Shown here one piece after another: positions 1 through 45,351 of a stretch of DNA of 45,351 nt. The translations under genes and the position numbers were made by a program. How positions within the stretch are numbered: position 1 is the stretch's first letter; every line of letters starts with the position of its first letter. Where the stretch lies: NCBI GenBank assembly GCA_903915035.1, contig CAIWRI010000134.1, positions 1-45,351 on the forward strand. The letters run 5' to 3'. The notes under the pieces are model-generated. The model did not search any database and was not told where the DNA came from. It was given only the letters and a program-made list of their open reading frames with translations. The stretch is from an uncultured Nitrosomonadales bacterium. Lineage in GTDB: Bacteria > Pseudomonadota > Gammaproteobacteria > Burkholderiales > Gallionellaceae.

Positions 1-120
1 CCCGTAGCTTGCGAAAATTTCCCGTGGCTCGGAAAAATTTCCCGTGGCTCGGAAAAATTTCCCGTGGCTTGGAAAAATTTCCCGTGGTTCGCGGAAGTTT
101 CCCGTGGCTTGCGTAATGTT
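1..120. repeat. 20-bp tandem repeat, about six units
   Basis: Six consecutive units of 20 bases start at positions 1, 21, 41, 61, 81 and 101. The consensus is CCCGTGGCTCGGAAAAATTT; units 2 and 3 are identical and the outer ones diverge. The array is cut by the window edge, so its true length is unknown. Because 20 is not a multiple of 3, it does not encode a simple peptide repeat. No unique spacers separate the units, so it is not a CRISPR. Function unknown. Confidence 0.85.
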
Positions 121-504
121 TCCCGTAACATGAAATCAGTTGCAAACGTACTGATTCTGGAAAATTCATTGGTACGCGCTACAGACAGACGGAGTGTGTT
201 CTTAAAAAAGATGCCAGTCTATATGCCAAAAGGACTAGGTAATAAGTGGAAAGTTGTCGAGCAACCGGGCTTAAAGGCGATAGCGCGACAAATTTATTGC
301 CCGGCACAGGTAGGGGCGGCTTTAGCTCAGCTTGGTGCGTCAGCTTTGTGACTGCCAGCTTGCGCCAATACAGCGACTTCACCGCAAGATTGTGCTGCAT
401 ATTCGCTTGCCGAAGTTGCTTGCAATTTAAGCGCTGCAACATGCGCCGCCCAGAATTTTGTTTTCTGAATCATGTTTCACCTCATTCGTAATCGAGGTGC
501 AATC
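121..504. other. no convincing gene
   Basis: Between the tandem repeat and the next possible reading frame I see only short overlapping frames on both strands that start inside the repeat or lack a ribosome-binding site. None resembles a family I recognise. It probably belongs to the same degenerate patch as the following remnant. Confidence 0.4.
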
Positions 505-796
505 ATGCAAAAATTAATAGCCGCCAACAAGCCTGCTGTTTATGGAGTGCTTACTTTGAAAGTGGCCAATCGCGCGCGCGAGATTAGCAGGAATGTTGCA
601 AAGGTTAGCAGGAAACTCGCACGTTATTGACACGCATCAAAGCGCATCCAAATTACACAGGGGCGATTGCTCAGTATTTACAGATTATCGGCGCACAAAT
701 CGTGCTTGACCGCTCCAGCTGGAAACCTGTTGTCACGGTTCAGTACGATGCCGATTTGTTGTTGGCTGGAAAAAAGGCATGGCAAGGATGCCAACC
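505..796 (+). pseudogene. unrecognised small reading frame, probably frameshifted
   Basis: A 41-residue frame starts with ATG at 505 and ends at 630; its tail is basic (AREISRNVAKVSRKLARY). A second frame, open from before 630 to a stop at 796, reads like real protein (HPNYTGAIAQYLQIIGAQIV, then WKPVVTVQYDADLLL). The two could be one small protein of about 95 residues broken by a frameshift near 625. I do not recognise the family. A hairpin lies immediately downstream. Confidence 0.3.
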
Positions 797-826
797 CTGA
801 CAATTCGCCATGCCCTCTCCCTTTTT
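770..826 (-). terminator. long-loop hairpin with T-tract, likely end of recJ-prfB transcript
   Basis: GGCATGGC (776-783) and GCCATGCC (807-814) form an 8-bp perfect stem. Read on the minus strand the stem is followed at once by six T residues. On the plus strand a T-run also follows after a 7-base gap, so it may work in both directions. It lies about 200 bases beyond the prfB stop and is the first terminator-like structure there. The 23-base loop makes it less than ideal. Confidence 0.5.
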
Positions 827-1019
827 TCAACTTTAGCTAGTAGACAAAGTACATAACAAGGCGTTATCAAACAAGCGGGTTTTCCTTGAGCATGTAAACC
901 GCCGATGCAAGATTTTCAGAACTATTCGCCGACATGAACTTTAGTGCCGCTCTTGTTGAGTTACGCTACGGAGATATTTAGCAAAGATACCTGTTAGGAA
1001 TCAGTTGTTATCGGAACTA

Positions 1020-2124
1020 TTAAACCCCCTGCTTTAAACTCGCTGAGATGAAATCATCCAAATCACCGTCCAGCACGCCCTGGGTATTGCCGACTTCATA
1101 GTTGGTTCTCAAATCCTTGATGCGCGACTGATCCAGCACATAAGATCTGATCTGGTGTCCCCAGCCGATATCGGTTTTGCCGTCTTCCATTTCCTGCTTT
1201 TCTTCATTGCGTTTGCGCAATTCCTCCTCGTACATGCGCGATTTTAGCATCGCCATCGCCTCAGCCCGGTTGCGGTGTTGCGATCTGTCGCTCTGGCACT
1301 GCACCACGATATTGGTCGGGATATGGGTGATACGCACTGCTGAATCGGTTTTGTTGATGTGCTGACCACCGGCACCTGAGGCGCGATAGGTGTCCACACG
1401 CAAATCAGCCGGATTGATGTCAATCTCGATTGAATCATCGACTTCAGGATAGACGAACACACTGGAAAAAGAGGTATGGCGGCGATTGCCCGAATCGAAC
1501 GGAGATTTTCTCACCAGTCGGTGTACACCGGTTTCGGTGCGTAAATGGCCGAAGGCGTATTCACCGATGATCTTGAGGGATGCGCCCTTGATGCCCGCGA
1601 CTTCGCCATCTGACAGTTCGAGGATTTCTACCTGATAGCCTTTACGCTCGGCGTAGCGCACATACATACGCATCAACATCGAAGCCCAGTCCTGTGCCTC
1701 AGTGCCGCCTGAGCCTGCCTGAATGTCGATAAAGCAACTGTTCGGGTCCATCGGGTGATTGAACATGCGGCGAAATTCCATCTCCGCGACGCGCCGCTCA
1801 ATATCCGCTATATCATCGGCGGTACTATGCAGGGATTCCTCGTCATTCTCTTCTTGCGACATGACGAAGAGTTCTGCCGCGTCAGACAGATCCTGAGCAA
1901 TTTTGGCTAAACCCAACACCACGCCTTCGAGCAACTTGCGCTCACGTCCCAGTTCCTGGGCGCGCTTGGCATCCTGCCAGATGGCCGGATCTTCACTCAG
2001 TTCACAAACTTCGGTCAGACGTTCCTGTTTTGTATCGTAGTCAAAGATACCTCCGTAATTCGGCACTGCGCAAGGCTAAGTCTTGCAATTGATTGTTCAG
2101 TGAATTGATTTGTTCGACTTCCAT
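1020..2124 (-). CDS. prfB: peptide chain release factor 2 (programmed +1 frameshift)
   Basis: RF2 recognises UGA and UAA stop codons on the ribosome and triggers peptide release. The main frame carries the RF2 recognition loop SPF (in VRKSPFDSG) and the catalytic GGQ ([11 protein letters not shown]). The true start is the ATG at 2124-2122, giving a 25-codon leader ([12 protein letters not shown]...) that ends at an in-frame UGA at 2043-2041. The context is a purine-rich GGAGGT, then CTT TGA C, the classic autoregulatory slippery site; after slipping +1 on CTT the frame continues as DYDTKQERL. Starting at the internal ATG near 2066 would miss the frameshift and the N-terminal helix. It lies downstream of recJ on the same strand. 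The lysS gene often found after prfB is absent. Confidence 0.96.
2041..2056 (-). promoter_or_regulatory. RF2 autoregulatory frameshift site
   Basis: On the minus strand the order is GGAGGT, ATCTT, TGA, C. The Shine-Dalgarno-like GGAGG just upstream of CTT-TGA stimulates +1 slippage when RF2 is scarce. This matches the well-known prfB mechanism. Both the leader frame and the main frame are otherwise open. Confidence 0.93.
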
Positions 2125-2293
2125 GATGTTGTCCTGAGCGGGGCTAATTGGTTAAATTCAAAAGACGGTTGTCCGCAGATTAAATTGATTAAAACGATTA
2201 ACAACAAATAATCAAAATGTTAGATTGCGCGCCCGGTGTTAAAGGGAAAATCCGCGTGAATCTGTAGATTAAAGTCTTGCTGCAAAGGGCGCA

Positions 2294-2299
2294 ATTATA
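2294..2299 (-). promoter_or_regulatory. possible -10 box upstream of prfB
   Basis: On the minus strand a perfect TATAAT followed by a G/C-rich stretch lies 170 bases before the prfB start, in the 222-base gap after recJ. No good -35 hexamer is visible at the right distance, so the call rests on the -10 alone. Nothing else recognisable lies between 2125 and 2346. Confidence 0.3.
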
Positions 2300-2346
2300 A
2301 CGCAAACAGGTGAAGGGAGAAGGGAAGGGGTTCCTTGCATCTATTC

Positions 2347-4080
2347 TTATTCCCAATGGCGGATAATCAGTTGCAGTGATTGCTTGCCGTTATATTCATT
2401 GATGCTCAAACTGTAGACGGCATGGATGTATTCGGGCAGCGGTTCATTGTGTCCAAACAAAATGGCTTCGATCATATTGCCATCGTCTGTTGCGAGTTGC
2501 AATTTGAGGTGTTTTTCGCCGACCACGCGCTGTTTGAGTACCTCGAAATCGTCATCGAATTGCGGCACAGGAAAACCCTGTCCCCACACCTGCTCATCCA
2601 GCAAGTGTGCAGCTACCAGGGTCATGCCGGTAGAATCGAGCGGGCCGTCAGTGTCGATGCGCTGTGCCAGATCGTTCGGATTGAGCAACTCGCTGCAAAC
2701 CTGCTCGAAAGCGCTAACAAAAGCCGCAAAGTCAGTCTTGGCTATCGAGAGCCCGGCTGCCATACTGTGGCCGCCAAATTTTTTGATGAGCAGCGGGTGG
2801 CGTTTGCTGACCAGATCCAGCGCATCACGCAGATGCAGTCCTGCGATAGAACGGCCTGAACCTTTCAGCTCGCTATTATTCGCTTCGGCAAAGGCGATCA
2901 CAGGCCGGTGGAATTTGTCTTTCAGGCGCGAGGCTAAAATACCGATCACGCCTTGATGCCAGCGCTCATCGAACAGCGTTAAGCTGAAATTGTCTTGCGG
3001 ATTGATGCTTTCCAGCACAGCCAGCGCGAGCTCCTGCATGCCGGTTTCTATGCTGCGACGCTCACGATTGAGCGTGTCCAGTTGTGTGGCGATTTGTAGT
3101 GCTATGGCCGGGTCATCGGTTAGCAGGCCATTGATTCCCAGACTCATGTCATTGAGTCGTCCGGCTGCGTTCAGCCTTGGACCCACGGTAAAACCCAAAT
3201 CCATGCTGGATACTTTGTCCTGCGACTTTTTCGCGACCTGTAGCAGTGCATTGATGCCGGCGCAGGCGCGTCCGGCACGTATGCGCAAAAGGCCTTGTTG
3301 CACCAGAATCCGGTTGTTCTGATCCAGTTTGACCACGTCGGCAACGGTTCCCAGCGCGACCAGATCAAGCAGTTCAAGCAGTTTTCGGCCTTGAATGTCC
3401 GTCATTTGCCCTCTGCTGCGCAATTCGGCGCGCAAAGCCAGCAGCACATAGAACATTACACCCACGCCTGCCAGATGCTTGCTGGGAAATCCACAGTCAT
3501 GCTGATTCGGATTCACGATACAAGTCGCATCGGGCAGGGTATCACCGGGTAAATGATGGTCGGTGACGAAAACTTGCATGCCGAGTCGATTGGCTTCAGC
3601 TACGCCCTCCACACTGGCAATACCGTTATCTACGGTGAGCAAAATGTCGGGTTTGACGTAAGCTGTGCCCGCAAGGGGGATCCCGCTGTTGCGTGTTGAC
3701 CCTTCTGCGGCTAGTTGAACAATCTCCGGCGTTAAGCCGTAACCGTATTCAAAGCGATTGGGCACTAGAAAATCAACCGTTGCGCCGAAAGCGCGTAAAC
3801 CGCGCACGGCGACTGCGCAGGCCGTTGCGCCATCACAGTCATAATCGGCAATGACCAGTAGTTTTTTATGTGCGGCAATGGCATCTGCCAGCAGGCTTGC
3901 CATTTCACGAGCATTTTTCAGCTTGTCGAAAGGCAGCAGATGGGCAAAAGTGCTATCCAGTTGTTTGATATCTTCGATACCGCGCGCTGCAAATATCTTT
4001 GCCATGGCAGGCGTAAGCCCTGCGTCAATTAAGTGTTTCAGGGCATTTTCAGGAATTTGTCGGGGCAGAATTTGTGTCAT
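2347..4080 (-). CDS. recJ: single-stranded-DNA-specific 5'-3' exonuclease RecJ
   Basis: RecJ degrades single-stranded DNA 5' to 3' in RecF-pathway repair and mismatch repair. The DHH phosphoesterase motifs are visible: ADYDCDGATA near residue 80, TDHHLPGD near 160 (the DHH itself), and the later DHHA1 glycine-rich segment KFGGHSMAAGLS. The length of 577 residues is normal. I start at the ATG at 4080 (MTQILPRQIPENAL), which lines up with the usual RecJ N-terminus; an upstream in-frame ATG at 4125 would add 15 residues without homology. It is divergent from the MarR-efflux operon and upstream of prfB on the same strand. Confidence 0.95.
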   Translation of the reverse strand: MTQILPRQIPENALKHLIDAGLTPAMAKIFAARGIEDIKQLDSTFAHLLPFDKLKNAREMASLLADAIAAHKKLLVIADYDCDGATACAVAVRGLRAFGATVDFLVPNRFEYGYGLTPEIVQLAAEGSTRNSGIPLAGTAYVKPDILLTVDNGIASVEGVAEANRLGMQVFVTDHHLPGDTLPDATCIVNPNQHDCGFPSKHLAGVGVMFYVLLALRAELRSRGQMTDIQGRKLLELLDLVALGTVADVVKLDQNNRILVQQGLLRIRAGRACAGINALLQVAKKSQDKVSSMDLGFTVGPRLNAAGRLNDMSLGINGLLTDDPAIALQIATQLDTLNRERRSIETGMQELALAVLESINPQDNFSLTLFDERWHQGVIGILASRLKDKFHRPVIAFAEANNSELKGSGRSIAGLHLRDALDLVSKRHPLLIKKFGGHSMAAGLSIAKTDFAAFVSAFEQVCSELLNPNDLAQRIDTDGPLDSTGMTLVAAHLLDEQVWGQGFPVPQFDDDFEVLKQRVVGEKHLKLQLATDDGNMIEAILFGHNEPLPEYIHAVYSLSINEYNGKQSLQLIIRHWE

Positions 4081-4158
4081 AGCGGGCACGTTTGTAGGAT
4101 GGTTGAGTTTAACACCATGCGACAAATATCCCGGTATCGCTACCGGCTTTTAATTATG

Positions 4159-4188
4159 TTGACAGTATATGGTAACGCAAGTTACTAT
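4159..4188 (+). promoter_or_regulatory. promoter with palindromic operator for the MarR-efflux operon
   Basis: A perfect -35 TTGACA (4159-4164), an 18-base spacer and a -10 TACTAT (4183-4188) precede marR. The inverted repeat GTAAC-gcaa-GTTAC (4172-4185) overlaps the spacer and the -10 box, a typical place for a MarR dimer to block polymerase. Transcription would begin near 4195. Autoregulation by the adjacent MarR is inferred from position. Confidence 0.65.
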
Positions 4189-4219
4189 TTCTGCCGTTAT
4201 CACTTTTGTGTGCATCATT

Positions 4220-4780
4220 ATGGTCAAAGCATGTCTGAATGCGTTTGAGCAACGTTTGGATACCATCGATCAGCAAATAGCAGGTCAGCCTCGTCAGGAG
4301 GTGATGTTGTCGCGCATGCAATTCATCGTATTTAAAAAATTGCATGAGCTGCTGAATGAGAGTTTGCAGTCTTTTGGCATTAATGACACGATTTTAACTG
4401 CCTTGATGATGCTGTATTCCAGTCCGGATCGTTATATTTTTCCCAGCGATTTGAGCCATATCGTGATTTCCTCGCGTACCAATATCACGCGTTTTGCAGA
4501 CGAAATGGTGAAAAAAGGCTGGGTGAGCAGGGCGGGTCATGAAACGGACAGGCGCAAGATTATCCTGACGTTGACTGATGCAGGGGTCGCTTTCGTAGAA
4601 TCTGTATTGCCTGTGCAATGGGCGATTTATCAGGCAATTTGGCAGGATTTTAGCAGTGAGGAGAAGAATCAGATGGAAGTCATGCAGCATAAATTACTGG
4701 CTTCAATCGCCGGATTGAACCGCTTGTCCGAACCCGCTGTCGTCGATAAGGTTAACTTCAAGCAGAAAGACCCTACATGA
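4220..4780 (+). CDS. MarR-family transcriptional regulator
   Basis: A predicted winged-helix dimer, probably the local repressor of the efflux genes. The MarR core is visible: an N-terminal helical region, then helix-turn-helix DLSHIVISSRTNITRFADEM and the wing KGWVSRAGHETDRRKIILTLTDAG, with the conserved D-R-R-K. An earlier in-frame ATG at 4169 lies upstream of the predicted transcription start, so I use the ATG at 4220 (MVKACLNAFEQ), giving 186 residues. The stop overlaps the next start by ATGA, so the regulator is the first gene of the efflux operon. The ligand is unknown. Confidence 0.85.
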   Translation: MVKACLNAFEQRLDTIDQQIAGQPRQEVMLSRMQFIVFKKLHELLNESLQSFGINDTILTALMMLYSSPDRYIFPSDLSHIVISSRTNITRFADEMVKKGWVSRAGHETDRRKIILTLTDAGVAFVESVLPVQWAIYQAIWQDFSSEEKNQMEVMQHKLLASIAGLNRLSEPAVVDKVNFKQKDPT

Positions 4781-6243
4781 ATTTAGATTCGATATGCCGG
4801 TTTTCCCGGTTCAATACGCTGGTACTGCTGGCCGCTAGCTTGTCCGGCTGCGCCAGTGTCGGGCCGGATTTTAAACCGCCGCTAGCACCACTGGCAACGA
4901 TCAGCACGCCCGCGCAAACGGTCGCCGCACCCGGGACACTGATGGGCGGAGCACAGCATTTTGTGGCAGGACAAAGTGTATCGGCAAGCTGGTGGCAAAG
5001 TTTTGGCTCGACCAAACTCAACAACTACATCGAACTTGCGCTTAAAAGCAGTCCCAATCTGGAATCATCGCGGGCGACTTTACGGCAGGCGCAGCAGGCC
5101 TATGCTGCTGTGGCAGGTTCCACTCAGTTGCCGCAAGTGAATGGCGCGCTCGGTGCGCAGAAGCAGGGTACGAATAATGCGGCAATGGGACAGGCAGGCG
5201 GTGATCGGGTATTCGGGCTGTATAACGCAGGGGTGACAGTCAGCTACAACTTTGACTTGTTCGGTGGTAACCGGCGCCTGCTGGAAAGTTATGCCGCACA
5301 GACCGATTATCAGCAGTTTCAGCTGAATGGTGCGCGTCTGACGCTGGCGGCAAATGTGGTCACGACGGCCATGATGCAGGCGCAGTACCAAGCCCAGATA
5401 CATGCCAGTCTTTCAATTCTGGCCGCGCAGCAGCGGCAGCTGGAAATTGCGCAGCAACGCCTGAAACTGGGTGCCATCGCGCGCGGCGACGAATTGTCCT
5501 TGCAAACCCAAGTGGCGCAAACGCGCGCTGCCATACCGCCCTTGCAGAACAAGCTGGATCAGACCAATCACTTACTCGCGGTTCTGGCAGGGCAGGCACC
5601 CGGCACTGTGCAAGTGCCGGAATTCGCGCTTAGCGATTTCACTTTGCCGGGTGAATTGCCGGTGCTGATTCCATCTGAACTGGTGCGTCAGCGTCCTGAC
5701 ATTCAGGCATCTGAAGCCCTGCTGCATGCCGCCAGTGCACAATATGGCGTGGCGATAGCCAATGCTTACCCGAAAATCGGTCTGTCGGCCAATGTAGGTT
5801 CACAGGCCTTAGCTGCCTCCAGTTTATTTGGCGCAGGCAGCATGGTCTGGGGGCTGGCCGGCCAGCTGGCACAACCCTTATTTAATGCGGGGCTAAAAGC
5901 CGGGGCTAATTCGGCTAAGGCGGGATTGGATGCCGCCGCAGCCAATTATCAGCAAACGGTATTGCAAGCTTTGCGTAATGTGGCCGATGTACTGCGGGCC
6001 CTGGATAACGACGCGCAAATGTTGCAGGCACAGGCGGCGGCTGACAGTTCGGCACAGGCGGCGCAAGAAATCATACAACAGCAATATCAATTGGGCGGGG
6101 CTAGCTATTTGCAATTGCTTAGCGCGCAGCAACAGGCACAGCAAACGCGCATCAATCTGATTGAGGCCCGGACACAGCGCCTGACCGATAGCGCTGCGTT
6201 ATATCAAGCGATGGGTGGCGGCCTTGTCACAACAGTGCAATGA
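4777..6243 (+). CDS. RND efflux outer-membrane lipoprotein, NodT/OprM type
   Basis: The TolC-like channel of a tripartite efflux pump, anchored in the outer membrane. The N-terminus is a lipoprotein signal with lipobox LSGC (about residues 22-25), followed by the family hallmark SVGPDFKPP. The two repeated OEP domains are recognisable, with SASWWQSFG, the coiled-coil segment rich in AQ, and ELVRQRPDIQASEALLHAA in the second half. Its 488 residues are typical. It overlaps marR by four bases and is followed after 55 bases by the membrane fusion protein. Confidence 0.93.
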   Translation: MNLDSICRFSRFNTLVLLAASLSGCASVGPDFKPPLAPLATISTPAQTVAAPGTLMGGAQHFVAGQSVSASWWQSFGSTKLNNYIELALKSSPNLESSRATLRQAQQAYAAVAGSTQLPQVNGALGAQKQGTNNAAMGQAGGDRVFGLYNAGVTVSYNFDLFGGNRRLLESYAAQTDYQQFQLNGARLTLAANVVTTAMMQAQYQAQIHASLSILAAQQRQLEIAQQRLKLGAIARGDELSLQTQVAQTRAAIPPLQNKLDQTNHLLAVLAGQAPGTVQVPEFALSDFTLPGELPVLIPSELVRQRPDIQASEALLHAASAQYGVAIANAYPKIGLSANVGSQALAASSLFGAGSMVWGLAGQLAQPLFNAGLKAGANSAKAGLDAAAANYQQTVLQALRNVADVLRALDNDAQMLQAQAAADSSAQAAQEIIQQQYQLGGASYLQLLSAQQQAQQTRINLIEARTQRLTDSAALYQAMGGGLVTTVQ

Positions 6244-6298
6244 AGCTTAACTGCCGGCAATTTAAACAACTTTTCGAATCACTGCATGGAGTTTTTTT

Positions 6299-7441
6299 AT
6301 GAATAAGGGAACAACCAGGCGCATGATCATCATGCTGGTATTAACCGGTATGGTGTTTGGCGGCATTTACGGCTTTCAGCAATTCCGCAACAAAATGATC
6401 CAGCAAGCGATCAGAGGGCAAGGCATGCCGCCGCAGGCCGTGTCTACCGCTACGGTAGAAGCGCAAACCTGGCAGCCTACGGTGGAAGCCGTCGGCACCT
6501 TACGTGCTGCCAGAGGGGCAAGTCTTGCTACCGAAGTGGCAGGACTGGTGACAGCTATTCATTTTGAATCGGGTGCTACGGTCAAAGCGGGGCAATTGCT
6601 GGTGGAGCTGAATGCTGCACCACTCAAGGCGCAGTTAGAACAACTAAAAGCGCAAGCCTTGCTTGCCCGGCAGAATTATGAACGGGATAATGCGCAGTTC
6701 AAGGTGCAGGCGATCAGTCAGGCGGTTGTCGATACCGATGCCGCCAATCTGAAAAGTGCTGAGGCGCAGGTGGCAAGCCAGGAAGCGGGCATTGGGCAGA
6801 AAACACTACGTGCCCCTTTCGCCGGAAAGCTGGGGATACGTCAGATAGACCTGGGGCAATATCTGGCAGCGGGCAGTGCGGTCGTGAATCTGCAACAACT
6901 GGACAGTATATATCTGGACTTTACCGTGCCTCAAACGCAAATTAATTTGATTCATGCCGGTGATAAGGTCGCAGTGCAAACCAGTGCCTTGCCGGGTCGG
7001 CATTTTAGCGGCAATGTAATGGCGATAGAGCCTGTGGTCGATACGGCTACCCGCAATCTTCAGGTGCGTGCGCGTATTGTCAACACTAAAGAGACACTGT
7101 TGCCCGGTATGTTCGCTACAGTCAGAGTGGATGAAGGCGCTAAACGCCAGTTCATTACGGTACCTAATGCGGCGATTGCTTACAATACTTACGGCAGTAC
7201 GGTATTTATCGTCAAGCAGGGCAGCAAGGGTGCCGACGGTAAAATCAGTCTTACGGTCGAGCAGCGTTTTGTGCAGACCGGTGCGACACGCGGCGATCAG
7301 GTGGCGGTGCTCAGCGGACTCAAGTCCGGTGAAACGGTGGTGACAGGCGGTCAGCTTAAACTGCGTAACGGTGCGTCGGTGTTTGTGAATAATAGTGTGC
7401 CGACTGCGAATAATCCTAATCCCGAGGTGAGCGACGAATGA
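6299..7441 (+). CDS. RND efflux periplasmic adaptor (membrane fusion protein)
   Basis: The adaptor links the RND pump to the outer-membrane channel. An N-terminal membrane anchor (residues 8-26, IIMLVLTGMVFGGIYGF) precedes the lipoyl/hairpin region: VEAVGTLRAARGASLATEV, ESGATVKAGQLLVELNAAPL, an alanine/glutamine-rich alpha-hairpin, then TLRAPFAGKLGIRQIDLGQY. The beta-barrel and membrane-proximal domains follow. Its 380 residues fit the AcrA/MexE-like group. A GGAG lies 9 bases before ATG. The stop overlaps the RND start by ATGA. Confidence 0.93.
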   Translation: MNKGTTRRMIIMLVLTGMVFGGIYGFQQFRNKMIQQAIRGQGMPPQAVSTATVEAQTWQPTVEAVGTLRAARGASLATEVAGLVTAIHFESGATVKAGQLLVELNAAPLKAQLEQLKAQALLARQNYERDNAQFKVQAISQAVVDTDAANLKSAEAQVASQEAGIGQKTLRAPFAGKLGIRQIDLGQYLAAGSAVVNLQQLDSIYLDFTVPQTQINLIHAGDKVAVQTSALPGRHFSGNVMAIEPVVDTATRNLQVRARIVNTKETLLPGMFATVRVDEGAKRQFITVPNAAIAYNTYGSTVFIVKQGSKGADGKISLTVEQRFVQTGATRGDQVAVLSGLKSGETVVTGGQLKLRNGASVFVNNSVPTANNPNPEVSDE

Positions 7442-10400
7442 GCACTGCTGTGAGCGCTACGATGCGCAAATTCACCGATATTTTCGTCGAACGCCCGGTC
7501 TTAGCCACGGTCATCAGTCTGGTGATGCTGGTGCTGGGACTGCGCTCGATAGGCATGCTGCCTGTGTTGCAGTTTCCTTATACCCAGAATGCTGTGGTGA
7601 CGGTAAGCACAGCTTATCCGGGGGCGGATGCTAATCTGGTGGCGAGTTTCATTACCACGCCGCTGGAAAATGCCGTAGCGCAAGCGAATGGTATTGATTA
7701 CATGACCTCCGCCAGTATTCAGGGCGTTAGCACCATCACGGCCAACTTGCGTCTGAATTATGATCCGGACAAAGCGCTGACGGAGATCAATACCAAGATT
7801 AACGCGGTGCTCAATCAGATGCCGCCGCAGGCGCAAAAACCGGTGATGTCAGTGTCGATAGGCCAGACCATTGATGCCATGTATATCGGTTTTTACAGCG
7901 ATGTGTTAAAACCCAATCAGGTCACCGATTATCTGGTGCGTTCAGTACAACCGAAGTTGCAGGCGATTGAAGGCGTGCAGACAGCCGAACTGCTGGGCGC
8001 GAAAAACTTCGCACTGCGTGCCTGGCTCGATCCGCAAAAACTCGCAGCGGTCGGCTTGACTGCCGCTGACGTATCTAATGCTTTGGCTGCAAATAACTTC
8101 CTCTCCTCCAGTGGTCAGTCCAAGGGACAGTTGGTACAGATCAATTTGAATGCCTCCACCGCGTTGCATTCGGTTGAGTCTTTCAAGCAGATGATAATCA
8201 AGCAGCAGGGTAGTGCGGTGGTGCGACTGTCGGATGTGGCTAACGTCACACTGGGGGCGGACGATTATGATTCCAGTGTCGCTTTTGATGGCAAGAAGGC
8301 CGTGTACGTCGGTATACAGGTAGCGCCGGGCGCGAATCTGCTGGACGTGGTTGCGCGTGTGCGCAAAGCTATGCCGGAAATTGAGGCGCAATTGCCCAAA
8401 GGCATGAACAGCAACGTGGTGTATGACTCGACCAAGTTCGTCAATTCCTCCATAGACGAAGTGATTAAAACCCTGATCGAAGCGATTCTCATCGTAACGG
8501 TGGTGGTGTTTGTGTTCTTAGGTTCGCTGCGTTCAGTGCTCATCCCGGTTATTGCCATTCCGCTGTCGCTGATCGGAACATTTACGGTGATGCTGGCGTT
8601 GGGCTATTCCATTAATCTGTTGACCTTGCTGGCGCTGGTGCTAGGCATCGGGCTGGTGGTGGACGATGCCATTATCGTGGTGGAAAACGTCAGCCGTCAT
8701 CTGGAAGAAGGTCTCTCGCCCATGGACTCGGCGCTCAAAGCGGCGCGTGAACTGGCGAATCCGATTATCGCCATGACCATCGTGTTGATTGCGGTATATG
8801 TGCCGATCGGATTTATGAGCGGGCTGACCGGCGCGCTGTTTACCGAGTTTGCCTTTACTCTGGTAGGCGCTGTCACTATGTCGGCGGTGATTGCGCTGAC
8901 ACTGTCGCCTATGATGTGCTCACGCATGTTGCGCGCACCAAAAAAGATAGGCGGCAACTGGCAGGATCATCTGGTGATCTGGCTGGACAAGAAGTTCGAA
9001 GTGCTGCATACGAGCTACGAGAAAAAACTGCACGGTGTGCTCAATTATGTATCCGTGATTGCCGTGTTTGCGGTGCTGATTCTGGCAGGTATTTATTTCC
9101 TGTACACGACTTCAATGTCTGAACTGGCTCCGCAGGAAGATCAGGGCGTGCTGATTTCGGCTTCATTTAATGCGCCTGATGCGACCCTCAAACAACGCGA
9201 AAGTTATGGCGATCAGGTACATGATATTTTCAAGCATTATTCCGAGTCCGATCATATCTTTCAGCTCAATATGCCGACGCAGGTGATTACCGGTATGGTA
9301 TTAAAGCCCTGGAGCGAGCGCAGCAGAACCTCTAATCAGCTGCAACCGCTGGTACAAAAGGATCTGGGCAGTATTGCCGGTACGCAGAATGCCATTTTCC
9401 AGCCGCCGCCACTGCCCGGAGCACGGGGTTTGCCGGTTCAGTTTGTGATTACCACCACCGAGCCTTTCTCCAAATTGTTTGATGTGTCGCAAAAGTTTTT
9501 GCAGGATGCGCAAAAAACCGGTCAATTCATCTTTTTGCAGTCGGATTTGCGTATCGACTTGCCGCAAACTACCGTGGTAATTGATCGCAACATGGCAGCG
9601 CAAGTGGGTCTGAACATGGAGGACATCGGTTCCGCGCTGTCCTCCATGTTAGGTGGCGGCTATGTGAATTACTTCGAATTAGGCGGTCGTTCCTATAAAG
9701 TGATTCCGCAAGTTGAGCAGCGTCATCGTCTGAATGCAGAGCAGCTCAAACAGTATTATTTGCGTACAGCCAGCGGGAAAATGGTGTCGTTGTCTACGGT
9801 AGCGCATCTGGAAACCAGTACCCAGCCGGAAACCATTAACCATTTTCAACAGCAGAATATGGCGACGATTCAGGGCGTGGTATTTCCGACCGTATCGCAA
9901 GGCGAGGCGTTGCAAGGCCTCAAGACGCTGGCACAGCAATCCCTGCCGTCAGGCTACAGCTTTGACTATGCCGGTGCCTCGCGTCAGTTTGTGCAGGAGT
10001 CAGGCGGCTTACTGCTGACATTCTTCTTCGCCATCGTGATTATCTTCCTGGCACTGGCGGCGCAGTTCGAGAGCTTCCGCGATCCTGTGATTATTCTGGT
10101 GTCCGTGCCGATGTCGATTGCCGGTGCGCTGATCTTTATCAATCTGGGTATTGGTCACGCCACACTGAATATCTATACGGAAGTAGGGTTGGTGACGTTG
10201 ATCGGTCTGGTATCCAAGCATGGTATTTTGATCGTGGAATTTGCCAACAACTTGCAGCGTTCGGGTGTTGCTAAGCGTGAGGCGATAGAACATGCCGCCG
10301 GGTTGCGCCTGCGTCCGATCCTGATGACGACAGCCGCGATGGTGTTCGGCGTGGTGCCGCTGATTACCGCCAGCGGTGCGGGTGCGGTGAGTCGCTTTAA

Positions 10401-10542
10401 TTTAGGGTTGGTGATTGCCAGCGGCTTGTCGATAGGCACCTTGTTTACCCTGTTTGTGGTTCCCGGCGTTTATATGCTGTTAGCTGCCGATCATAGTCAC
10501 GAAGCGCGCGCACTGGCACAAAGGGAAGCGATGAACGCATAA
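7438..10542 (+). CDS. RND multidrug efflux transporter (HAE-1 family)
   Basis: An inner-membrane proton/drug antiporter that drives the pump. Its 1034 residues match AcrB/MexF-type proteins. TM4 carries the proton-relay pair D409-D410 in GLVVDDAIIVVENV; TM10 carries the partner K927 in GLVSKHGILIVEFAN. Two large periplasmic loops are present (porter and docking domains), as in the whole family. The first residues (FTDIFVERPVLATVISL) are typical. It is the last gene of the marR operon. Substrates cannot be read from the sequence. Confidence 0.95.
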   Translation: MSTAVSATMRKFTDIFVERPVLATVISLVMLVLGLRSIGMLPVLQFPYTQNAVVTVSTAYPGADANLVASFITTPLENAVAQANGIDYMTSASIQGVSTITANLRLNYDPDKALTEINTKINAVLNQMPPQAQKPVMSVSIGQTIDAMYIGFYSDVLKPNQVTDYLVRSVQPKLQAIEGVQTAELLGAKNFALRAWLDPQKLAAVGLTAADVSNALAANNFLSSSGQSKGQLVQINLNASTALHSVESFKQMIIKQQGSAVVRLSDVANVTLGADDYDSSVAFDGKKAVYVGIQVAPGANLLDVVARVRKAMPEIEAQLPKGMNSNVVYDSTKFVNSSIDEVIKTLIEAILIVTVVVFVFLGSLRSVLIPVIAIPLSLIGTFTVMLALGYSINLLTLLALVLGIGLVVDDAIIVVENVSRHLEEGLSPMDSALKAARELANPIIAMTIVLIAVYVPIGFMSGLTGALFTEFAFTLVGAVTMSAVIALTLSPMMCSRMLRAPKKIGGNWQDHLVIWLDKKFEVLHTSYEKKLHGVLNYVSVIAVFAVLILAGIYFLYTTSMSELAPQEDQGVLISASFNAPDATLKQRESYGDQVHDIFKHYSESDHIFQLNMPTQVITGMVLKPWSERSRTSNQLQPLVQKDLGSIAGTQNAIFQPPPLPGARGLPVQFVITTTEPFSKLFDVSQKFLQDAQKTGQFIFLQSDLRIDLPQTTVVIDRNMAAQVGLNMEDIGSALSSMLGGGYVNYFELGGRSYKVIPQVEQRHRLNAEQLKQYYLRTASGKMVSLSTVAHLETSTQPETINHFQQQNMATIQGVVFPTVSQGEALQGLKTLAQQSLPSGYSFDYAGASRQFVQESGGLLLTFFFAIVIIFLALAAQFESFRDPVIILVSVPMSIAGALIFINLGIGHATLNIYTEVGLVTLIGLVSKHGILIVEFANNLQRSGVAKREAIEHAAGLRLRPILMTTAAMVFGVVPLITASGAGAVSRFNLGLVIASGLSIGTLFTLFVVPGVYMLLAADHSHEARALAQREAMNA

Positions 10543-11020
10543 AAGATGGTGGCTATCAAGTTTAGCTGCAAAAAATTGGGTCATTGCGAGGAGCCGCCTT
10601 GAGCTGCGAGGCTCGTTGAGCCGTGATGGGGCGTGGAAATCCAGATAATCGAAAAGGCATCTGGCTTGTCAATTCCCGTTACGGCTTATGGTCTCGCACA
10701 GACGATATTCTGGCGGATTAGCTTTCCGGCTTGGTACGCCCCGAGCGATAGCCGCTGCCGCTATTCCTCTACCGGAAACGCTTGGCTGACGGCCTTGATG
10801 CTCACGACATCCACTCAGATATCAAACGCAATACCGTGATGTATGCTGACCACGAACTGTTTTGTAATACCGCTTAATTTGAAGTGAAAGTCGTTTTTGT
10901 GCTTGCCGGTAATTCTGGGTGCATTCATAAAACGATACGCATTTAGCTTCAGCCAGCGTTTGAAGGTGATGCGTACAAAATTTTTCGGCTGCTGCACGAT
11001 ATTCCGGCTTTATTTAAGAT
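10543..11020. other. intergenic remnant region with a TCATTGCGAG-type repeat
   Basis: From about 10578 the segment GTCATTGCGAGGAGC ... GGGCGTGGAAATCCAG resembles the dispersed 'TCATTGCGAGG...AATCC' palindromic repeats common in proteobacterial intergenic DNA. After it, an inverted pair CCAGAT/ATCTGG (about 10637-10664) could fold. A plus-strand frame ending at 10877 (LYRKRLADGLDAHDIHSDIK, then RNTVMYADHELF) reads like a protein tail but has no visible start. I cannot name it; it is probably debris. Confidence 0.4.
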
Positions 11021-11940
11021 TCAAACAAGTCCGGCAGATTTTCCTGTGGATAGATACCCCGGGGATAAATATTTCATGCCTGTAGCAACCACGGTCACAC
11101 GCATTGCATCGCCCATGGATTCATCGAATGTCGCGGCCAAAATGACAGTGGCATCTTTAGCCGCAAATTGCACACGAGCCATCACTTCATCCAGTTCCTT
11201 GAGCTTAATGCCACTGGTTGAGGTGATATTGACCAGCACAGCATGCGCACCGGATAAATCCATATTCTCGAATAATTGACTGGTAACAGCACGCTCAGCC
11301 GCACTCCTTGCACGACCAAATCCCGAGGCAACCGCAGCTCCCGTCATCGCCTCACCACCGTGTGCGCCCAGTACGGTACACACATCGGCAAAATCCACAG
11401 CAATCAATCCGGGGGAAATTGACCGCTTCGGCAATGTTCGCCACCACATCCCGAAACAGACCATTGGCTGTAGTGAAAGCTTGCGCCATCGTTTCGCCGG
11501 AGAGATTCAACAAGTCTGGAATCGGCACGACTATTAACGTGTCCACATGTTCACGCAGTGCCCGAATTCCCTTTACGGCATAAGTCACGCGATTGCCTTC
11601 GCTAATATAAGGCCTGCTAACGATCGCAACAGTCAGTATGTTTAATTCTCGCGAAATTTCCGCCACCATGGCTGCAGCGTCCGTACCGGTTTTACCGCCC
11701 ATTCCGGCCACGATGAATACCAGATTGGCACCTTCGAGCAAATTTTTAATGTAAGCGCGGTCAGCTTCGCCGTCACCAGCACAATCAGGCGCACCGATCG
11801 GAAATCGAGTGCGCGCTTTGCAGTGATCGAGGGCTTGTTTGTCGCTATCCAGTGCGATAAATTCTGCGCTATACACGCCCTGATCTATCATCAGATTCAG
11901 TGCATTGCAGCCGGCGCCGCCCACGCCGAACAGCTTCCCC
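11021..11940 (-). pseudogene. FtsZ paralogue, frameshifted and C-terminally truncated
   Basis: FtsZ is the tubulin-like GTPase of the division ring. This copy keeps FtsZ landmarks: the nucleotide loop GVGGAGCNALNLM, the G-box region VFIVAGMGGKTGTDAA (signature GGGTGT altered to GGKTGT), and GLIAVDFADV with the T7-type NITSTSGIKLKEL later. It is not intact. At about 11410 the frame shifts inside a run of five G/C bases; near 11935 the GKLFGVGG start region is out of frame with the upstream coding sequence. The C-terminal linker and FtsA/ZipA-binding tail are missing after VVATGMKYLSPGYL. It is surrounded by other broken genes, which argues for true decay rather than a single sequencing error. 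Confidence 0.8.
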
Positions 11941-12246
11941 TGCCTGCTCTTTAGCCATCTGGTACAGGCGTTCAGACGCCATGGTCAGGCCGCAATTCCA
12001 TTCAATCGTCCATCCGTCGTCAACGACGCTTGCCGTGTTAAATTCAGCAATATCATGTAACGCAGAAAATCCGGCAATGTTCGCCATGGGAGCCGACAGC
12101 GAAACAGCATATTTTTTGCCGCTTCGAAACTCGATTTGCAAAGTATCCGGCGTAATGGTTGCCACTGTTTGAATGCGGTCAGGTGTTGTCAGAATGTGAT
12201 CTTCTTTAATTCCAACGTTGCCACTTAGCTTCAATATCCTGCGCAT
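11941..12246 (-). pseudogene. DUF2442-domain protein, possibly fused to the FtsZ-like gene
   Basis: DUF2442 proteins are about 80-90 residues long, of unknown role, and commonly sit next to DUF4160 proteins in toxin-antitoxin-like pairs. The core LQIEFRSGKKYAVSLSAPM ... FSALHDIAEFNTASVVDDGW ... WNCGLTMASERLY matches. The frame has a 30-residue leader from ATG 12246 that overlaps the preceding gene and is probably not translated; no good start is visible at the domain boundary. At the 3' end (MAKEQAGEAV) the frame runs without a stop into the FtsZ-like sequence, one base out of phase. Confidence 0.55.
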
Positions 12247-12472
12247 GCGCCAAAATCCATGCTTGAGCGGATTTAACGGGCGTGGCGAGTGTCACGTTAA
12301 GCGAAGCCGCCGGCACACCGCGATTGATCGTTTTTCCGCTCAAATATACCAGTGCCTTACCATCGGCATGAAGAACATGAGCGTGGACTGGCGGGTGTTC
12401 GTTACCGTTGACGCGGATGGTGATGCCATCTTGTTTGTATGCCCATTTGCGAAAATTAGGGAATATAATTTT
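12206..12472 (-). pseudogene. DUF4160-domain protein without a start codon
   Basis: The frame reads FRKWAYKQDGITIRVNGNEH, then PPVHAHVLHADG and ends WILAHAQDIEAKWQRWN. The PP-x-H-x-H motif after a short beta hairpin is the DUF4160 signature, and the C-terminal helix fits. A stop codon lies at 12475-12473, and no ATG, GTG or TTG lies between it and the domain, so the gene appears to have lost its beginning. It directly precedes the DUF2442 sequence, the usual partner arrangement. Confidence 0.6.
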
Positions 12473-12752
12473 CTATGTCAAGATTGTGCATTAGATTCAG
12501 TCGCTCTTCCTCATCGCCCTGTTTTGCCGCTTTTGCAAACCAGAAAAGTGCTTGTTCATCGTTCTGCGGTACGCCTCTACCATTGAAATATGCATCACCA
12601 GGCACGTATTGCGCACGCGCGTACCCCAGAGTGGCGGCTTGTCGCCACCATTCCACGGCTTGTGTTTCATCTTCAACCATGCCGCCACGTCCATGAGCGC
12701 AACGGTAGCCTAAAAAATAGAGTGCGCGGACCTTATTGGGAAGTTCTGATTG
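12456..12752 (-). pseudogene. Sel1-repeat protein fragment
   Basis: Sel1-like repeats are TPR-related helical hairpins used in protein-protein contacts. The frame holds about two and a half repeats: ALYFLGYRCAHGRGGMVEDE ... AVEWWRQAATLGYARAQYVP ... GDAYFNGRGVPQNDEQALFW ... FAKAAKQGDEE. There is a stop just upstream (12755-12753), no signal peptide and no start with a ribosome-binding site, so this is the 3' end of a lost gene. It ends at 12456, overlapping the DUF4160 remnant. Confidence 0.65.
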
Positions 12753-12871
12753 TCATCCAAGGAATTTTTGTTTCTATATAGAACCTTGCGGGCGAGATAG
12801 TAAAATAAAGTTTGGCCAAAACCATGGATCGGTTCAGCCAGGTAGCAGCCGGTCTGGTATAGGTGGAATTT

Positions 12872-12900
12872 TTTCATTACGCTGATTAATCCAGTATCAT
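12872..12900 (+). promoter_or_regulatory. possible promoter of the antiporter gene
   Basis: TTTCAT (12872-12877), 17 bases, TATCAT (12895-12900), ending 41 bases before the ATG. Both boxes match consensus at only four to five positions, so the call is tentative. Confidence 0.35.
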
Positions 12901-12941
12901 TTGCGCTCTGCTCCGCGCTAAAAATCTTAACAGGAATTCTC

Positions 12942-14189
12942 ATGGATACGTCGCTCTCACTTGATATTGCCAAGCATACTTTACTGTTATTCGGGCTGAT
13001 TTTGGGTATAGGTACATTTTCCGGTCTGCTGGCCCGCATCGTGCGCATGCCGGATGTGGTGTTTTTTTTGCTGGTAGGAATGCTGATCGGTCCCGGTGTG
13101 CTCGGTCTGGTTGATATCAAGGCGTCATCGGCGGTAAACCAGTTGATACTGATCTTCGGTTCAAGCTATATCCTGTTTGATGGTGGTGCGTCGATTAAAT
13201 TGCGCGTACTTAAAAAGGTGTGGATTACTGTCGCTGTGCTCGCCACGATTGGGGTGCTGATTACGGCGGCGATTACCGGTGTGGCGGCTTATTATTTTCT
13301 CGGCCTGCCGCCAATTGTTGCGCTGCTGCTGGGTACGGTGATCGCATCGACTGATCCGGCGACGCTGGTGCCGGTATTCAAACAGGTTAAAGTCAGGGAT
13401 CGCGTAGCCCAGGCGGTGATGAGCGAGTCGGCTTTCAATGACGCGATGGGTGCGATAGTCACCTTTACCGTACTGGGTGTGGCGATGGGTTCGGGCCATT
13501 TTTCCGCTGCCGATGCGCTACTGGACCTGTTCAAGCAATCGCTGTTCGGTATCGCAATTGGCGGAGTGTTAGGCTATCTGGCTGCCGTGCTGATTTCTCA
13601 CGAACGTTATAACTTTCTGGCTGAATTTGCGCCCGTGGTGACCTTGATGGCGGTGATCGGTGCCTATATGAGTGCGGATGGGATTCATTCCAGCGGCTTC
13701 ATGGCGGTATTCGTGTTTGGTATCATGCTGGGAAACATGGAATCGCTGGGTTTCAAACGCTCGCGTGTCGAGAACCACCTAATGCATGACTATGTCGAAA
13801 CGACTGCGCTGATCATGCGCATGTTCATCTTCATTCTGCTGGGAACCCAGGTTGATTTCGGACTGATGAACCGCTATCTGTGGGCTGGCGTTGCCGTGGT
13901 GGCGGTGTTCATGCTGGTCGCTCGCCCGGTCACGGTATTCTTGTGCGCCTTGCCGGATCGCCGGGCAAAATGGCATTTCAAGGAATTGCTGTTTATGTGC
14001 TGGACACGCGAAACCGGTGTGATCCCCGGTGCGCTGGCGGGTATGCTGGTTGGCATGAAGGCGCCGGGCGCACAGATCATCGCCTCAGTTACTTTTATTG
14101 CAATTCTGCTGACGATTCTGTTGCAGGCGACCACCACCAAGTGGCTGGCCGGCAAACTTGGATTGCTGGAAGGAGAGGGGGAGTGGTGA
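12942..14189 (+). CDS. Na+/H+ antiporter, CPA1 (NhaP-like) family
   Basis: A multi-pass inner-membrane cation/proton exchanger. About 12 hydrophobic segments run the length of the 415 residues. The CPA1 ion-binding signatures are visible: GTVIASTDPATLVPVF (S-T-D-P) and VMSESAFNDAMGAI (E/N-D pair). AGGAATTCTC precedes the ATG. The last residues (LLEGEGEW) and the stop codon itself lie at or inside the start of the heptamer array (first unit at 14181), so the natural C-terminus may have been replaced when the array arose. It is isolated between broken genes and the ribosomal operon. Ion preference cannot be read. Confidence 0.9.
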   Translation: MDTSLSLDIAKHTLLLFGLILGIGTFSGLLARIVRMPDVVFFLLVGMLIGPGVLGLVDIKASSAVNQLILIFGSSYILFDGGASIKLRVLKKVWITVAVLATIGVLITAAITGVAAYYFLGLPPIVALLLGTVIASTDPATLVPVFKQVKVRDRVAQAVMSESAFNDAMGAIVTFTVLGVAMGSGHFSAADALLDLFKQSLFGIAIGGVLGYLAAVLISHERYNFLAEFAPVVTLMAVIGAYMSADGIHSSGFMAVFVFGIMLGNMESLGFKRSRVENHLMHDYVETTALIMRMFIFILLGTQVDFGLMNRYLWAGVAVVAVFMLVARPVTVFLCALPDRRAKWHFKELLFMCWTRETGVIPGALAGMLVGMKAPGAQIIASVTFIAILLTILLQATTTKWLAGKLGLLEGEGEW

Positions 14190-14339
14190 GTGGTGAGTGG
14201 TGAGTGGTAAGTGGTGAGTGGTGAGTGGTGAGTGGTGAGTGGTAAGTCTGCCCTTTTTCCCACTTCCCACTTCCCACTTCCCACTTCCCACTTCCCACTT
14301 CCCACTTCCCACTATCCACTATCCACTATCCACTATCCA
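14181..14339. repeat. two facing heptamer arrays (GAGTGGT / CCCACTT)
   Basis: The left array has about nine units of GAGTGGT/AAGTGGT (14181-14243). After a short core, AAGTCTGCCCTTTTT, the right array has seven units of CCCACTT, one CCCACTA, then units of TCCACTA to 14339. The arms are inverted relative to each other and partly complementary, so the transcript could fold into a long imperfect hairpin. The layout matches the heptamer-flanked elements in pglX (AGTGNNN on the left, CACTNNN on the right) but without a gene. It begins inside the antiporter stop region and ends 7 bases before the rpsF -35 box. Confidence 0.9.
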
Positions 14340-14346
14340 TTTCTCC

Positions 14347-14374
14347 TTGCTTTTCCTGCGTATTCATATATAAT
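14347..14374 (+). promoter_or_regulatory. promoter of the rpsF-rpsR-rplI operon
   Basis: TTGCTT (14347-14352), 16 bases, perfect TATAAT (14369-14374) followed by GCGCGC, a G/C-rich discriminator as expected for stringent-controlled ribosomal genes. It lies 90 bases upstream of rpsF. Confidence 0.75.
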
Positions 14375-14463
14375 GCGCGCCCCTGTTGATCCGATAGTCG
14401 GTTTGACAGCCTTGCTCCACCGTCTCGCATGGCGGGGGGCGTTTATAATCACAAGGAGATGTA

Positions 14464-14850
14464 ATGCGACATTACGAAATCGTGTTTATCGTGCATCCCG
14501 ATCAAAGCGAGCAAGTGCCTGCAATGATTGAGCGTTATCGCACATTAGTAACTTCCAAGGATGGTCAAATCCATCGTCTGGAAGACTGGGGCCGCCGTCA
14601 ACTGGCTTACGCTATCCAGAAAATTCACAAAGCGCATTATGTGCTGATGAATATCGAATGCAATCAGGAAACACTGGACGAACTGGAACATGCGTTCCGC
14701 TTCAATGATGCCGTTTTGCGTCATCTGACCGTCAAGACCAAGACCGCTGTCACAATTCCATCGGCAATGATGAAGGAAGAAAAATCCCGTTCAGTGCTGA
14801 GTGAAGACTTTGTTCAGCCTAAAGAAGAAGGCGCAGAACTGGTCGCATAA
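14464..14850 (+). CDS. rpsF: 30S ribosomal protein bS6
   Basis: bS6 binds 16S rRNA with bS18 in the platform of the small subunit. The start [38 protein letters not shown] and the [18 protein letters not shown] segment are diagnostic. Its 128 residues, with a charged tail, are normal. A strong AAGGAG precedes the ATG. It is first in the operon with rpsR and rplI. Confidence 0.98.
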
Positions 14851-14910
14851 CTGTCGCTGCGCTCAAGTTGCGCAGATACTGTTTGTCAACATTTGGTAAA
14901 AGGGAACATC

Positions 14911-15186
14911 ATGGCTCGTCCATCAAGCAAAAGTACAGATGACAAGAAAAAGCGTTTTTCTCGCAATAACCTGTTCAAGCGCCGCAAATTCTGCCGCTTC
15001 ACAGTTGAGAAAATCGCAGAAGTAGATTACAAAGATGTGAATATCCTCAAGGAATTCGTCTCTGAAAATGGCAAGCTGATTCCAGCACGTATCACCGGTA
15101 CCAAGACACGCTACCAGCGTCAATTGAGCACTGCCGTGAAGCGCGCGCGTTTTCTGGCTTTGCTGCCCTATACTGATTTGCACTAG
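14911..15186 (+). CDS. rpsR: 30S ribosomal protein bS18
   Basis: Small basic protein paired with bS6. The core [20 protein letters not shown] and [20 protein letters not shown] and the tail [13 protein letters not shown] identify it. I start at the ATG at 14911 ([14 protein letters not shown]), with AAAAGGGAA upstream; an in-frame start at 14893 would add six residues through the ribosome-binding site. The 60-base gap after rpsF leaves no room for priB, which many betaproteobacteria carry here. Confidence 0.97.
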
Positions 15187-15197
15187 GAGTATCGGAC

Positions 15198-15647
15198 ATG
15201 CAAATAATTCTGATGGAAAAAGTCATCAACCTGGGTCAACTGGGTGATGTTGTTAATGTCAAGAATGGTTACGCACGTAACTTTTTGATTCCACAAGGCA
15301 AGGCAAAGCGCGCAACGACAGCTAATATGGCTGAATTCGAAGTGCGTCGTGCTGAAATCATGGCAGCTGATCTGGCTAAACTGGCTGATGCGCAAGCACG
15401 CGGCGAAAAACTGGCTGGAACAACGGTTCAAATCTCGCAAAAAGCGGGTGTAGACGGTCGTTTATTCGGTTCCGTAACGAATGCTGACATCGCAGATGCG
15501 CTGGTAGCTTCAGGTTTCGAAGTCGATAAGGCACAAGTTCGTATGAGCGAAGGTCACCTGAAAGCCGTTGGCGATTACACAGTCAGTATTGCATTGCATA
15601 CTGATGTCGCAGTAGATGTTACGGTTTCCGTGCTCGGCGAACACTAA
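15198..15647 (+). CDS. rplI: 50S ribosomal protein bL9
   Basis: bL9 bridges the L1-stalk base region of the large subunit. The N-terminal domain [40 protein letters not shown] is nearly invariant; the connecting helix and C-terminal domain follow. It has 149 residues. TAGGAG lies 12 bases before the ATG and overlaps the rpsR stop. A terminator follows 25 bases after the stop. Confidence 0.98.
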
Positions 15648-15672
15648 GCACTCGTTGTAAGTTTAGCAATTT

Positions 15673-15705
15673 AAAAAGGACTGCATTGCAGTCCTTTTTT
15701 ATTTT
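15673..15705 (+). terminator. rho-independent terminator after rplI
   Basis: AAAAAGGACTGC and GCAGTCCTTTTTT pair around a three-base loop (ATT), and the T-tract continues TTTTTTATTTT. It closes the ribosomal operon and separates it from dnaB. Confidence 0.93.
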
Positions 15706-15763
15706 CAGAGTTTACCTCCTGGCAAGGTAAAATAGCGCTCGTTTATTCGCAACAGTTCAAGCC

Positions 15764-17146
15764 ATGCAAAATTTCCCCGGTTCAGACGCACAAGTCGATC
15801 AGATCAAAATGCCTCCCCACTCGGTCGAGGCCGAGCAGTCGGTGCTGGGTGGCTTAATGCTCGAATCCAGTTCGCTGGATAAAATCGCCGATTTGATCAC
15901 TGAAGGTGATTTTTATCGCCGTGAACACCGCCTGATTTACCGGCATATTGTGAAAATGGCCGAGCAGGCAAAGCCGGTGGATGTGATTACGGTTGCCGAA
16001 GCGCTGGAGAACAGCGATGAGTTGGACAAAGCCGGTGGACTGGCGTATCTGGGCAGTCTGGTGCAGAACGTGCCCTCGGCTGCCAATATTCGCCGTTACG
16101 GTGAAATCGTGCGCGAGCGCTCTATCATGCGCCGTCTGGTCGAAGTGGGTACAGAGATCGCTGCCAGTGCTTACAATCCGACCGGCAGAGATGCGGCGCA
16201 ACTGCTGGATGAAGCGGAAGGTAAGGTATTCGAAATTGCCGAATCCGGTTCCAAGGGCAAGCAGGGCTTTATGTCTATGCCGCCCTTGCTGGTGCAGGTG
16301 GTGGAACGCATTGAAACGCTGTACGGGCGCGACAATGCCAGCGAAGTGACCGGCACGCCGACCGGTTTTGCCGATCTGGATAAAATGACTTCCGGCTTGC
16401 AGGCAGGCGATTTGGTTATCGTCGCGGGTCGTCCGAGTATGGGGAAGACTGCTTTTTCGATTAATATCGCGGAAAATATCGCGCTGGACAGCAAGTTGCC
16501 GGTGGCGATTTTCAGTATGGAAATGGGCGCAGCGCAACTTGCGATGCGTATGCTGGGTTCTGTCGGTAAACTCAATCAGCAGGATTTGCGTTCGGGTAAA
16601 TTGCAGGATGACGATTGGGGCCGGTTGACTCATGCGCTGGGTAAGCTCAATGATGCGCCGCTGTTTATCGACGAATCTGCGGCCTTGTCATCGCTGGACT
16701 TGCGTGCACGGGCGCGTCGTTTACATCGTCAGCACGGCAAGCTCGGCCTGATTGTGGTGGATTATTTGCAACTGATGAGTTCTAACGCAGGCAAGGCGAG
16801 TGAAAACCGCGCTACGGAAATTTCAGAAATTTCGCGTGGTTTGAAGAGTCTGGCCAAGGAATTGCAATGTCCGGTGATGGCGCTCTCGCAGCTCAATCGT
16901 TCTTTGGAGCAGCGCCCCAACAAACGCCCGGTAATGTCGGATTTGCGTGAATCAGGTGCGATTGAGCAGGATGCTGATCTGATTCTGTTTATTTACCGAG
17001 ATGAAGTATATAACAAGGATTCGGACGACAGGGGCAAGGCCGAAATCATCATCGGCAAGCAGCGTAACGGTCCTATCGGTACGGTCGCGCTGGCTTTTCG
17101 GGGTGAATATACGCGTTTCGATAATCTGGCTTCCAGCGGATATTGA
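15764..17146 (+). CDS. dnaB: replicative DNA helicase DnaB
   Basis: The hexameric 5'-3' helicase that drives the replication fork. N-terminal domain (PPHSVEAEQSVLGGLML, residues 17-33) binds primase; the C-terminal RecA-like domain has Walker A GRPSMGKTAF (K228), Walker B region LIVVDYLQLM, and SDLRESGAIEQDADLILFIYR with the arginine finger region. Its 460 residues are standard and no intein is present. It follows the bL9 terminator, a common neighbour order in proteobacteria. The ribosome-binding site is weak. Confidence 0.97.
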   Translation: MQNFPGSDAQVDQIKMPPHSVEAEQSVLGGLMLESSSLDKIADLITEGDFYRREHRLIYRHIVKMAEQAKPVDVITVAEALENSDELDKAGGLAYLGSLVQNVPSAANIRRYGEIVRERSIMRRLVEVGTEIAASAYNPTGRDAAQLLDEAEGKVFEIAESGSKGKQGFMSMPPLLVQVVERIETLYGRDNASEVTGTPTGFADLDKMTSGLQAGDLVIVAGRPSMGKTAFSINIAENIALDSKLPVAIFSMEMGAAQLAMRMLGSVGKLNQQDLRSGKLQDDDWGRLTHALGKLNDAPLFIDESAALSSLDLRARARRLHRQHGKLGLIVVDYLQLMSSNAGKASENRATEISEISRGLKSLAKELQCPVMALSQLNRSLEQRPNKRPVMSDLRESGAIEQDADLILFIYRDEVYNKDSDDRGKAEIIIGKQRNGPIGTVALAFRGEYTRFDNLASSGY

Positions 17147-17164
17147 AAGTTAATGGAATAATGT

Positions 17165-17193
17165 TTGAATACGAGCCGTGTTTCCGCTATAAT
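17165..17193 (+). promoter_or_regulatory. tRNA-Val promoter
   Basis: TTGAAT (17165-17170), exactly 17 bases, TATAAT (17188-17193), then GCGCGC before the tRNA at 17208. A strong stand-alone promoter with a G/C discriminator. Confidence 0.85.
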
Positions 17194-17207
17194 GCGCGCT
17201 CTTCAAA

Positions 17208-17284
17208 AGGAGCGTAGCTCAGTTGGTTAGAGCGCTTGGTCGACATCCAAGAGGTCATCAGTTCGAATCTGATCGTTCCTACCA
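17208..17284 (+). tRNA. tRNA-Val (anticodon GAC)
   Basis: A 77-base cloverleaf: acceptor AGGAGCG with CGTTCCT, D arm AGCTC...GAGC, anticodon stem CTTGG/CCAAG with loop TCGACAT (anticodon GAC at 17242-17244), T arm ATCAG-TTCGAAT-CTGAT, and encoded ACCA end. Position 33, before the anticodon, is C rather than the almost universal U. The gene is the probable attachment site of the island that follows. Confidence 0.93.
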
Positions 17285-17301
17285 AATACTAGTCTTAAAT
17301 C

Positions 17302-17340
17302 AATCGCTTAGAGATTTCCTTCTAAGCGATTTTTATTTTC
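17302..17340 (+). terminator. tRNA-Val terminator
   Basis: AATCGCTTAGA (17302-17312) pairs perfectly with TCTAAGCGATT (17321-17331) around an 8-base loop, followed by TTTTATTTT. It overlaps the last codons of the decayed integrase read on the other strand. Confidence 0.9.
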
Positions 17341-17592
17341 AGCAAAGTCATTACCGGACTTGCTCCAGCAGACACGATTGACGGCCGTAAGCAACTCTTC
17401 TATTTAGGGTGCCAAGTAGTGAGAGTAATATCACCATTCTTATGCTTCGGCAAAACCTTGCGTGTTTCCAATGCAACGCCTGCTGCTCTGTGTCACCTGC
17501 CAAACGTGTGCTTCAAATCATGAACCGTGACATTGGCAAGACCTGGCATGGTTGATTCCAGAAAATGCTTTAACTCCTCAGTCATGATTAAT
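17308..17592 (-). pseudogene. tyrosine recombinase (phage-type integrase), decayed C-terminal part
   Basis: Read on the minus strand from about 17592, the sequence gives the catalytic region of a phage integrase: TVHDLKHTFGR (box II, H-x-L-R/K-H), then a stop codon in place of the next arginine, HRAAGVALETRKVLPKHKNG, and after a one-base shift HY (the nucleophile tyrosine context ITTHY) and IEELLTAVNRVCWSKSGND, ending KNRLEGNL. There are at least two in-frame stops and one frameshift, and the N-terminal half is missing, so it is inactive. It ends 24 bases from the tRNA-Val 3' end, the classic place for an island integrase. Confidence 0.85.
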
Positions 17593-17652
17593 CCACCTTG
17601 CCACTGTGCAACAATTTTTCGGGGATAACTTTACCTGATGCTACGTAAATGT

Positions 17653-18042
17653 TCATCGCGGTAACGACTGATGTTTGCGCATTGTGCTATGAAACAGCTC
17701 TTCCGAAGCGATCAGACGGTTCTGTGAGTCCAGGAACAACACCATAAATATTTTCTGCTGCCTGCCACCCAAGGCCAGACGCAGGTAATTTTTGACAGTA
17801 TCAGGATTGCTGAAGGAAATTGGATTGATGCTGATTTCCTCTGCCCGTGCGCGGGCAATCAATTCCTTTGCGGCTGAAATGATTGGATCGGCTGCATATG
17901 GCGCAAGGCTTTCTGAAACGAGCTGACGATTGGCGCGGATCTCAAACAGGACAGATAACGGCATCCTGGACAGTTTGCTTGCCATGCGCCGACCGACCAG
18001 TACAGCCAGCAATTCAGGTGTGCTGCAATTCTGGATATTCAT
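17653..18042 (-). pseudogene. RadC/JAB-domain protein, truncated
   Basis: RadC-family proteins are JAB/MPN-fold proteins often carried on islands and phages. This frame keeps the N-terminal part (CSTPELLAVLVGRRMASKLS) and the start of the JAB domain (MVLFLDSQNRLIASEELFHS), then derails at the point where family members read AQTSVYPREVVK; the AQTSV residues are present one base out of frame. The metal-binding H-x-H-x(7)-S-x(2)-D motif is absent, so it cannot be active. It lies upstream of the decayed integrase on the same strand. Confidence 0.8.
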
Positions 18043-18145
18043 TTGTGTCTCCTCGAAGAATGAAGGGACACTATCCCAATGCAGGGAGCATGTCCCTGTT
18101 GTGGGTGTATAGCTGAGCTATTGCCTAGCTACATGGAGGTGATAT

Positions 18146-18223
18146 ATGACTGAAAATTTCTGGAATCGAGACTGTGAAGGCATGCAAAGGCTTCTTTACG
18201 GTTGTAGATTAACGTCCACGTAA
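18146..18223 (+). CDS. 25-residue frame with strong ribosome-binding site, unknown
   Basis: A near-perfect GGAGGTGA at 18135-18142 precedes an ATG by a few bases, and the frame codes for MTENFWNRDCEGMQRLLYGC then RLTST. I do not recognise it. It may be the 5' stump of a larger island gene or a small protein; the rest of 18043-18388 shows nothing I can support. Confidence 0.25.
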   Translation: MTENFWNRDCEGMQRLLYGCRLTST

Positions 18224-18388
18224 AGCAAACAAGTAGGTGCCGCCGAGTAGATGATACAATTCGCCATGTTTCAGTTACCATTGCTCACCCCTTGTCGAAT
18301 ATGATGTTTTAGGCGGTGCGAATCACTTCTTTCAACTTAATCTAACTTGTCTCAAGTACCACTGAAAGTAACCGCACATGTCCAATAA

Positions 18389-18686
18389 ATGGACGCGAGT
18401 CTCGATAAGTACGGCAGTATCGGTGCATCGCCCTATGCGATTGATGTGTGTTCGTTGATGCTGGAAACGAAGCGCGGTGTGTGGGCAGCGCAGCAGCCAA
18501 TCAAACCCAAGGGCGTATCCAAAAAGAAACGTACCATTGGGACAGTAGAATTTCGCTATTTCACCGAAGTGAACGGACGATTCTCACACCTGCTGCCGGT
18601 CAAAGACGACGACGAGATGCCTACGATACTGCATTGATGGAAAAATTGCCAAACAACTTGGCAGAGTAACTCGCCATGAACGATAA
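18389..18686 (+). pseudogene. unrecognised island gene remnant
   Basis: An 82-residue frame (18389-18637) encodes a basic centre (KPKGVSKKKRTIGTVEFRYF) and ends DDDEMPTILH. A second frame, one base out, continues with DGKIAKQLGRVTRHER to a stop at 18684-18686, which looks like the proper tail of the same protein. No ribosome-binding site is visible. I cannot assign a family. Confidence 0.3.
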
Positions 18687-18751
18687 GCTGTTTAATGGCC
18701 GACCCTATAAGACATTAGATATGTAACTATCTGCCTGTCTATTGTGAGAAA

Positions 18752-19726
18752 ATGGCGTCAATGAAATACGCCTATGAAGACCTAAGTGATGCACAGTTTG
18801 AGAGCCTGATTGTGCTCTTGTGTCAGCGCTTGCTTGGAATCTCTGTTCAAGGTTTTGCCAAAGGGCCTGATGGAGGTCGTGATGCCAAGTTCGTAGGGAC
18901 GGCAGAGCTGCATCCGAGCAGGGCAGCACCTTGGGTCGGCACAACCATCATTCAAGCCAAGCACACTAATGGCTACAATCGAAATTTCTCAGAGTCTGAT
19001 TTCTATAGCGCCACGAGCAATAACACTGTGTTTAGCAAGGAAATTCCAAGTATCAAGAAGCTGCGAACTAACAAACAGTTAGATCACTACATGTTTTTTG
19101 CTAATCGACGCTTGGCTGGTAATGCCGAAAGTGAGATATGCACGTATATCTCTAAAGAGTGCGATATTCCCAAGGCGTCGATCTATCTTTGTGGACTGGA
19201 GCAATTGGAAATCTGGCTGAAGACTTTCCCAGACGTGCCAAAGTTGGCCAACCTTGACCCAGTCGATTCGCCACTAATTGTCAGCCCAGATGATCTTGCC
19301 GAAGTCGTACAGGCGATTGCGCGGCAGAAGACAGACGTTTTGGCGGTGCTCGATGCTCCACCAACACTGCGAGTACTTTACGAGCATAAGAACTCACTCA
19401 ATAACATGAGCGACGAATATGCAAAGGAACTGCGTAAGAAATACCTAAAGGAAACAACCCAGATTCGAGCGTTCCTGGCTGCTCCAGAAAATCTTGATCT
19501 GCTGCGCATGTATGAATCGGTGGTCGATGAGTTCCAACTCAAGATCATCGCCAAGCGCAAGGACTACCAGACCTTCGATGAAGTAATGGAGTACTTGGTA
19601 GATTTACTATTCAATCGTGATCCTGTCCTACGCCAGCATGCGCACAAGCGTCTGACACGCGCTGTGCTGTTCTATATGTATTGGAACTGTGATATTGGGG
19701 AGGTTGGTGATGTTAAGACCGACTAA
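18752..19726 (+). CDS. ABC-3C effector: Mrr-like restriction endonuclease-fold protein
   Basis: In three-component ABC (ABC-3C) conflict systems a toxic effector is paired with a small middle component and a DUF2326-type ATPase. The N-terminal domain has a PD-(D/E)XK/Mrr pattern: AKGPDGGRDAKF (D40, D44) and later TTIIQAKHTNG (Q68-x-K70), which places a metal-dependent nuclease site. The remaining 250 residues include a charged, helical C-terminal part (ELRKKYLKETTQIRAFLAAP) that likely binds the partner proteins. Start is ATG 18752, with ATG 18761 (MKYAYEDLSD) equally possible. It overlaps the next gene by 17 bases. Confidence 0.75.
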   Translation: MASMKYAYEDLSDAQFESLIVLLCQRLLGISVQGFAKGPDGGRDAKFVGTAELHPSRAAPWVGTTIIQAKHTNGYNRNFSESDFYSATSNNTVFSKEIPSIKKLRTNKQLDHYMFFANRRLAGNAESEICTYISKECDIPKASIYLCGLEQLEIWLKTFPDVPKLANLDPVDSPLIVSPDDLAEVVQAIARQKTDVLAVLDAPPTLRVLYEHKNSLNNMSDEYAKELRKKYLKETTQIRAFLAAPENLDLLRMYESVVDEFQLKIIAKRKDYQTFDEVMEYLVDLLFNRDPVLRQHAHKRLTRAVLFYMYWNCDIGEVGDVKTD

Positions 19727-19958
19727 ACACTCACATCCTGATCGCACGGTCATCAATGTGTCGCTGCTGTTGCTGGCGCGACTCAAATCGCGTAGGCTCG
19801 ACGACTACGACAGCTTACGCAAATTTGCAAAAAAAGCAGTTATTGGTGGCGATGTGTTATTCCTGCCGGCGCTGAATTTTCTCTACCTATTAGGACTGAT
19901 TGACTATCGCTCCAAGACAGACGCTATTGAGTACGTGGGGCCAAATGAAGCTATCTAG
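19710..19958 (+). CDS. ABC-3C middle component (MC6-like)
   Basis: 82 residues starting MLRPTKHSHPDRTVINVSLL, with the RPTKH-x(2)-P-D-R motif at the N-terminus and a C-terminal winged-helix-like segment (FLPALNFLYLLGLIDY) typical of the small middle component that links effector and ATPase. GGGGAGGTTGGTG directly precedes the chosen ATG. It overlaps the upstream gene by 17 bases and the downstream gene by 14, so the three are translationally coupled. Confidence 0.75.
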   Translation: MLRPTKHSHPDRTVINVSLLLLARLKSRRLDDYDSLRKFAKKAVIGGDVLFLPALNFLYLLGLIDYRSKTDAIEYVGPNEAI

Positions 19959-21741
19959 ACTTTATTCCAACAAGCCGGACTTGTTTGAGCCCGTGGATTT
20001 CGTGTCGGGTCTGAATGTTGTAATGGCCGAAATCCGTCTTCCTGAAAATCGGAACAAAGACACACATAACCTCGGTAAGACCACGCTTGGGCGTCTGCTC
20101 GATTTCGGTTTTCTATCTGGACGTGATGCAAAATTTTTCTTGTTCAAGCACATCGATCTATTTAAAGACTTCGTTTTTTTTCTCGAAATCGAACTGATGG
20201 ACGCCTCATATGTCACTGTCCGCCGTAGCGTAGAGGAAGCGAGTAAGATCAGCTTCAAGAAGCACGAGGCAAGCCATCAAGATTTTACGTCGTTACCCAC
20301 TGCCGACTGGGATCACCGTGATATGCCGTTCGAGCGTGCTCGCGACATGTTGGACAGCCTACTTGACTGGCGTGAGCTAAGATCTTGGTCCTACCGCAAA
20401 TGTCTAGGCTACCAACTTCGCTCACAGGACGATTATCGTGATGTATTCCATTTGAGCAGATTTGCCGCCGGACATGCTGACTGGAAGCCTTTTCTCGCGC
20501 ACATTTTGGGCTTCGATGCTCAGTTGATCTCCTCACACTACGAAAAAGAAGATCAGCTCAAAAAAAAGGAGGCGACAGCGCAGACCATCAAGAACGAGTT
20601 GGGTGGTTCAGTCGAGGACATCAGTAAAATAGAAGGTATCTTGTTGCTCAAGCAACAAGAGGCAGATAAGAAGCAGAAGCTGCTCGATGCTTTCGATTTT
20701 CGCGCTCAGGACAAGGATCGGACGAAGCAATTAGTCGATGTGATCGACGAGGGTATCGCTTCCCTGAATGTCGAACGCTATTCATTGAACCAGAACAAGA
20801 AGAAGATCCTCGCTTCACTTGAAGAAGACCAGATTCTGTTCAACCCAGACGAAGCGCAGCGGCTTTTTGAGGAAGCTGGTGTGCTTTTCAACGGCCAGAT
20901 AAAGAAGGACTTCCAGCAATTAATTGCCTTCAATCGAGCGATTACGGACGAGCGCCGCAGATACCTCCAGGAAGATCGCAGCGAAGTCGAAGCGGAACTG
21001 AAGCGCGTTAATGCTGAGCTCAACGTCTTGGGAAAACGACGCGCCGATACATTGTCGTTCCTGAGCGGTACTGATGTGTTTACCAAATATAAGCAAGTCT
21101 CCGACGATATGGTGATATTGCGTGCAGACATTACCTCGTTGGAGCGCCAAAAAGGTTTTCTTCATCGTTTGCAGGTTTTGCGCACTGATATTCGTGCTTT
21201 AACCGAAGAGAAAGGTCACTTGCAGACGCAGATTGAAGCCGATGTTGAGCAACAAAACTCAGACAAGACCAGCCTTTTTTCTTCGATCCGGCTGTTCTTC
21301 AGCGAGATCGTTGAGGATGTGATTGACCGCAAGGCTTTGCTCAGCGTTTCGCCGAACCAGTTGGGGCACTTGGAGTTCAAGGCTGAGATTCTTGACGAGT
21401 CAGGAAATGCCACAAGTGCAGACTTGGGTCACACTTACCGCAAGCTGCTGTGTATTGCCTTTGATATGGCGGTGCTGCGTGCTCACCTCAATGACAAGTT
21501 TCCACGCTTTGTCTATCATGATGGTGTGTTTGAATCGCTTGATGACCGCAAGAAGGAAAACCTGTTAGCGGTTATCCGTCGATATGCGGACCTTGGAATT
21601 CAGCCTGTAATTACTCTGATTGACTCTGATTTGCCGAATCGTAATGAGAAAGCTGATTTGGTATTTAACGAGAATGAGATTGTGTTGACCCTGCACGATG
21701 AAGATGAACGGGGAAGATTACTTAAGATCCGTGCTTGGTAG
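19945..21741 (+). CDS. ABC-3C ATPase (DUF2326, SMC/Rad50-like)
   Basis: A 598-residue ABC-type ATPase that presumably senses DNA or invading nucleoprotein and controls the nuclease. The N-terminus has a Walker A variant HNLGKTTLGRLLDF; a long central coiled coil (about residues 210-430, EEDQLKKKEATAQTIKNEL and onward) separates it from the C-terminal ATPase half with FPRFVYHDGVFESLDDRKKE, corresponding to Walker B/D-loop, and GIQPVITLIDSDLP. I start at ATG 19945 (MKLSRLYSNKPDLFEPV); earlier codons belong to the upstream gene's overlap. Only 21 bases separate it from brxA, so the module is cotranscribed with BREX. Confidence 0.82.
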   Translation: MKLSRLYSNKPDLFEPVDFVSGLNVVMAEIRLPENRNKDTHNLGKTTLGRLLDFGFLSGRDAKFFLFKHIDLFKDFVFFLEIELMDASYVTVRRSVEEASKISFKKHEASHQDFTSLPTADWDHRDMPFERARDMLDSLLDWRELRSWSYRKCLGYQLRSQDDYRDVFHLSRFAAGHADWKPFLAHILGFDAQLISSHYEKEDQLKKKEATAQTIKNELGGSVEDISKIEGILLLKQQEADKKQKLLDAFDFRAQDKDRTKQLVDVIDEGIASLNVERYSLNQNKKKILASLEEDQILFNPDEAQRLFEEAGVLFNGQIKKDFQQLIAFNRAITDERRRYLQEDRSEVEAELKRVNAELNVLGKRRADTLSFLSGTDVFTKYKQVSDDMVILRADITSLERQKGFLHRLQVLRTDIRALTEEKGHLQTQIEADVEQQNSDKTSLFSSIRLFFSEIVEDVIDRKALLSVSPNQLGHLEFKAEILDESGNATSADLGHTYRKLLCIAFDMAVLRAHLNDKFPRFVYHDGVFESLDDRKKENLLAVIRRYADLGIQPVITLIDSDLPNRNEKADLVFNENEIVLTLHDEDERGRLLKIRAW

Positions 21742-21762
21742 CGGGAAAAAATAACGACATCA

Positions 21763-22377
21763 ATGGCATCAACCAAATACAGCATGTCCTTTACGACTGG
21801 CGGCCTACTCTCACAGGAATCGGAGAGGGTCGCACGTCTGTACCTGGAGCTTGGTGATTGGGTTCTTGTTCGTAATAGCGCCTTGGAAATGGGACTCATG
21901 CAGACGCGCATGCTAAGTTCTGCCAAGCGTATCTATCGAGAAGTATCCGCACGCCTTCAAACCTTAACCGATGAAGAAATCGAGATGCTGGTTAATGGTG
22001 GTGAACAGCAGCGTCCCCACCTGCTCTGGTTGGCGGTTTGCTGCCGATATTCATTTATCCGTGATTTTTTCGTTGAAATCCTTCGCGAGCGGTTTCTGAC
22101 CCTACGTCACGAAATTGCCAATGAAGACTTCGACACATTTTTTAATGCAAAATCCGAGTGGCATCATGAACTGAATACAATCACAACGGGCACGAGAACC
22201 AAGTTACGTCAGAATCTTTTTCGCATGTTGCGCGAGGCAGAATACATAAGCCTGTCCAATCGGATACAGCCTATGGTACTCACCCCACAGCTAGCTCAGA
22301 TGGTGTTGCGCAGAGGTGCCGATGCACTTTACCTTTATCCCACACTTGATTTCGAACCTAACCGGAGGGCGCAATAA
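21763..22377 (+). CDS. brxA: BREX protein BrxA (DUF1819)
   Basis: First gene of a type I BREX phage-resistance operon. BrxA is a small, mostly helical protein of the DUF1819 family, which has been reported to bind DNA. Residues 1-60 (SFTTGGLLSQESERVARLYL ... GLMQTRMLSSAKRIYREVSA) and PHLLWLAVCCRYSFIRDFFV match the family. Its 204 residues are typical. The stop TAA shares its last base with the brxB ATG. There is no BrxR-type WYL regulator upstream; that place is taken by the ABC-3C module. Confidence 0.92.
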   Translation: MASTKYSMSFTTGGLLSQESERVARLYLELGDWVLVRNSALEMGLMQTRMLSSAKRIYREVSARLQTLTDEEIEMLVNGGEQQRPHLLWLAVCCRYSFIRDFFVEILRERFLTLRHEIANEDFDTFFNAKSEWHHELNTITTGTRTKLRQNLFRMLREAEYISLSNRIQPMVLTPQLAQMVLRRGADALYLYPTLDFEPNRRAQ

Positions 22378-22985
22378 TGGTTGAATGGACAGCGCGTTCT
22401 TCGCAGGAAAAATTTCAGCATCTGTTAGCTGTCATCAGCAGCACTCGCTTCCTTAAAATGCAGAGTTTGAACAATGAAATTCCGTTCTACATCTGCCCGT
22501 ACAAACCGCAAGATGCCGTTGAAATGGAACGTCTTCAACAACAATTGAGAAATAAGCTAGACCAGTCTGGTATCCGTGTTCTGAATATCAATCTGTATGA
22601 TTTATCGATTGATCACCTGAAGAGCGAAGGCGATTGGGAATTTTATGTGCGCAATGAGCCGAGCATGCCCAAAGATGATCTGCTAAAAGAGTTACAGTCC
22701 ATGCTGGATGTTGAGTCCGTTATTATTCCTGCCATTTCGGCAAAAATGGCTGAGGATGAATTTGATGTGATGTTTATCTGTGGGGTTGGCGAGGTTTTTC
22801 CGTTTATTCGTTCACATAACGTATTGAATAACTTGCAAAAAGCAGCGAAACAGAAACCTACCGTGATGTTTTTTCCCGGTGAATATACCCATTCTCTTGA
22901 GGGTGGCGCGGCGCTTGAGCTGTTTGGTCGATTAAGAGATGACAAGTATTACCGTGCATTCAATATTGCCGATACGGCAATTTAA
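22377..22985 (+). CDS. brxB: BREX protein BrxB (DUF1788)
   Basis: A 202-residue DUF1788 protein found in nearly all type I BREX operons. Visible family features: RFLKMQSLNNEIPFYICPYK near the N-terminus, and the Rossmann-like C-terminal half EFDVMFICGVGEVFPFIRSH ... KPTVMFFPGEYT. Its biochemical role is not established. GGAGGG precedes the start, and it is coupled to brxA by a one-base stop/start overlap. Confidence 0.93.
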   Translation: MVEWTARSSQEKFQHLLAVISSTRFLKMQSLNNEIPFYICPYKPQDAVEMERLQQQLRNKLDQSGIRVLNINLYDLSIDHLKSEGDWEFYVRNEPSMPKDDLLKELQSMLDVESVIIPAISAKMAEDEFDVMFICGVGEVFPFIRSHNVLNNLQKAAKQKPTVMFFPGEYTHSLEGGAALELFGRLRDDKYYRAFNIADTAI

Positions 22986-23000
22986 AGCGAGAAAAACCTG

Positions 23001-26000
23001 ATGAATCTAATAGCGATTTTCAAAAAACCGGTAAATCGTACGATTGAAGGTGTGATCAAAGCCGATGACGAAGCAGGTCTGCGCGTTGAGCTTGAGGAAT
23101 ATGTTCTTACCAAAGAAGTTGAAAAACGTATTGAAGATTTCCTTTATGCCTACAATAAATATGAAGGTGCAAATGGTGTCTGGATATCGGGTTTCTTCGG
23201 TTCAGGTAAATCACATCTGCTCAAGATGCTGGCTTTGCTTCTTGAGAATCGTGCAATCGATGGTGTGCCGGCTTTGGATCTGTTTGTTGCCAAATGCGAT
23301 GACAACGAGGTGCTGCGCGCCGATTTGAAACGCGCCGCAGCCTTTCCATCAAAAAGCATTCTGTTCAATATCGATCAAAAAGCCGACGTCATCAGCAAGA
23401 CGCAGATTGATGCGCTGCTGGCTGTGTTCGTCAAAGTCTTCGATGAGTCATGCGGCTATTACGGCAAGCAGCCCTACATCGCGCAATTTGAGCGCGAACT
23501 TGAGCGTGAAGGCATGCTTGAGGGCTTCAAACAACATTTTGCTACGCTAGCCAAAAATGATTGGGATTGGGGAAGAGCGCGTCCGACACGGGTCGAAAGT
23601 TTCGTAGATCAAGCCTATAGCAAGATCACCGGACAGACCGTTGTTGGTGTGCTGGATAAGTTTCGCGCCGACTACCGTTTGTCGATTGAGGATTTTGCCA
23701 ATCAGGTGAAAGCGTATATTGATGCGCAAGCACATGGATTCCGGCTTAATTTCTTTGTTGATGAAGTGGGTCAGTACATCGCGGGGAACACCAAGCTGAT
23801 GACCAATCTGCAAACCATTGCGGAAAGTCTGGCTACGAAATGCAAGGGGCAGGCTTGGGTTATCGTCACGGCGCAAGAGGAAATGTCCAGCATCATTGGA
23901 GAAATGAGCACCAAAGAGAGTAATGACTTCACGAAAATTCAGGCGCGTTTTGCTAACCGCATGAAGCTCACCAGTGCGGACGTGGCTGAGGTTATCCAGA
24001 AGCGATTGCTGCTCAAGGATGATACGGGCATCGGTTTGTTGTCCGATGTGTATCATCTGCAATCGAATAACTTCAAGACCTTGTTTGATTTTGCTGATGG
24101 CTCGCAATCCTACAAAAATTTTAAGGATCGAGATCACTTCATTCATTGCTACCCGTTCATTCCTTACCAGTTTTCCCTGTTTCAAACGTCTATCCAAAGC
24201 TTGTCTATGCACAGTGGCTTTGAAGGAAAGCACAGTTCAGTGGGTGAGCGTTCCATGCTCGGGGTCTTTCAGCAAGTCGCGATTCAGATCGGCGAACATG
24301 AGGTAGGGCAACTCGCCACGTTCGATTTGATGTTCGAAGGGATACGCACGGCTCTCAAATCACATATTCAGAGAGCGATCATCCAGGCAGAAAATCACCT
24401 TGAGAGTCCTTTTGCCATCAAGGTGCTGAAGGCGCTTTTTCTGGTGAAATATGTAAAGGAATTCAAGCCCACGCTGCGGAATATGTGCGTACTGATGCTG
24501 GAGGGTTTCGATCAGGATATGTCGCAACTGCGCAAGCGCGTAGAGGATGCCTTAAATGTGCTGGAGCAACAAACCTATATTCAACGTAATGGTGAGTTCT
24601 ACGAGTACCTCACTGACGAAGAAAAGGACGTCGAGCAGGAAATTAAAAACACCGAGGTCGAAACGGCTGATGTGGCAGCTGAGCTGGATAAAATCATCTT
24701 TGACCACATAATCAAGAATCGAAAAATCCGCTTCGACACCAATGGACAGGACTATCCATACTCCCGTAAGCTGGATGATCGTCTGCAAGGTCGTGAATAC
24801 GAACTGGCCATTCATGTTGTCAGCCCTTTTCATGAGAATGTAGCCAGTGAAACGACGCTGCGCATGCAAAGCATGGGGCGTGATGAGCTGCTCGTCATCA
24901 TGCCGCAAGAAGACCGGCTAGTCCGCGACTTGTTGATGTACAAGCGTACTGAGAAGTACATCCGGCAAAATGTGTCGGTCACTCAGCAGGAGAATGTCAA
25001 ACGCATTCTGACAGACAAGGGCTTTCAGAATCAGGAACGTCATCGTGAATTACAGGCGATGTTGCAATCGCTGCTTGGTAAATCCAAGCTCATTATTTCC
25101 GGTGGTGACGTTGAGGTCAGCTCCGAGGATGCGCAATCACGCATTACGAAAGGTTTTCATGACCTGATCCAGCGTGTCTATCCGAATTTGCGGATGTTGC
25201 GCGGCTTTAATTACACCGAGAATGATGTTGGAAAATTCCTCAAACATGCTCAGGAAGGCTTGTTCGGCAACGATGGCACGTCACTCGCCGAGTCTGAACA
25301 GGAAATGCTTTCCTTCCTGCAAAGCAATAATCGTGGCGGAGTCAGAACTACCCTTAAGGGGCTGATTGAAAAATTTGAGCGCAAACCCTATGGATGGTAT
25401 TTCGCAGCGGTACTTTGTACCCTGGCGCACCTGTGTGCCAGAGGAAAGATCGAAGTTTGTATTGATGGTAATGTTCTGGAAGATGACGCACTGGAAAAAG
25501 CACTGCGCAATACGGCCGCTCATGGCAACGTAGTGCTTGAGCCTCAAGTCGACTTCACTGCCTCGCAGGTACGTGCGCTCAAAGAGTTTTATGCCGATTT
25601 CTTTGATACGCCCGCAGGATCGGGTGAGCCAAAGGCGCTCGGCAAGGAGTCTGAGGCTGCATTCAAACAGCTTGTGATTGATCTGAATGAATTGCTTGTG
25701 CAATCTGCGCAATACCCATTTTTGACGGCGCTTAAACCGGCAATCGAGACCCTTAAGGAAATTTCCGCAAAGCCTTATACCTGGCATCTCACCGAACTGA
25801 TCCGGCAGGAAAATGCACTATTGAACCTGAAAGAAAAGGTCAGCGATCCGATTCGCAAGTTCATGGCAGGGGCTCAGAAAGAAATTTTTAACGACACCAG
25901 AATATTCGTCCAGAGCCAGGAGCCCAATTTCGCCTATATCGAAGGGGATGAGGCAGTACAGATAACCGGTGTGCTCACTGATCCCGATTGCTATAAAGGC

Positions 26001-26552
26001 AATCGGATGCAACAGCTTAAAACGCTAGTCGATTCTCTACAGGGTAAAATCAACGCTCAAATCGCGGCTGAAATTGCAACGGCCACAACCTCTGTCGTCA
26101 TGTTGGAGCAACGTCTGCGCAATATGAACGAATTCGCGTTATTAAGCGCGGAGCAGCAAACTCAGATCACTCAGCCGTTTGTCGAGTTCGCTTCCAGGAT
26201 TGCACCGCAAAAACTGATCGCGGTGATCCGTGATTTGCATCGTCGTTTTGAAGAGGAAGGCTATTCGCGATTGTTGTCACAGCTGGGAAGTCTGTCGCGT
26301 CCTGTGCCTACACCACCAATAAAGCCGATTGAAACCGCGCCAGTACCAACCTCTTCTGGCACTCATCCCTTGAACCCGCCGGAGATTATTAAGCCAGCGG
26401 CTTCTAAGATTGATTACATCAGCAGTCGCAATATTCCTGTGGCGTTCGACAAGGCATGGCTGGCGGATGAAAACGATGTAGAAAATTACCTCGAATCCAT
26501 GCGTAAAGCCCTGCTCAAGGCGATTCGCGATGGTAAACGAGTCCAAATTTAA
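23001..26552 (+). CDS. brxC: BREX protein BrxC (P-loop ATPase)
   Basis: A large 1183-residue AAA-type ATPase essential in BREX. Walker A is WISGFFGSGKSHLLKML (K70) near the N-terminus; LNFFVDEVGQYIAGNTKLM supplies Walker B, followed by WVIVTAQEEM (sensor I). The remaining 800 residues carry helical and coiled-coil segments, including EEKDVEQEIKNTEVETADVA, and a proline-rich linker near residue 1100 (PVPTPPIKPIETAPVP). The C-terminal motif after the linker (ARNIPVAFDKAWL-like) is a common BrxC tail. Full length, no frameshift. The downstream gene starts after 10 bases. Confidence 0.95.
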   Translation: MNLIAIFKKPVNRTIEGVIKADDEAGLRVELEEYVLTKEVEKRIEDFLYAYNKYEGANGVWISGFFGSGKSHLLKMLALLLENRAIDGVPALDLFVAKCDDNEVLRADLKRAAAFPSKSILFNIDQKADVISKTQIDALLAVFVKVFDESCGYYGKQPYIAQFERELEREGMLEGFKQHFATLAKNDWDWGRARPTRVESFVDQAYSKITGQTVVGVLDKFRADYRLSIEDFANQVKAYIDAQAHGFRLNFFVDEVGQYIAGNTKLMTNLQTIAESLATKCKGQAWVIVTAQEEMSSIIGEMSTKESNDFTKIQARFANRMKLTSADVAEVIQKRLLLKDDTGIGLLSDVYHLQSNNFKTLFDFADGSQSYKNFKDRDHFIHCYPFIPYQFSLFQTSIQSLSMHSGFEGKHSSVGERSMLGVFQQVAIQIGEHEVGQLATFDLMFEGIRTALKSHIQRAIIQAENHLESPFAIKVLKALFLVKYVKEFKPTLRNMCVLMLEGFDQDMSQLRKRVEDALNVLEQQTYIQRNGEFYEYLTDEEKDVEQEIKNTEVETADVAAELDKIIFDHIIKNRKIRFDTNGQDYPYSRKLDDRLQGREYELAIHVVSPFHENVASETTLRMQSMGRDELLVIMPQEDRLVRDLLMYKRTEKYIRQNVSVTQQENVKRILTDKGFQNQERHRELQAMLQSLLGKSKLIISGGDVEVSSEDAQSRITKGFHDLIQRVYPNLRMLRGFNYTENDVGKFLKHAQEGLFGNDGTSLAESEQEMLSFLQSNNRGGVRTTLKGLIEKFERKPYGWYFAAVLCTLAHLCARGKIEVCIDGNVLEDDALEKALRNTAAHGNVVLEPQVDFTASQVRALKEFYADFFDTPAGSGEPKALGKESEAAFKQLVIDLNELLVQSAQYPFLTALKPAIETLKEISAKPYTWHLTELIRQENALLNLKEKVSDPIRKFMAGAQKEIFNDTRIFVQSQEPNFAYIEGDEAVQITGVLTDPDCYKGNRMQQLKTLVDSLQGKINAQIAAEIATATTSVVMLEQRLRNMNEFALLSAEQQTQITQPFVEFASRIAPQKLIAVIRDLHRRFEEEGYSRLLSQLGSLSRPVPTPPIKPIETAPVPTSSGTHPLNPPEIIKPAASKIDYISSRNIPVAFDKAWLADENDVENYLESMRKALLKAIRDGKRVQI

Positions 26553-26562
26553 GGGGCAATAA

Positions 26563-27624
26563 ATGAACAACATTATCACCCAGTTGCAACTGACCAATTT
26601 CACCAAGTTCAGTGATTTGACAATCGATTTTTCACCAAGGATAAATGTGATAATTGGTGAAAATAGCTCAGGAAAAACGCATCTTCTCAAAGCCGCCTAT
26701 GCACTTTGCACGGGGCGCAGCAGCTTTAAAAACGATGCCAAAATTGATGACGACGACCTGAGTAACGCTGTGACAGCCAAGCTACTCAAGGTATTCATGC
26801 CTCTAGATGGCAGGCTGGGGAATATACGGCGGCATGGTGCGGGCAACTCTGGTAATGCTCAGTTACAGGCTGAGTTCGCGTCAGACAAAAAGGTTCGCCT
26901 GAGTTTTCACACCAACTCAAAATCGGTTGTTATGCAAGATCGGACCGCCTACGCACAAATTCTCCCCGCATCGGTTTATATCCCGACCAAGGAAGTTCTG
27001 TCCATCATGGAAGGACTCCCCAGTCTGTACACAAAATTCGCTCTTTCCTTTGATCAAACCTACGCAGATATTTTTGCGTGGCTGGAATTGCCACCCGCTC
27101 GCCCAGAGCAAATTGTTGGCAGGACTCGATGGGCAATGGAAGAAATCGAGAAAAGGATAGGTGGTAGATTCATTTTTCACGGTGGTGGCCGCGTTACTTT
27201 CAAAGCTGGCGACGACGAGTATTCAGCGAATGACATGGCTGAAGGATTCCGCAAAGCAGGCATGTTGCTGCGTTTGTTAGAAACCACCGCCATTCAGCCT
27301 GGTATTTCTGGCCCTCTGTTTTGGGATGAGCCTGAAACCAACATGAATCCAAAGCTGATACGATTGCTTGTAGATATTGTGTTAGAAATGTCTCGCATGG
27401 ATCAACAAATTATTATCGCCACCCATGATTATGTGATGCTCAAATGGTTTGACCTGTGTGCGCAAAAAACAGATCAGATTCGCTTTCATACCTTACTTCA
27501 AAACGAATCTACTGGTGAAATTACTGTTGAAAGCGTTGACAGCTTTAGTGAGATTAGGCCAAACGCCATCTCCAATACGTACGCTGAGCTATATGACGAA
27601 GATGTGAAAAGGGCTTTGGGTTGA
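26563..27624 (+). CDS. AAA-family ATPase, BREX cargo
   Basis: A 353-residue ABC/OLD-like ATPase with N-terminal LQLTNFTKFSDLTIDF and Walker A GENSSGKT (residues 32-39), then Walker B FWDEPETNMNPK (D255, E256) and the switch histidine in IIIATHDYVMLKWF. No TOPRIM or other catalytic domain is fused. It lies between brxC and pglX, where core BREX operons have no gene, and only two bases separate it from the next gene, so the two form a pair. A sensor ATPase for the neighbouring putative nuclease is the simplest reading. It is not an obvious PARIS, Gabija or Septu ATPase by layout. Confidence 0.75.
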   Translation: MNNIITQLQLTNFTKFSDLTIDFSPRINVIIGENSSGKTHLLKAAYALCTGRSSFKNDAKIDDDDLSNAVTAKLLKVFMPLDGRLGNIRRHGAGNSGNAQLQAEFASDKKVRLSFHTNSKSVVMQDRTAYAQILPASVYIPTKEVLSIMEGLPSLYTKFALSFDQTYADIFAWLELPPARPEQIVGRTRWAMEEIEKRIGGRFIFHGGGRVTFKAGDDEYSANDMAEGFRKAGMLLRLLETTAIQPGISGPLFWDEPETNMNPKLIRLLVDIVLEMSRMDQQIIIATHDYVMLKWFDLCAQKTDQIRFHTLLQNESTGEITVESVDSFSEIRPNAISNTYAELYDEDVKRALG

Positions 27625-27626
27625 TT

Positions 27627-28172
27627 ATGCGTTTATATAAAGCTGAAGATAACGCAGATTTACAGTTTGCATTTCCTGATTGGCTTAATTGGGAAGAGCT
27701 CGATAAGCAAAATGTAAAGCTACCTGTAAAAATGAAGTTCGTCGATTTAGTGATCGAACGTGAAAAGGATGTACTTTTAATTGAAATTAAAGATCCATCA
27801 CACGCAAGCTCACCAGAGAAAGAGCGAGCATCATATTTTAAGCGACTTCAAGACAACTCCGTAGTTACTCAAGAGTTAACGCCTAAAGCCCGTGATTCCT
27901 ATACCTATCTGCATTTAATGGAAAAGGATACTAAAACTTTTAAATACATTGTATTAATAGGTTTAGATGCTTTTGATGAACAGGCTCAAAAAGCACTACT
28001 CGGTGGATTTAAAGATCGTCTACTCGCTGACATTCGATGTGAGTCTTTTGAACCGTGGAAGCGGCGGCATATTGAGGATTGCGTAGTGTTCTCTGTGGCA
28101 GGTTGGAACAAACAGTTCCCCGCTTGGCAAATTTCGCGACTCAGTAAATCAGCCCCCGCAGGAGCACAATAA
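27627..28172 (+). CDS. putative PD-(D/E)XK nuclease-like partner of the upstream ATPase
   Basis: A 181-residue protein I do not recognise as a named family. The strand pattern KFVDLVIEREKDVLLIEIKD gives D40, then E53-x-K55, the arrangement of PD-(D/E)XK nuclease active sites. The C-terminal half (TFKYIVLIGLDAFDEQAQKA ... RHIEDCVVFSVAGWNKQFPA) is compatible with the same fold. I start at ATG 27627 (MRLYKAEDN); the TTG at 27621 overlaps the upstream stop. TAA shares one base with the pglX start. The nuclease assignment is motif-based inference. Confidence 0.55.
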   Translation: MRLYKAEDNADLQFAFPDWLNWEELDKQNVKLPVKMKFVDLVIEREKDVLLIEIKDPSHASSPEKERASYFKRLQDNSVVTQELTPKARDSYTYLHLMEKDTKTFKYIVLIGLDAFDEQAQKALLGGFKDRLLADIRCESFEPWKRRHIEDCVVFSVAGWNKQFPAWQISRLSKSAPAGAQ

Positions 28173-30415
28173 TGGAAACTACAAAACTCCGCCGCTTTGC
28201 CCAATACGCACGTCGCTCCCTGATGGAGCAGGTCTCAACTAAACTGGGTTTTGTCTTGGCTGACGACAGTCCAGCACGCCGCGAAAATCCTGCGGCAGTA
28301 GCCGACTTGCAAAAACAAATCAGTGAGTCCAGCCAGGATCAGGTGGTTGAGAAGGTCGCTTACACATGGTTTAACCGTTTTTGCGCTTTGCGGTTCATGG
28401 ATATGAATGGCTACACGCGCATCCGTGTGGTCTCTCCTGTCGATGAAAGTCAGTTTCAGCCTGAAATCCTTGCAGAAGCCAAAGCAGGGCATATCGACGA
28501 GGAGATGGTGGCAGACTCTGTAAGTCAGCGCATCAGTGCCTTACTGTCGGGTAGTGTGGCAAGCCGCGATCCGCAGCAGGAAGCTTATCGACTGCTTGTC
28601 GTGGCGGCGTGTAACGATTTTCATCGCGCGATGCCTTATCTGTTTGAACGCATTTCCGACTATACCGAATTGCTCATGCCTGACGATCTGCTGTCCGGTA
28701 ATTCCATTCTCGCCTACACCCGCGAAGCGATGACGCCAGATGCCTGTCAGGACGTGGAAGTCATCGGTTGGCTCTACCAGTTCTATATCTCTGAAAAGAA
28801 AGACGAGGTATTTGAAGGGCTTAAGAAAAACAAGAAAATTACCCCTGAAAATATTCCTGCCGCCACCCAGTTATTTACACCGCACTGGATTGTGCGTTAT
28901 CTGGTCGAGAATTCGCTGGGCCGTCTGTGGATGCAGAATCATCCGCAATCAAGACTTGTGGAAAAAATGCCTTACTACATAAAACCAGTGGAAAGTGGGG
29001 AGTGGGAAGTGGGGAGTGGGCAGTGCGGTGCGGCAAATGAGCGGGAAGTTAACAGTGAGGAGAGTGATGATGTCGGTTTAGAATTATCGAGAATTGATCG
29101 TCTGGCAAAAGGCGATGGATCTGGTGGAACTGGTTTACCAGGCAACCAAGGGATTCCCAAAGGAGGAGCTGTACGGATTAACCAATCAAGTGTGCCGAGC
29201 AGCAGTATCGATTCCCTCCAACATAGCGGAAGGCCAAGCGCGGCGGTCGACAGCGGACTTCAAGAACTTTCTATCAATCGCGCAAGGCTCCAGAGCGGAA
29301 GTGGAAACGCAGATACTGATCTCACAACGTCTGGGTTACATATCTCAACAACAGGCCGATCAAATACTGATTCTGTCCGAGGAAATCAAACGAATGATCT
29401 ATGCTCTCACAGCGAAGCTGGTTTAACTTCCCACTCTTCACTTCCCACTTCCCACTTGAGAATTTCCTCTCCTGAGGAAATTCGAATCTGCGATCCCGCT
29501 TGTGGCTCTGGACACATGCTCACCTATGCCTTCGATCTGCTTTACGCAATCTATGAAGAGGTTGGCATTGACCCGAACGAGATTCCAGAGAAGATACTCA
29601 CGCACAATTTATTCGGTATCGAGATCGACGAGCGGGCCGGTGAACTGGCTGCCTTTGCCCTGACCATGAAGGCCCGCGCCAAACAACGCCGCTTTTTCAA
29701 TAAAGGCATTCGTCCAAATATCTGCGTGTTGCAGCGCGTGAAGATCGAACAGAGTGATCTGGATGCCTACATAGTTGCTGTGGGGCGCGATCTGTTCACC
29801 GCCAACTTGCGAACCTTACTGAGTCAGTTCGATGAAGCTGATAATTTTGGTTCGCTGATTCGCCCCGTACCGTTGGACTTCGCCGAGCTACGCCGAGTTA
29901 TTTCCGAAAAAGGCATCGGCGATGATTTGTTGCTGGAACATGTGCATCATGATGTGCTGCGAGTATTGGAACAGGCGGAATACCTGAGCCAGCGATATCA
30001 GGTCGTAGTGGCGAATCCGCCGTATATGGGTGGCAAGGGGATGAACGGGCGGCTGGGTGCTTGGGCTAAGGATAAATACCCGGACAGCAAATCTGATCTG
30101 TTCGCGATGTTCATCGAGCGCAATCTTGATCTCGTCGTTAAACAGGGTTCTGTCGGCATGATCACCATGCAAAGCTGGATGTTTCTGTCCTCCTATGAAA
30201 AATTGCGTTCCAATCTGCTCAACGACAAGACGCTGACTTCAATGGCGCATCTAGGCGCACACGCATTTGATAGCATTGGTGGAGAAGTGGTTTCCACAAC
30301 GGCTTTCGTTTTAGAAAATGCCCATTATCCTGAATATAAAGGGGCTTATATTCGTTTGGTTGATGGAAATTCTGAGGCTGAAAAAGAAGCGATTCTTAGG
30401 CGGGTTATTCTATGA
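28172..30415 (+). CDS. pglX: BREX methyltransferase PglX, N-terminal (catalytic) part
   Basis: PglX methylates host DNA to mark self in BREX. This 747-residue protein holds the whole N6-adenine methyltransferase core: motif I DPACGSGHMLTYAF (D441) and catalytic motif IV ANPPYMGG (N615-Y618). The frame ends with AYIRLVDGNSEAEKEAILRR and a short foreign tail VIL, at the point where intact PglX continues into YRASAADF. Residues of about 272-429 (VESGEWEVGSG ... SLPTSHL) are not PglX but the in-frame translation of a heptamer element inserted between KP and LRISSPEEIR. The stop overlaps the RT-nitrilase start (ATGA). Whether it works together with the C-terminal half is inference. Confidence 0.92.
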   Translation: METTKLRRFAQYARRSLMEQVSTKLGFVLADDSPARRENPAAVADLQKQISESSQDQVVEKVAYTWFNRFCALRFMDMNGYTRIRVVSPVDESQFQPEILAEAKAGHIDEEMVADSVSQRISALLSGSVASRDPQQEAYRLLVVAACNDFHRAMPYLFERISDYTELLMPDDLLSGNSILAYTREAMTPDACQDVEVIGWLYQFYISEKKDEVFEGLKKNKKITPENIPAATQLFTPHWIVRYLVENSLGRLWMQNHPQSRLVEKMPYYIKPVESGEWEVGSGQCGAANEREVNSEESDDVGLELSRIDRLAKGDGSGGTGLPGNQGIPKGGAVRINQSSVPSSSIDSLQHSGRPSAAVDSGLQELSINRARLQSGSGNADTDLTTSGLHISTTGRSNTDSVRGNQTNDLCSHSEAGLTSHSSLPTSHLRISSPEEIRICDPACGSGHMLTYAFDLLYAIYEEVGIDPNEIPEKILTHNLFGIEIDERAGELAAFALTMKARAKQRRFFNKGIRPNICVLQRVKIEQSDLDAYIVAVGRDLFTANLRTLLSQFDEADNFGSLIRPVPLDFAELRRVISEKGIGDDLLLEHVHHDVLRVLEQAEYLSQRYQVVVANPPYMGGKGMNGRLGAWAKDKYPDSKSDLFAMFIERNLDLVVKQGSVGMITMQSWMFLSSYEKLRSNLLNDKTLTSMAHLGAHAFDSIGGEVVSTTAFVLENAHYPEYKGAYIRLVDGNSEAEKEAILRRVIL
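28987..29459. mobile_element. heptamer-flanked IVS-like element inside pglX
   Basis: The left end has five AGTGNNN heptamers from 28987 (AGTGGAA, AGTGGGG, AGTGGGA, AGTGGGG, AGTGGGC); the right end has CACTCTT, CACTTCC, CACTTCC, CACTTGA to 29459. In between lies a gene for a four-helix-bundle protein of the 23S rRNA intervening-sequence family. The element is an insertion relative to PglX, because conserved PglX sequence resumes on both sides. The host frame is open through all 157 or so codons. No transposase and no target duplication could be recognised. Confidence 0.8.
29067..29426 (+). pseudogene. four-helix-bundle protein (23S rRNA IVS protein family), nonsense codon near start
   Basis: After an ideal AGGAG (29058-29062) the ATGATG at 29067 opens the frame MMSV, then TAG at 29079-29081, then NYRELIVWQKAMDLVELVYQ and RAAVSIPSNIAEGQARRS ... 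IAQGSRAEVETQILISQRLG, which is diagnostic for the S23/IVS family related to DGR Avd proteins. Family members normally read K-N-Y-R at the stop, so a Lys codon has mutated. Translation could restart at TTG 29094, giving 110 residues. It is read one base out of phase with pglX. Known members sit in 23S rRNA insertions flanked by inverted repeats; their function is unclear. Confidence 0.8.
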
Positions 30416-33381
30416 TCATAAATCTCGAAAACCTCGGTATGGCCTACCGTAAAGCGAAGGTGGATCTCTATTACTCGACTCACGCGTCACTACTGGCAAT
30501 CGCCGAATACGAAAGTGACCTTGCAAATAACCTACTGGCTTTACTAATCAAACTGAATGGGGATGATGAAGGCTGGATAAAGGAAGACGCCTTTTTGGGT
30601 GGATGGACTTATGCCCCCAAATCTATTACTACGACAATAGAAGGCAAGTCAAATGGAAATGGGCTGATTTTTTCTTCTCCAGCAGACGAGTGGCGCCACA
30701 TTTGTGAAGTGGAATCCTCCGAAAAGCCAACGGCTGAGTTTCGTTTGATGGCAACGAATAGTCTTAACTTTCACGTCATGTCAACCTTATGGATGATGAA
30801 TATTGGCCATAAATACGATGCAAAATTAACTGATTGTGCCTATGGCAATCGACTGCGTCGAAACCAAGATGGTGATATCAACCTACTGTCACTCGGCTCA
30901 TTTTCACCCTACCTGAAACCTTTTCGCACATGGCGTGATAACGGGATTAACGCCATGAGCACGGCGCTGGCGGCGGATAAACATGTTGTTGCACTTACTG
31001 CCGATGTCAGCTCTTTTTACCATGAGTTGAATTCGAACTTCATGCTTGATGACCAATTTAATGCATTGCTTGACATTGAGCTGTCTCCAGTAGAACAAAA
31101 GCTTCACCGTTTGTTCATTACTGCACTGCAAGCTTGGGCACAAAAGACACCTCTTAAAAAAGGACTCCCAGTGGGTTTGCCGGCTTCTGCGGTCGTGGCT
31201 AATATGGCATTGATTGAGCTGGATCGCTTGGTAGAACAGCAGGTGGCACCTTTGTATTACGGACGTTATGTGGACGACATTCTGTTGGTAATGGAAAACG
31301 GTGCCAAGTTTCAAACTCCTGCCGAGCTTTGGCAATGGTTGTTCGATCGTTCAAGTGGAAAGCTTGGGTGGGTAGATGACAGCCATAAAAATGAAATTAC
31401 GTTTCAGCCAAACTATCTGAGTGATAGCCAGATACGTTTTGCCAACGCAAAGAACAAAGTTTTTTTGTTGGTGGGAGAAACAGGAAAAACATTGGTGGAT
31501 GCAATTGCGCACCAGATTTATGAGCGAGCCAGTGAATGGCGTGCTTTGCCGAGCTTACCATTTTCAGCCAAGCATGTTGCGACTGATCTAGTGGCGGCCA
31601 CGCAAAGCGATGGCGAAGCAGCCGACAACCTGCGCAAGACTGATGCGATGACCATGCGCAGAGCCGGATTTGCGATCAAACTGCGTGACTTTGAAGCTTA
31701 CGAACGCGATTTACATCCTGAAGCCTGGAAAGACCATCGCCATGCATTTTTTCGCGCCTTTGAACAGCATGTTCTCGTGCTGCCACATTTTTTTGAACTG
31801 GCTATTTATTTGCCTCGTGTGATCCGGTTGGCGACTGCGTGTGAAGATTTCGAGCACTTGCGTAAGATCATTGATGGGCTTAAGTATATCTGCCACAGTG
31901 TAGGTGAAAACTGTACGGCACGCATTAAGTCCTGTTCAGAAATCCATTCTTCAGAAGTGGTAGTTGAGCAGTGGAAAACCCAGCTTTTTAAAACCTTACA
32001 TGACAGTATCATTGCCTCATTTCCGCCGAAGTTGTCAAAAACGGGGAAAGGTGCATGGCAGGCGCATATTCTCAACTCTGGTCTTAAGATTGGTATGCTC
32101 TCGATAAAGGAAATTCAGGCGGGACAGGCATGGCTGTTTTCTTATGATTTGGCACACATGCCGTTCCGCTTTATCGGCCTTCCCAAAGAAATGATCGCAC
32201 AGCGCGGCATTCCAAATCGTAAAACGGTGAAATGTTTTGATAATGCTAAGCAATTTTTACCGTCAGCTATCATTGACGGTATCACGACGCTAGCAGCTTG
32301 GACAAAGTTTAAGAAAGATTTGCCTTGTGGTCTGCTGTTTGCAACCCGCCCTTTTGGCTTGGCTGAACTATTCGTCGTGGCTAAAGACCCCTTTGCAGAT
32401 GCCGCTTATAAACTAATGCAAGCAGTGGTTTTAGCGCTGCGTGGATTCAACCTTAACGAGAAAACACCACGGTTTAATAAGGGAATTTTGCATATTCCAG
32501 ATGGCGCTTTTCAGCCGAAGCTCGCCATTGCGGTTTCAAGCTGGCAAACACAGTACAGCACATGGGTGGCAGCGGTGACGAGATCGCCTGATCCTGACAT
32601 TGGTCGCTATGCTCGATTGGCGCGGCTGGTGAATAGTGTTATTTCGCAGCCCAAAGGCACACGTTATTTCATTCTGCCCGAATTGGCCTTACCTGCACAC
32701 TGGTTCATGCGTATTGCGCAAAAATTGCAAGGCCGGGGCATCTCGCTGATCACTGGAATTGAGTACCTGCACGCAGGCAAGGGGCGGGTGCGCAATCAGT
32801 TGTGGGCTGCGTTGACGCACGATGGGCTGGGTTTCCCTTCCATGATGATTTACCGTCAGGACAAACAACGTCCTGCGCTACATGAAGAGCAGGAGTTACA
32901 ACGTCTTGCTGGTTTGGAAATGAAACCAGATCCAGGTAAGGCATGGAAAATCCCGCCAGTCATACAGCATGGAAAGTTTCGCTTTGCCATGCTGGTATGT
33001 AGTGAGTTAACTAATATCAGCTATCGCGCAGCCTTGCGTGGCGAGGTGGATGCCTTGTTTGTGCCGGAATGGAATAAAGACACTGAATCATTTAATGCAC
33101 TCGTGGAATCCGCTGCGCTGGATATTCATGCCTACGTTATTCAATGCAATGACCGTCAATACGGAGACAGCCGTATCCGGGCACCCTATAAAAACAGTTG
33201 GGAACGTGATGTGCTGCGCGTCAAAGGTGGTATTGACGACTACTGCGTGACGGGAAAAGTTGACATTCAGTTACTGCGTCAATTTCAGTCCAGCTTCCGT
33301 TCGCCCAGCGGGCCATTCAAGCCGGTGCCGGATGGCTTTGAGATGAAGTTCGACAGAAAAGTGCTGCCCTGCGGAGAGTGA
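30412..33381 (+). CDS. RT-nitrilase fusion (defence-associated RT, DRT type 1/UG1-like)
   Basis: A 989-residue protein with an N-terminal reverse transcriptase and C-terminal nitrilase-like domain. RT motif A is ALTADVSSFYHEL (D198), motif B GLPVGLPASAVVANMALIEL, and motif C YYGRYVDDILLVME (Y286-V-D-D289), so both catalytic aspartates are present. The nitrilase triad appears conserved: E757 in ILPELALP, K818 in YRQDKQRP and C863 in MLVCSELTN. This is the architecture of the UG1/DRT type 1 anti-phage RTs. The gene begins in the four-base overlap with the pglX N-part stop and ends two bases before the pglX C-part ATG, so it sits exactly within pglX. Confidence 0.9.
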   Translation: MIINLENLGMAYRKAKVDLYYSTHASLLAIAEYESDLANNLLALLIKLNGDDEGWIKEDAFLGGWTYAPKSITTTIEGKSNGNGLIFSSPADEWRHICEVESSEKPTAEFRLMATNSLNFHVMSTLWMMNIGHKYDAKLTDCAYGNRLRRNQDGDINLLSLGSFSPYLKPFRTWRDNGINAMSTALAADKHVVALTADVSSFYHELNSNFMLDDQFNALLDIELSPVEQKLHRLFITALQAWAQKTPLKKGLPVGLPASAVVANMALIELDRLVEQQVAPLYYGRYVDDILLVMENGAKFQTPAELWQWLFDRSSGKLGWVDDSHKNEITFQPNYLSDSQIRFANAKNKVFLLVGETGKTLVDAIAHQIYERASEWRALPSLPFSAKHVATDLVAATQSDGEAADNLRKTDAMTMRRAGFAIKLRDFEAYERDLHPEAWKDHRHAFFRAFEQHVLVLPHFFELAIYLPRVIRLATACEDFEHLRKIIDGLKYICHSVGENCTARIKSCSEIHSSEVVVEQWKTQLFKTLHDSIIASFPPKLSKTGKGAWQAHILNSGLKIGMLSIKEIQAGQAWLFSYDLAHMPFRFIGLPKEMIAQRGIPNRKTVKCFDNAKQFLPSAIIDGITTLAAWTKFKKDLPCGLLFATRPFGLAELFVVAKDPFADAAYKLMQAVVLALRGFNLNEKTPRFNKGILHIPDGAFQPKLAIAVSSWQTQYSTWVAAVTRSPDPDIGRYARLARLVNSVISQPKGTRYFILPELALPAHWFMRIAQKLQGRGISLITGIEYLHAGKGRVRNQLWAALTHDGLGFPSMMIYRQDKQRPALHEEQELQRLAGLEMKPDPGKAWKIPPVIQHGKFRFAMLVCSELTNISYRAALRGEVDALFVPEWNKDTESFNALVESAALDIHAYVIQCNDRQYGDSRIRAPYKNSWERDVLRVKGGIDDYCVTGKVDIQLLRQFQSSFRSPSGPFKPVPDGFEMKFDRKVLPCGE

Positions 33382-33382
33382 G

Positions 33383-35371
33383 ATGAGTGATATGAAAAAT
33401 GTCTTAAACAGTTCTGATCAAATGCCGGAGTCAAGTGAGTTGATAAATCGTGAATCCAAGGACGGTGCGGAGAAATATTTCTTTCGCGCTTCTGCCGCTG
33501 ATTTTAGGAAAATTTCAGGCAGCCCGATTGCATATTGGGTCAGTGAAAAAATTCGAAGTATTTTCGAGGTTGAACCTTCTGTGGGGGATGTGGTTGAGGC
33601 TAAGCAAGGATTAGGGACAGGGCAGGACGCGAAGTTTCTCCATTTTTTCTGGGAAGTTTCCCGTGCAGAAATGGGATTGGATTTTCCTAATGTAAGCGAT
33701 GCCTGGACTAGTAATAAAAAATGGCTTCCCTTGAATAAGGGAGGATCGTTTAGAAAATGGTATGGCAATCGTGAATACTTAATTGCTTTCGATAAAGAGA
33801 ATAGAGATATTCTGAAAAAGTTGGGAAACCATCTACCGTCAGAGCATCTTTACTGCAAGCCATTTATTTCATGGTCAGACATTACTTCTGCAAACAACTC
33901 GTTCAGAAAATTTGAGCACGGATTCTTATTTTCCAATACTGGGCATTGTGCGTTCCCGAAAAATTCCACAGAGGAATCCATACTTCTCAGCTACTGCAAT
34001 AATAAATTCGTCAACATGATGACGAAGATTCTGAATCCAACAATTCACTTTCATGTTGGGTATTTCAATTTGCTCCCATACCCATCTAAGATTACTGAGC
34101 GAAAAGAAAGGATTCAGAACCTAACAGAAATCCTAATTGCGAATGAAAAAATTGATTGGAACTCTTTCGAAACTTCTTGGGACTTCGAACAATCGGTGTT
34201 GCTACTAAGGGAAAGTCACCAATCCACAATAAGTGCGACCTACGACACGCTCAGTGCCAAGTGGTTCGAGACAACGCTAAAAATGCAAAGTCTCGAAGAA
34301 GAAAACAACCGTATCTTCATCGACGCCTACGGTCTGCAAGACGAACTGACGCCTGATGTGCCTTTGGAAGAAATCACGTTAACTTGTAATCCATATTATC
34401 GTTATGGAAAGAAAGCGGTGATTTCTTCAGTGAAAAGTGGAGAGTTGAAAGTGAAAAGTAATGATGTAGATGCTTCTCACTCGCCACTCGCTACTAACCA
34501 CTTTCCACTCAACGAGGAGCTCGAAGAGCGACTAGTTGCAGACACGATGCGCGAATTTATCTCCTACGCGGTCGGTTGCATGTTCGGTCGCTACAGCCTC
34601 GATAAACCCGGCCTGATTCTCGCCAACCAAGGCGAAACGGTTGCGGACTATGTCCGCAAAGTGGAAAGTGGAAAGTTGGAAGTGGAAAGTAATGGTGCTG
34701 ATGCTTCCCACTGTTCTTCACTTCCCACTTCTCACTGTTCTTCAACTTCCCAGTTATCCTTCGTCCCCGACGAGGACAATGTGATCCCCATACTGGATGG
34801 AGACTGGTTTACCGATGATATCGCGGAGCGCTTCCGCGCCTTCCTGCGCGTAACCTTCGGCGATGAGAACTACGAGGAAAACCTCCGCTTCATTGAGGAT
34901 GCGCTAGGCAAGAAGGGTAAGCCGCTGCCGATCCGCGATTACTTCCTCAAAGAATTTTACACCGACCACGTCAAACGCTATAAAAAGCGCCCGATCTACT
35001 GGCTGTTCAGCAGTCCCAAGGGCAGTTTTAACGCACTGATCTACCTGCACCGTTATCGCCCGGATACGGTAAGTGTGGTGCTAAACGATTACCTGCGTGA
35101 TTTCAATAGCAAGTTGACTGCTCGCAAGAGTCATTTGGAACACGTCAGCGTAAGCGGCAATGCGTCGGCGGGTGAAAAAACCAAAGCACTGAAGGATATC
35201 GAGAATCTTAAAAAAATCCTGGTCGAGCTGGCAGATTATGAGCGCGATGTACTGTACCCCTTGGCAACACGCCAACTTGAAATCGACCTCGATGATGGCG
35301 TGAAGCATAATTACGGACTGTTCGGCAGTGCATTGAAAAAGATTGTCGGGCTAGATGCGGCTGAGGAATAA
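33383..35371 (+). CDS. pglX: BREX methyltransferase PglX, C-terminal (target recognition) part
   Basis: Starts with about 30 residues that look like a new leader (MSDMKNVLNSSDQMPESSEL), then resumes PglX at YFFRASAADFRKISGSPIAYW, the target-recognition and C-terminal region, and ends with the usual PglX tail HNYGLFGSALKKIVGLDA. It has 662 residues and no methyltransferase motifs. CGGAGAG lies ideally before the ATG, so it can be translated on its own. Two further heptamer elements are translated in-frame (SVKSGELKVKSN ... and KVESGKLEVESN ...). The split resembles the HsdM/HsdS division of type I R-M enzymes; function in trans is inference. Confidence 0.9.
   Translation: MSDMKNVLNSSDQMPESSELINRESKDGAEKYFFRASAADFRKISGSPIAYWVSEKIRSIFEVEPSVGDVVEAKQGLGTGQDAKFLHFFWEVSRAEMGLDFPNVSDAWTSNKKWLPLNKGGSFRKWYGNREYLIAFDKENRDILKKLGNHLPSEHLYCKPFISWSDITSANNSFRKFEHGFLFSNTGHCAFPKNSTEESILLSYCNNKFVNMMTKILNPTIHFHVGYFNLLPYPSKITERKERIQNLTEILIANEKIDWNSFETSWDFEQSVLLLRESHQSTISATYDTLSAKWFETTLKMQSLEEENNRIFIDAYGLQDELTPDVPLEEITLTCNPYYRYGKKAVISSVKSGELKVKSNDVDASHSPLATNHFPLNEELEERLVADTMREFISYAVGCMFGRYSLDKPGLILANQGETVADYVRKVESGKLEVESNGADASHCSSLPTSHCSSTSQLSFVPDEDNVIPILDGDWFTDDIAERFRAFLRVTFGDENYEENLRFIEDALGKKGKPLPIRDYFLKEFYTDHVKRYKKRPIYWLFSSPKGSFNALIYLHRYRPDTVSVVLNDYLRDFNSKLTARKSHLEHVSVSGNASAGEKTKALKDIENLKKILVELADYERDVLYPLATRQLEIDLDDGVKHNYGLFGSALKKIVGLDAAEE
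34429..34512. repeat. 84-bp heptamer element, gene-less, in pglX C-part
   Basis: Five left heptamers (AGTGAAA, AGTGGAG, AGTTGAA, AGTGAAA, AGTAATG), a 14-base core, and five right heptamers (CACTCGC twice, TACTAAC, CACTTTC, CACTCAA). 84 is a multiple of three, so the host frame is preserved as 28 extra codons. The junction AGTAATGATGT matches the start-codon region of the gene-bearing copy in the first pglX half (AGTGATGATGT), so this looks like an internal-deletion derivative. Confidence 0.82.
34660..34752. repeat. about 93-bp heptamer element, gene-less, in pglX C-part
   Basis: Left heptamers AGTGGAA, AGTGGAA, AGTTGGA, AGTGGAA, AGTAATG; right side CACTGTT, CTT, CACTTCC, CACTTCT, CACTGTT and a degenerate end near 34752. 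The core GATGCTTC before the right array is shared with the 84-bp copy 150 bases upstream. The host frame stays open. Confidence 0.8.
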
Positions 35372-35374
35372 CCC

Positions 35375-36829
35375 ATGAGCTTTATTCTGGAAACCCTATT
35401 ACAACAAAACGAAGGCAAGACACTGGAGTTTAAGCGTGATTTGTCTTCGCCCAAGCCCCTGTTAAAAACACTGGTGGCCTTTGCCAATACAGCCGGTGGT
35501 CGTTTAGTGATTGGTGTGACCGACGATCATCAACTTGTCGGGGTTGATGATCCTCTGACTGAAGAGGAACGTATCTGCAACCTGATTTCCGATGGAATTT
35601 CGCCCCGGTTAGTACCCAATGTGGAAATGATCACGCTTGAAGGTAAAACCTTGTTGGTGATTGAGGTTTATCTGAGCAATTCACGTCCCCATTGGTTGAA
35701 GGCGCAAGGTGCTGAGTTGGGGGTTTATGTCCGGCTGGGTTCCACCAATCGGCAGGCTGATCGTGAGCTGATCGCCGAATTGCAGCGTTCAGTCGAGGGC
35801 ATTGCTTATGATGAAATGCCGATGCCGGAACTTTCTGTCGATGAACTGGATTTAACCATCGCGCAAACATTGTTCGGCCATACTCGTTTGTTGGATGAGC
35901 AAGCTTTGCTCACCTTGAGATTACTCACGGATTATCAGGGGAGGCGGGTACCGACTAAGGGAGCAGTTTTGCTTTTTGGCAAGCGGCGCACCTTTCACTT
36001 TCCAGATGCGTGGATACAGTGCGGACGTTTTTTTGGCACTGAAAAAATAGATATTTTTGACCACATTGATATCAATGCCCCGTTGCCAACAGCCGTGGAT
36101 GAGGTCATGCTGTTTTTGAAGAAACATGCGTTTCGCGGTGCTGACATGTCAGAGGTTCGGCGCAAAGATGTCTGGAGTATTCCACTCGGAATTTTGCGCG
36201 AAGCCGTCATCAATGCCATTGTTCATGCTGATTATTCCCAGCGCGGCTCACCGATTCGGGTGGTTTTTTTGGATGATCGCATTGAAATTGAAAATCCCGG
36301 ACTGTTCCTGCCCGGATTAACCTTGGAAGACATCAAGCAAGGTACTTCTAAAATTCGTAACACCGTGATTGTTCGCGTTTTTAGAGAGTTGAATTTAATC
36401 GAGCAGTGGGGCACGGGAGTGCGGCGTATTTTTACTGAGGCACAAGCCCTTGGGCTTCCCGAACCTCAACTTATCGAGGTGGGAATGCGGGTGCGTTTCA
36501 TTATTCCATTATTGGAGCCGATATCGATTCGAAGCGTTCAGAAGTTGGTCAATGAACAAGTCGAAGCACAAGTCGAGGCACAAGTCGAAGCACAAGTCGA
36601 TATTGACATTCTTATCGCCTGTGCCGGCAGACCGTTATCATCGGCGGAAATTTCCAGCGTTTTAGGTCACAAGCAGCTGAGTGGAAATTTGCGTCAAGCG
36701 CTACCACGGTTAAGAAAAGTCGGGCTACTTGAATACACGATTCCAGACAAGCCAAATAGCCGTTTACAGAAGTACCGGTTATCATCGAAAGGGCGTGAAT
36801 TGATTAGCAGGTCTGGCAGGAAAGATTAA
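35375..36829 (+). CDS. AlbA_2/Schlafen-domain ATP-binding protein, BREX cargo
   Basis: The N-terminal AlbA_2 (Schlafen-like) nucleic-acid-binding domain shows EGKTLEFKRDLSSPKPLLKT and LVAFANTAGGRLVIGVTDD (residues 13-50). A HATPase_c_4-type domain follows (REAVINAIVHADYSQRGSPI, IEIENPGLFLPGLTLEDIKQ), as in RecG-like 'ATP-dependent helicase' annotations that are not true helicases. A winged-helix segment forms the C-terminus (LSSAEISSVLGHKQLSGNLR). A linker of VEAQ repeats joins the parts. It has 484 residues. Such proteins are frequent accessory genes beside PglX, and three bases separate it from pglX. Its role is probably regulatory or defensive, unproven. Confidence 0.85.
   Translation: MSFILETLLQQNEGKTLEFKRDLSSPKPLLKTLVAFANTAGGRLVIGVTDDHQLVGVDDPLTEEERICNLISDGISPRLVPNVEMITLEGKTLLVIEVYLSNSRPHWLKAQGAELGVYVRLGSTNRQADRELIAELQRSVEGIAYDEMPMPELSVDELDLTIAQTLFGHTRLLDEQALLTLRLLTDYQGRRVPTKGAVLLFGKRRTFHFPDAWIQCGRFFGTEKIDIFDHIDINAPLPTAVDEVMLFLKKHAFRGADMSEVRRKDVWSIPLGILREAVINAIVHADYSQRGSPIRVVFLDDRIEIENPGLFLPGLTLEDIKQGTSKIRNTVIVRVFRELNLIEQWGTGVRRIFTEAQALGLPEPQLIEVGMRVRFIIPLLEPISIRSVQKLVNEQVEAQVEAQVEAQVDIDILIACAGRPLSSAEISSVLGHKQLSGNLRQALPRLRKVGLLEYTIPDKPNSRLQKYRLSSKGRELISRSGRKD
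36557..36600 (+). repeat. 12-bp coding tandem repeat
   Basis: Units of CAAGTCGARGCA occur at 36557, 36569 and 36581, followed by a partial fourth unit to 36600. They encode (Q-V-E-A)n, a short flexible or coiled linker between the ATPase-like and winged-helix parts. The copy number is likely to vary between strains by slippage. Confidence 0.88.
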
Positions 36830-36983
36830 ATTGACCGGTCACCCTATCAGATGAAATCGGGGTGACGCCGTCCTCACTATTGAAATTAATGAGAATGCGG
36901 GGTGCGGCGTCCCCCCAATCAGGCTGGTCATGGAATACGGATCTTGAATAATATGTGGCAATACGTGAGTTGGAGTGCTAACG
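36830..36983. other. 154-base gap with nested hairpins
   Basis: GTCACCC (36838-36844) pairs with GGGTGAC (36860-36866), and GACGCCG (36864-36870) pairs with CGGCGTC (36905-36911); the two stems compete for shared bases. It is the largest gap inside the defence operon. No T-tract follows the first stem, so it is not a plain terminator; attenuation or an internal start for the Septu-pglZ-brxL part are possible but unproven. Confidence 0.45.
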
Positions 36984-38258
36984 ATGAAAATTAAATCCCT
37001 GAACCTGACCAATTTTCGAGGTGCGGCTGACTTGCAGCTGAGCTTCGATGATAGGCTCAATGTGTTTTTCGGTGTCAATGGTGCTGGCAAATCCACAGTG
37101 CTGGATGCGCTTGCCCTGATGCTTTCCTGGGCGATGAGTCGTATTCGTCATCCAGGATCATCCGGGCGTCCTATAGCAGAAGAGGATATAGCTAACGGAA
37201 AATCGAGTGCAGTAATCGATGTTGTCTGTTCTACTGAAAGCGGGCAATTTGAATGGAAGTTATCCAAAAGTAAGCCGGGCTATGTTGCTGAGGAAAAAAG
37301 CAATTTTAGCGCGCTTGCAGAATACGCAAAGTCGATTCAAGCCCGGATTGTTGAAACTGAAGCACAATGCAACATTCCCTTGCTGGTACATTATCCGGTG
37401 AATCGTGCTGTGCTGGATATTCCATTACGAATCAATGGGAAGCATCGCTTTAACCTGCTCTCGGCGCACGAAGATGCATTGAGTGGCGGCGCTAACTTCC
37501 GTACATTCTTTGAATGGTTTAGAAAACGTGAAGATTTGGAAAATGAAAACCGTAAATATCAAGATGATTTGATTAAGCCTGATGACTATTGCTATCCAGA
37601 TCCTCAACTGGAGGCAGTTCGTCGCGCGCTTTCGCAGTTCCTGCCTGAGTTTTCTAATCTTACAGTGCGCCGCAACCCCTTGCGTATGGAAGTGGAAAAG
37701 CAAGGGAGGCGACTTTCCGTCAATCAGTTGTCTGATGGCGAAAAGTGCATGATCGCCCTGATCGGTGATCTGGCCAGACGACTGGCCATTGCTAATCCGA
37801 CTCTGGCAGATCCCTTGCAGGGTAGTGGTGTCGTGCTGATCGACGAGATTGACCTGCATCTGCACCCCAAGTGGCAGCGCCTCGTCGTTCCTGGTTTGCT
37901 GGAAGTTTTTTCCGGCTGCCAATTTGTCATTTCAACTCACTCACCTCATGTCATCACGCATGTGCAGCCCGAATCCCTGTATCTGCTCCGTCAGACACCG
38001 AAAGGAATTGAAGCTGAGAAGCCGCGTGAATCCTATGGTAAAAATGTAGATCGTATTCTTGAAGATTTGATGGGGATGGATACGACCAGACCAATTTTGG
38101 TAGATGCCGAGCTGCGTACGGTGTTTCAAACGATAGACAATGGCGAGTTGGATTCAGCAAGAAAGTTGATCGAGGCGCTCAGAAAGTCTATCGGAAATGA
38201 TCCTGAACTCGTAAAGGCGGACGTATTAATCCGCCGTAAAGAGATCCTCGGCAAATGA
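36984..38258 (+). CDS. ptuA: Septu ATPase PtuA
   Basis: A 424-residue ABC-type ATPase: LNLTNFRGAADLQLSFDD, Walker A GVNGAGKS (30-37), signature QLSDGEKCMIALIGDL, Walker B GVVLIDEIDLHLHPKWQ, switch FVISTHSPHVITHV. With an adjacent HNH protein this is the two-gene Septu anti-phage system. I start at ATG 36984, preceded by TTGGAG; GTG 36975 lies in the same frame. The stop overlaps ptuB by ATGA. Septu is known as a stand-alone system; here it is embedded in a BREX operon. Confidence 0.85.
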   Translation: MKIKSLNLTNFRGAADLQLSFDDRLNVFFGVNGAGKSTVLDALALMLSWAMSRIRHPGSSGRPIAEEDIANGKSSAVIDVVCSTESGQFEWKLSKSKPGYVAEEKSNFSALAEYAKSIQARIVETEAQCNIPLLVHYPVNRAVLDIPLRINGKHRFNLLSAHEDALSGGANFRTFFEWFRKREDLENENRKYQDDLIKPDDYCYPDPQLEAVRRALSQFLPEFSNLTVRRNPLRMEVEKQGRRLSVNQLSDGEKCMIALIGDLARRLAIANPTLADPLQGSGVVLIDEIDLHLHPKWQRLVVPGLLEVFSGCQFVISTHSPHVITHVQPESLYLLRQTPKGIEAEKPRESYGKNVDRILEDLMGMDTTRPILVDAELRTVFQTIDNGELDSARKLIEALRKSIGNDPELVKADVLIRRKEILGK

Positions 38259-38890
38259 AGTACATCATCAAGCAGCAGGAGCCGCAAGCGTTTTCGGAAT
38301 GGAAGGCGATGGCCAGTGAAGACTGGCAGCCAACTTACGGAGAGCTGAGTGGAAATGTCAAACAGAGCGTCAAACAGACACTCATGTCGGAACAGGGCTA
38401 CATCTGCTGCTACTGTGAACGCCGACTGATAGATGGCGATTCCCACATTGAACATTTCAGACCACAAAACGACCCGCAAGTCGATCCGCTGGATTATGCG
38501 AATCTGCTGTGCTCCTGCCAGAACAAAATAGAAAAAGGTGAGCCGCGTCATTGCGGAAATTTGAAGAATGGTTGGTTTGACGAACAATTACTGATCTCAC
38601 CATTGAGTGCTGATTGCGCGGAACGATTCGCCTATTCAGGTGATGGAAAAATAAGGCCTGCAAACCCTCTGGACAACTCCGCTCAGGTGACGATTACACG
38701 GCTTGGGCTAGCTACGCCAAAAATAAATGCCTTGCGCTCAAAGGCAATTGAGCCCTTTCTTGATGATGACTTAAGTGTAGCGGAGATGAAACAGTTTGTC
38801 GCAGCTTATCTTCAGAAAGACGGACAAGGCAGATTTGGCGAATTTTGGACTGGCATCCATTATTTGTTCAGGGGGGATGCAATTTTATGA
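38255..38890 (+). CDS. ptuB: Septu HNH endonuclease PtuB
   Basis: A 211-residue HNH nuclease (TIGR02646-like). The metal and catalytic motifs are CCYCERRL, then HIEHFRPQND and NLLCSCQNKIEKGEPRHCGN; the four cysteines form a structural zinc site and the HIEHF supplies the first His of HNH. It overlaps ptuA and the next gene by four bases each (ATGA), so it is tightly coupled. In Septu, PtuB is the nuclease activated by the PtuA assembly. Confidence 0.85.
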   Translation: MKYIIKQQEPQAFSEWKAMASEDWQPTYGELSGNVKQSVKQTLMSEQGYICCYCERRLIDGDSHIEHFRPQNDPQVDPLDYANLLCSCQNKIEKGEPRHCGNLKNGWFDEQLLISPLSADCAERFAYSGDGKIRPANPLDNSAQVTITRLGLATPKINALRSKAIEPFLDDDLSVAEMKQFVAAYLQKDGQGRFGEFWTGIHYLFRGDAIL

Positions 38891-41382
38891 GTACGAGGAT
38901 TGCACAGGCACTGACCAAGAAATTTGAAAAATCCCGCATTGTCTTCTGGTACGACACCAAGCAGGAGTTGCGTGCCGATTTTGAAGCGCTGGCATTAGCT
39001 GATGTCGAGAAAATTGAAATCGTCAACAACGAGCTGGGCATCAAGCATCTTATTTTACGGGATCAGCCGGACAGTAAATTCCTGCTATTCAAATCAGGCC
39101 CTCAACCTGCTGACCTGGATAACTGGTTGCTGGATGTTCAATTGGCTCACGGTGAGTTTCGAACGGATCAAGTTGCCTTGTGGCTGGCAGAGCTGGAATT
39201 GGGGCTGGAGTTTGTCGATGTCGTTCAGGCACATGCGGAATTTTTCAATTCCACCAAGCGAATTGCTTCACTCAAAACACTGCTAAAGAAAGACGACACT
39301 CAAGGTCTTCTTCGTTTGAAAATGCTCGCTGTCTGTGCCGGTAGCGATGAACGTCTGGATGCCGTATTGGAACATCTTTTGTTAGCGCTATCTGAAGGTA
39401 ATGAGGATAAGTTTAAACTCATAGCCCGGTGTGATCTGCATAAGATGCTCTGGGAATTGATGAAACGTGCCTATGGTTATGAATCAGACACGCCGGGTCT
39501 GCGTGATTTTGTGGTGGAATTATTTAAATCCTGCCTTGCCATGTCAATACAAGGTGCGGTCAAACTGAGCAACGATGCACTGGTATTTTTGAAACGCTGG
39601 AAAGACAGCCGTCAGTTTCAATCGAGCTTTGAGTCCCTGTCGGCAGAGTGCGCCGAAATTTTGGGGTTGGAGCAAGAGTTCAGTAAGCGCGATTTTCGTG
39701 ATCTCATAGCGGTGGATTACTTCAGGCTGATTGACCAAAAAATCATTTCGGAATTGGTTCAGCAAATTATGGTTCGTACCGTCAGCGCCGGTGAAGTCGC
39801 ATTGTGGGTGCGGCAACGCCGCCAGGGACACTGGTATGATGAGTTTGCACATCTGTATGGTGCAGTTGAAGTAGCGGCTGAATTTATCCGTGCGCTGGAT
39901 GAGGCGACACTGACGATGGAATCATTGGCGGACGGCATTCAACGCTACAGCCAATCCTGGTTCAGGCTGGATCAACTCTACCGGAAATTTATCTACCATG
40001 TCAGCAGTGAGGGGCAGGCATCCCTTATGAACGGGTTGACTGAGCAAATCGAAAATCTCTACGCTAATAATTATTTGTTAAAACTAAACGACCGCTGGCA
40101 GGTGTTCGTTGATGCAGCCAAATTTTGGGATGCACCACCGGTGCCATTGCAACGTGACTTCTTTAATAAGTGGGTGCGGCCATTTTTAGAGAAGGATAAT
40201 AAGGTTTACGTGATTATCTCGGATGCATTTCGTTATGAGATTGGTGAAGAGTTACTGACGCTGATTCGGCAGGAAGATCGTTATGAGGCCAGCATCGAAG
40301 CGGCGATGTCCATGCTGCCGAGCTATACCCAGTTAGGCATGGCTGCATTGTTGCCCAACAAAGAGTTAACTCTGACGGGCGATTCTGCCGCCAGTACCTT
40401 GGTCGATGGGCAAAGTTCGCAAGGTACGCCGAACCGGGAGAAAATTCTAAATCTTGGTTCTGGCAAAGCCGGTGCCACTCTCAAGGCAGACGACTTCATC
40501 AATATGGATAAAGAGGAATGCCGCACATTATTACGCAATAATGATGTGGTCTATATTTACCATAATCTGATCGACTTCACCGGCAAGCGCGATTCCGAGG
40601 AGCGCGTATTTGAGGCGGCTGAAAAAACATTGGAAGTTCTCATCCGGCTAATCAAAAAACTCACCGGTGCGAATGCAAGTAACTTGCTGGTGACAGCGGA
40701 TCATGGTTTTATCTATCAGCATCGGCCTATTGCCGAGAGTGACTATCTGAGTGCCGAGGTATCAGGCGATGAAATTCTGTATCGAGATCGGCGATTTTTT
40801 ATCGGGCGAGGCCTGAAAGAGAACAGTAGCCTTAAGTCGTTCACTTCCGAACATCTTGGGTTAACCGGCAACATTGAGGTGCAGATACCAAAGTCCATCA
40901 ACCGCCTGCGTCTGCAAGGTTCGGCGAGTCGCTTTGTGCATGGGGGGGCTTCGCTGCAGGAGTTGGTTATTCCGGTCATCAAAATCAATAAAAAGCGGCA
41001 GAGTGATTTGTCTGTGGTTGAGGTCGATATTTTGCGCGGTGCCAGTTCCACGATTACCTCGGGCCAATTGGCGGTGGTGCTGTATCAAGCACAGGCTGCG
41101 ACTGAAAAAATTCAGGGACGAGTCCTGAGTGCAGGGATTTATACACAAGCTGGAGATTTGATTTCAGACAGCCATGAATTGAGATTCGATCTGACGTCAG
41201 ATAATCCGCGTGACCGTGAGATGCCGGTGCGCTTTGTGTTGAGCCGTAAAGCTGACGAGTGCAATGGTCAGGAGGTGATATTGCGCGTGGATGAAAAGTT
41301 GGCGGGTACCAGTCACTATAAGGAATACAAGTCGCTACGCTATATGGTAAGGCGTTCATTTACCAGTGATTTCGACTTCTAG
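38887..41382 (+). CDS. pglZ: BREX alkaline-phosphatase-like protein PglZ (type I, BrxZ)
   Basis: A core BREX protein of the alkaline phosphatase superfamily. Its 831 residues start at ATG 38887 (MSTRIAQALTKKFEKSRIVF); an earlier in-frame ATG at 38845 is within ptuB. The PglZ domain metal site is visible as VYVIISDAFRYEIGEELL (D446) and later NLLVTADHGFIYQHR (D-H-G). The N-terminal part (FWYDTKQELRADFEALA) is typical for type I. GAGCAAG precedes brxL 14 bases later. Confidence 0.94.
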   Translation: MSTRIAQALTKKFEKSRIVFWYDTKQELRADFEALALADVEKIEIVNNELGIKHLILRDQPDSKFLLFKSGPQPADLDNWLLDVQLAHGEFRTDQVALWLAELELGLEFVDVVQAHAEFFNSTKRIASLKTLLKKDDTQGLLRLKMLAVCAGSDERLDAVLEHLLLALSEGNEDKFKLIARCDLHKMLWELMKRAYGYESDTPGLRDFVVELFKSCLAMSIQGAVKLSNDALVFLKRWKDSRQFQSSFESLSAECAEILGLEQEFSKRDFRDLIAVDYFRLIDQKIISELVQQIMVRTVSAGEVALWVRQRRQGHWYDEFAHLYGAVEVAAEFIRALDEATLTMESLADGIQRYSQSWFRLDQLYRKFIYHVSSEGQASLMNGLTEQIENLYANNYLLKLNDRWQVFVDAAKFWDAPPVPLQRDFFNKWVRPFLEKDNKVYVIISDAFRYEIGEELLTLIRQEDRYEASIEAAMSMLPSYTQLGMAALLPNKELTLTGDSAASTLVDGQSSQGTPNREKILNLGSGKAGATLKADDFINMDKEECRTLLRNNDVVYIYHNLIDFTGKRDSEERVFEAAEKTLEVLIRLIKKLTGANASNLLVTADHGFIYQHRPIAESDYLSAEVSGDEILYRDRRFFIGRGLKENSSLKSFTSEHLGLTGNIEVQIPKSINRLRLQGSASRFVHGGASLQELVIPVIKINKKRQSDLSVVEVDILRGASSTITSGQLAVVLYQAQAATEKIQGRVLSAGIYTQAGDLISDSHELRFDLTSDNPRDREMPVRFVLSRKADECNGQEVILRVDEKLAGTSHYKEYKSLRYMVRRSFTSDFDF

Positions 41383-41396
41383 GGAGCAAGCGTTCT

Positions 41397-43445
41397 GTGA
41401 GTACACTTGACCAAAAAATAAACCAGTATTTTGCTGGCTTGGTAGTAAGAAAAGACCTCGTCAAAACGGTTAAAGGCAATGCAATTGTGCCGTCCTATGT
41501 GTTGGAGTATTTGCTGGGTCAATACTGTGCCACCAATGATGAGCCAACTATTCAGGCGGGGATCGCGACCGTTAAGGAGATCCTGGCAAAACACTATGTT
41601 CACCGCAATGAATCGGGATTGATTCGCTCGATCATCAAGGAGAAGGGTCGCCATAAAGTGATCGATCGGATCAGCGTGTCGCTGAATGAAAGCACTGATG
41701 CGTATGAGGCAGAATTTGCCAATTTGGGCATCAAAAATGTGCTGGTGGATTCAGCTACGGTAAAGAAGCACCCCAAGTTGCTCGTCAGCGGTGTGTGGTG
41801 TCTGGCAGACGTGGAATATTTTTATAGCGAAGATAAAAATGCTAGCCCATGGATTATGGGCACGATCAAGCCCATCCAGTTGTCGAGCTTTGATATGGAA
41901 AGTTTTCTAGCCGCTCGAAAACAATTTAGCACAGATGAATGGATAGATTTACTTATTCAAAGTATGGGTTTTAATCCGGATATGTTTGGAAAACGCTCTA
42001 AGCTCATACATTTAGTGCGTCTAATCCCGTTCTGTGAGCGTAATTACAATCTGGTTGAGTTAGGTCCTAAGGGTACTGGAAAGTCACATATATATTCGGA
42101 GTTTTCTCCACATTGTATTTTGAACTCTGAAATCACAGTAGCTAAGTTATTTGTACATAATGGAACGGGCAAGCTGGGTTTAGTGGGTTACTGGGACGTG
42201 GTTGGTTTAGATGAGTTTGCAGGGAAACAAAAACGATTCGATAAAGTACTTGTCGATACAATGAAAACATATATGGCAAACAAGTCATTTTCACGAGGTG
42301 TGGAACCGCTGGGTGCGGAAGCTTCGATGGTGTTCATAGGTAATACTCAGCATACCGTGCCACACATGCTAAAGCATGCCGACTTGTTTGATCCATTGCC
42401 AACGGTGTTTCATGACTCAGCTTTTCTGGATCGCATCCACAGCTATGTTCCAGGGTGGGAGGTGGATATTATCCGTGGCGAGATGTTCTCTGATGGATAT
42501 GGTTTTGTTGTCGATTATATCGCCGAGATATTGCGTTCTCTACGTAGTCAGGATTTTTCTGATCGGTACAAGCAGCACTTCACGCTTTCGCCGGATATTT
42601 CCACTCGGGATCTGGATGGCATAAACAAGACTTTTTCGGGGTTGATGAAGATAGTCTACCCTGAAGGGGCTGCGAGTAAAGAAGAGATCGAAGTGCTTCT
42701 GCGCTATGCTATGGAGGGAAGAAAGCGGGTTAAAGATCAGTTGATGCGTATCGACACCACTTATGACGCTGTAAATTTTACCTACAAAGACAATGCAGGC
42801 AAGAAATTTTCAGTGAAAACACTGGAAGAGATTGAGTATCCCGATAACTACTATCGCTATATAGCCAATCCTGCCGATGAGGCTGGGCACAATGAGAATG
42901 CCTCAACAGATATAAATTTCACACCGATGAAGGTTGGCAAGGTTTATGTGGAAGAACTCACAGAGCAGCATTTGAGTTTTCAGGAAAATCAACGCGATGT
43001 TTCATTCGATGCCTTGTTTGGCAAATATTTCAAGGGCGCAAAAGAAATCACCCTGACTGATGCCTACATTCGCCTGTTCTATCAGGTGCGTAATCTGATG
43101 GAGCTACTGGAAACGGTGGCGAAATTCAAAGGAAAAGAGGACGAGGTTAAATTTCATCTCATCACCAAAGAAGATGAGTTTAAAGGCTTGCAACAGCGGG
43201 AGAATCTGGAAAAAATCAAGGAAACAGCCGCATCGGTCGGTATTCAGTTTTCATGGGAATACGACGCCACAGGAACGATTCATGCGCGCCACATTATGAC
43301 TGATCATGGATGGAAAATTCTGCTGGATCGCGGTATCGACATTTTCCAGCAATACGATATGAACGATGCTTTTGCCTTCGTAAACCGTTTGCAGCAATAT
43401 CGTCAGTGCAAGGCATTTGAAGTGACGTACATTAAAAATCAATAA
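41397..43445 (+). CDS. brxL: BREX Lon-like protein BrxL
   Basis: The last core gene of type I BREX. Its 682 residues begin with GTG at 41397 after AGGGAGC. It is an AAA+ protein with Walker A ELGPKGTGKSHIYSE (K229) and Walker B region YWDVVGLDEFAGKQK (D-E); the C-terminal Lon-like region follows. E. coli and Acinetobacter relatives form DNA-binding ring assemblies. It is full length. No clear terminator follows in the 100 bases before the next gene. Confidence 0.93.
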   Translation: MSTLDQKINQYFAGLVVRKDLVKTVKGNAIVPSYVLEYLLGQYCATNDEPTIQAGIATVKEILAKHYVHRNESGLIRSIIKEKGRHKVIDRISVSLNESTDAYEAEFANLGIKNVLVDSATVKKHPKLLVSGVWCLADVEYFYSEDKNASPWIMGTIKPIQLSSFDMESFLAARKQFSTDEWIDLLIQSMGFNPDMFGKRSKLIHLVRLIPFCERNYNLVELGPKGTGKSHIYSEFSPHCILNSEITVAKLFVHNGTGKLGLVGYWDVVGLDEFAGKQKRFDKVLVDTMKTYMANKSFSRGVEPLGAEASMVFIGNTQHTVPHMLKHADLFDPLPTVFHDSAFLDRIHSYVPGWEVDIIRGEMFSDGYGFVVDYIAEILRSLRSQDFSDRYKQHFTLSPDISTRDLDGINKTFSGLMKIVYPEGAASKEEIEVLLRYAMEGRKRVKDQLMRIDTTYDAVNFTYKDNAGKKFSVKTLEEIEYPDNYYRYIANPADEAGHNENASTDINFTPMKVGKVYVEELTEQHLSFQENQRDVSFDALFGKYFKGAKEITLTDAYIRLFYQVRNLMELLETVAKFKGKEDEVKFHLITKEDEFKGLQQRENLEKIKETAASVGIQFSWEYDATGTIHARHIMTDHGWKILLDRGIDIFQQYDMNDAFAFVNRLQQYRQCKAFEVTYIKNQ

Positions 43446-43548
43446 GTTAAAGTAGGATTTGGCAGAAAATAGGTGAATTGTACTAATGGCTGCGGACACC
43501 GTTACGTAATGCGTCCAGTCCGATAGTAAAATGCTATAAAAATACGAG

Positions 43549-45069
43549 ATGGGGTTTGTGATGAAAGGTTGGCTGTATGTCATTTCCAATAAGGCTGTCT
43601 CCGGTTTGGTCAAAGTCGGAAGCTCTCCAAAAGATCCAGTAGTTTACGCCGAAAGTCTCGAACGCTCCGGATTGCCTTATCCGTACCTGCTAGGATATGA
43701 AGCACTCGTATCCGACATGGCCGAAGCAGAACGCCTGGTTACATCCGCGCTTGCGGACAGGGCACAAGGAAAGGGCTGGTTCAAGTGTTCGGTCACAGAA
43801 GCCGTCAGCGAAATCACGACTGCGATGGGAAAAGCAGTGCTTATGGAAAGCAGGTACGACAGTGCAGCCATTGCTGATCGTTGGCGTGCAGAAGTCTCCA
43901 GTTTCGATCCTACGCAGCGTGCTAACGCACTCTCAGATCCTGGATGTCCATTGAATCTTCTAAAATTCGCCATCGAACATGAGGAGGACGAGACCGTAAT
44001 CCTGCCGCTCATCAAAAATCCCGCTGCAAAGGTTCTGCAAGTCGAACTAGCGGATTTGGTCGACCGCTGTTCCGGGAATGAACGCCTCATTGCGACAATA
44101 GCAAAGAATCCCGCGACTCCACCGGATGCGCTCTACCGTATCCTTAAAGCTGACCCTACAGAAGACATTTTGCTTGAATTATTCCGTAATCCTTCGTTCC
44201 CGGAAGAAGGCTTTGAGGATACGGCTTGTAATTACTACGAAAATGTATACATTTACGAAGCCGTCTCCGTTCACCCTAACTGTCCTACTGAATTACTTGC
44301 AAATATCTGCTGGCTATCTCCAAATCTTCGAGAAACAATAAGATTACACGCCAATTGGGACGAATCAGCATTCCTGAATCTACTTCATCGGGAATCAAAA
44401 GATTGGCCAGACTGGGTAGCAGAAGACCCAATTTCTGCGGAAATGATGCGCGCGCTTTCTCGCTCCCCTTTTCCTGCCGTTGTTCAGGCCGTAGCGAGAA
44501 ATACAAAGTGTCCGGCAGATCTACTCATCAGCTTAGCCAGCAGCGAATGGAGAGAGGTCCGTGCAGCAATAGCGGGGCGGCAGGATTGTCCCGAAGAGGT
44601 AATTCGCCAACTCGCTGAAGATGGCGCGGCGGAAGTGCGCTGTGCAGTACTTGAAAATCCCCGCTGTCCGCATGATCTCCTTGAGACTTTCGCATCCAGT
44701 TCACTATACGAATGGCGGATTATCGTGGCCGAGCTCGAGAAATGTCCCGAAGATATTCTCGAACGACTCAAACGGGATCCAGAGCCTTCTGTCAGGAACG
44801 TGGCAAACAGGAGAAATACTACCAATTTGAAGGCGTCTACGAAAGGCAGCCCCGAATCTACGGAAACCATCGAAGTCATCAGGGAACGGTTCCGCCAATT
44901 TGTCCGAAGGACGCTCGGAGCACTTATCGATGAATCCGAGCTGCTTCGCCTGGCTTCATTACCGGCGAACGAAAAGGACGCATTTATCGAAGAGTTTCCT
45001 AGCCATGCGAAACAGTTGGCTTTATTTGAGAAACACTTATTGCCGAAACTCCAATCCGCAGCCGACTAA
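43549..45069 (+). CDS. GIY-YIG-like (T5orf172/MUG113) protein with LRV-type repeats
   Basis: Residues 1-100 (WLYVISNKAVSGLVKVGSSP ... AEAERLVTSALADRAQGKGW) match the T5orf172/MUG113 branch of the GIY-YIG nuclease superfamily; the Y and G-L-V-K-V-G strands are present. The rest (about residues 120-430) is a chain of 20-25-residue helical repeats each starting C-P-x-x-L (CPLNLLKFAI, CPTELLANIC, CPADLLISLA, CPEEVIRQLA, CPHDLLETFA, CPEDILERLK), as in leucine-rich repeat variants. A short helical tail follows. Start at 43549 or ATG 43561 (MKGWLYV). It sits directly after the BREX operon. Role unknown. Confidence 0.7.
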   Translation: MGFVMKGWLYVISNKAVSGLVKVGSSPKDPVVYAESLERSGLPYPYLLGYEALVSDMAEAERLVTSALADRAQGKGWFKCSVTEAVSEITTAMGKAVLMESRYDSAAIADRWRAEVSSFDPTQRANALSDPGCPLNLLKFAIEHEEDETVILPLIKNPAAKVLQVELADLVDRCSGNERLIATIAKNPATPPDALYRILKADPTEDILLELFRNPSFPEEGFEDTACNYYENVYIYEAVSVHPNCPTELLANICWLSPNLRETIRLHANWDESAFLNLLHRESKDWPDWVAEDPISAEMMRALSRSPFPAVVQAVARNTKCPADLLISLASSEWREVRAAIAGRQDCPEEVIRQLAEDGAAEVRCAVLENPRCPHDLLETFASSSLYEWRIIVAELEKCPEDILERLKRDPEPSVRNVANRRNTTNLKASTKGSPESTETIEVIRERFRQFVRRTLGALIDESELLRLASLPANEKDAFIEEFPSHAKQLALFEKHLLPKLQSAAD

Positions 45070-45227
45070 AGGAAATAATGGGCGGCGCCAAATGAGTTAC
45101 TCGACACAAATACAAGAGCGGTTTTTATAGTAAAAATTAGGGTTCTATGGCAAGAAGTCGGCATGCCCCGCACAAACAACTCAATTTACAAATTGTGCAG
45201 CCATCGCAGGTAGAAGCATGTTTTTAC
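45070..45227. other. intergenic, nothing recognised
   Basis: This stretch between the repeat protein and the insertion sequence shows no frame with a ribosome-binding site and no hairpin I would call. It is A/T-richer than its neighbours. Confidence 0.4.
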
Positions 45228-45351
45228 GTAAGCGTCCAGCCGTTCCATCTTGAAGTCGTTGGCGAAAGCTAAGAGCATAGCGTCCACCTAATTTAAGTGG
45301 ACACTATCATGAGCACTACGAATTCTGCGTCACGCCGACGCACGTATACAA
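45228..45351 (+). mobile_element. left end of an IS66-like insertion sequence (cut by window)
   Basis: GTAAGCGTCCAGCCG at 45228 fits the IS66-family terminus, which typically begins GTAAGCG. An inverted pair GTCCAC/GTGGAC lies about 25 bases before the first gene. The right end lies outside the window. Confidence 0.6.
45309..45351 (+). CDS. IS66-like accessory/transposase OrfA, first 14 codons
   Basis: The frame begins MSTTNSASRRRTYT and is cut by the window edge. The RRRTYT start is typical of the helix-turn-helix TnpA proteins of IS66 and IS3 relatives (usually followed by P-E-F-K). With the GTAAGCG terminus upstream, IS66 is favoured. Confidence 0.5.
   Translation, partial: MSTTNSASRRRTYT

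What the first reader, a model, noticed from the sequence alone, without database searches (positions are those of the whole stretch)
28172..35371. RT-nitrilase gene sits precisely inside BREX pglX, splitting it into methyltransferase and specificity halves
The sequence shows three ORFs in series: a PglX part ending after motif IV (NPPY at 615-618), a complete RT-nitrilase with YVDD and an E-K-C triad, and a PglX part resuming at the target-recognition region. The junctions are tidy: ATGA overlap at 30412-30415 and a good ribosome-binding site (GGAGAG) two bases before the second ATG. Random insertion would rarely leave coupled starts and stops, and both halves are otherwise undamaged. This suggests a functional three-part module in which the catalytic and recognition parts of PglX are separate chains, as HsdM and HsdS are in type I R-M. 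A DRT type 1 enzyme tied into BREX this way could let RT activity sense or back up BREX failure.
Basis: partly seen in the sequence, partly recalled or inferred. Interest (0 to 1): 0.93.

Follow-up and report, generated by a model that had tools for sequence, protein, structure and literature searches.

The report
Split BREX methyltransferase hosting reverse transcriptase
A bacterial anti-phage (BREX) DNA-methylating enzyme has been cut into two separate proteins exactly at its flexible hinge by a second defence gene, a reverse transcriptase fused to a nitrilase, and because a second, diverged bacterium keeps the same layout with all three genes under selection, the split enzyme probably still works.

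Summary
pglX is split into 747-aa and 662-aa ORFs by a complete 989-aa RT-nitrilase, with an ATGA overlap on one side and TGA-G-ATG on the other. It is not simple breakage. A second, diverged locus (L019; RT 84% identical) has the identical architecture and junctions. All three ORFs are under purifying selection (dN/dS 0.06-0.14 outside the target-recognition region), and that region has been exchanged. The breakpoint falls at BrxX residues 638|641, the start of the flexible hinge between the methyltransferase and target-recognition "jaws". The C-half model superposes on the complete lower jaw of PglX (Z 35). A third BREX locus (L080, degenerate) has pglX interrupted at the same hinge by the remnant of a different accessory gene (AlbA_2 type), so the hinge seems a recurrent insertion point.

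Corrections: the RT is UG5-nitrilase, not UG1/DRT1; pglX-N is not undamaged (it carries an in-frame 23S-IVP mobile element); nothing supports RT sensing or backing up BREX, since relatives of the RT sit alone or inside a type I R-M operon. Best reading: a two-chain, HsdM/HsdS-like PglX with an embedded, translationally coupled DRT as a second defence layer. New variant of a known kind.

The parts
21763..22377 (+). brxA
   Evidence: PADLOC BrxA E 4.5e-73
22377..22985 (+). brxB
   Evidence: PADLOC BrxB E 7.6e-65
23001..26552 (+). brxC
   Evidence: PADLOC BrxC, 1793 bits
26563..28172 (+). HEC-02A ATPase (26563-27624) and HEC-02B (27621-28172), accessory pair just upstream of pglX
   Evidence: PADLOC HEC-02A E 1.4e-108 and HEC-02B E 1.1e-70
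28172..30415 (+). pglX-N: N-terminal domain plus methyltransferase domain (upper jaw), ends at the hinge
   Evidence: PADLOC PglX; phmmer to BrxX up to residue 638
28987..29460 (+). mobile-type insertion inside pglX-N: inverted repeats 28993-29024 / 29426-29457 around a 23S_rRNA_IVP ORF (about 29082-29426, in another frame than pglX), read through in frame by pglX
   Evidence: absent from L019
30412..30415 (+). ATGA: stop of pglX-N overlaps start of RT
   Evidence: same in L019
30412..33381 (+). UG5-type reverse transcriptase-nitrilase (RT YVDD aa 286-289; nitrilase E757, K818, C863)
   Evidence: PADLOC RT_UG5-nitrilase, 1030 bits, aa 3-987; motifs
33373..33378 (+). GGAGAG, Shine-Dalgarno-like, inside the 3' end of the RT gene, 4 nt before the pglX-C start
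   Evidence: same in L019
33383..35371 (+). pglX-C: target-recognition domain plus C-terminal domain (lower jaw); aa 1-31 is a new N-terminal extension; two small in-frame repeats at aa ~350-375 and ~430-457
   Evidence: phmmer to PglX from residue 641; model pTM 0.81 and Z 35.5 to 8c45
35375..36829 (+). AlbA_2/Schlafen-type gene; a remnant of a relative lies in the pglX hinge of L080
   Evidence: Pfam PF04326 E 6.7e-25
36975..38890 (+). Septu ptuA (36975-38258) and ptuB (38255-38890) embedded in the BREX operon
   Evidence: PADLOC
38845..41382 (+). pglZ
   Evidence: PADLOC PglZ, 1056 bits
41397..43445 (+). brxL
   Evidence: PADLOC BrxL, 1100 bits

Best explanation
In an ancestor of this BREX lineage a UG5 RT-nitrilase gene was inserted into pglX at the codons for the flexible hinge. 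It left pglX-N (methyltransferase jaw) and pglX-C (target-recognition and C-terminal jaw) as separately started ORFs joined by overlapping or near-overlapping stops and starts. The two chains most likely associate non-covalently into a working PglX, as HsdM and HsdS do, and methylate and guide BREX. [quoted passage not shown] Shown: layout, conservation, selection, breakpoint at the hinge. Inferred: docking, methylation, RT defence activity and the coupling.
For: Same three-ORF layout and junctions in L019, with RT 84% identical and the pair 100/100 supported on the RT tree among RTs that are not in pglX. dN/dS: pglX-N 0.10, RT 0.125, pglX-C outside the target-recognition region 0.06-0.13. The new 31-codon N-terminus of pglX-C also has a synonymous excess (p 0.009). 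Target-recognition region only 30% identical against ~80% in its flanks, i.e. specificity exchange goes on. No rate acceleration in the window's pglX-N, RT or brxC. Breakpoint at BrxX 638|641; hinge loops are residues 638-675. The C-half model is a complete lower jaw, Z 35.5/34.5/33.6 to 8c45/8q56/9ewz, with disorder confined to aa 1-50, the repeats and the last residues. All six type 1 core genes present. DRT1 and DRT5 biochemistry: PMC13275509.
Against: Only two loci carry the RT-in-pglX form, and both probably derive from one insertion. pglX-N of the window carries a large IVP insertion near SAM motif I that could impair it. L019 lacks visible pglZ/brxL on its contig, and its MAG label is doubtful. 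The genome has two further brx loci, so loss of this one could be tolerated. [quoted passage not shown] No direct evidence of docking or methylation.
Confidence: 0.7

Rival explanations
1. pglX was simply broken by the insertion; the halves are pseudogene pieces and only the RT matters.
For: IVP and palindromic repeats have also entered the window's pglX; L080 shows that a hinge-interrupted pglX can decay (frameshifts); two other brx loci exist in the genome.
Against: Both halves open and under dN/dS ~0.1 between loci with dS ~0.7-1.0; target-recognition exchange after the split; identical junctions kept; no acceleration in the window.
Confidence: 0.15
2. The RT-nitrilase is a physical or regulatory subunit of a three-part machine: it binds split PglX, or fires when BREX fails.
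For: Strict adjacency, translation coupling, and a gene order between the two halves kept in two loci.
Against: Relatives at 49-70% identity act outside BREX: alone, on rhizobial plasmids, next to a DUF1016 gene, or in a type I R-M operon. The hinge of L080 holds a different gene. An accessory type IV enzyme embedded in a BREX operon (GmrSD/BrxU) acts without PglX (PMC12373910).
Confidence: 0.08
3. The BREX core has lost PglX methyltransferase function but the halves are kept for another role, for example PglX-N as a structural part of the BREX complex.
For: The IVP insertion lies next to SAM motif I.
Against: Catalytic and SAM motifs (NPPY, DPACGSGH) are intact and pglX-C is constrained too.
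Confidence: 0.07

Closest known systems
Type 1 BREX PglX/BrxX (E. coli 9EWZ, Salmonella 8C45/8Q56)
   Same: All domains and motifs present in the two halves; same fold for the C-half (Z 34-35); complete type 1 core operon
   Different: Two chains instead of one, cut at the hinge, with another defence gene between them
Type I R-M HsdM + HsdS
   Same: Separate methyltransferase and specificity chains; the target-recognition part resembles HsdS (1yf2, Z 10)
   Different: Derived by splitting a one-chain enzyme; no HsdR; PglX C-terminal domain present; intervening RT gene
UG5-nitrilase / DRT5 reverse transcriptases (class 3 UG/Abi RTs)
   Same: Full-length profile match, YVDD, E-K-C nitrilase residues
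   Different: Located inside another defence gene rather than free-standing; no intergenic space for an own ncRNA or promoter
DRT1 (UG1 RT-nitrilase, PDB 9YFD)
   Same: RT plus C-terminal nitrilase; weak sequence match limited to the nitrilase region
   Different: Different UG class; 989 against 1229 aa; whole-protein match is to UG5
BREX operons with embedded BrxU/GmrSD (type IV restriction)
   Same: Second defence enzyme carried inside a BREX operon
   Different: There the accessory gene is described as embedded in the operon, not inside a core gene; here it interrupts pglX

Membership tests
UG5-nitrilase reverse transcriptase (DRT, class 3) | Full-length match to the UG5-nitrilase profile, better than any other UG class | tested here: met
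   PDLC03780, 1030 bits, aa 3-987; next best 157 bits
UG5-nitrilase reverse transcriptase (DRT, class 3) | RT catalytic YxDD and nitrilase Glu-Lys-Cys | tested here: met
   YVDD 286-289; E757, K818, C863 invariant in four relatives
[quoted passage not shown]
   Shown for DRT1 and, for DNA synthesis, DRT5S/L in PMC13275509
DRT1 / UG1 | Best profile match to Drt1a over the RT region | tested here: not met
   Drt1a only 73.8 bits, best stretch aa 753-942 (nitrilase); UG5 1030 bits
Type 1 BREX | brxA, brxB, brxC, pglX, pglZ, brxL in one operon | tested here: met
   with pglX as two ORFs
Type 1 BREX | PglX as one polypeptide | tested here: not met
   two ORFs with the RT between them; eight relatives in the family survey are intact and two are cut by contig ends
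Type 1 BREX | Site-specific m6A methylation dependent on PglX | not testable with these tools
   needs long-read modification data
pseudogene | Frameshifts, nonsense mutations or relaxed selection in the pieces | tested here: not met
   open frames; dN/dS 0.06-0.14 outside the target-recognition region; no acceleration. Contrast: L080 is degenerate
Type I R-M | HsdR translocase/nuclease with the M and S subunits | tested here: not met
   none of the neighbouring genes searched matches HsdR; flanking genes are BREX, Septu and others

The most novel reading that the evidence does not exclude
The PglX hinge is a regular plug-in site where BREX accepts accessory effectors (UG5 RT, AlbA_2-type gene) between the methyltransferase and recognition chains, and the inserted effector docks between the two jaws so that BREX target recognition controls its activity.
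Probability: 0.07. Interest if true: 0.92.

Novelty: new variant of a known kind. Interest (0 to 1): 0.72.

Why it matters
If the two chains work, this is a natural two-subunit BREX methyltransferase. It would show that the jaws of PglX need no covalent link, give a ready construct for exchanging specificity subunits, and parallel how one-chain and M+S modification enzymes interconvert. It also shows a defence gene nesting inside a core gene of another defence system without destroying it. A 2026 survey of BREX neighbourhoods in ~21,500 assemblies contains no mention of reverse transcriptases, nitrilases or a split BrxX in its main text (PMC12839542).

Tried and rejected
Assembly artefact: rejected, since the independent contig L019 has the same layout. 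Group II intron, retron RNA or other Rfam element at the junctions: only a tRNA found in the window. Promoter inside pglX-N for separate expression: six promoter-like sites against 9.8 expected by chance, no signal. Flanking direct repeats from a transposition: none found around the RT. More cases on plasmids, phage records and IMG/VR contigs: many intact PglX, none with a gene in the hinge among the rows and loci examined; Acinetobacter pittii NZ_CP139283 has an IS30-annotated interruption, and Rhodovulum sp. P5 a frameshift downstream of this breakpoint. RT search in IMG/VR gave only relatives at about 31% identity or less over most of their length, without PglX. AlphaFold model of the RT from four sequences failed (pLDDT 33) and was not used. 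Literature search for a split PglX with an RT: no paper. Homologue of the 31-aa extension of pglX-C in other PglX linkers: none seen in the intact sequences compared. (PglX-N, order-wide) used too strict a cut-off for a query with an insertion and is uninformative.

Full report
What is there. The window holds a full type 1 BREX operon: brxA, brxB, brxC, an HEC-02A/B pair, pglX in two pieces, an AlbA_2/Schlafen-type gene, Septu ptuA/ptuB, pglZ, brxL, all on the + strand. pglX-N (28172-30415) and pglX-C (33383-35371) flank a 989-aa RT-nitrilase (30412-33381). The stop of pglX-N overlaps the start of the RT (ATGA, 30412-30415). The RT stop is followed by one base and then the pglX-C start, with GGAGAG four bases upstream.

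Identity of the RT. The full-length protein matches PADLOC's UG5-nitrilase profile at 1030 bits; Drt1a reaches 74 bits, its best stretch lying in the nitrilase region. So it is a UG5-type class 3 RT, not UG1/DRT1. YVDD and the E-K-C residues are intact and invariant in four relatives (YVDD is YMDD in one). The nearest solved structure by sequence is DRT1 (9YFD), matched over the nitrilase only. Class 3 RTs, tested as DRT1 and DRT5S/L, make DNA without template and with a protein primer. For DRT1 this controls a nitrilase effector and abortive infection (PMC13275509). Extending that to this protein is inference.

Second instance. A scan of 84,980 species genomes found a contig labelled Candidatus Melainabacteria MAG palsa_1080 (L019, possibly misbinned) with the same order brxA-brxB-brxC-HEC02A-HEC02B-pglX-N-RT-pglX-C. 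The RT is 84% identical. Both junctions are the same: ATGA, then a GGAGAG motif and TGA-N-ATG. Window and L019 RTs form a 100/100 clade among RTs outside pglX. The simplest reading is one insertion before they diverged. L019 shows scaffold gaps and no pglZ or brxL on its contig, so completeness of that BREX is unknown.

Selection. Between window and L019, pglX-N has dN/dS 0.10 (dS 0.97) and the RT 0.125 (dS 0.76). pglX-C blocks outside the target-recognition region have 0.06-0.13 where dS could be estimated. The target-recognition block (aa 54-245) is 30% identical against about 80% in its flanks, the usual mark of specificity exchange, so the C-half has been serving as a specificity module. 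The 31 residues at the start of pglX-C, which the intact PglX compared lack, also show synonymous excess (p 0.009). Relative-rate tests show no acceleration of the window's pglX-N, RT or brxC; the pglX-C comparison was uneven with one outgroup, the excess being in L019.

Where the cut lies. phmmer places the end of pglX-N at BrxX residue 638 and the resumption in pglX-C at 641-644. The cryo-EM paper gives the flexible hinge loops between the methyltransferase and target-recognition jaws as residues 638-675 (PMC11842806); in Salmonella PglX the hinge is 654-659 (PMC11341690). No conserved block is lost; about six linker residues are replaced by the extension. A model of pglX-C alone (24-row alignment) has pTM 0.81 and low confidence only in the extension and hinge start, the two repeat insertions and the C-terminal tip. 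It superposes on the complete lower jaw of PglX, Z 35.5, 562 residues, 2.7 A.

Recurrence at the hinge. Among four close PglX hits in a class-wide sample, three are intact and one, L080, is interrupted at the same hinge. Between the pieces lies an internally deleted remnant whose start reads MPFHEILNKSERKTLEFKRDLSSPKP, 60% identical over 30 aa to the start of the window's AlbA_2-type gene. pglX-C restarts with its own ATG just before the conserved YFFRASAEDFKKIPGSP. That copy has frameshifts and is decaying. It shows both that the hinge was used twice by different genes and what real breakage looks like. In the window's family the eight complete PglX are intact and two are cut by contig ends, and all PglX with a match through the hinge in 26 IMG/VR loci are uninterrupted there, so the arrangement is rare.

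Context of the RT elsewhere. Relatives at 63-70% sit alone in Nitrosospira, in a gammaproteobacterial MAG and on Sinorhizobium plasmids. G256 has it directly after a DUF1016 nuclease gene, with an internal stop. G930 (64-66%) has it inside a type I R-M operon behind hsdR, hsdM, DUF1016, hsdS and another gene, and overlapping the start of the next gene (gene names there are my reading of the translations). The gene is therefore a passenger, at times of modification operons, that needs no PglX. That speaks against a dedicated BREX sensor, though not against one having arisen here.

Damage. pglX-N contains an in-frame insertion (28987-29460): inverted repeats around a 23S-rRNA intervening-sequence protein ORF in another frame. 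The core is single-copy in this genome while the repeat arms give the other 38 matches. It lies between BrxX 286 and 303, ahead of motif I, and is absent from L019. It may weaken the window's own enzyme and is the main reason for caution.

Mechanism. Most likely: the operon message is translated with termination-reinitiation through the three genes; the two PglX chains associate as M and S subunits and serve BREX; the RT-nitrilase provides a second, probably suicidal layer. Shown: anatomy, conservation, selection, location of the cut. Inferred: association, methylation, RT activity, independence of the RT.

Verdict. A real, conserved and unusual arrangement. No paper describing it was found in the held library, and a 2026 BREX survey does not mention it in its main text.

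Noticed in passing
window 28987-29460: 23S_rRNA_IVP (S23 four-helix bundle) element with inverted-repeat arms inserted in frame within pglX-N; pglX stays open through it.
   Followed up: yes
window 34429-34509 and 34660-34736; also 14261-14320: Smaller AGTGGGAAGTGG/CCACTTCCCACT-type palindromic repeats, two of them inserted in frame in pglX-C, with many matches across the genome.
   Followed up: partly
L080 11150-11760: Remnant of an AlbA_2-type gene inside pglX at the same hinge in another BREX locus; the rest of that pglX is frameshifted.
   Followed up: yes
L105, L106, L107, L108 near 6000-7050: PglX N-terminal pieces in IMG/VR contigs all end just before SAM motif I, several with a similar new tail; possibly mobile elements integrated at the motif I codons.
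   Followed up: no
L083/L084, L088, L098: Two intact pglX genes in tandem in one locus.
   Followed up: no
L192 62-12085 (G930): UG5 RT-nitrilase relative embedded in what reads as a type I R-M operon and overlapping the start of the following gene.
   Followed up: partly
G000:C31 and G000:C78 (L055, L056): The window's genome has two further brx loci with divergent brxC/pglX, one truncated by a contig end.
   Followed up: partly
window 17208-17284: tRNA-Val upstream of the defence operon, a possible integration site for the island.
   Followed up: no
L019 8187-10004: An RGELVEP-type repeat is inserted in frame in the pglX-N of L019 as well.
   Followed up: no

Follow-up and report, generated by a model that had tools for sequence, protein, structure and literature searches.

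An S23/IVS-type element with inverted heptamer arms lies in an open host frame within the BREX-1 methylase gene pglX

Introduction

Two kinds of insertion in bacterial genes are already known that bear on the locus described here, the IVSs of rRNA genes and the Rickettsia palindromic elements (RPEs) of protein genes. IVS/S23 elements have been known from rRNA genes for decades and, to our knowledge, have no known function, and RPEs are about 150 bp long and are not known to contain a gene in a second frame. In the 23S rRNA IVS of Coxiella, which RNase III excises, tandem heptamers stand ahead of the S23 ORF (PMC4990558), and RPEs are inserted in frame in protein genes and translated with their host (reviewed in PMC10969869). 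Heptameric repeats are also described from Xanthomonas, Nostoc and Beggiatoaceae; according to the accessible portions of these reports they are mostly intergenic and, in Xanthomonas, often form close inverted pairs (PMC4692102, PMC4679880).

Here we analyse a stretch of 45,351 nucleotides from an uncultured Nitrosomonadales bacterium of the family Gallionellaceae (contig CAIWRI010000134.1; hereafter the window), in which an S23 gene between heptamer arrays lies inside a protein-coding gene, pglX. No report of S23 inside pglX was found in the open-licence literature, and the open literature searched yielded nothing on S23 in protein genes with dual-frame maintenance, on its concentration in pglX or on inverted period-7 arms as its general feature.

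Results

A BREX-1 locus with a split pglX

Profile and PADLOC matches identified a BREX-1 locus in the window, comprising brxA (21763-22377), brxB (22377-22985), brxC (23001-26552), pglX in two parts, pglZ (38845-41382) and brxL (41397-43445). The N-terminal part of pglX (28172-30415, forward strand; 747 aa including the insert) matches NF033452 BREX_1_MTaseX at 5e-227 and is a single continuous ORF, open across the insert, whose 3' end overlaps the start of a reverse transcriptase (RT) gene; the C-terminal part (33383-35371, forward strand; 662 aa) matches NF033452 at 2.6e-198 over profile positions 639-1209. Both the NF033452 match and the BREX gene neighbourhood identify the host as BREX-1 PglX, and the BrxX structures 9ewz and 8c45 of the PDB match the N-terminal part on either side of the insert. 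Between the two parts lies RT_UG5-nitrilase (DRT), a defence-type reverse transcriptase with a nitrilase domain (30412-33381, forward strand; PADLOC PDLC03780 E=0; PF00078). The RT gene start overlaps the stop of the N-terminal part and its end abuts the C-terminal part, as if translationally coupled, and the break separates the methylase domain from the remainder of the protein. Other defence genes are nested in the BREX operon, namely a HEC-02A/B-like pair between brxC and pglX (26563-28172) and Septu ptuA/ptuB ahead of pglZ (36975-38890), and a weak pAgo-like match was seen at 35375-36829.

The insert, its arms and its interrupted S23 gene

To place the insert, the N-terminal part was aligned with six uninserted ones among its orthologues (L182-L187, 59-75% identical, or about 62-75% when only the N-terminal parts are compared with that of the window) and with inserted ones (L040, L055, L056, L060 and L061). 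The insert occupies 28988-29455 on the forward strand, 156 host codons at a position that we term site A, between YYIKP and LRISSPEEIRICDPACGSGH, so that its borders fall after KP (nt 28987) and before LRIS (nt 29456). The array-free orthologues read YYIKPEEPETDFLRINSPEEIKICDPACGSGH at this point and, in place of the 156 residues, have a native linker of only 7 (EEPETDF and similar), and the 156 codons are therefore an insertion; the counterparts of its flanks in E. coli BrxX (9ewz) are residues 286 and 303. The alignment, which the preliminary description had proposed, thus bears out its central claim that an IVS-type element has been inserted in pglX.

The upstream arm (28987-29025, forward strand), detected by TRF and in the sequence itself, consists of 5.5 heptamers (AGTGGAA, AGTGGGG, AGTGGGA, AGTGGGG, AGTGGGC and AGTG), and these AGTGGRN units contain no stop in any frame. 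Inverted ACTTCCC-type heptamers make up the downstream arm (29426-29457, reverse strand; TRF and RNA fold), which pairs with the upstream one: as RNA the two fold into a single long stem that closes a loop containing S23 (z=-3.5; the copy at L039 reached z -4.6), and so strong a stem could invite RNase III.

The gene in the loop (29067-29426, forward strand), identified by profile and translation, encodes an S23/IVS four-helix bundle and is a clear member of PF05635 (E=2.9e-41; 140 bits against a cut-off of 33.8; profile positions 1-105 of 106). It is preceded, 4 nt before its ATG at 29067, by a Shine-Dalgarno-like GAGGAG (29057-29062, forward strand), differs from pglX by one base in its reading phase and has an interrupting TAG at 29079-29081, codon 5 from ATG 29067 (codon 4 from ATG 29070). 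The flanking arrays, the phase offset, the TAG at codon 5 and the open host frame had all been reported in the preliminary description and were found again here, with the arrays inverted and the frame open for 156 codons against the approximately 157 claimed.

The matching position is a Gln codon in L047 and L056, and the TAG is likely to stem from a CAG->TAG change. A candidate in which the TAG had opened the host frame itself (AAG->TAG, removing a TAA) was dropped, because relatives with a comparable start carry CAG; CAG->TAG is the simpler change and leaves host openness unaffected. The S23 of the window has probably been newly lost by this TAG while the host frame was kept, a combination that fits a dispensable passenger. 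Broken S23 genes elsewhere in the window's bacterial family (G000:C138, G149, G071, G083, G074 and G095) are interrupted mostly by TAG, not TAA or TGA, and CAG->TAG would be a simple explanation for this TAG-rich decay.

Embedded copies occupy three sites of PglX

We then scanned about 85,000 genomes and considered the 80 closest S23 relatives, which come from many phyla and were chosen by similarity to the window copy. Besides that copy, 19 of the 80 lie inside a long host ORF, all in the same frame, and the host ORF usually continues for hundreds of codons in either direction from S23. The hosts are BREX-1 PglX in 17 cases (15 called by NCBIfam profile, L038 and L039 by a PglX match on both sides) and other DNA methylases (N6_N4_Mtase, PF01555) in 2. 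When embedding was instead defined independently of the frame, by PglX sequence flanking S23, 15 loci were obtained, and in all 15 the S23 gene was in sense orientation and the host frame open.

The PglX-embedded copies come from many phyla and occupy three sites: site A in the window, L040, L047, L055, L056, L060 and L061; site B, between VRKV and PDEDNVIP, in L037, L038, L039, L041, L043, L045, L069 and L077; and site C, after the first methylase motif, in L054, L057 and L093. Two further S23 genes lie near pglX, one at the brxC/pglX junction (L046) and one after pglX (L081). At site C, L054 and L057 are 92% identical in the upstream PglX sequence, 66% in S23 and 48% in the downstream PglX sequence, and the element at this mosaic junction may mark a point at which methylase halves are exchanged by recombination.

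The embedded hosts are mostly MAG sequences; that of L039, however, belongs to a named strain, Oligosphaera ethanolica DSM 24202, and is part of a 5.7 Mb contig not labelled as a MAG, which speaks against an assembly artefact. Among 398 Pseudomonadota genomes, 15 had a PglX match and only that of the window carried S23 inside it, so the embedded state is uncommon. Plasmid and phage collections contained S23 relatives, none of them shown inside a methylase; viral contigs gave 3 loci, and a DNA-level search of plasmids with the insert gave nothing useful.

Inverted period-7 arms are a general feature of S23 genes

Inverted period-7 arms surround 70 of the 80 S23 genes, as against 2 of 226 control ORFs, and period 7 was present at 28 of 31 S23 genes from the window's bacterial family. 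The unit differs between elements (AGTGGNN is the commonest, with AGGGGNN, AGTAGGC, AGGATTC and others), and the two arms of any one element match. Copies that are not embedded lie mostly between co-directional genes, with about 52 of 57 upstream neighbours co-directional (binomial P 2e-4 against an assumed background of 0.7), and these neighbours are a mix of housekeeping genes and some defence genes.

At least 10 changes of embedding state are forced on the S23 tree, which is poorly resolved, and of three pairs compared at 4-fold sites, two have a less diverged S23 than host (P=0.0001 and 0.004; the third not significant). Together these comparisons suggest repeated entry into genes; as several of the copies at sites A and B may be co-inherited with pglX, the independent insertions are perhaps only five (three PglX sites and two other methylases). 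The distribution of the element and the lower S23 divergence in some pairs likewise lead us to infer that it is mobile.

Heptamer palindromes without S23

The C-terminal part of pglX contains two heptamer palindromes in frame and without S23, both on the forward strand, one at 34429-34510 (VKSGELKVKSNDVDASHSPLATNHFPL) and one at 34658-34752 (ADYVRKV..PDEDNVIP). The latter occupies site B, the place where eight other bacteria have the S23 element. The two share 53 nt at 85%; the idea that this shared core is a genome-wide MITE was rejected, these being the only two full matches in the genome. Other PglX proteins in the window's bacterial family have short in-frame heptamer inserts at yet other loops.

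In-frame heptamer palindromes also occur in two other genes of the same genome (L173, G000:C94:1299-1400; L177, G000:C99:4948-4979), whose hosts were judged by eye to be an RmlB-like and a P-loop kinase-like ORF. Paired arrays of (GAGTGGT)n/(TTCCCAC)n at 14181-14339, intergenic and without S23, stand just before an apparent ribosomal-protein operon (rpsF/rplI-type) and are one of many such cases in the genome (244 pattern hits).

Host-frame stops are depleted across the class

The host frame is read from the last base of each S23 codon and the first two of the next, so we asked how often it would be open given the S23 protein. For the window copy it is open in about 10% of synonymous codon permutations of S23 (P about 0.10). 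The preliminary estimate that chance openness is below 1 in 1000 is therefore wrong for this copy, and the improbability holds for the class. Across 113 S23 genes (the closest 80, copies from the window's bacterial family and genome, and the window), the host frame is stop-free in 28, against 2.65 expected, and has 383 stops against 569 expected, whereas the third frame shows no deficit (743 against 734). In a control of 347 windows from neighbouring genes, stops in the host-type frame were at 0.88 of expectation and 24 of 347 windows were free of them, against 15 expected, so codon-pair bias explains only a little of the openness. The 20 embedded copies, including that of the window, have 0 host-frame stops against 53.9 expected, openness being part of the definition of embedding. 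S23 copies outside ORFs have 0.74 of the expected stops, below the control, and some of them may have passed through coding contexts earlier. Judged by these sequence statistics, selection on the overlapping frame is weakly indicated by the window copy alone and strongly by the class.

S23 is conserved as a protein, the host-frame peptide is not

Close pairs of embedded copies made it possible to compare the frames. Between L039 and L041, changes at the first, second and third S23 codon positions number 2, 3 and 28, and identity is 0.96 for S23 against 0.75 for the host-frame peptide and 0.75 for the third frame; between L037 and L039 the changes are 6, 8 and 43, and the identities 0.91, 0.60 and 0.58. 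As the changes fall mostly at third S23 positions, it is the S23 protein that has been conserved, and all that the host frame needs is to be free of stops. In the PglX flanks, changes show an excess at third positions. In most of the 19 further embedded copies, S23 has an ATG of its own preceded by a Shine-Dalgarno-like motif. In an AlphaFold model of the window's N-terminal part, residues 274-426 have a pLDDT of about 20 and the conserved core on both sides about 80-96, and BrxX/PglX are the best structural matches of the predicted fold; the insert is thus predicted to be disordered and the PglX fold to be retained.

Discussion

What we consider the most probable account, and hold with good though incomplete confidence, is that the insert is a widespread S23/IVS-type element which the host reads through as a linker and whose S23 is made separately. 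It starts from what the loci contain: an insertion bounded by inverted arms, the same frame chosen each time, depletion of stops, a conserved S23, and several sites and phyla. The element would insert, in sense orientation, into transcription units, and copies inside genes would persist only where the host ribosome can pass straight through; in PglX and a few other DNA methylases it occupies loops or linkers. Translation of the host would proceed through the arms and then through S23 in the sole alternative frame that can be kept stop-free, yielding a disordered linker of about 150 residues, and S23 would be translated from its own internal start. Heptamer arms encode the same peptide in all three frames, and the phase could thus be adapted by gaining or losing a unit. 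Given a conserved S23 and a host-frame peptide that shows no constraint and is predicted to be disordered, the likeliest outcome is translation across the whole insert, which would form a floppy linker. Between selection on the PglX frame through the insert, with tolerance at the protein level, and removal of the insert, both considered in the preliminary description, the stop depletion of the class, the conserved S23 and the predicted disorder support the former. We infer further that the complete PglX protein is produced and functional, and that the beneficiary of S23 is the element and not BREX.

The reverse assignment, in which S23 is a working BREX accessory encoded within pglX so that its supply is tied to the methylase, with the arms as a regulatory hairpin, appears unlikely to us, but it is the rival that survives best. 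It would account for the 17 of 19 in-gene copies in pglX and the two S23 genes at pglX junctions, for purifying selection on S23 in embedded copies and for its own Shine-Dalgarno motif and ATG. It fits poorly with insertion at three different PglX sites and in other methylases, with the unrelated housekeeping genes that most S23 genes adjoin and with the rarity of S23 among PglX carriers; moreover, the window copy keeps an open host frame without an intact S23, and palindromes without S23 occur at the same site.

Defence methylases are known phase-variable genes, and the arrays might make pglX one of them, with 7-bp slippage shifting the frame and turning the methylase off and on while S23 is a passenger. 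The unit length is indeed no multiple of 3, and the number of heptamers upstream of the IVS ORF differs among Coxiella strains (PMC4990558). However, short, imperfect arms such as these (IR scores 9-26) slow slippage, all loci examined are in the ON frame, and neither the conservation of S23 nor the inversion of the arms would be explained, so that we regard this account as improbable.

Less probable still is removal of the insert from pglX mRNA, by RNase III cutting and ligation or by splicing, in the manner of 23S rRNA IVSs. The long closing stem with S23 in its loop (z -3.5 and -4.6) and the excision of the Coxiella IVS by RNase III (PMC4990558) speak for it, but an excised insert would need no stop-free frame, yet every embedded copy is open, and the cut known from IVSs breaks the RNA into pieces, so that an mRNA would be destroyed. 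Least credible is that openness is a by-product of chance or codon bias in a decaying pseudogene, for although P is about 0.10 for the window copy alone and an RT gene interrupts its pglX, which also holds a broken S23, the stop statistics of the class, the 15 of 15 open loci with PglX on both sides of S23, the third-position excess in the host flanks and the in-frame position of all three window inserts contradict it.

As seen here, S23 elements are bounded by inverted period-7 arrays and dispersed across bacteria, with in-gene copies concentrated in defence methylases, where they would be a new source of BREX variation. The clear signature of selection on the overlapping frame makes them a testable case of an unspliced gene within a gene, and a tractable one, being carried by a named strain and not just by metagenome bins. 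Because S23 overlaps a longer ORF, standard annotation is expected to hide it. Going further, one might tentatively see here a distinct class of gene-in-gene mobile element, removed from neither RNA nor protein, with its own gene in one frame, an always-open junk linker in the other and frame-neutral heptamer arms as adapters, which would repeatedly invade the DNA methyltransferases of anti-phage defence, with BREX pglX foremost among them, and spread with these hosts between phyla; this broader proposal is possible, and we hold it with clearly less confidence than the linker reading itself.

Among known systems, the 23S rRNA IVS with an S23 ORF of Coxiella and Leptospira (PMC4990558) shares PF05635 with the present element, as well as inverted ends that form a stem with the ORF in its loop, as the arms and fold of the window insert do (z -3.5). 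It differs in its host, which here is not a 23S rRNA gene but a protein-coding gene with an open frame and no sign of excision, BREX pglX in many phyla. For the heptamer arrays of Xanthomonas, Nostoc and Beggiatoaceae, the accessible portions of the reports make no link to S23 genes (PMC4692102, PMC4679880). Inteins and group I/II introns are also nested in host genes and survive because the host product is preserved, but they are removed at the protein or RNA level, whereas nothing indicates removal here, the nested gene lies in a different frame, and Pfam and NCBIfam scans showed no intein domain. RPEs resemble the element in their in-frame insertion in protein genes, to judge from the frames, which are open in 20 of 20 embedded copies and in 15 of 15 under the independent definition; it differs from RPEs, which are not known to have a separate gene, in carrying a conserved S23 gene that overlaps the host frame, and its arms are period-7 arrays. 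The palindromes without S23 (34429-34510 and 34658-34752; L173 and L177) work more like RPEs.
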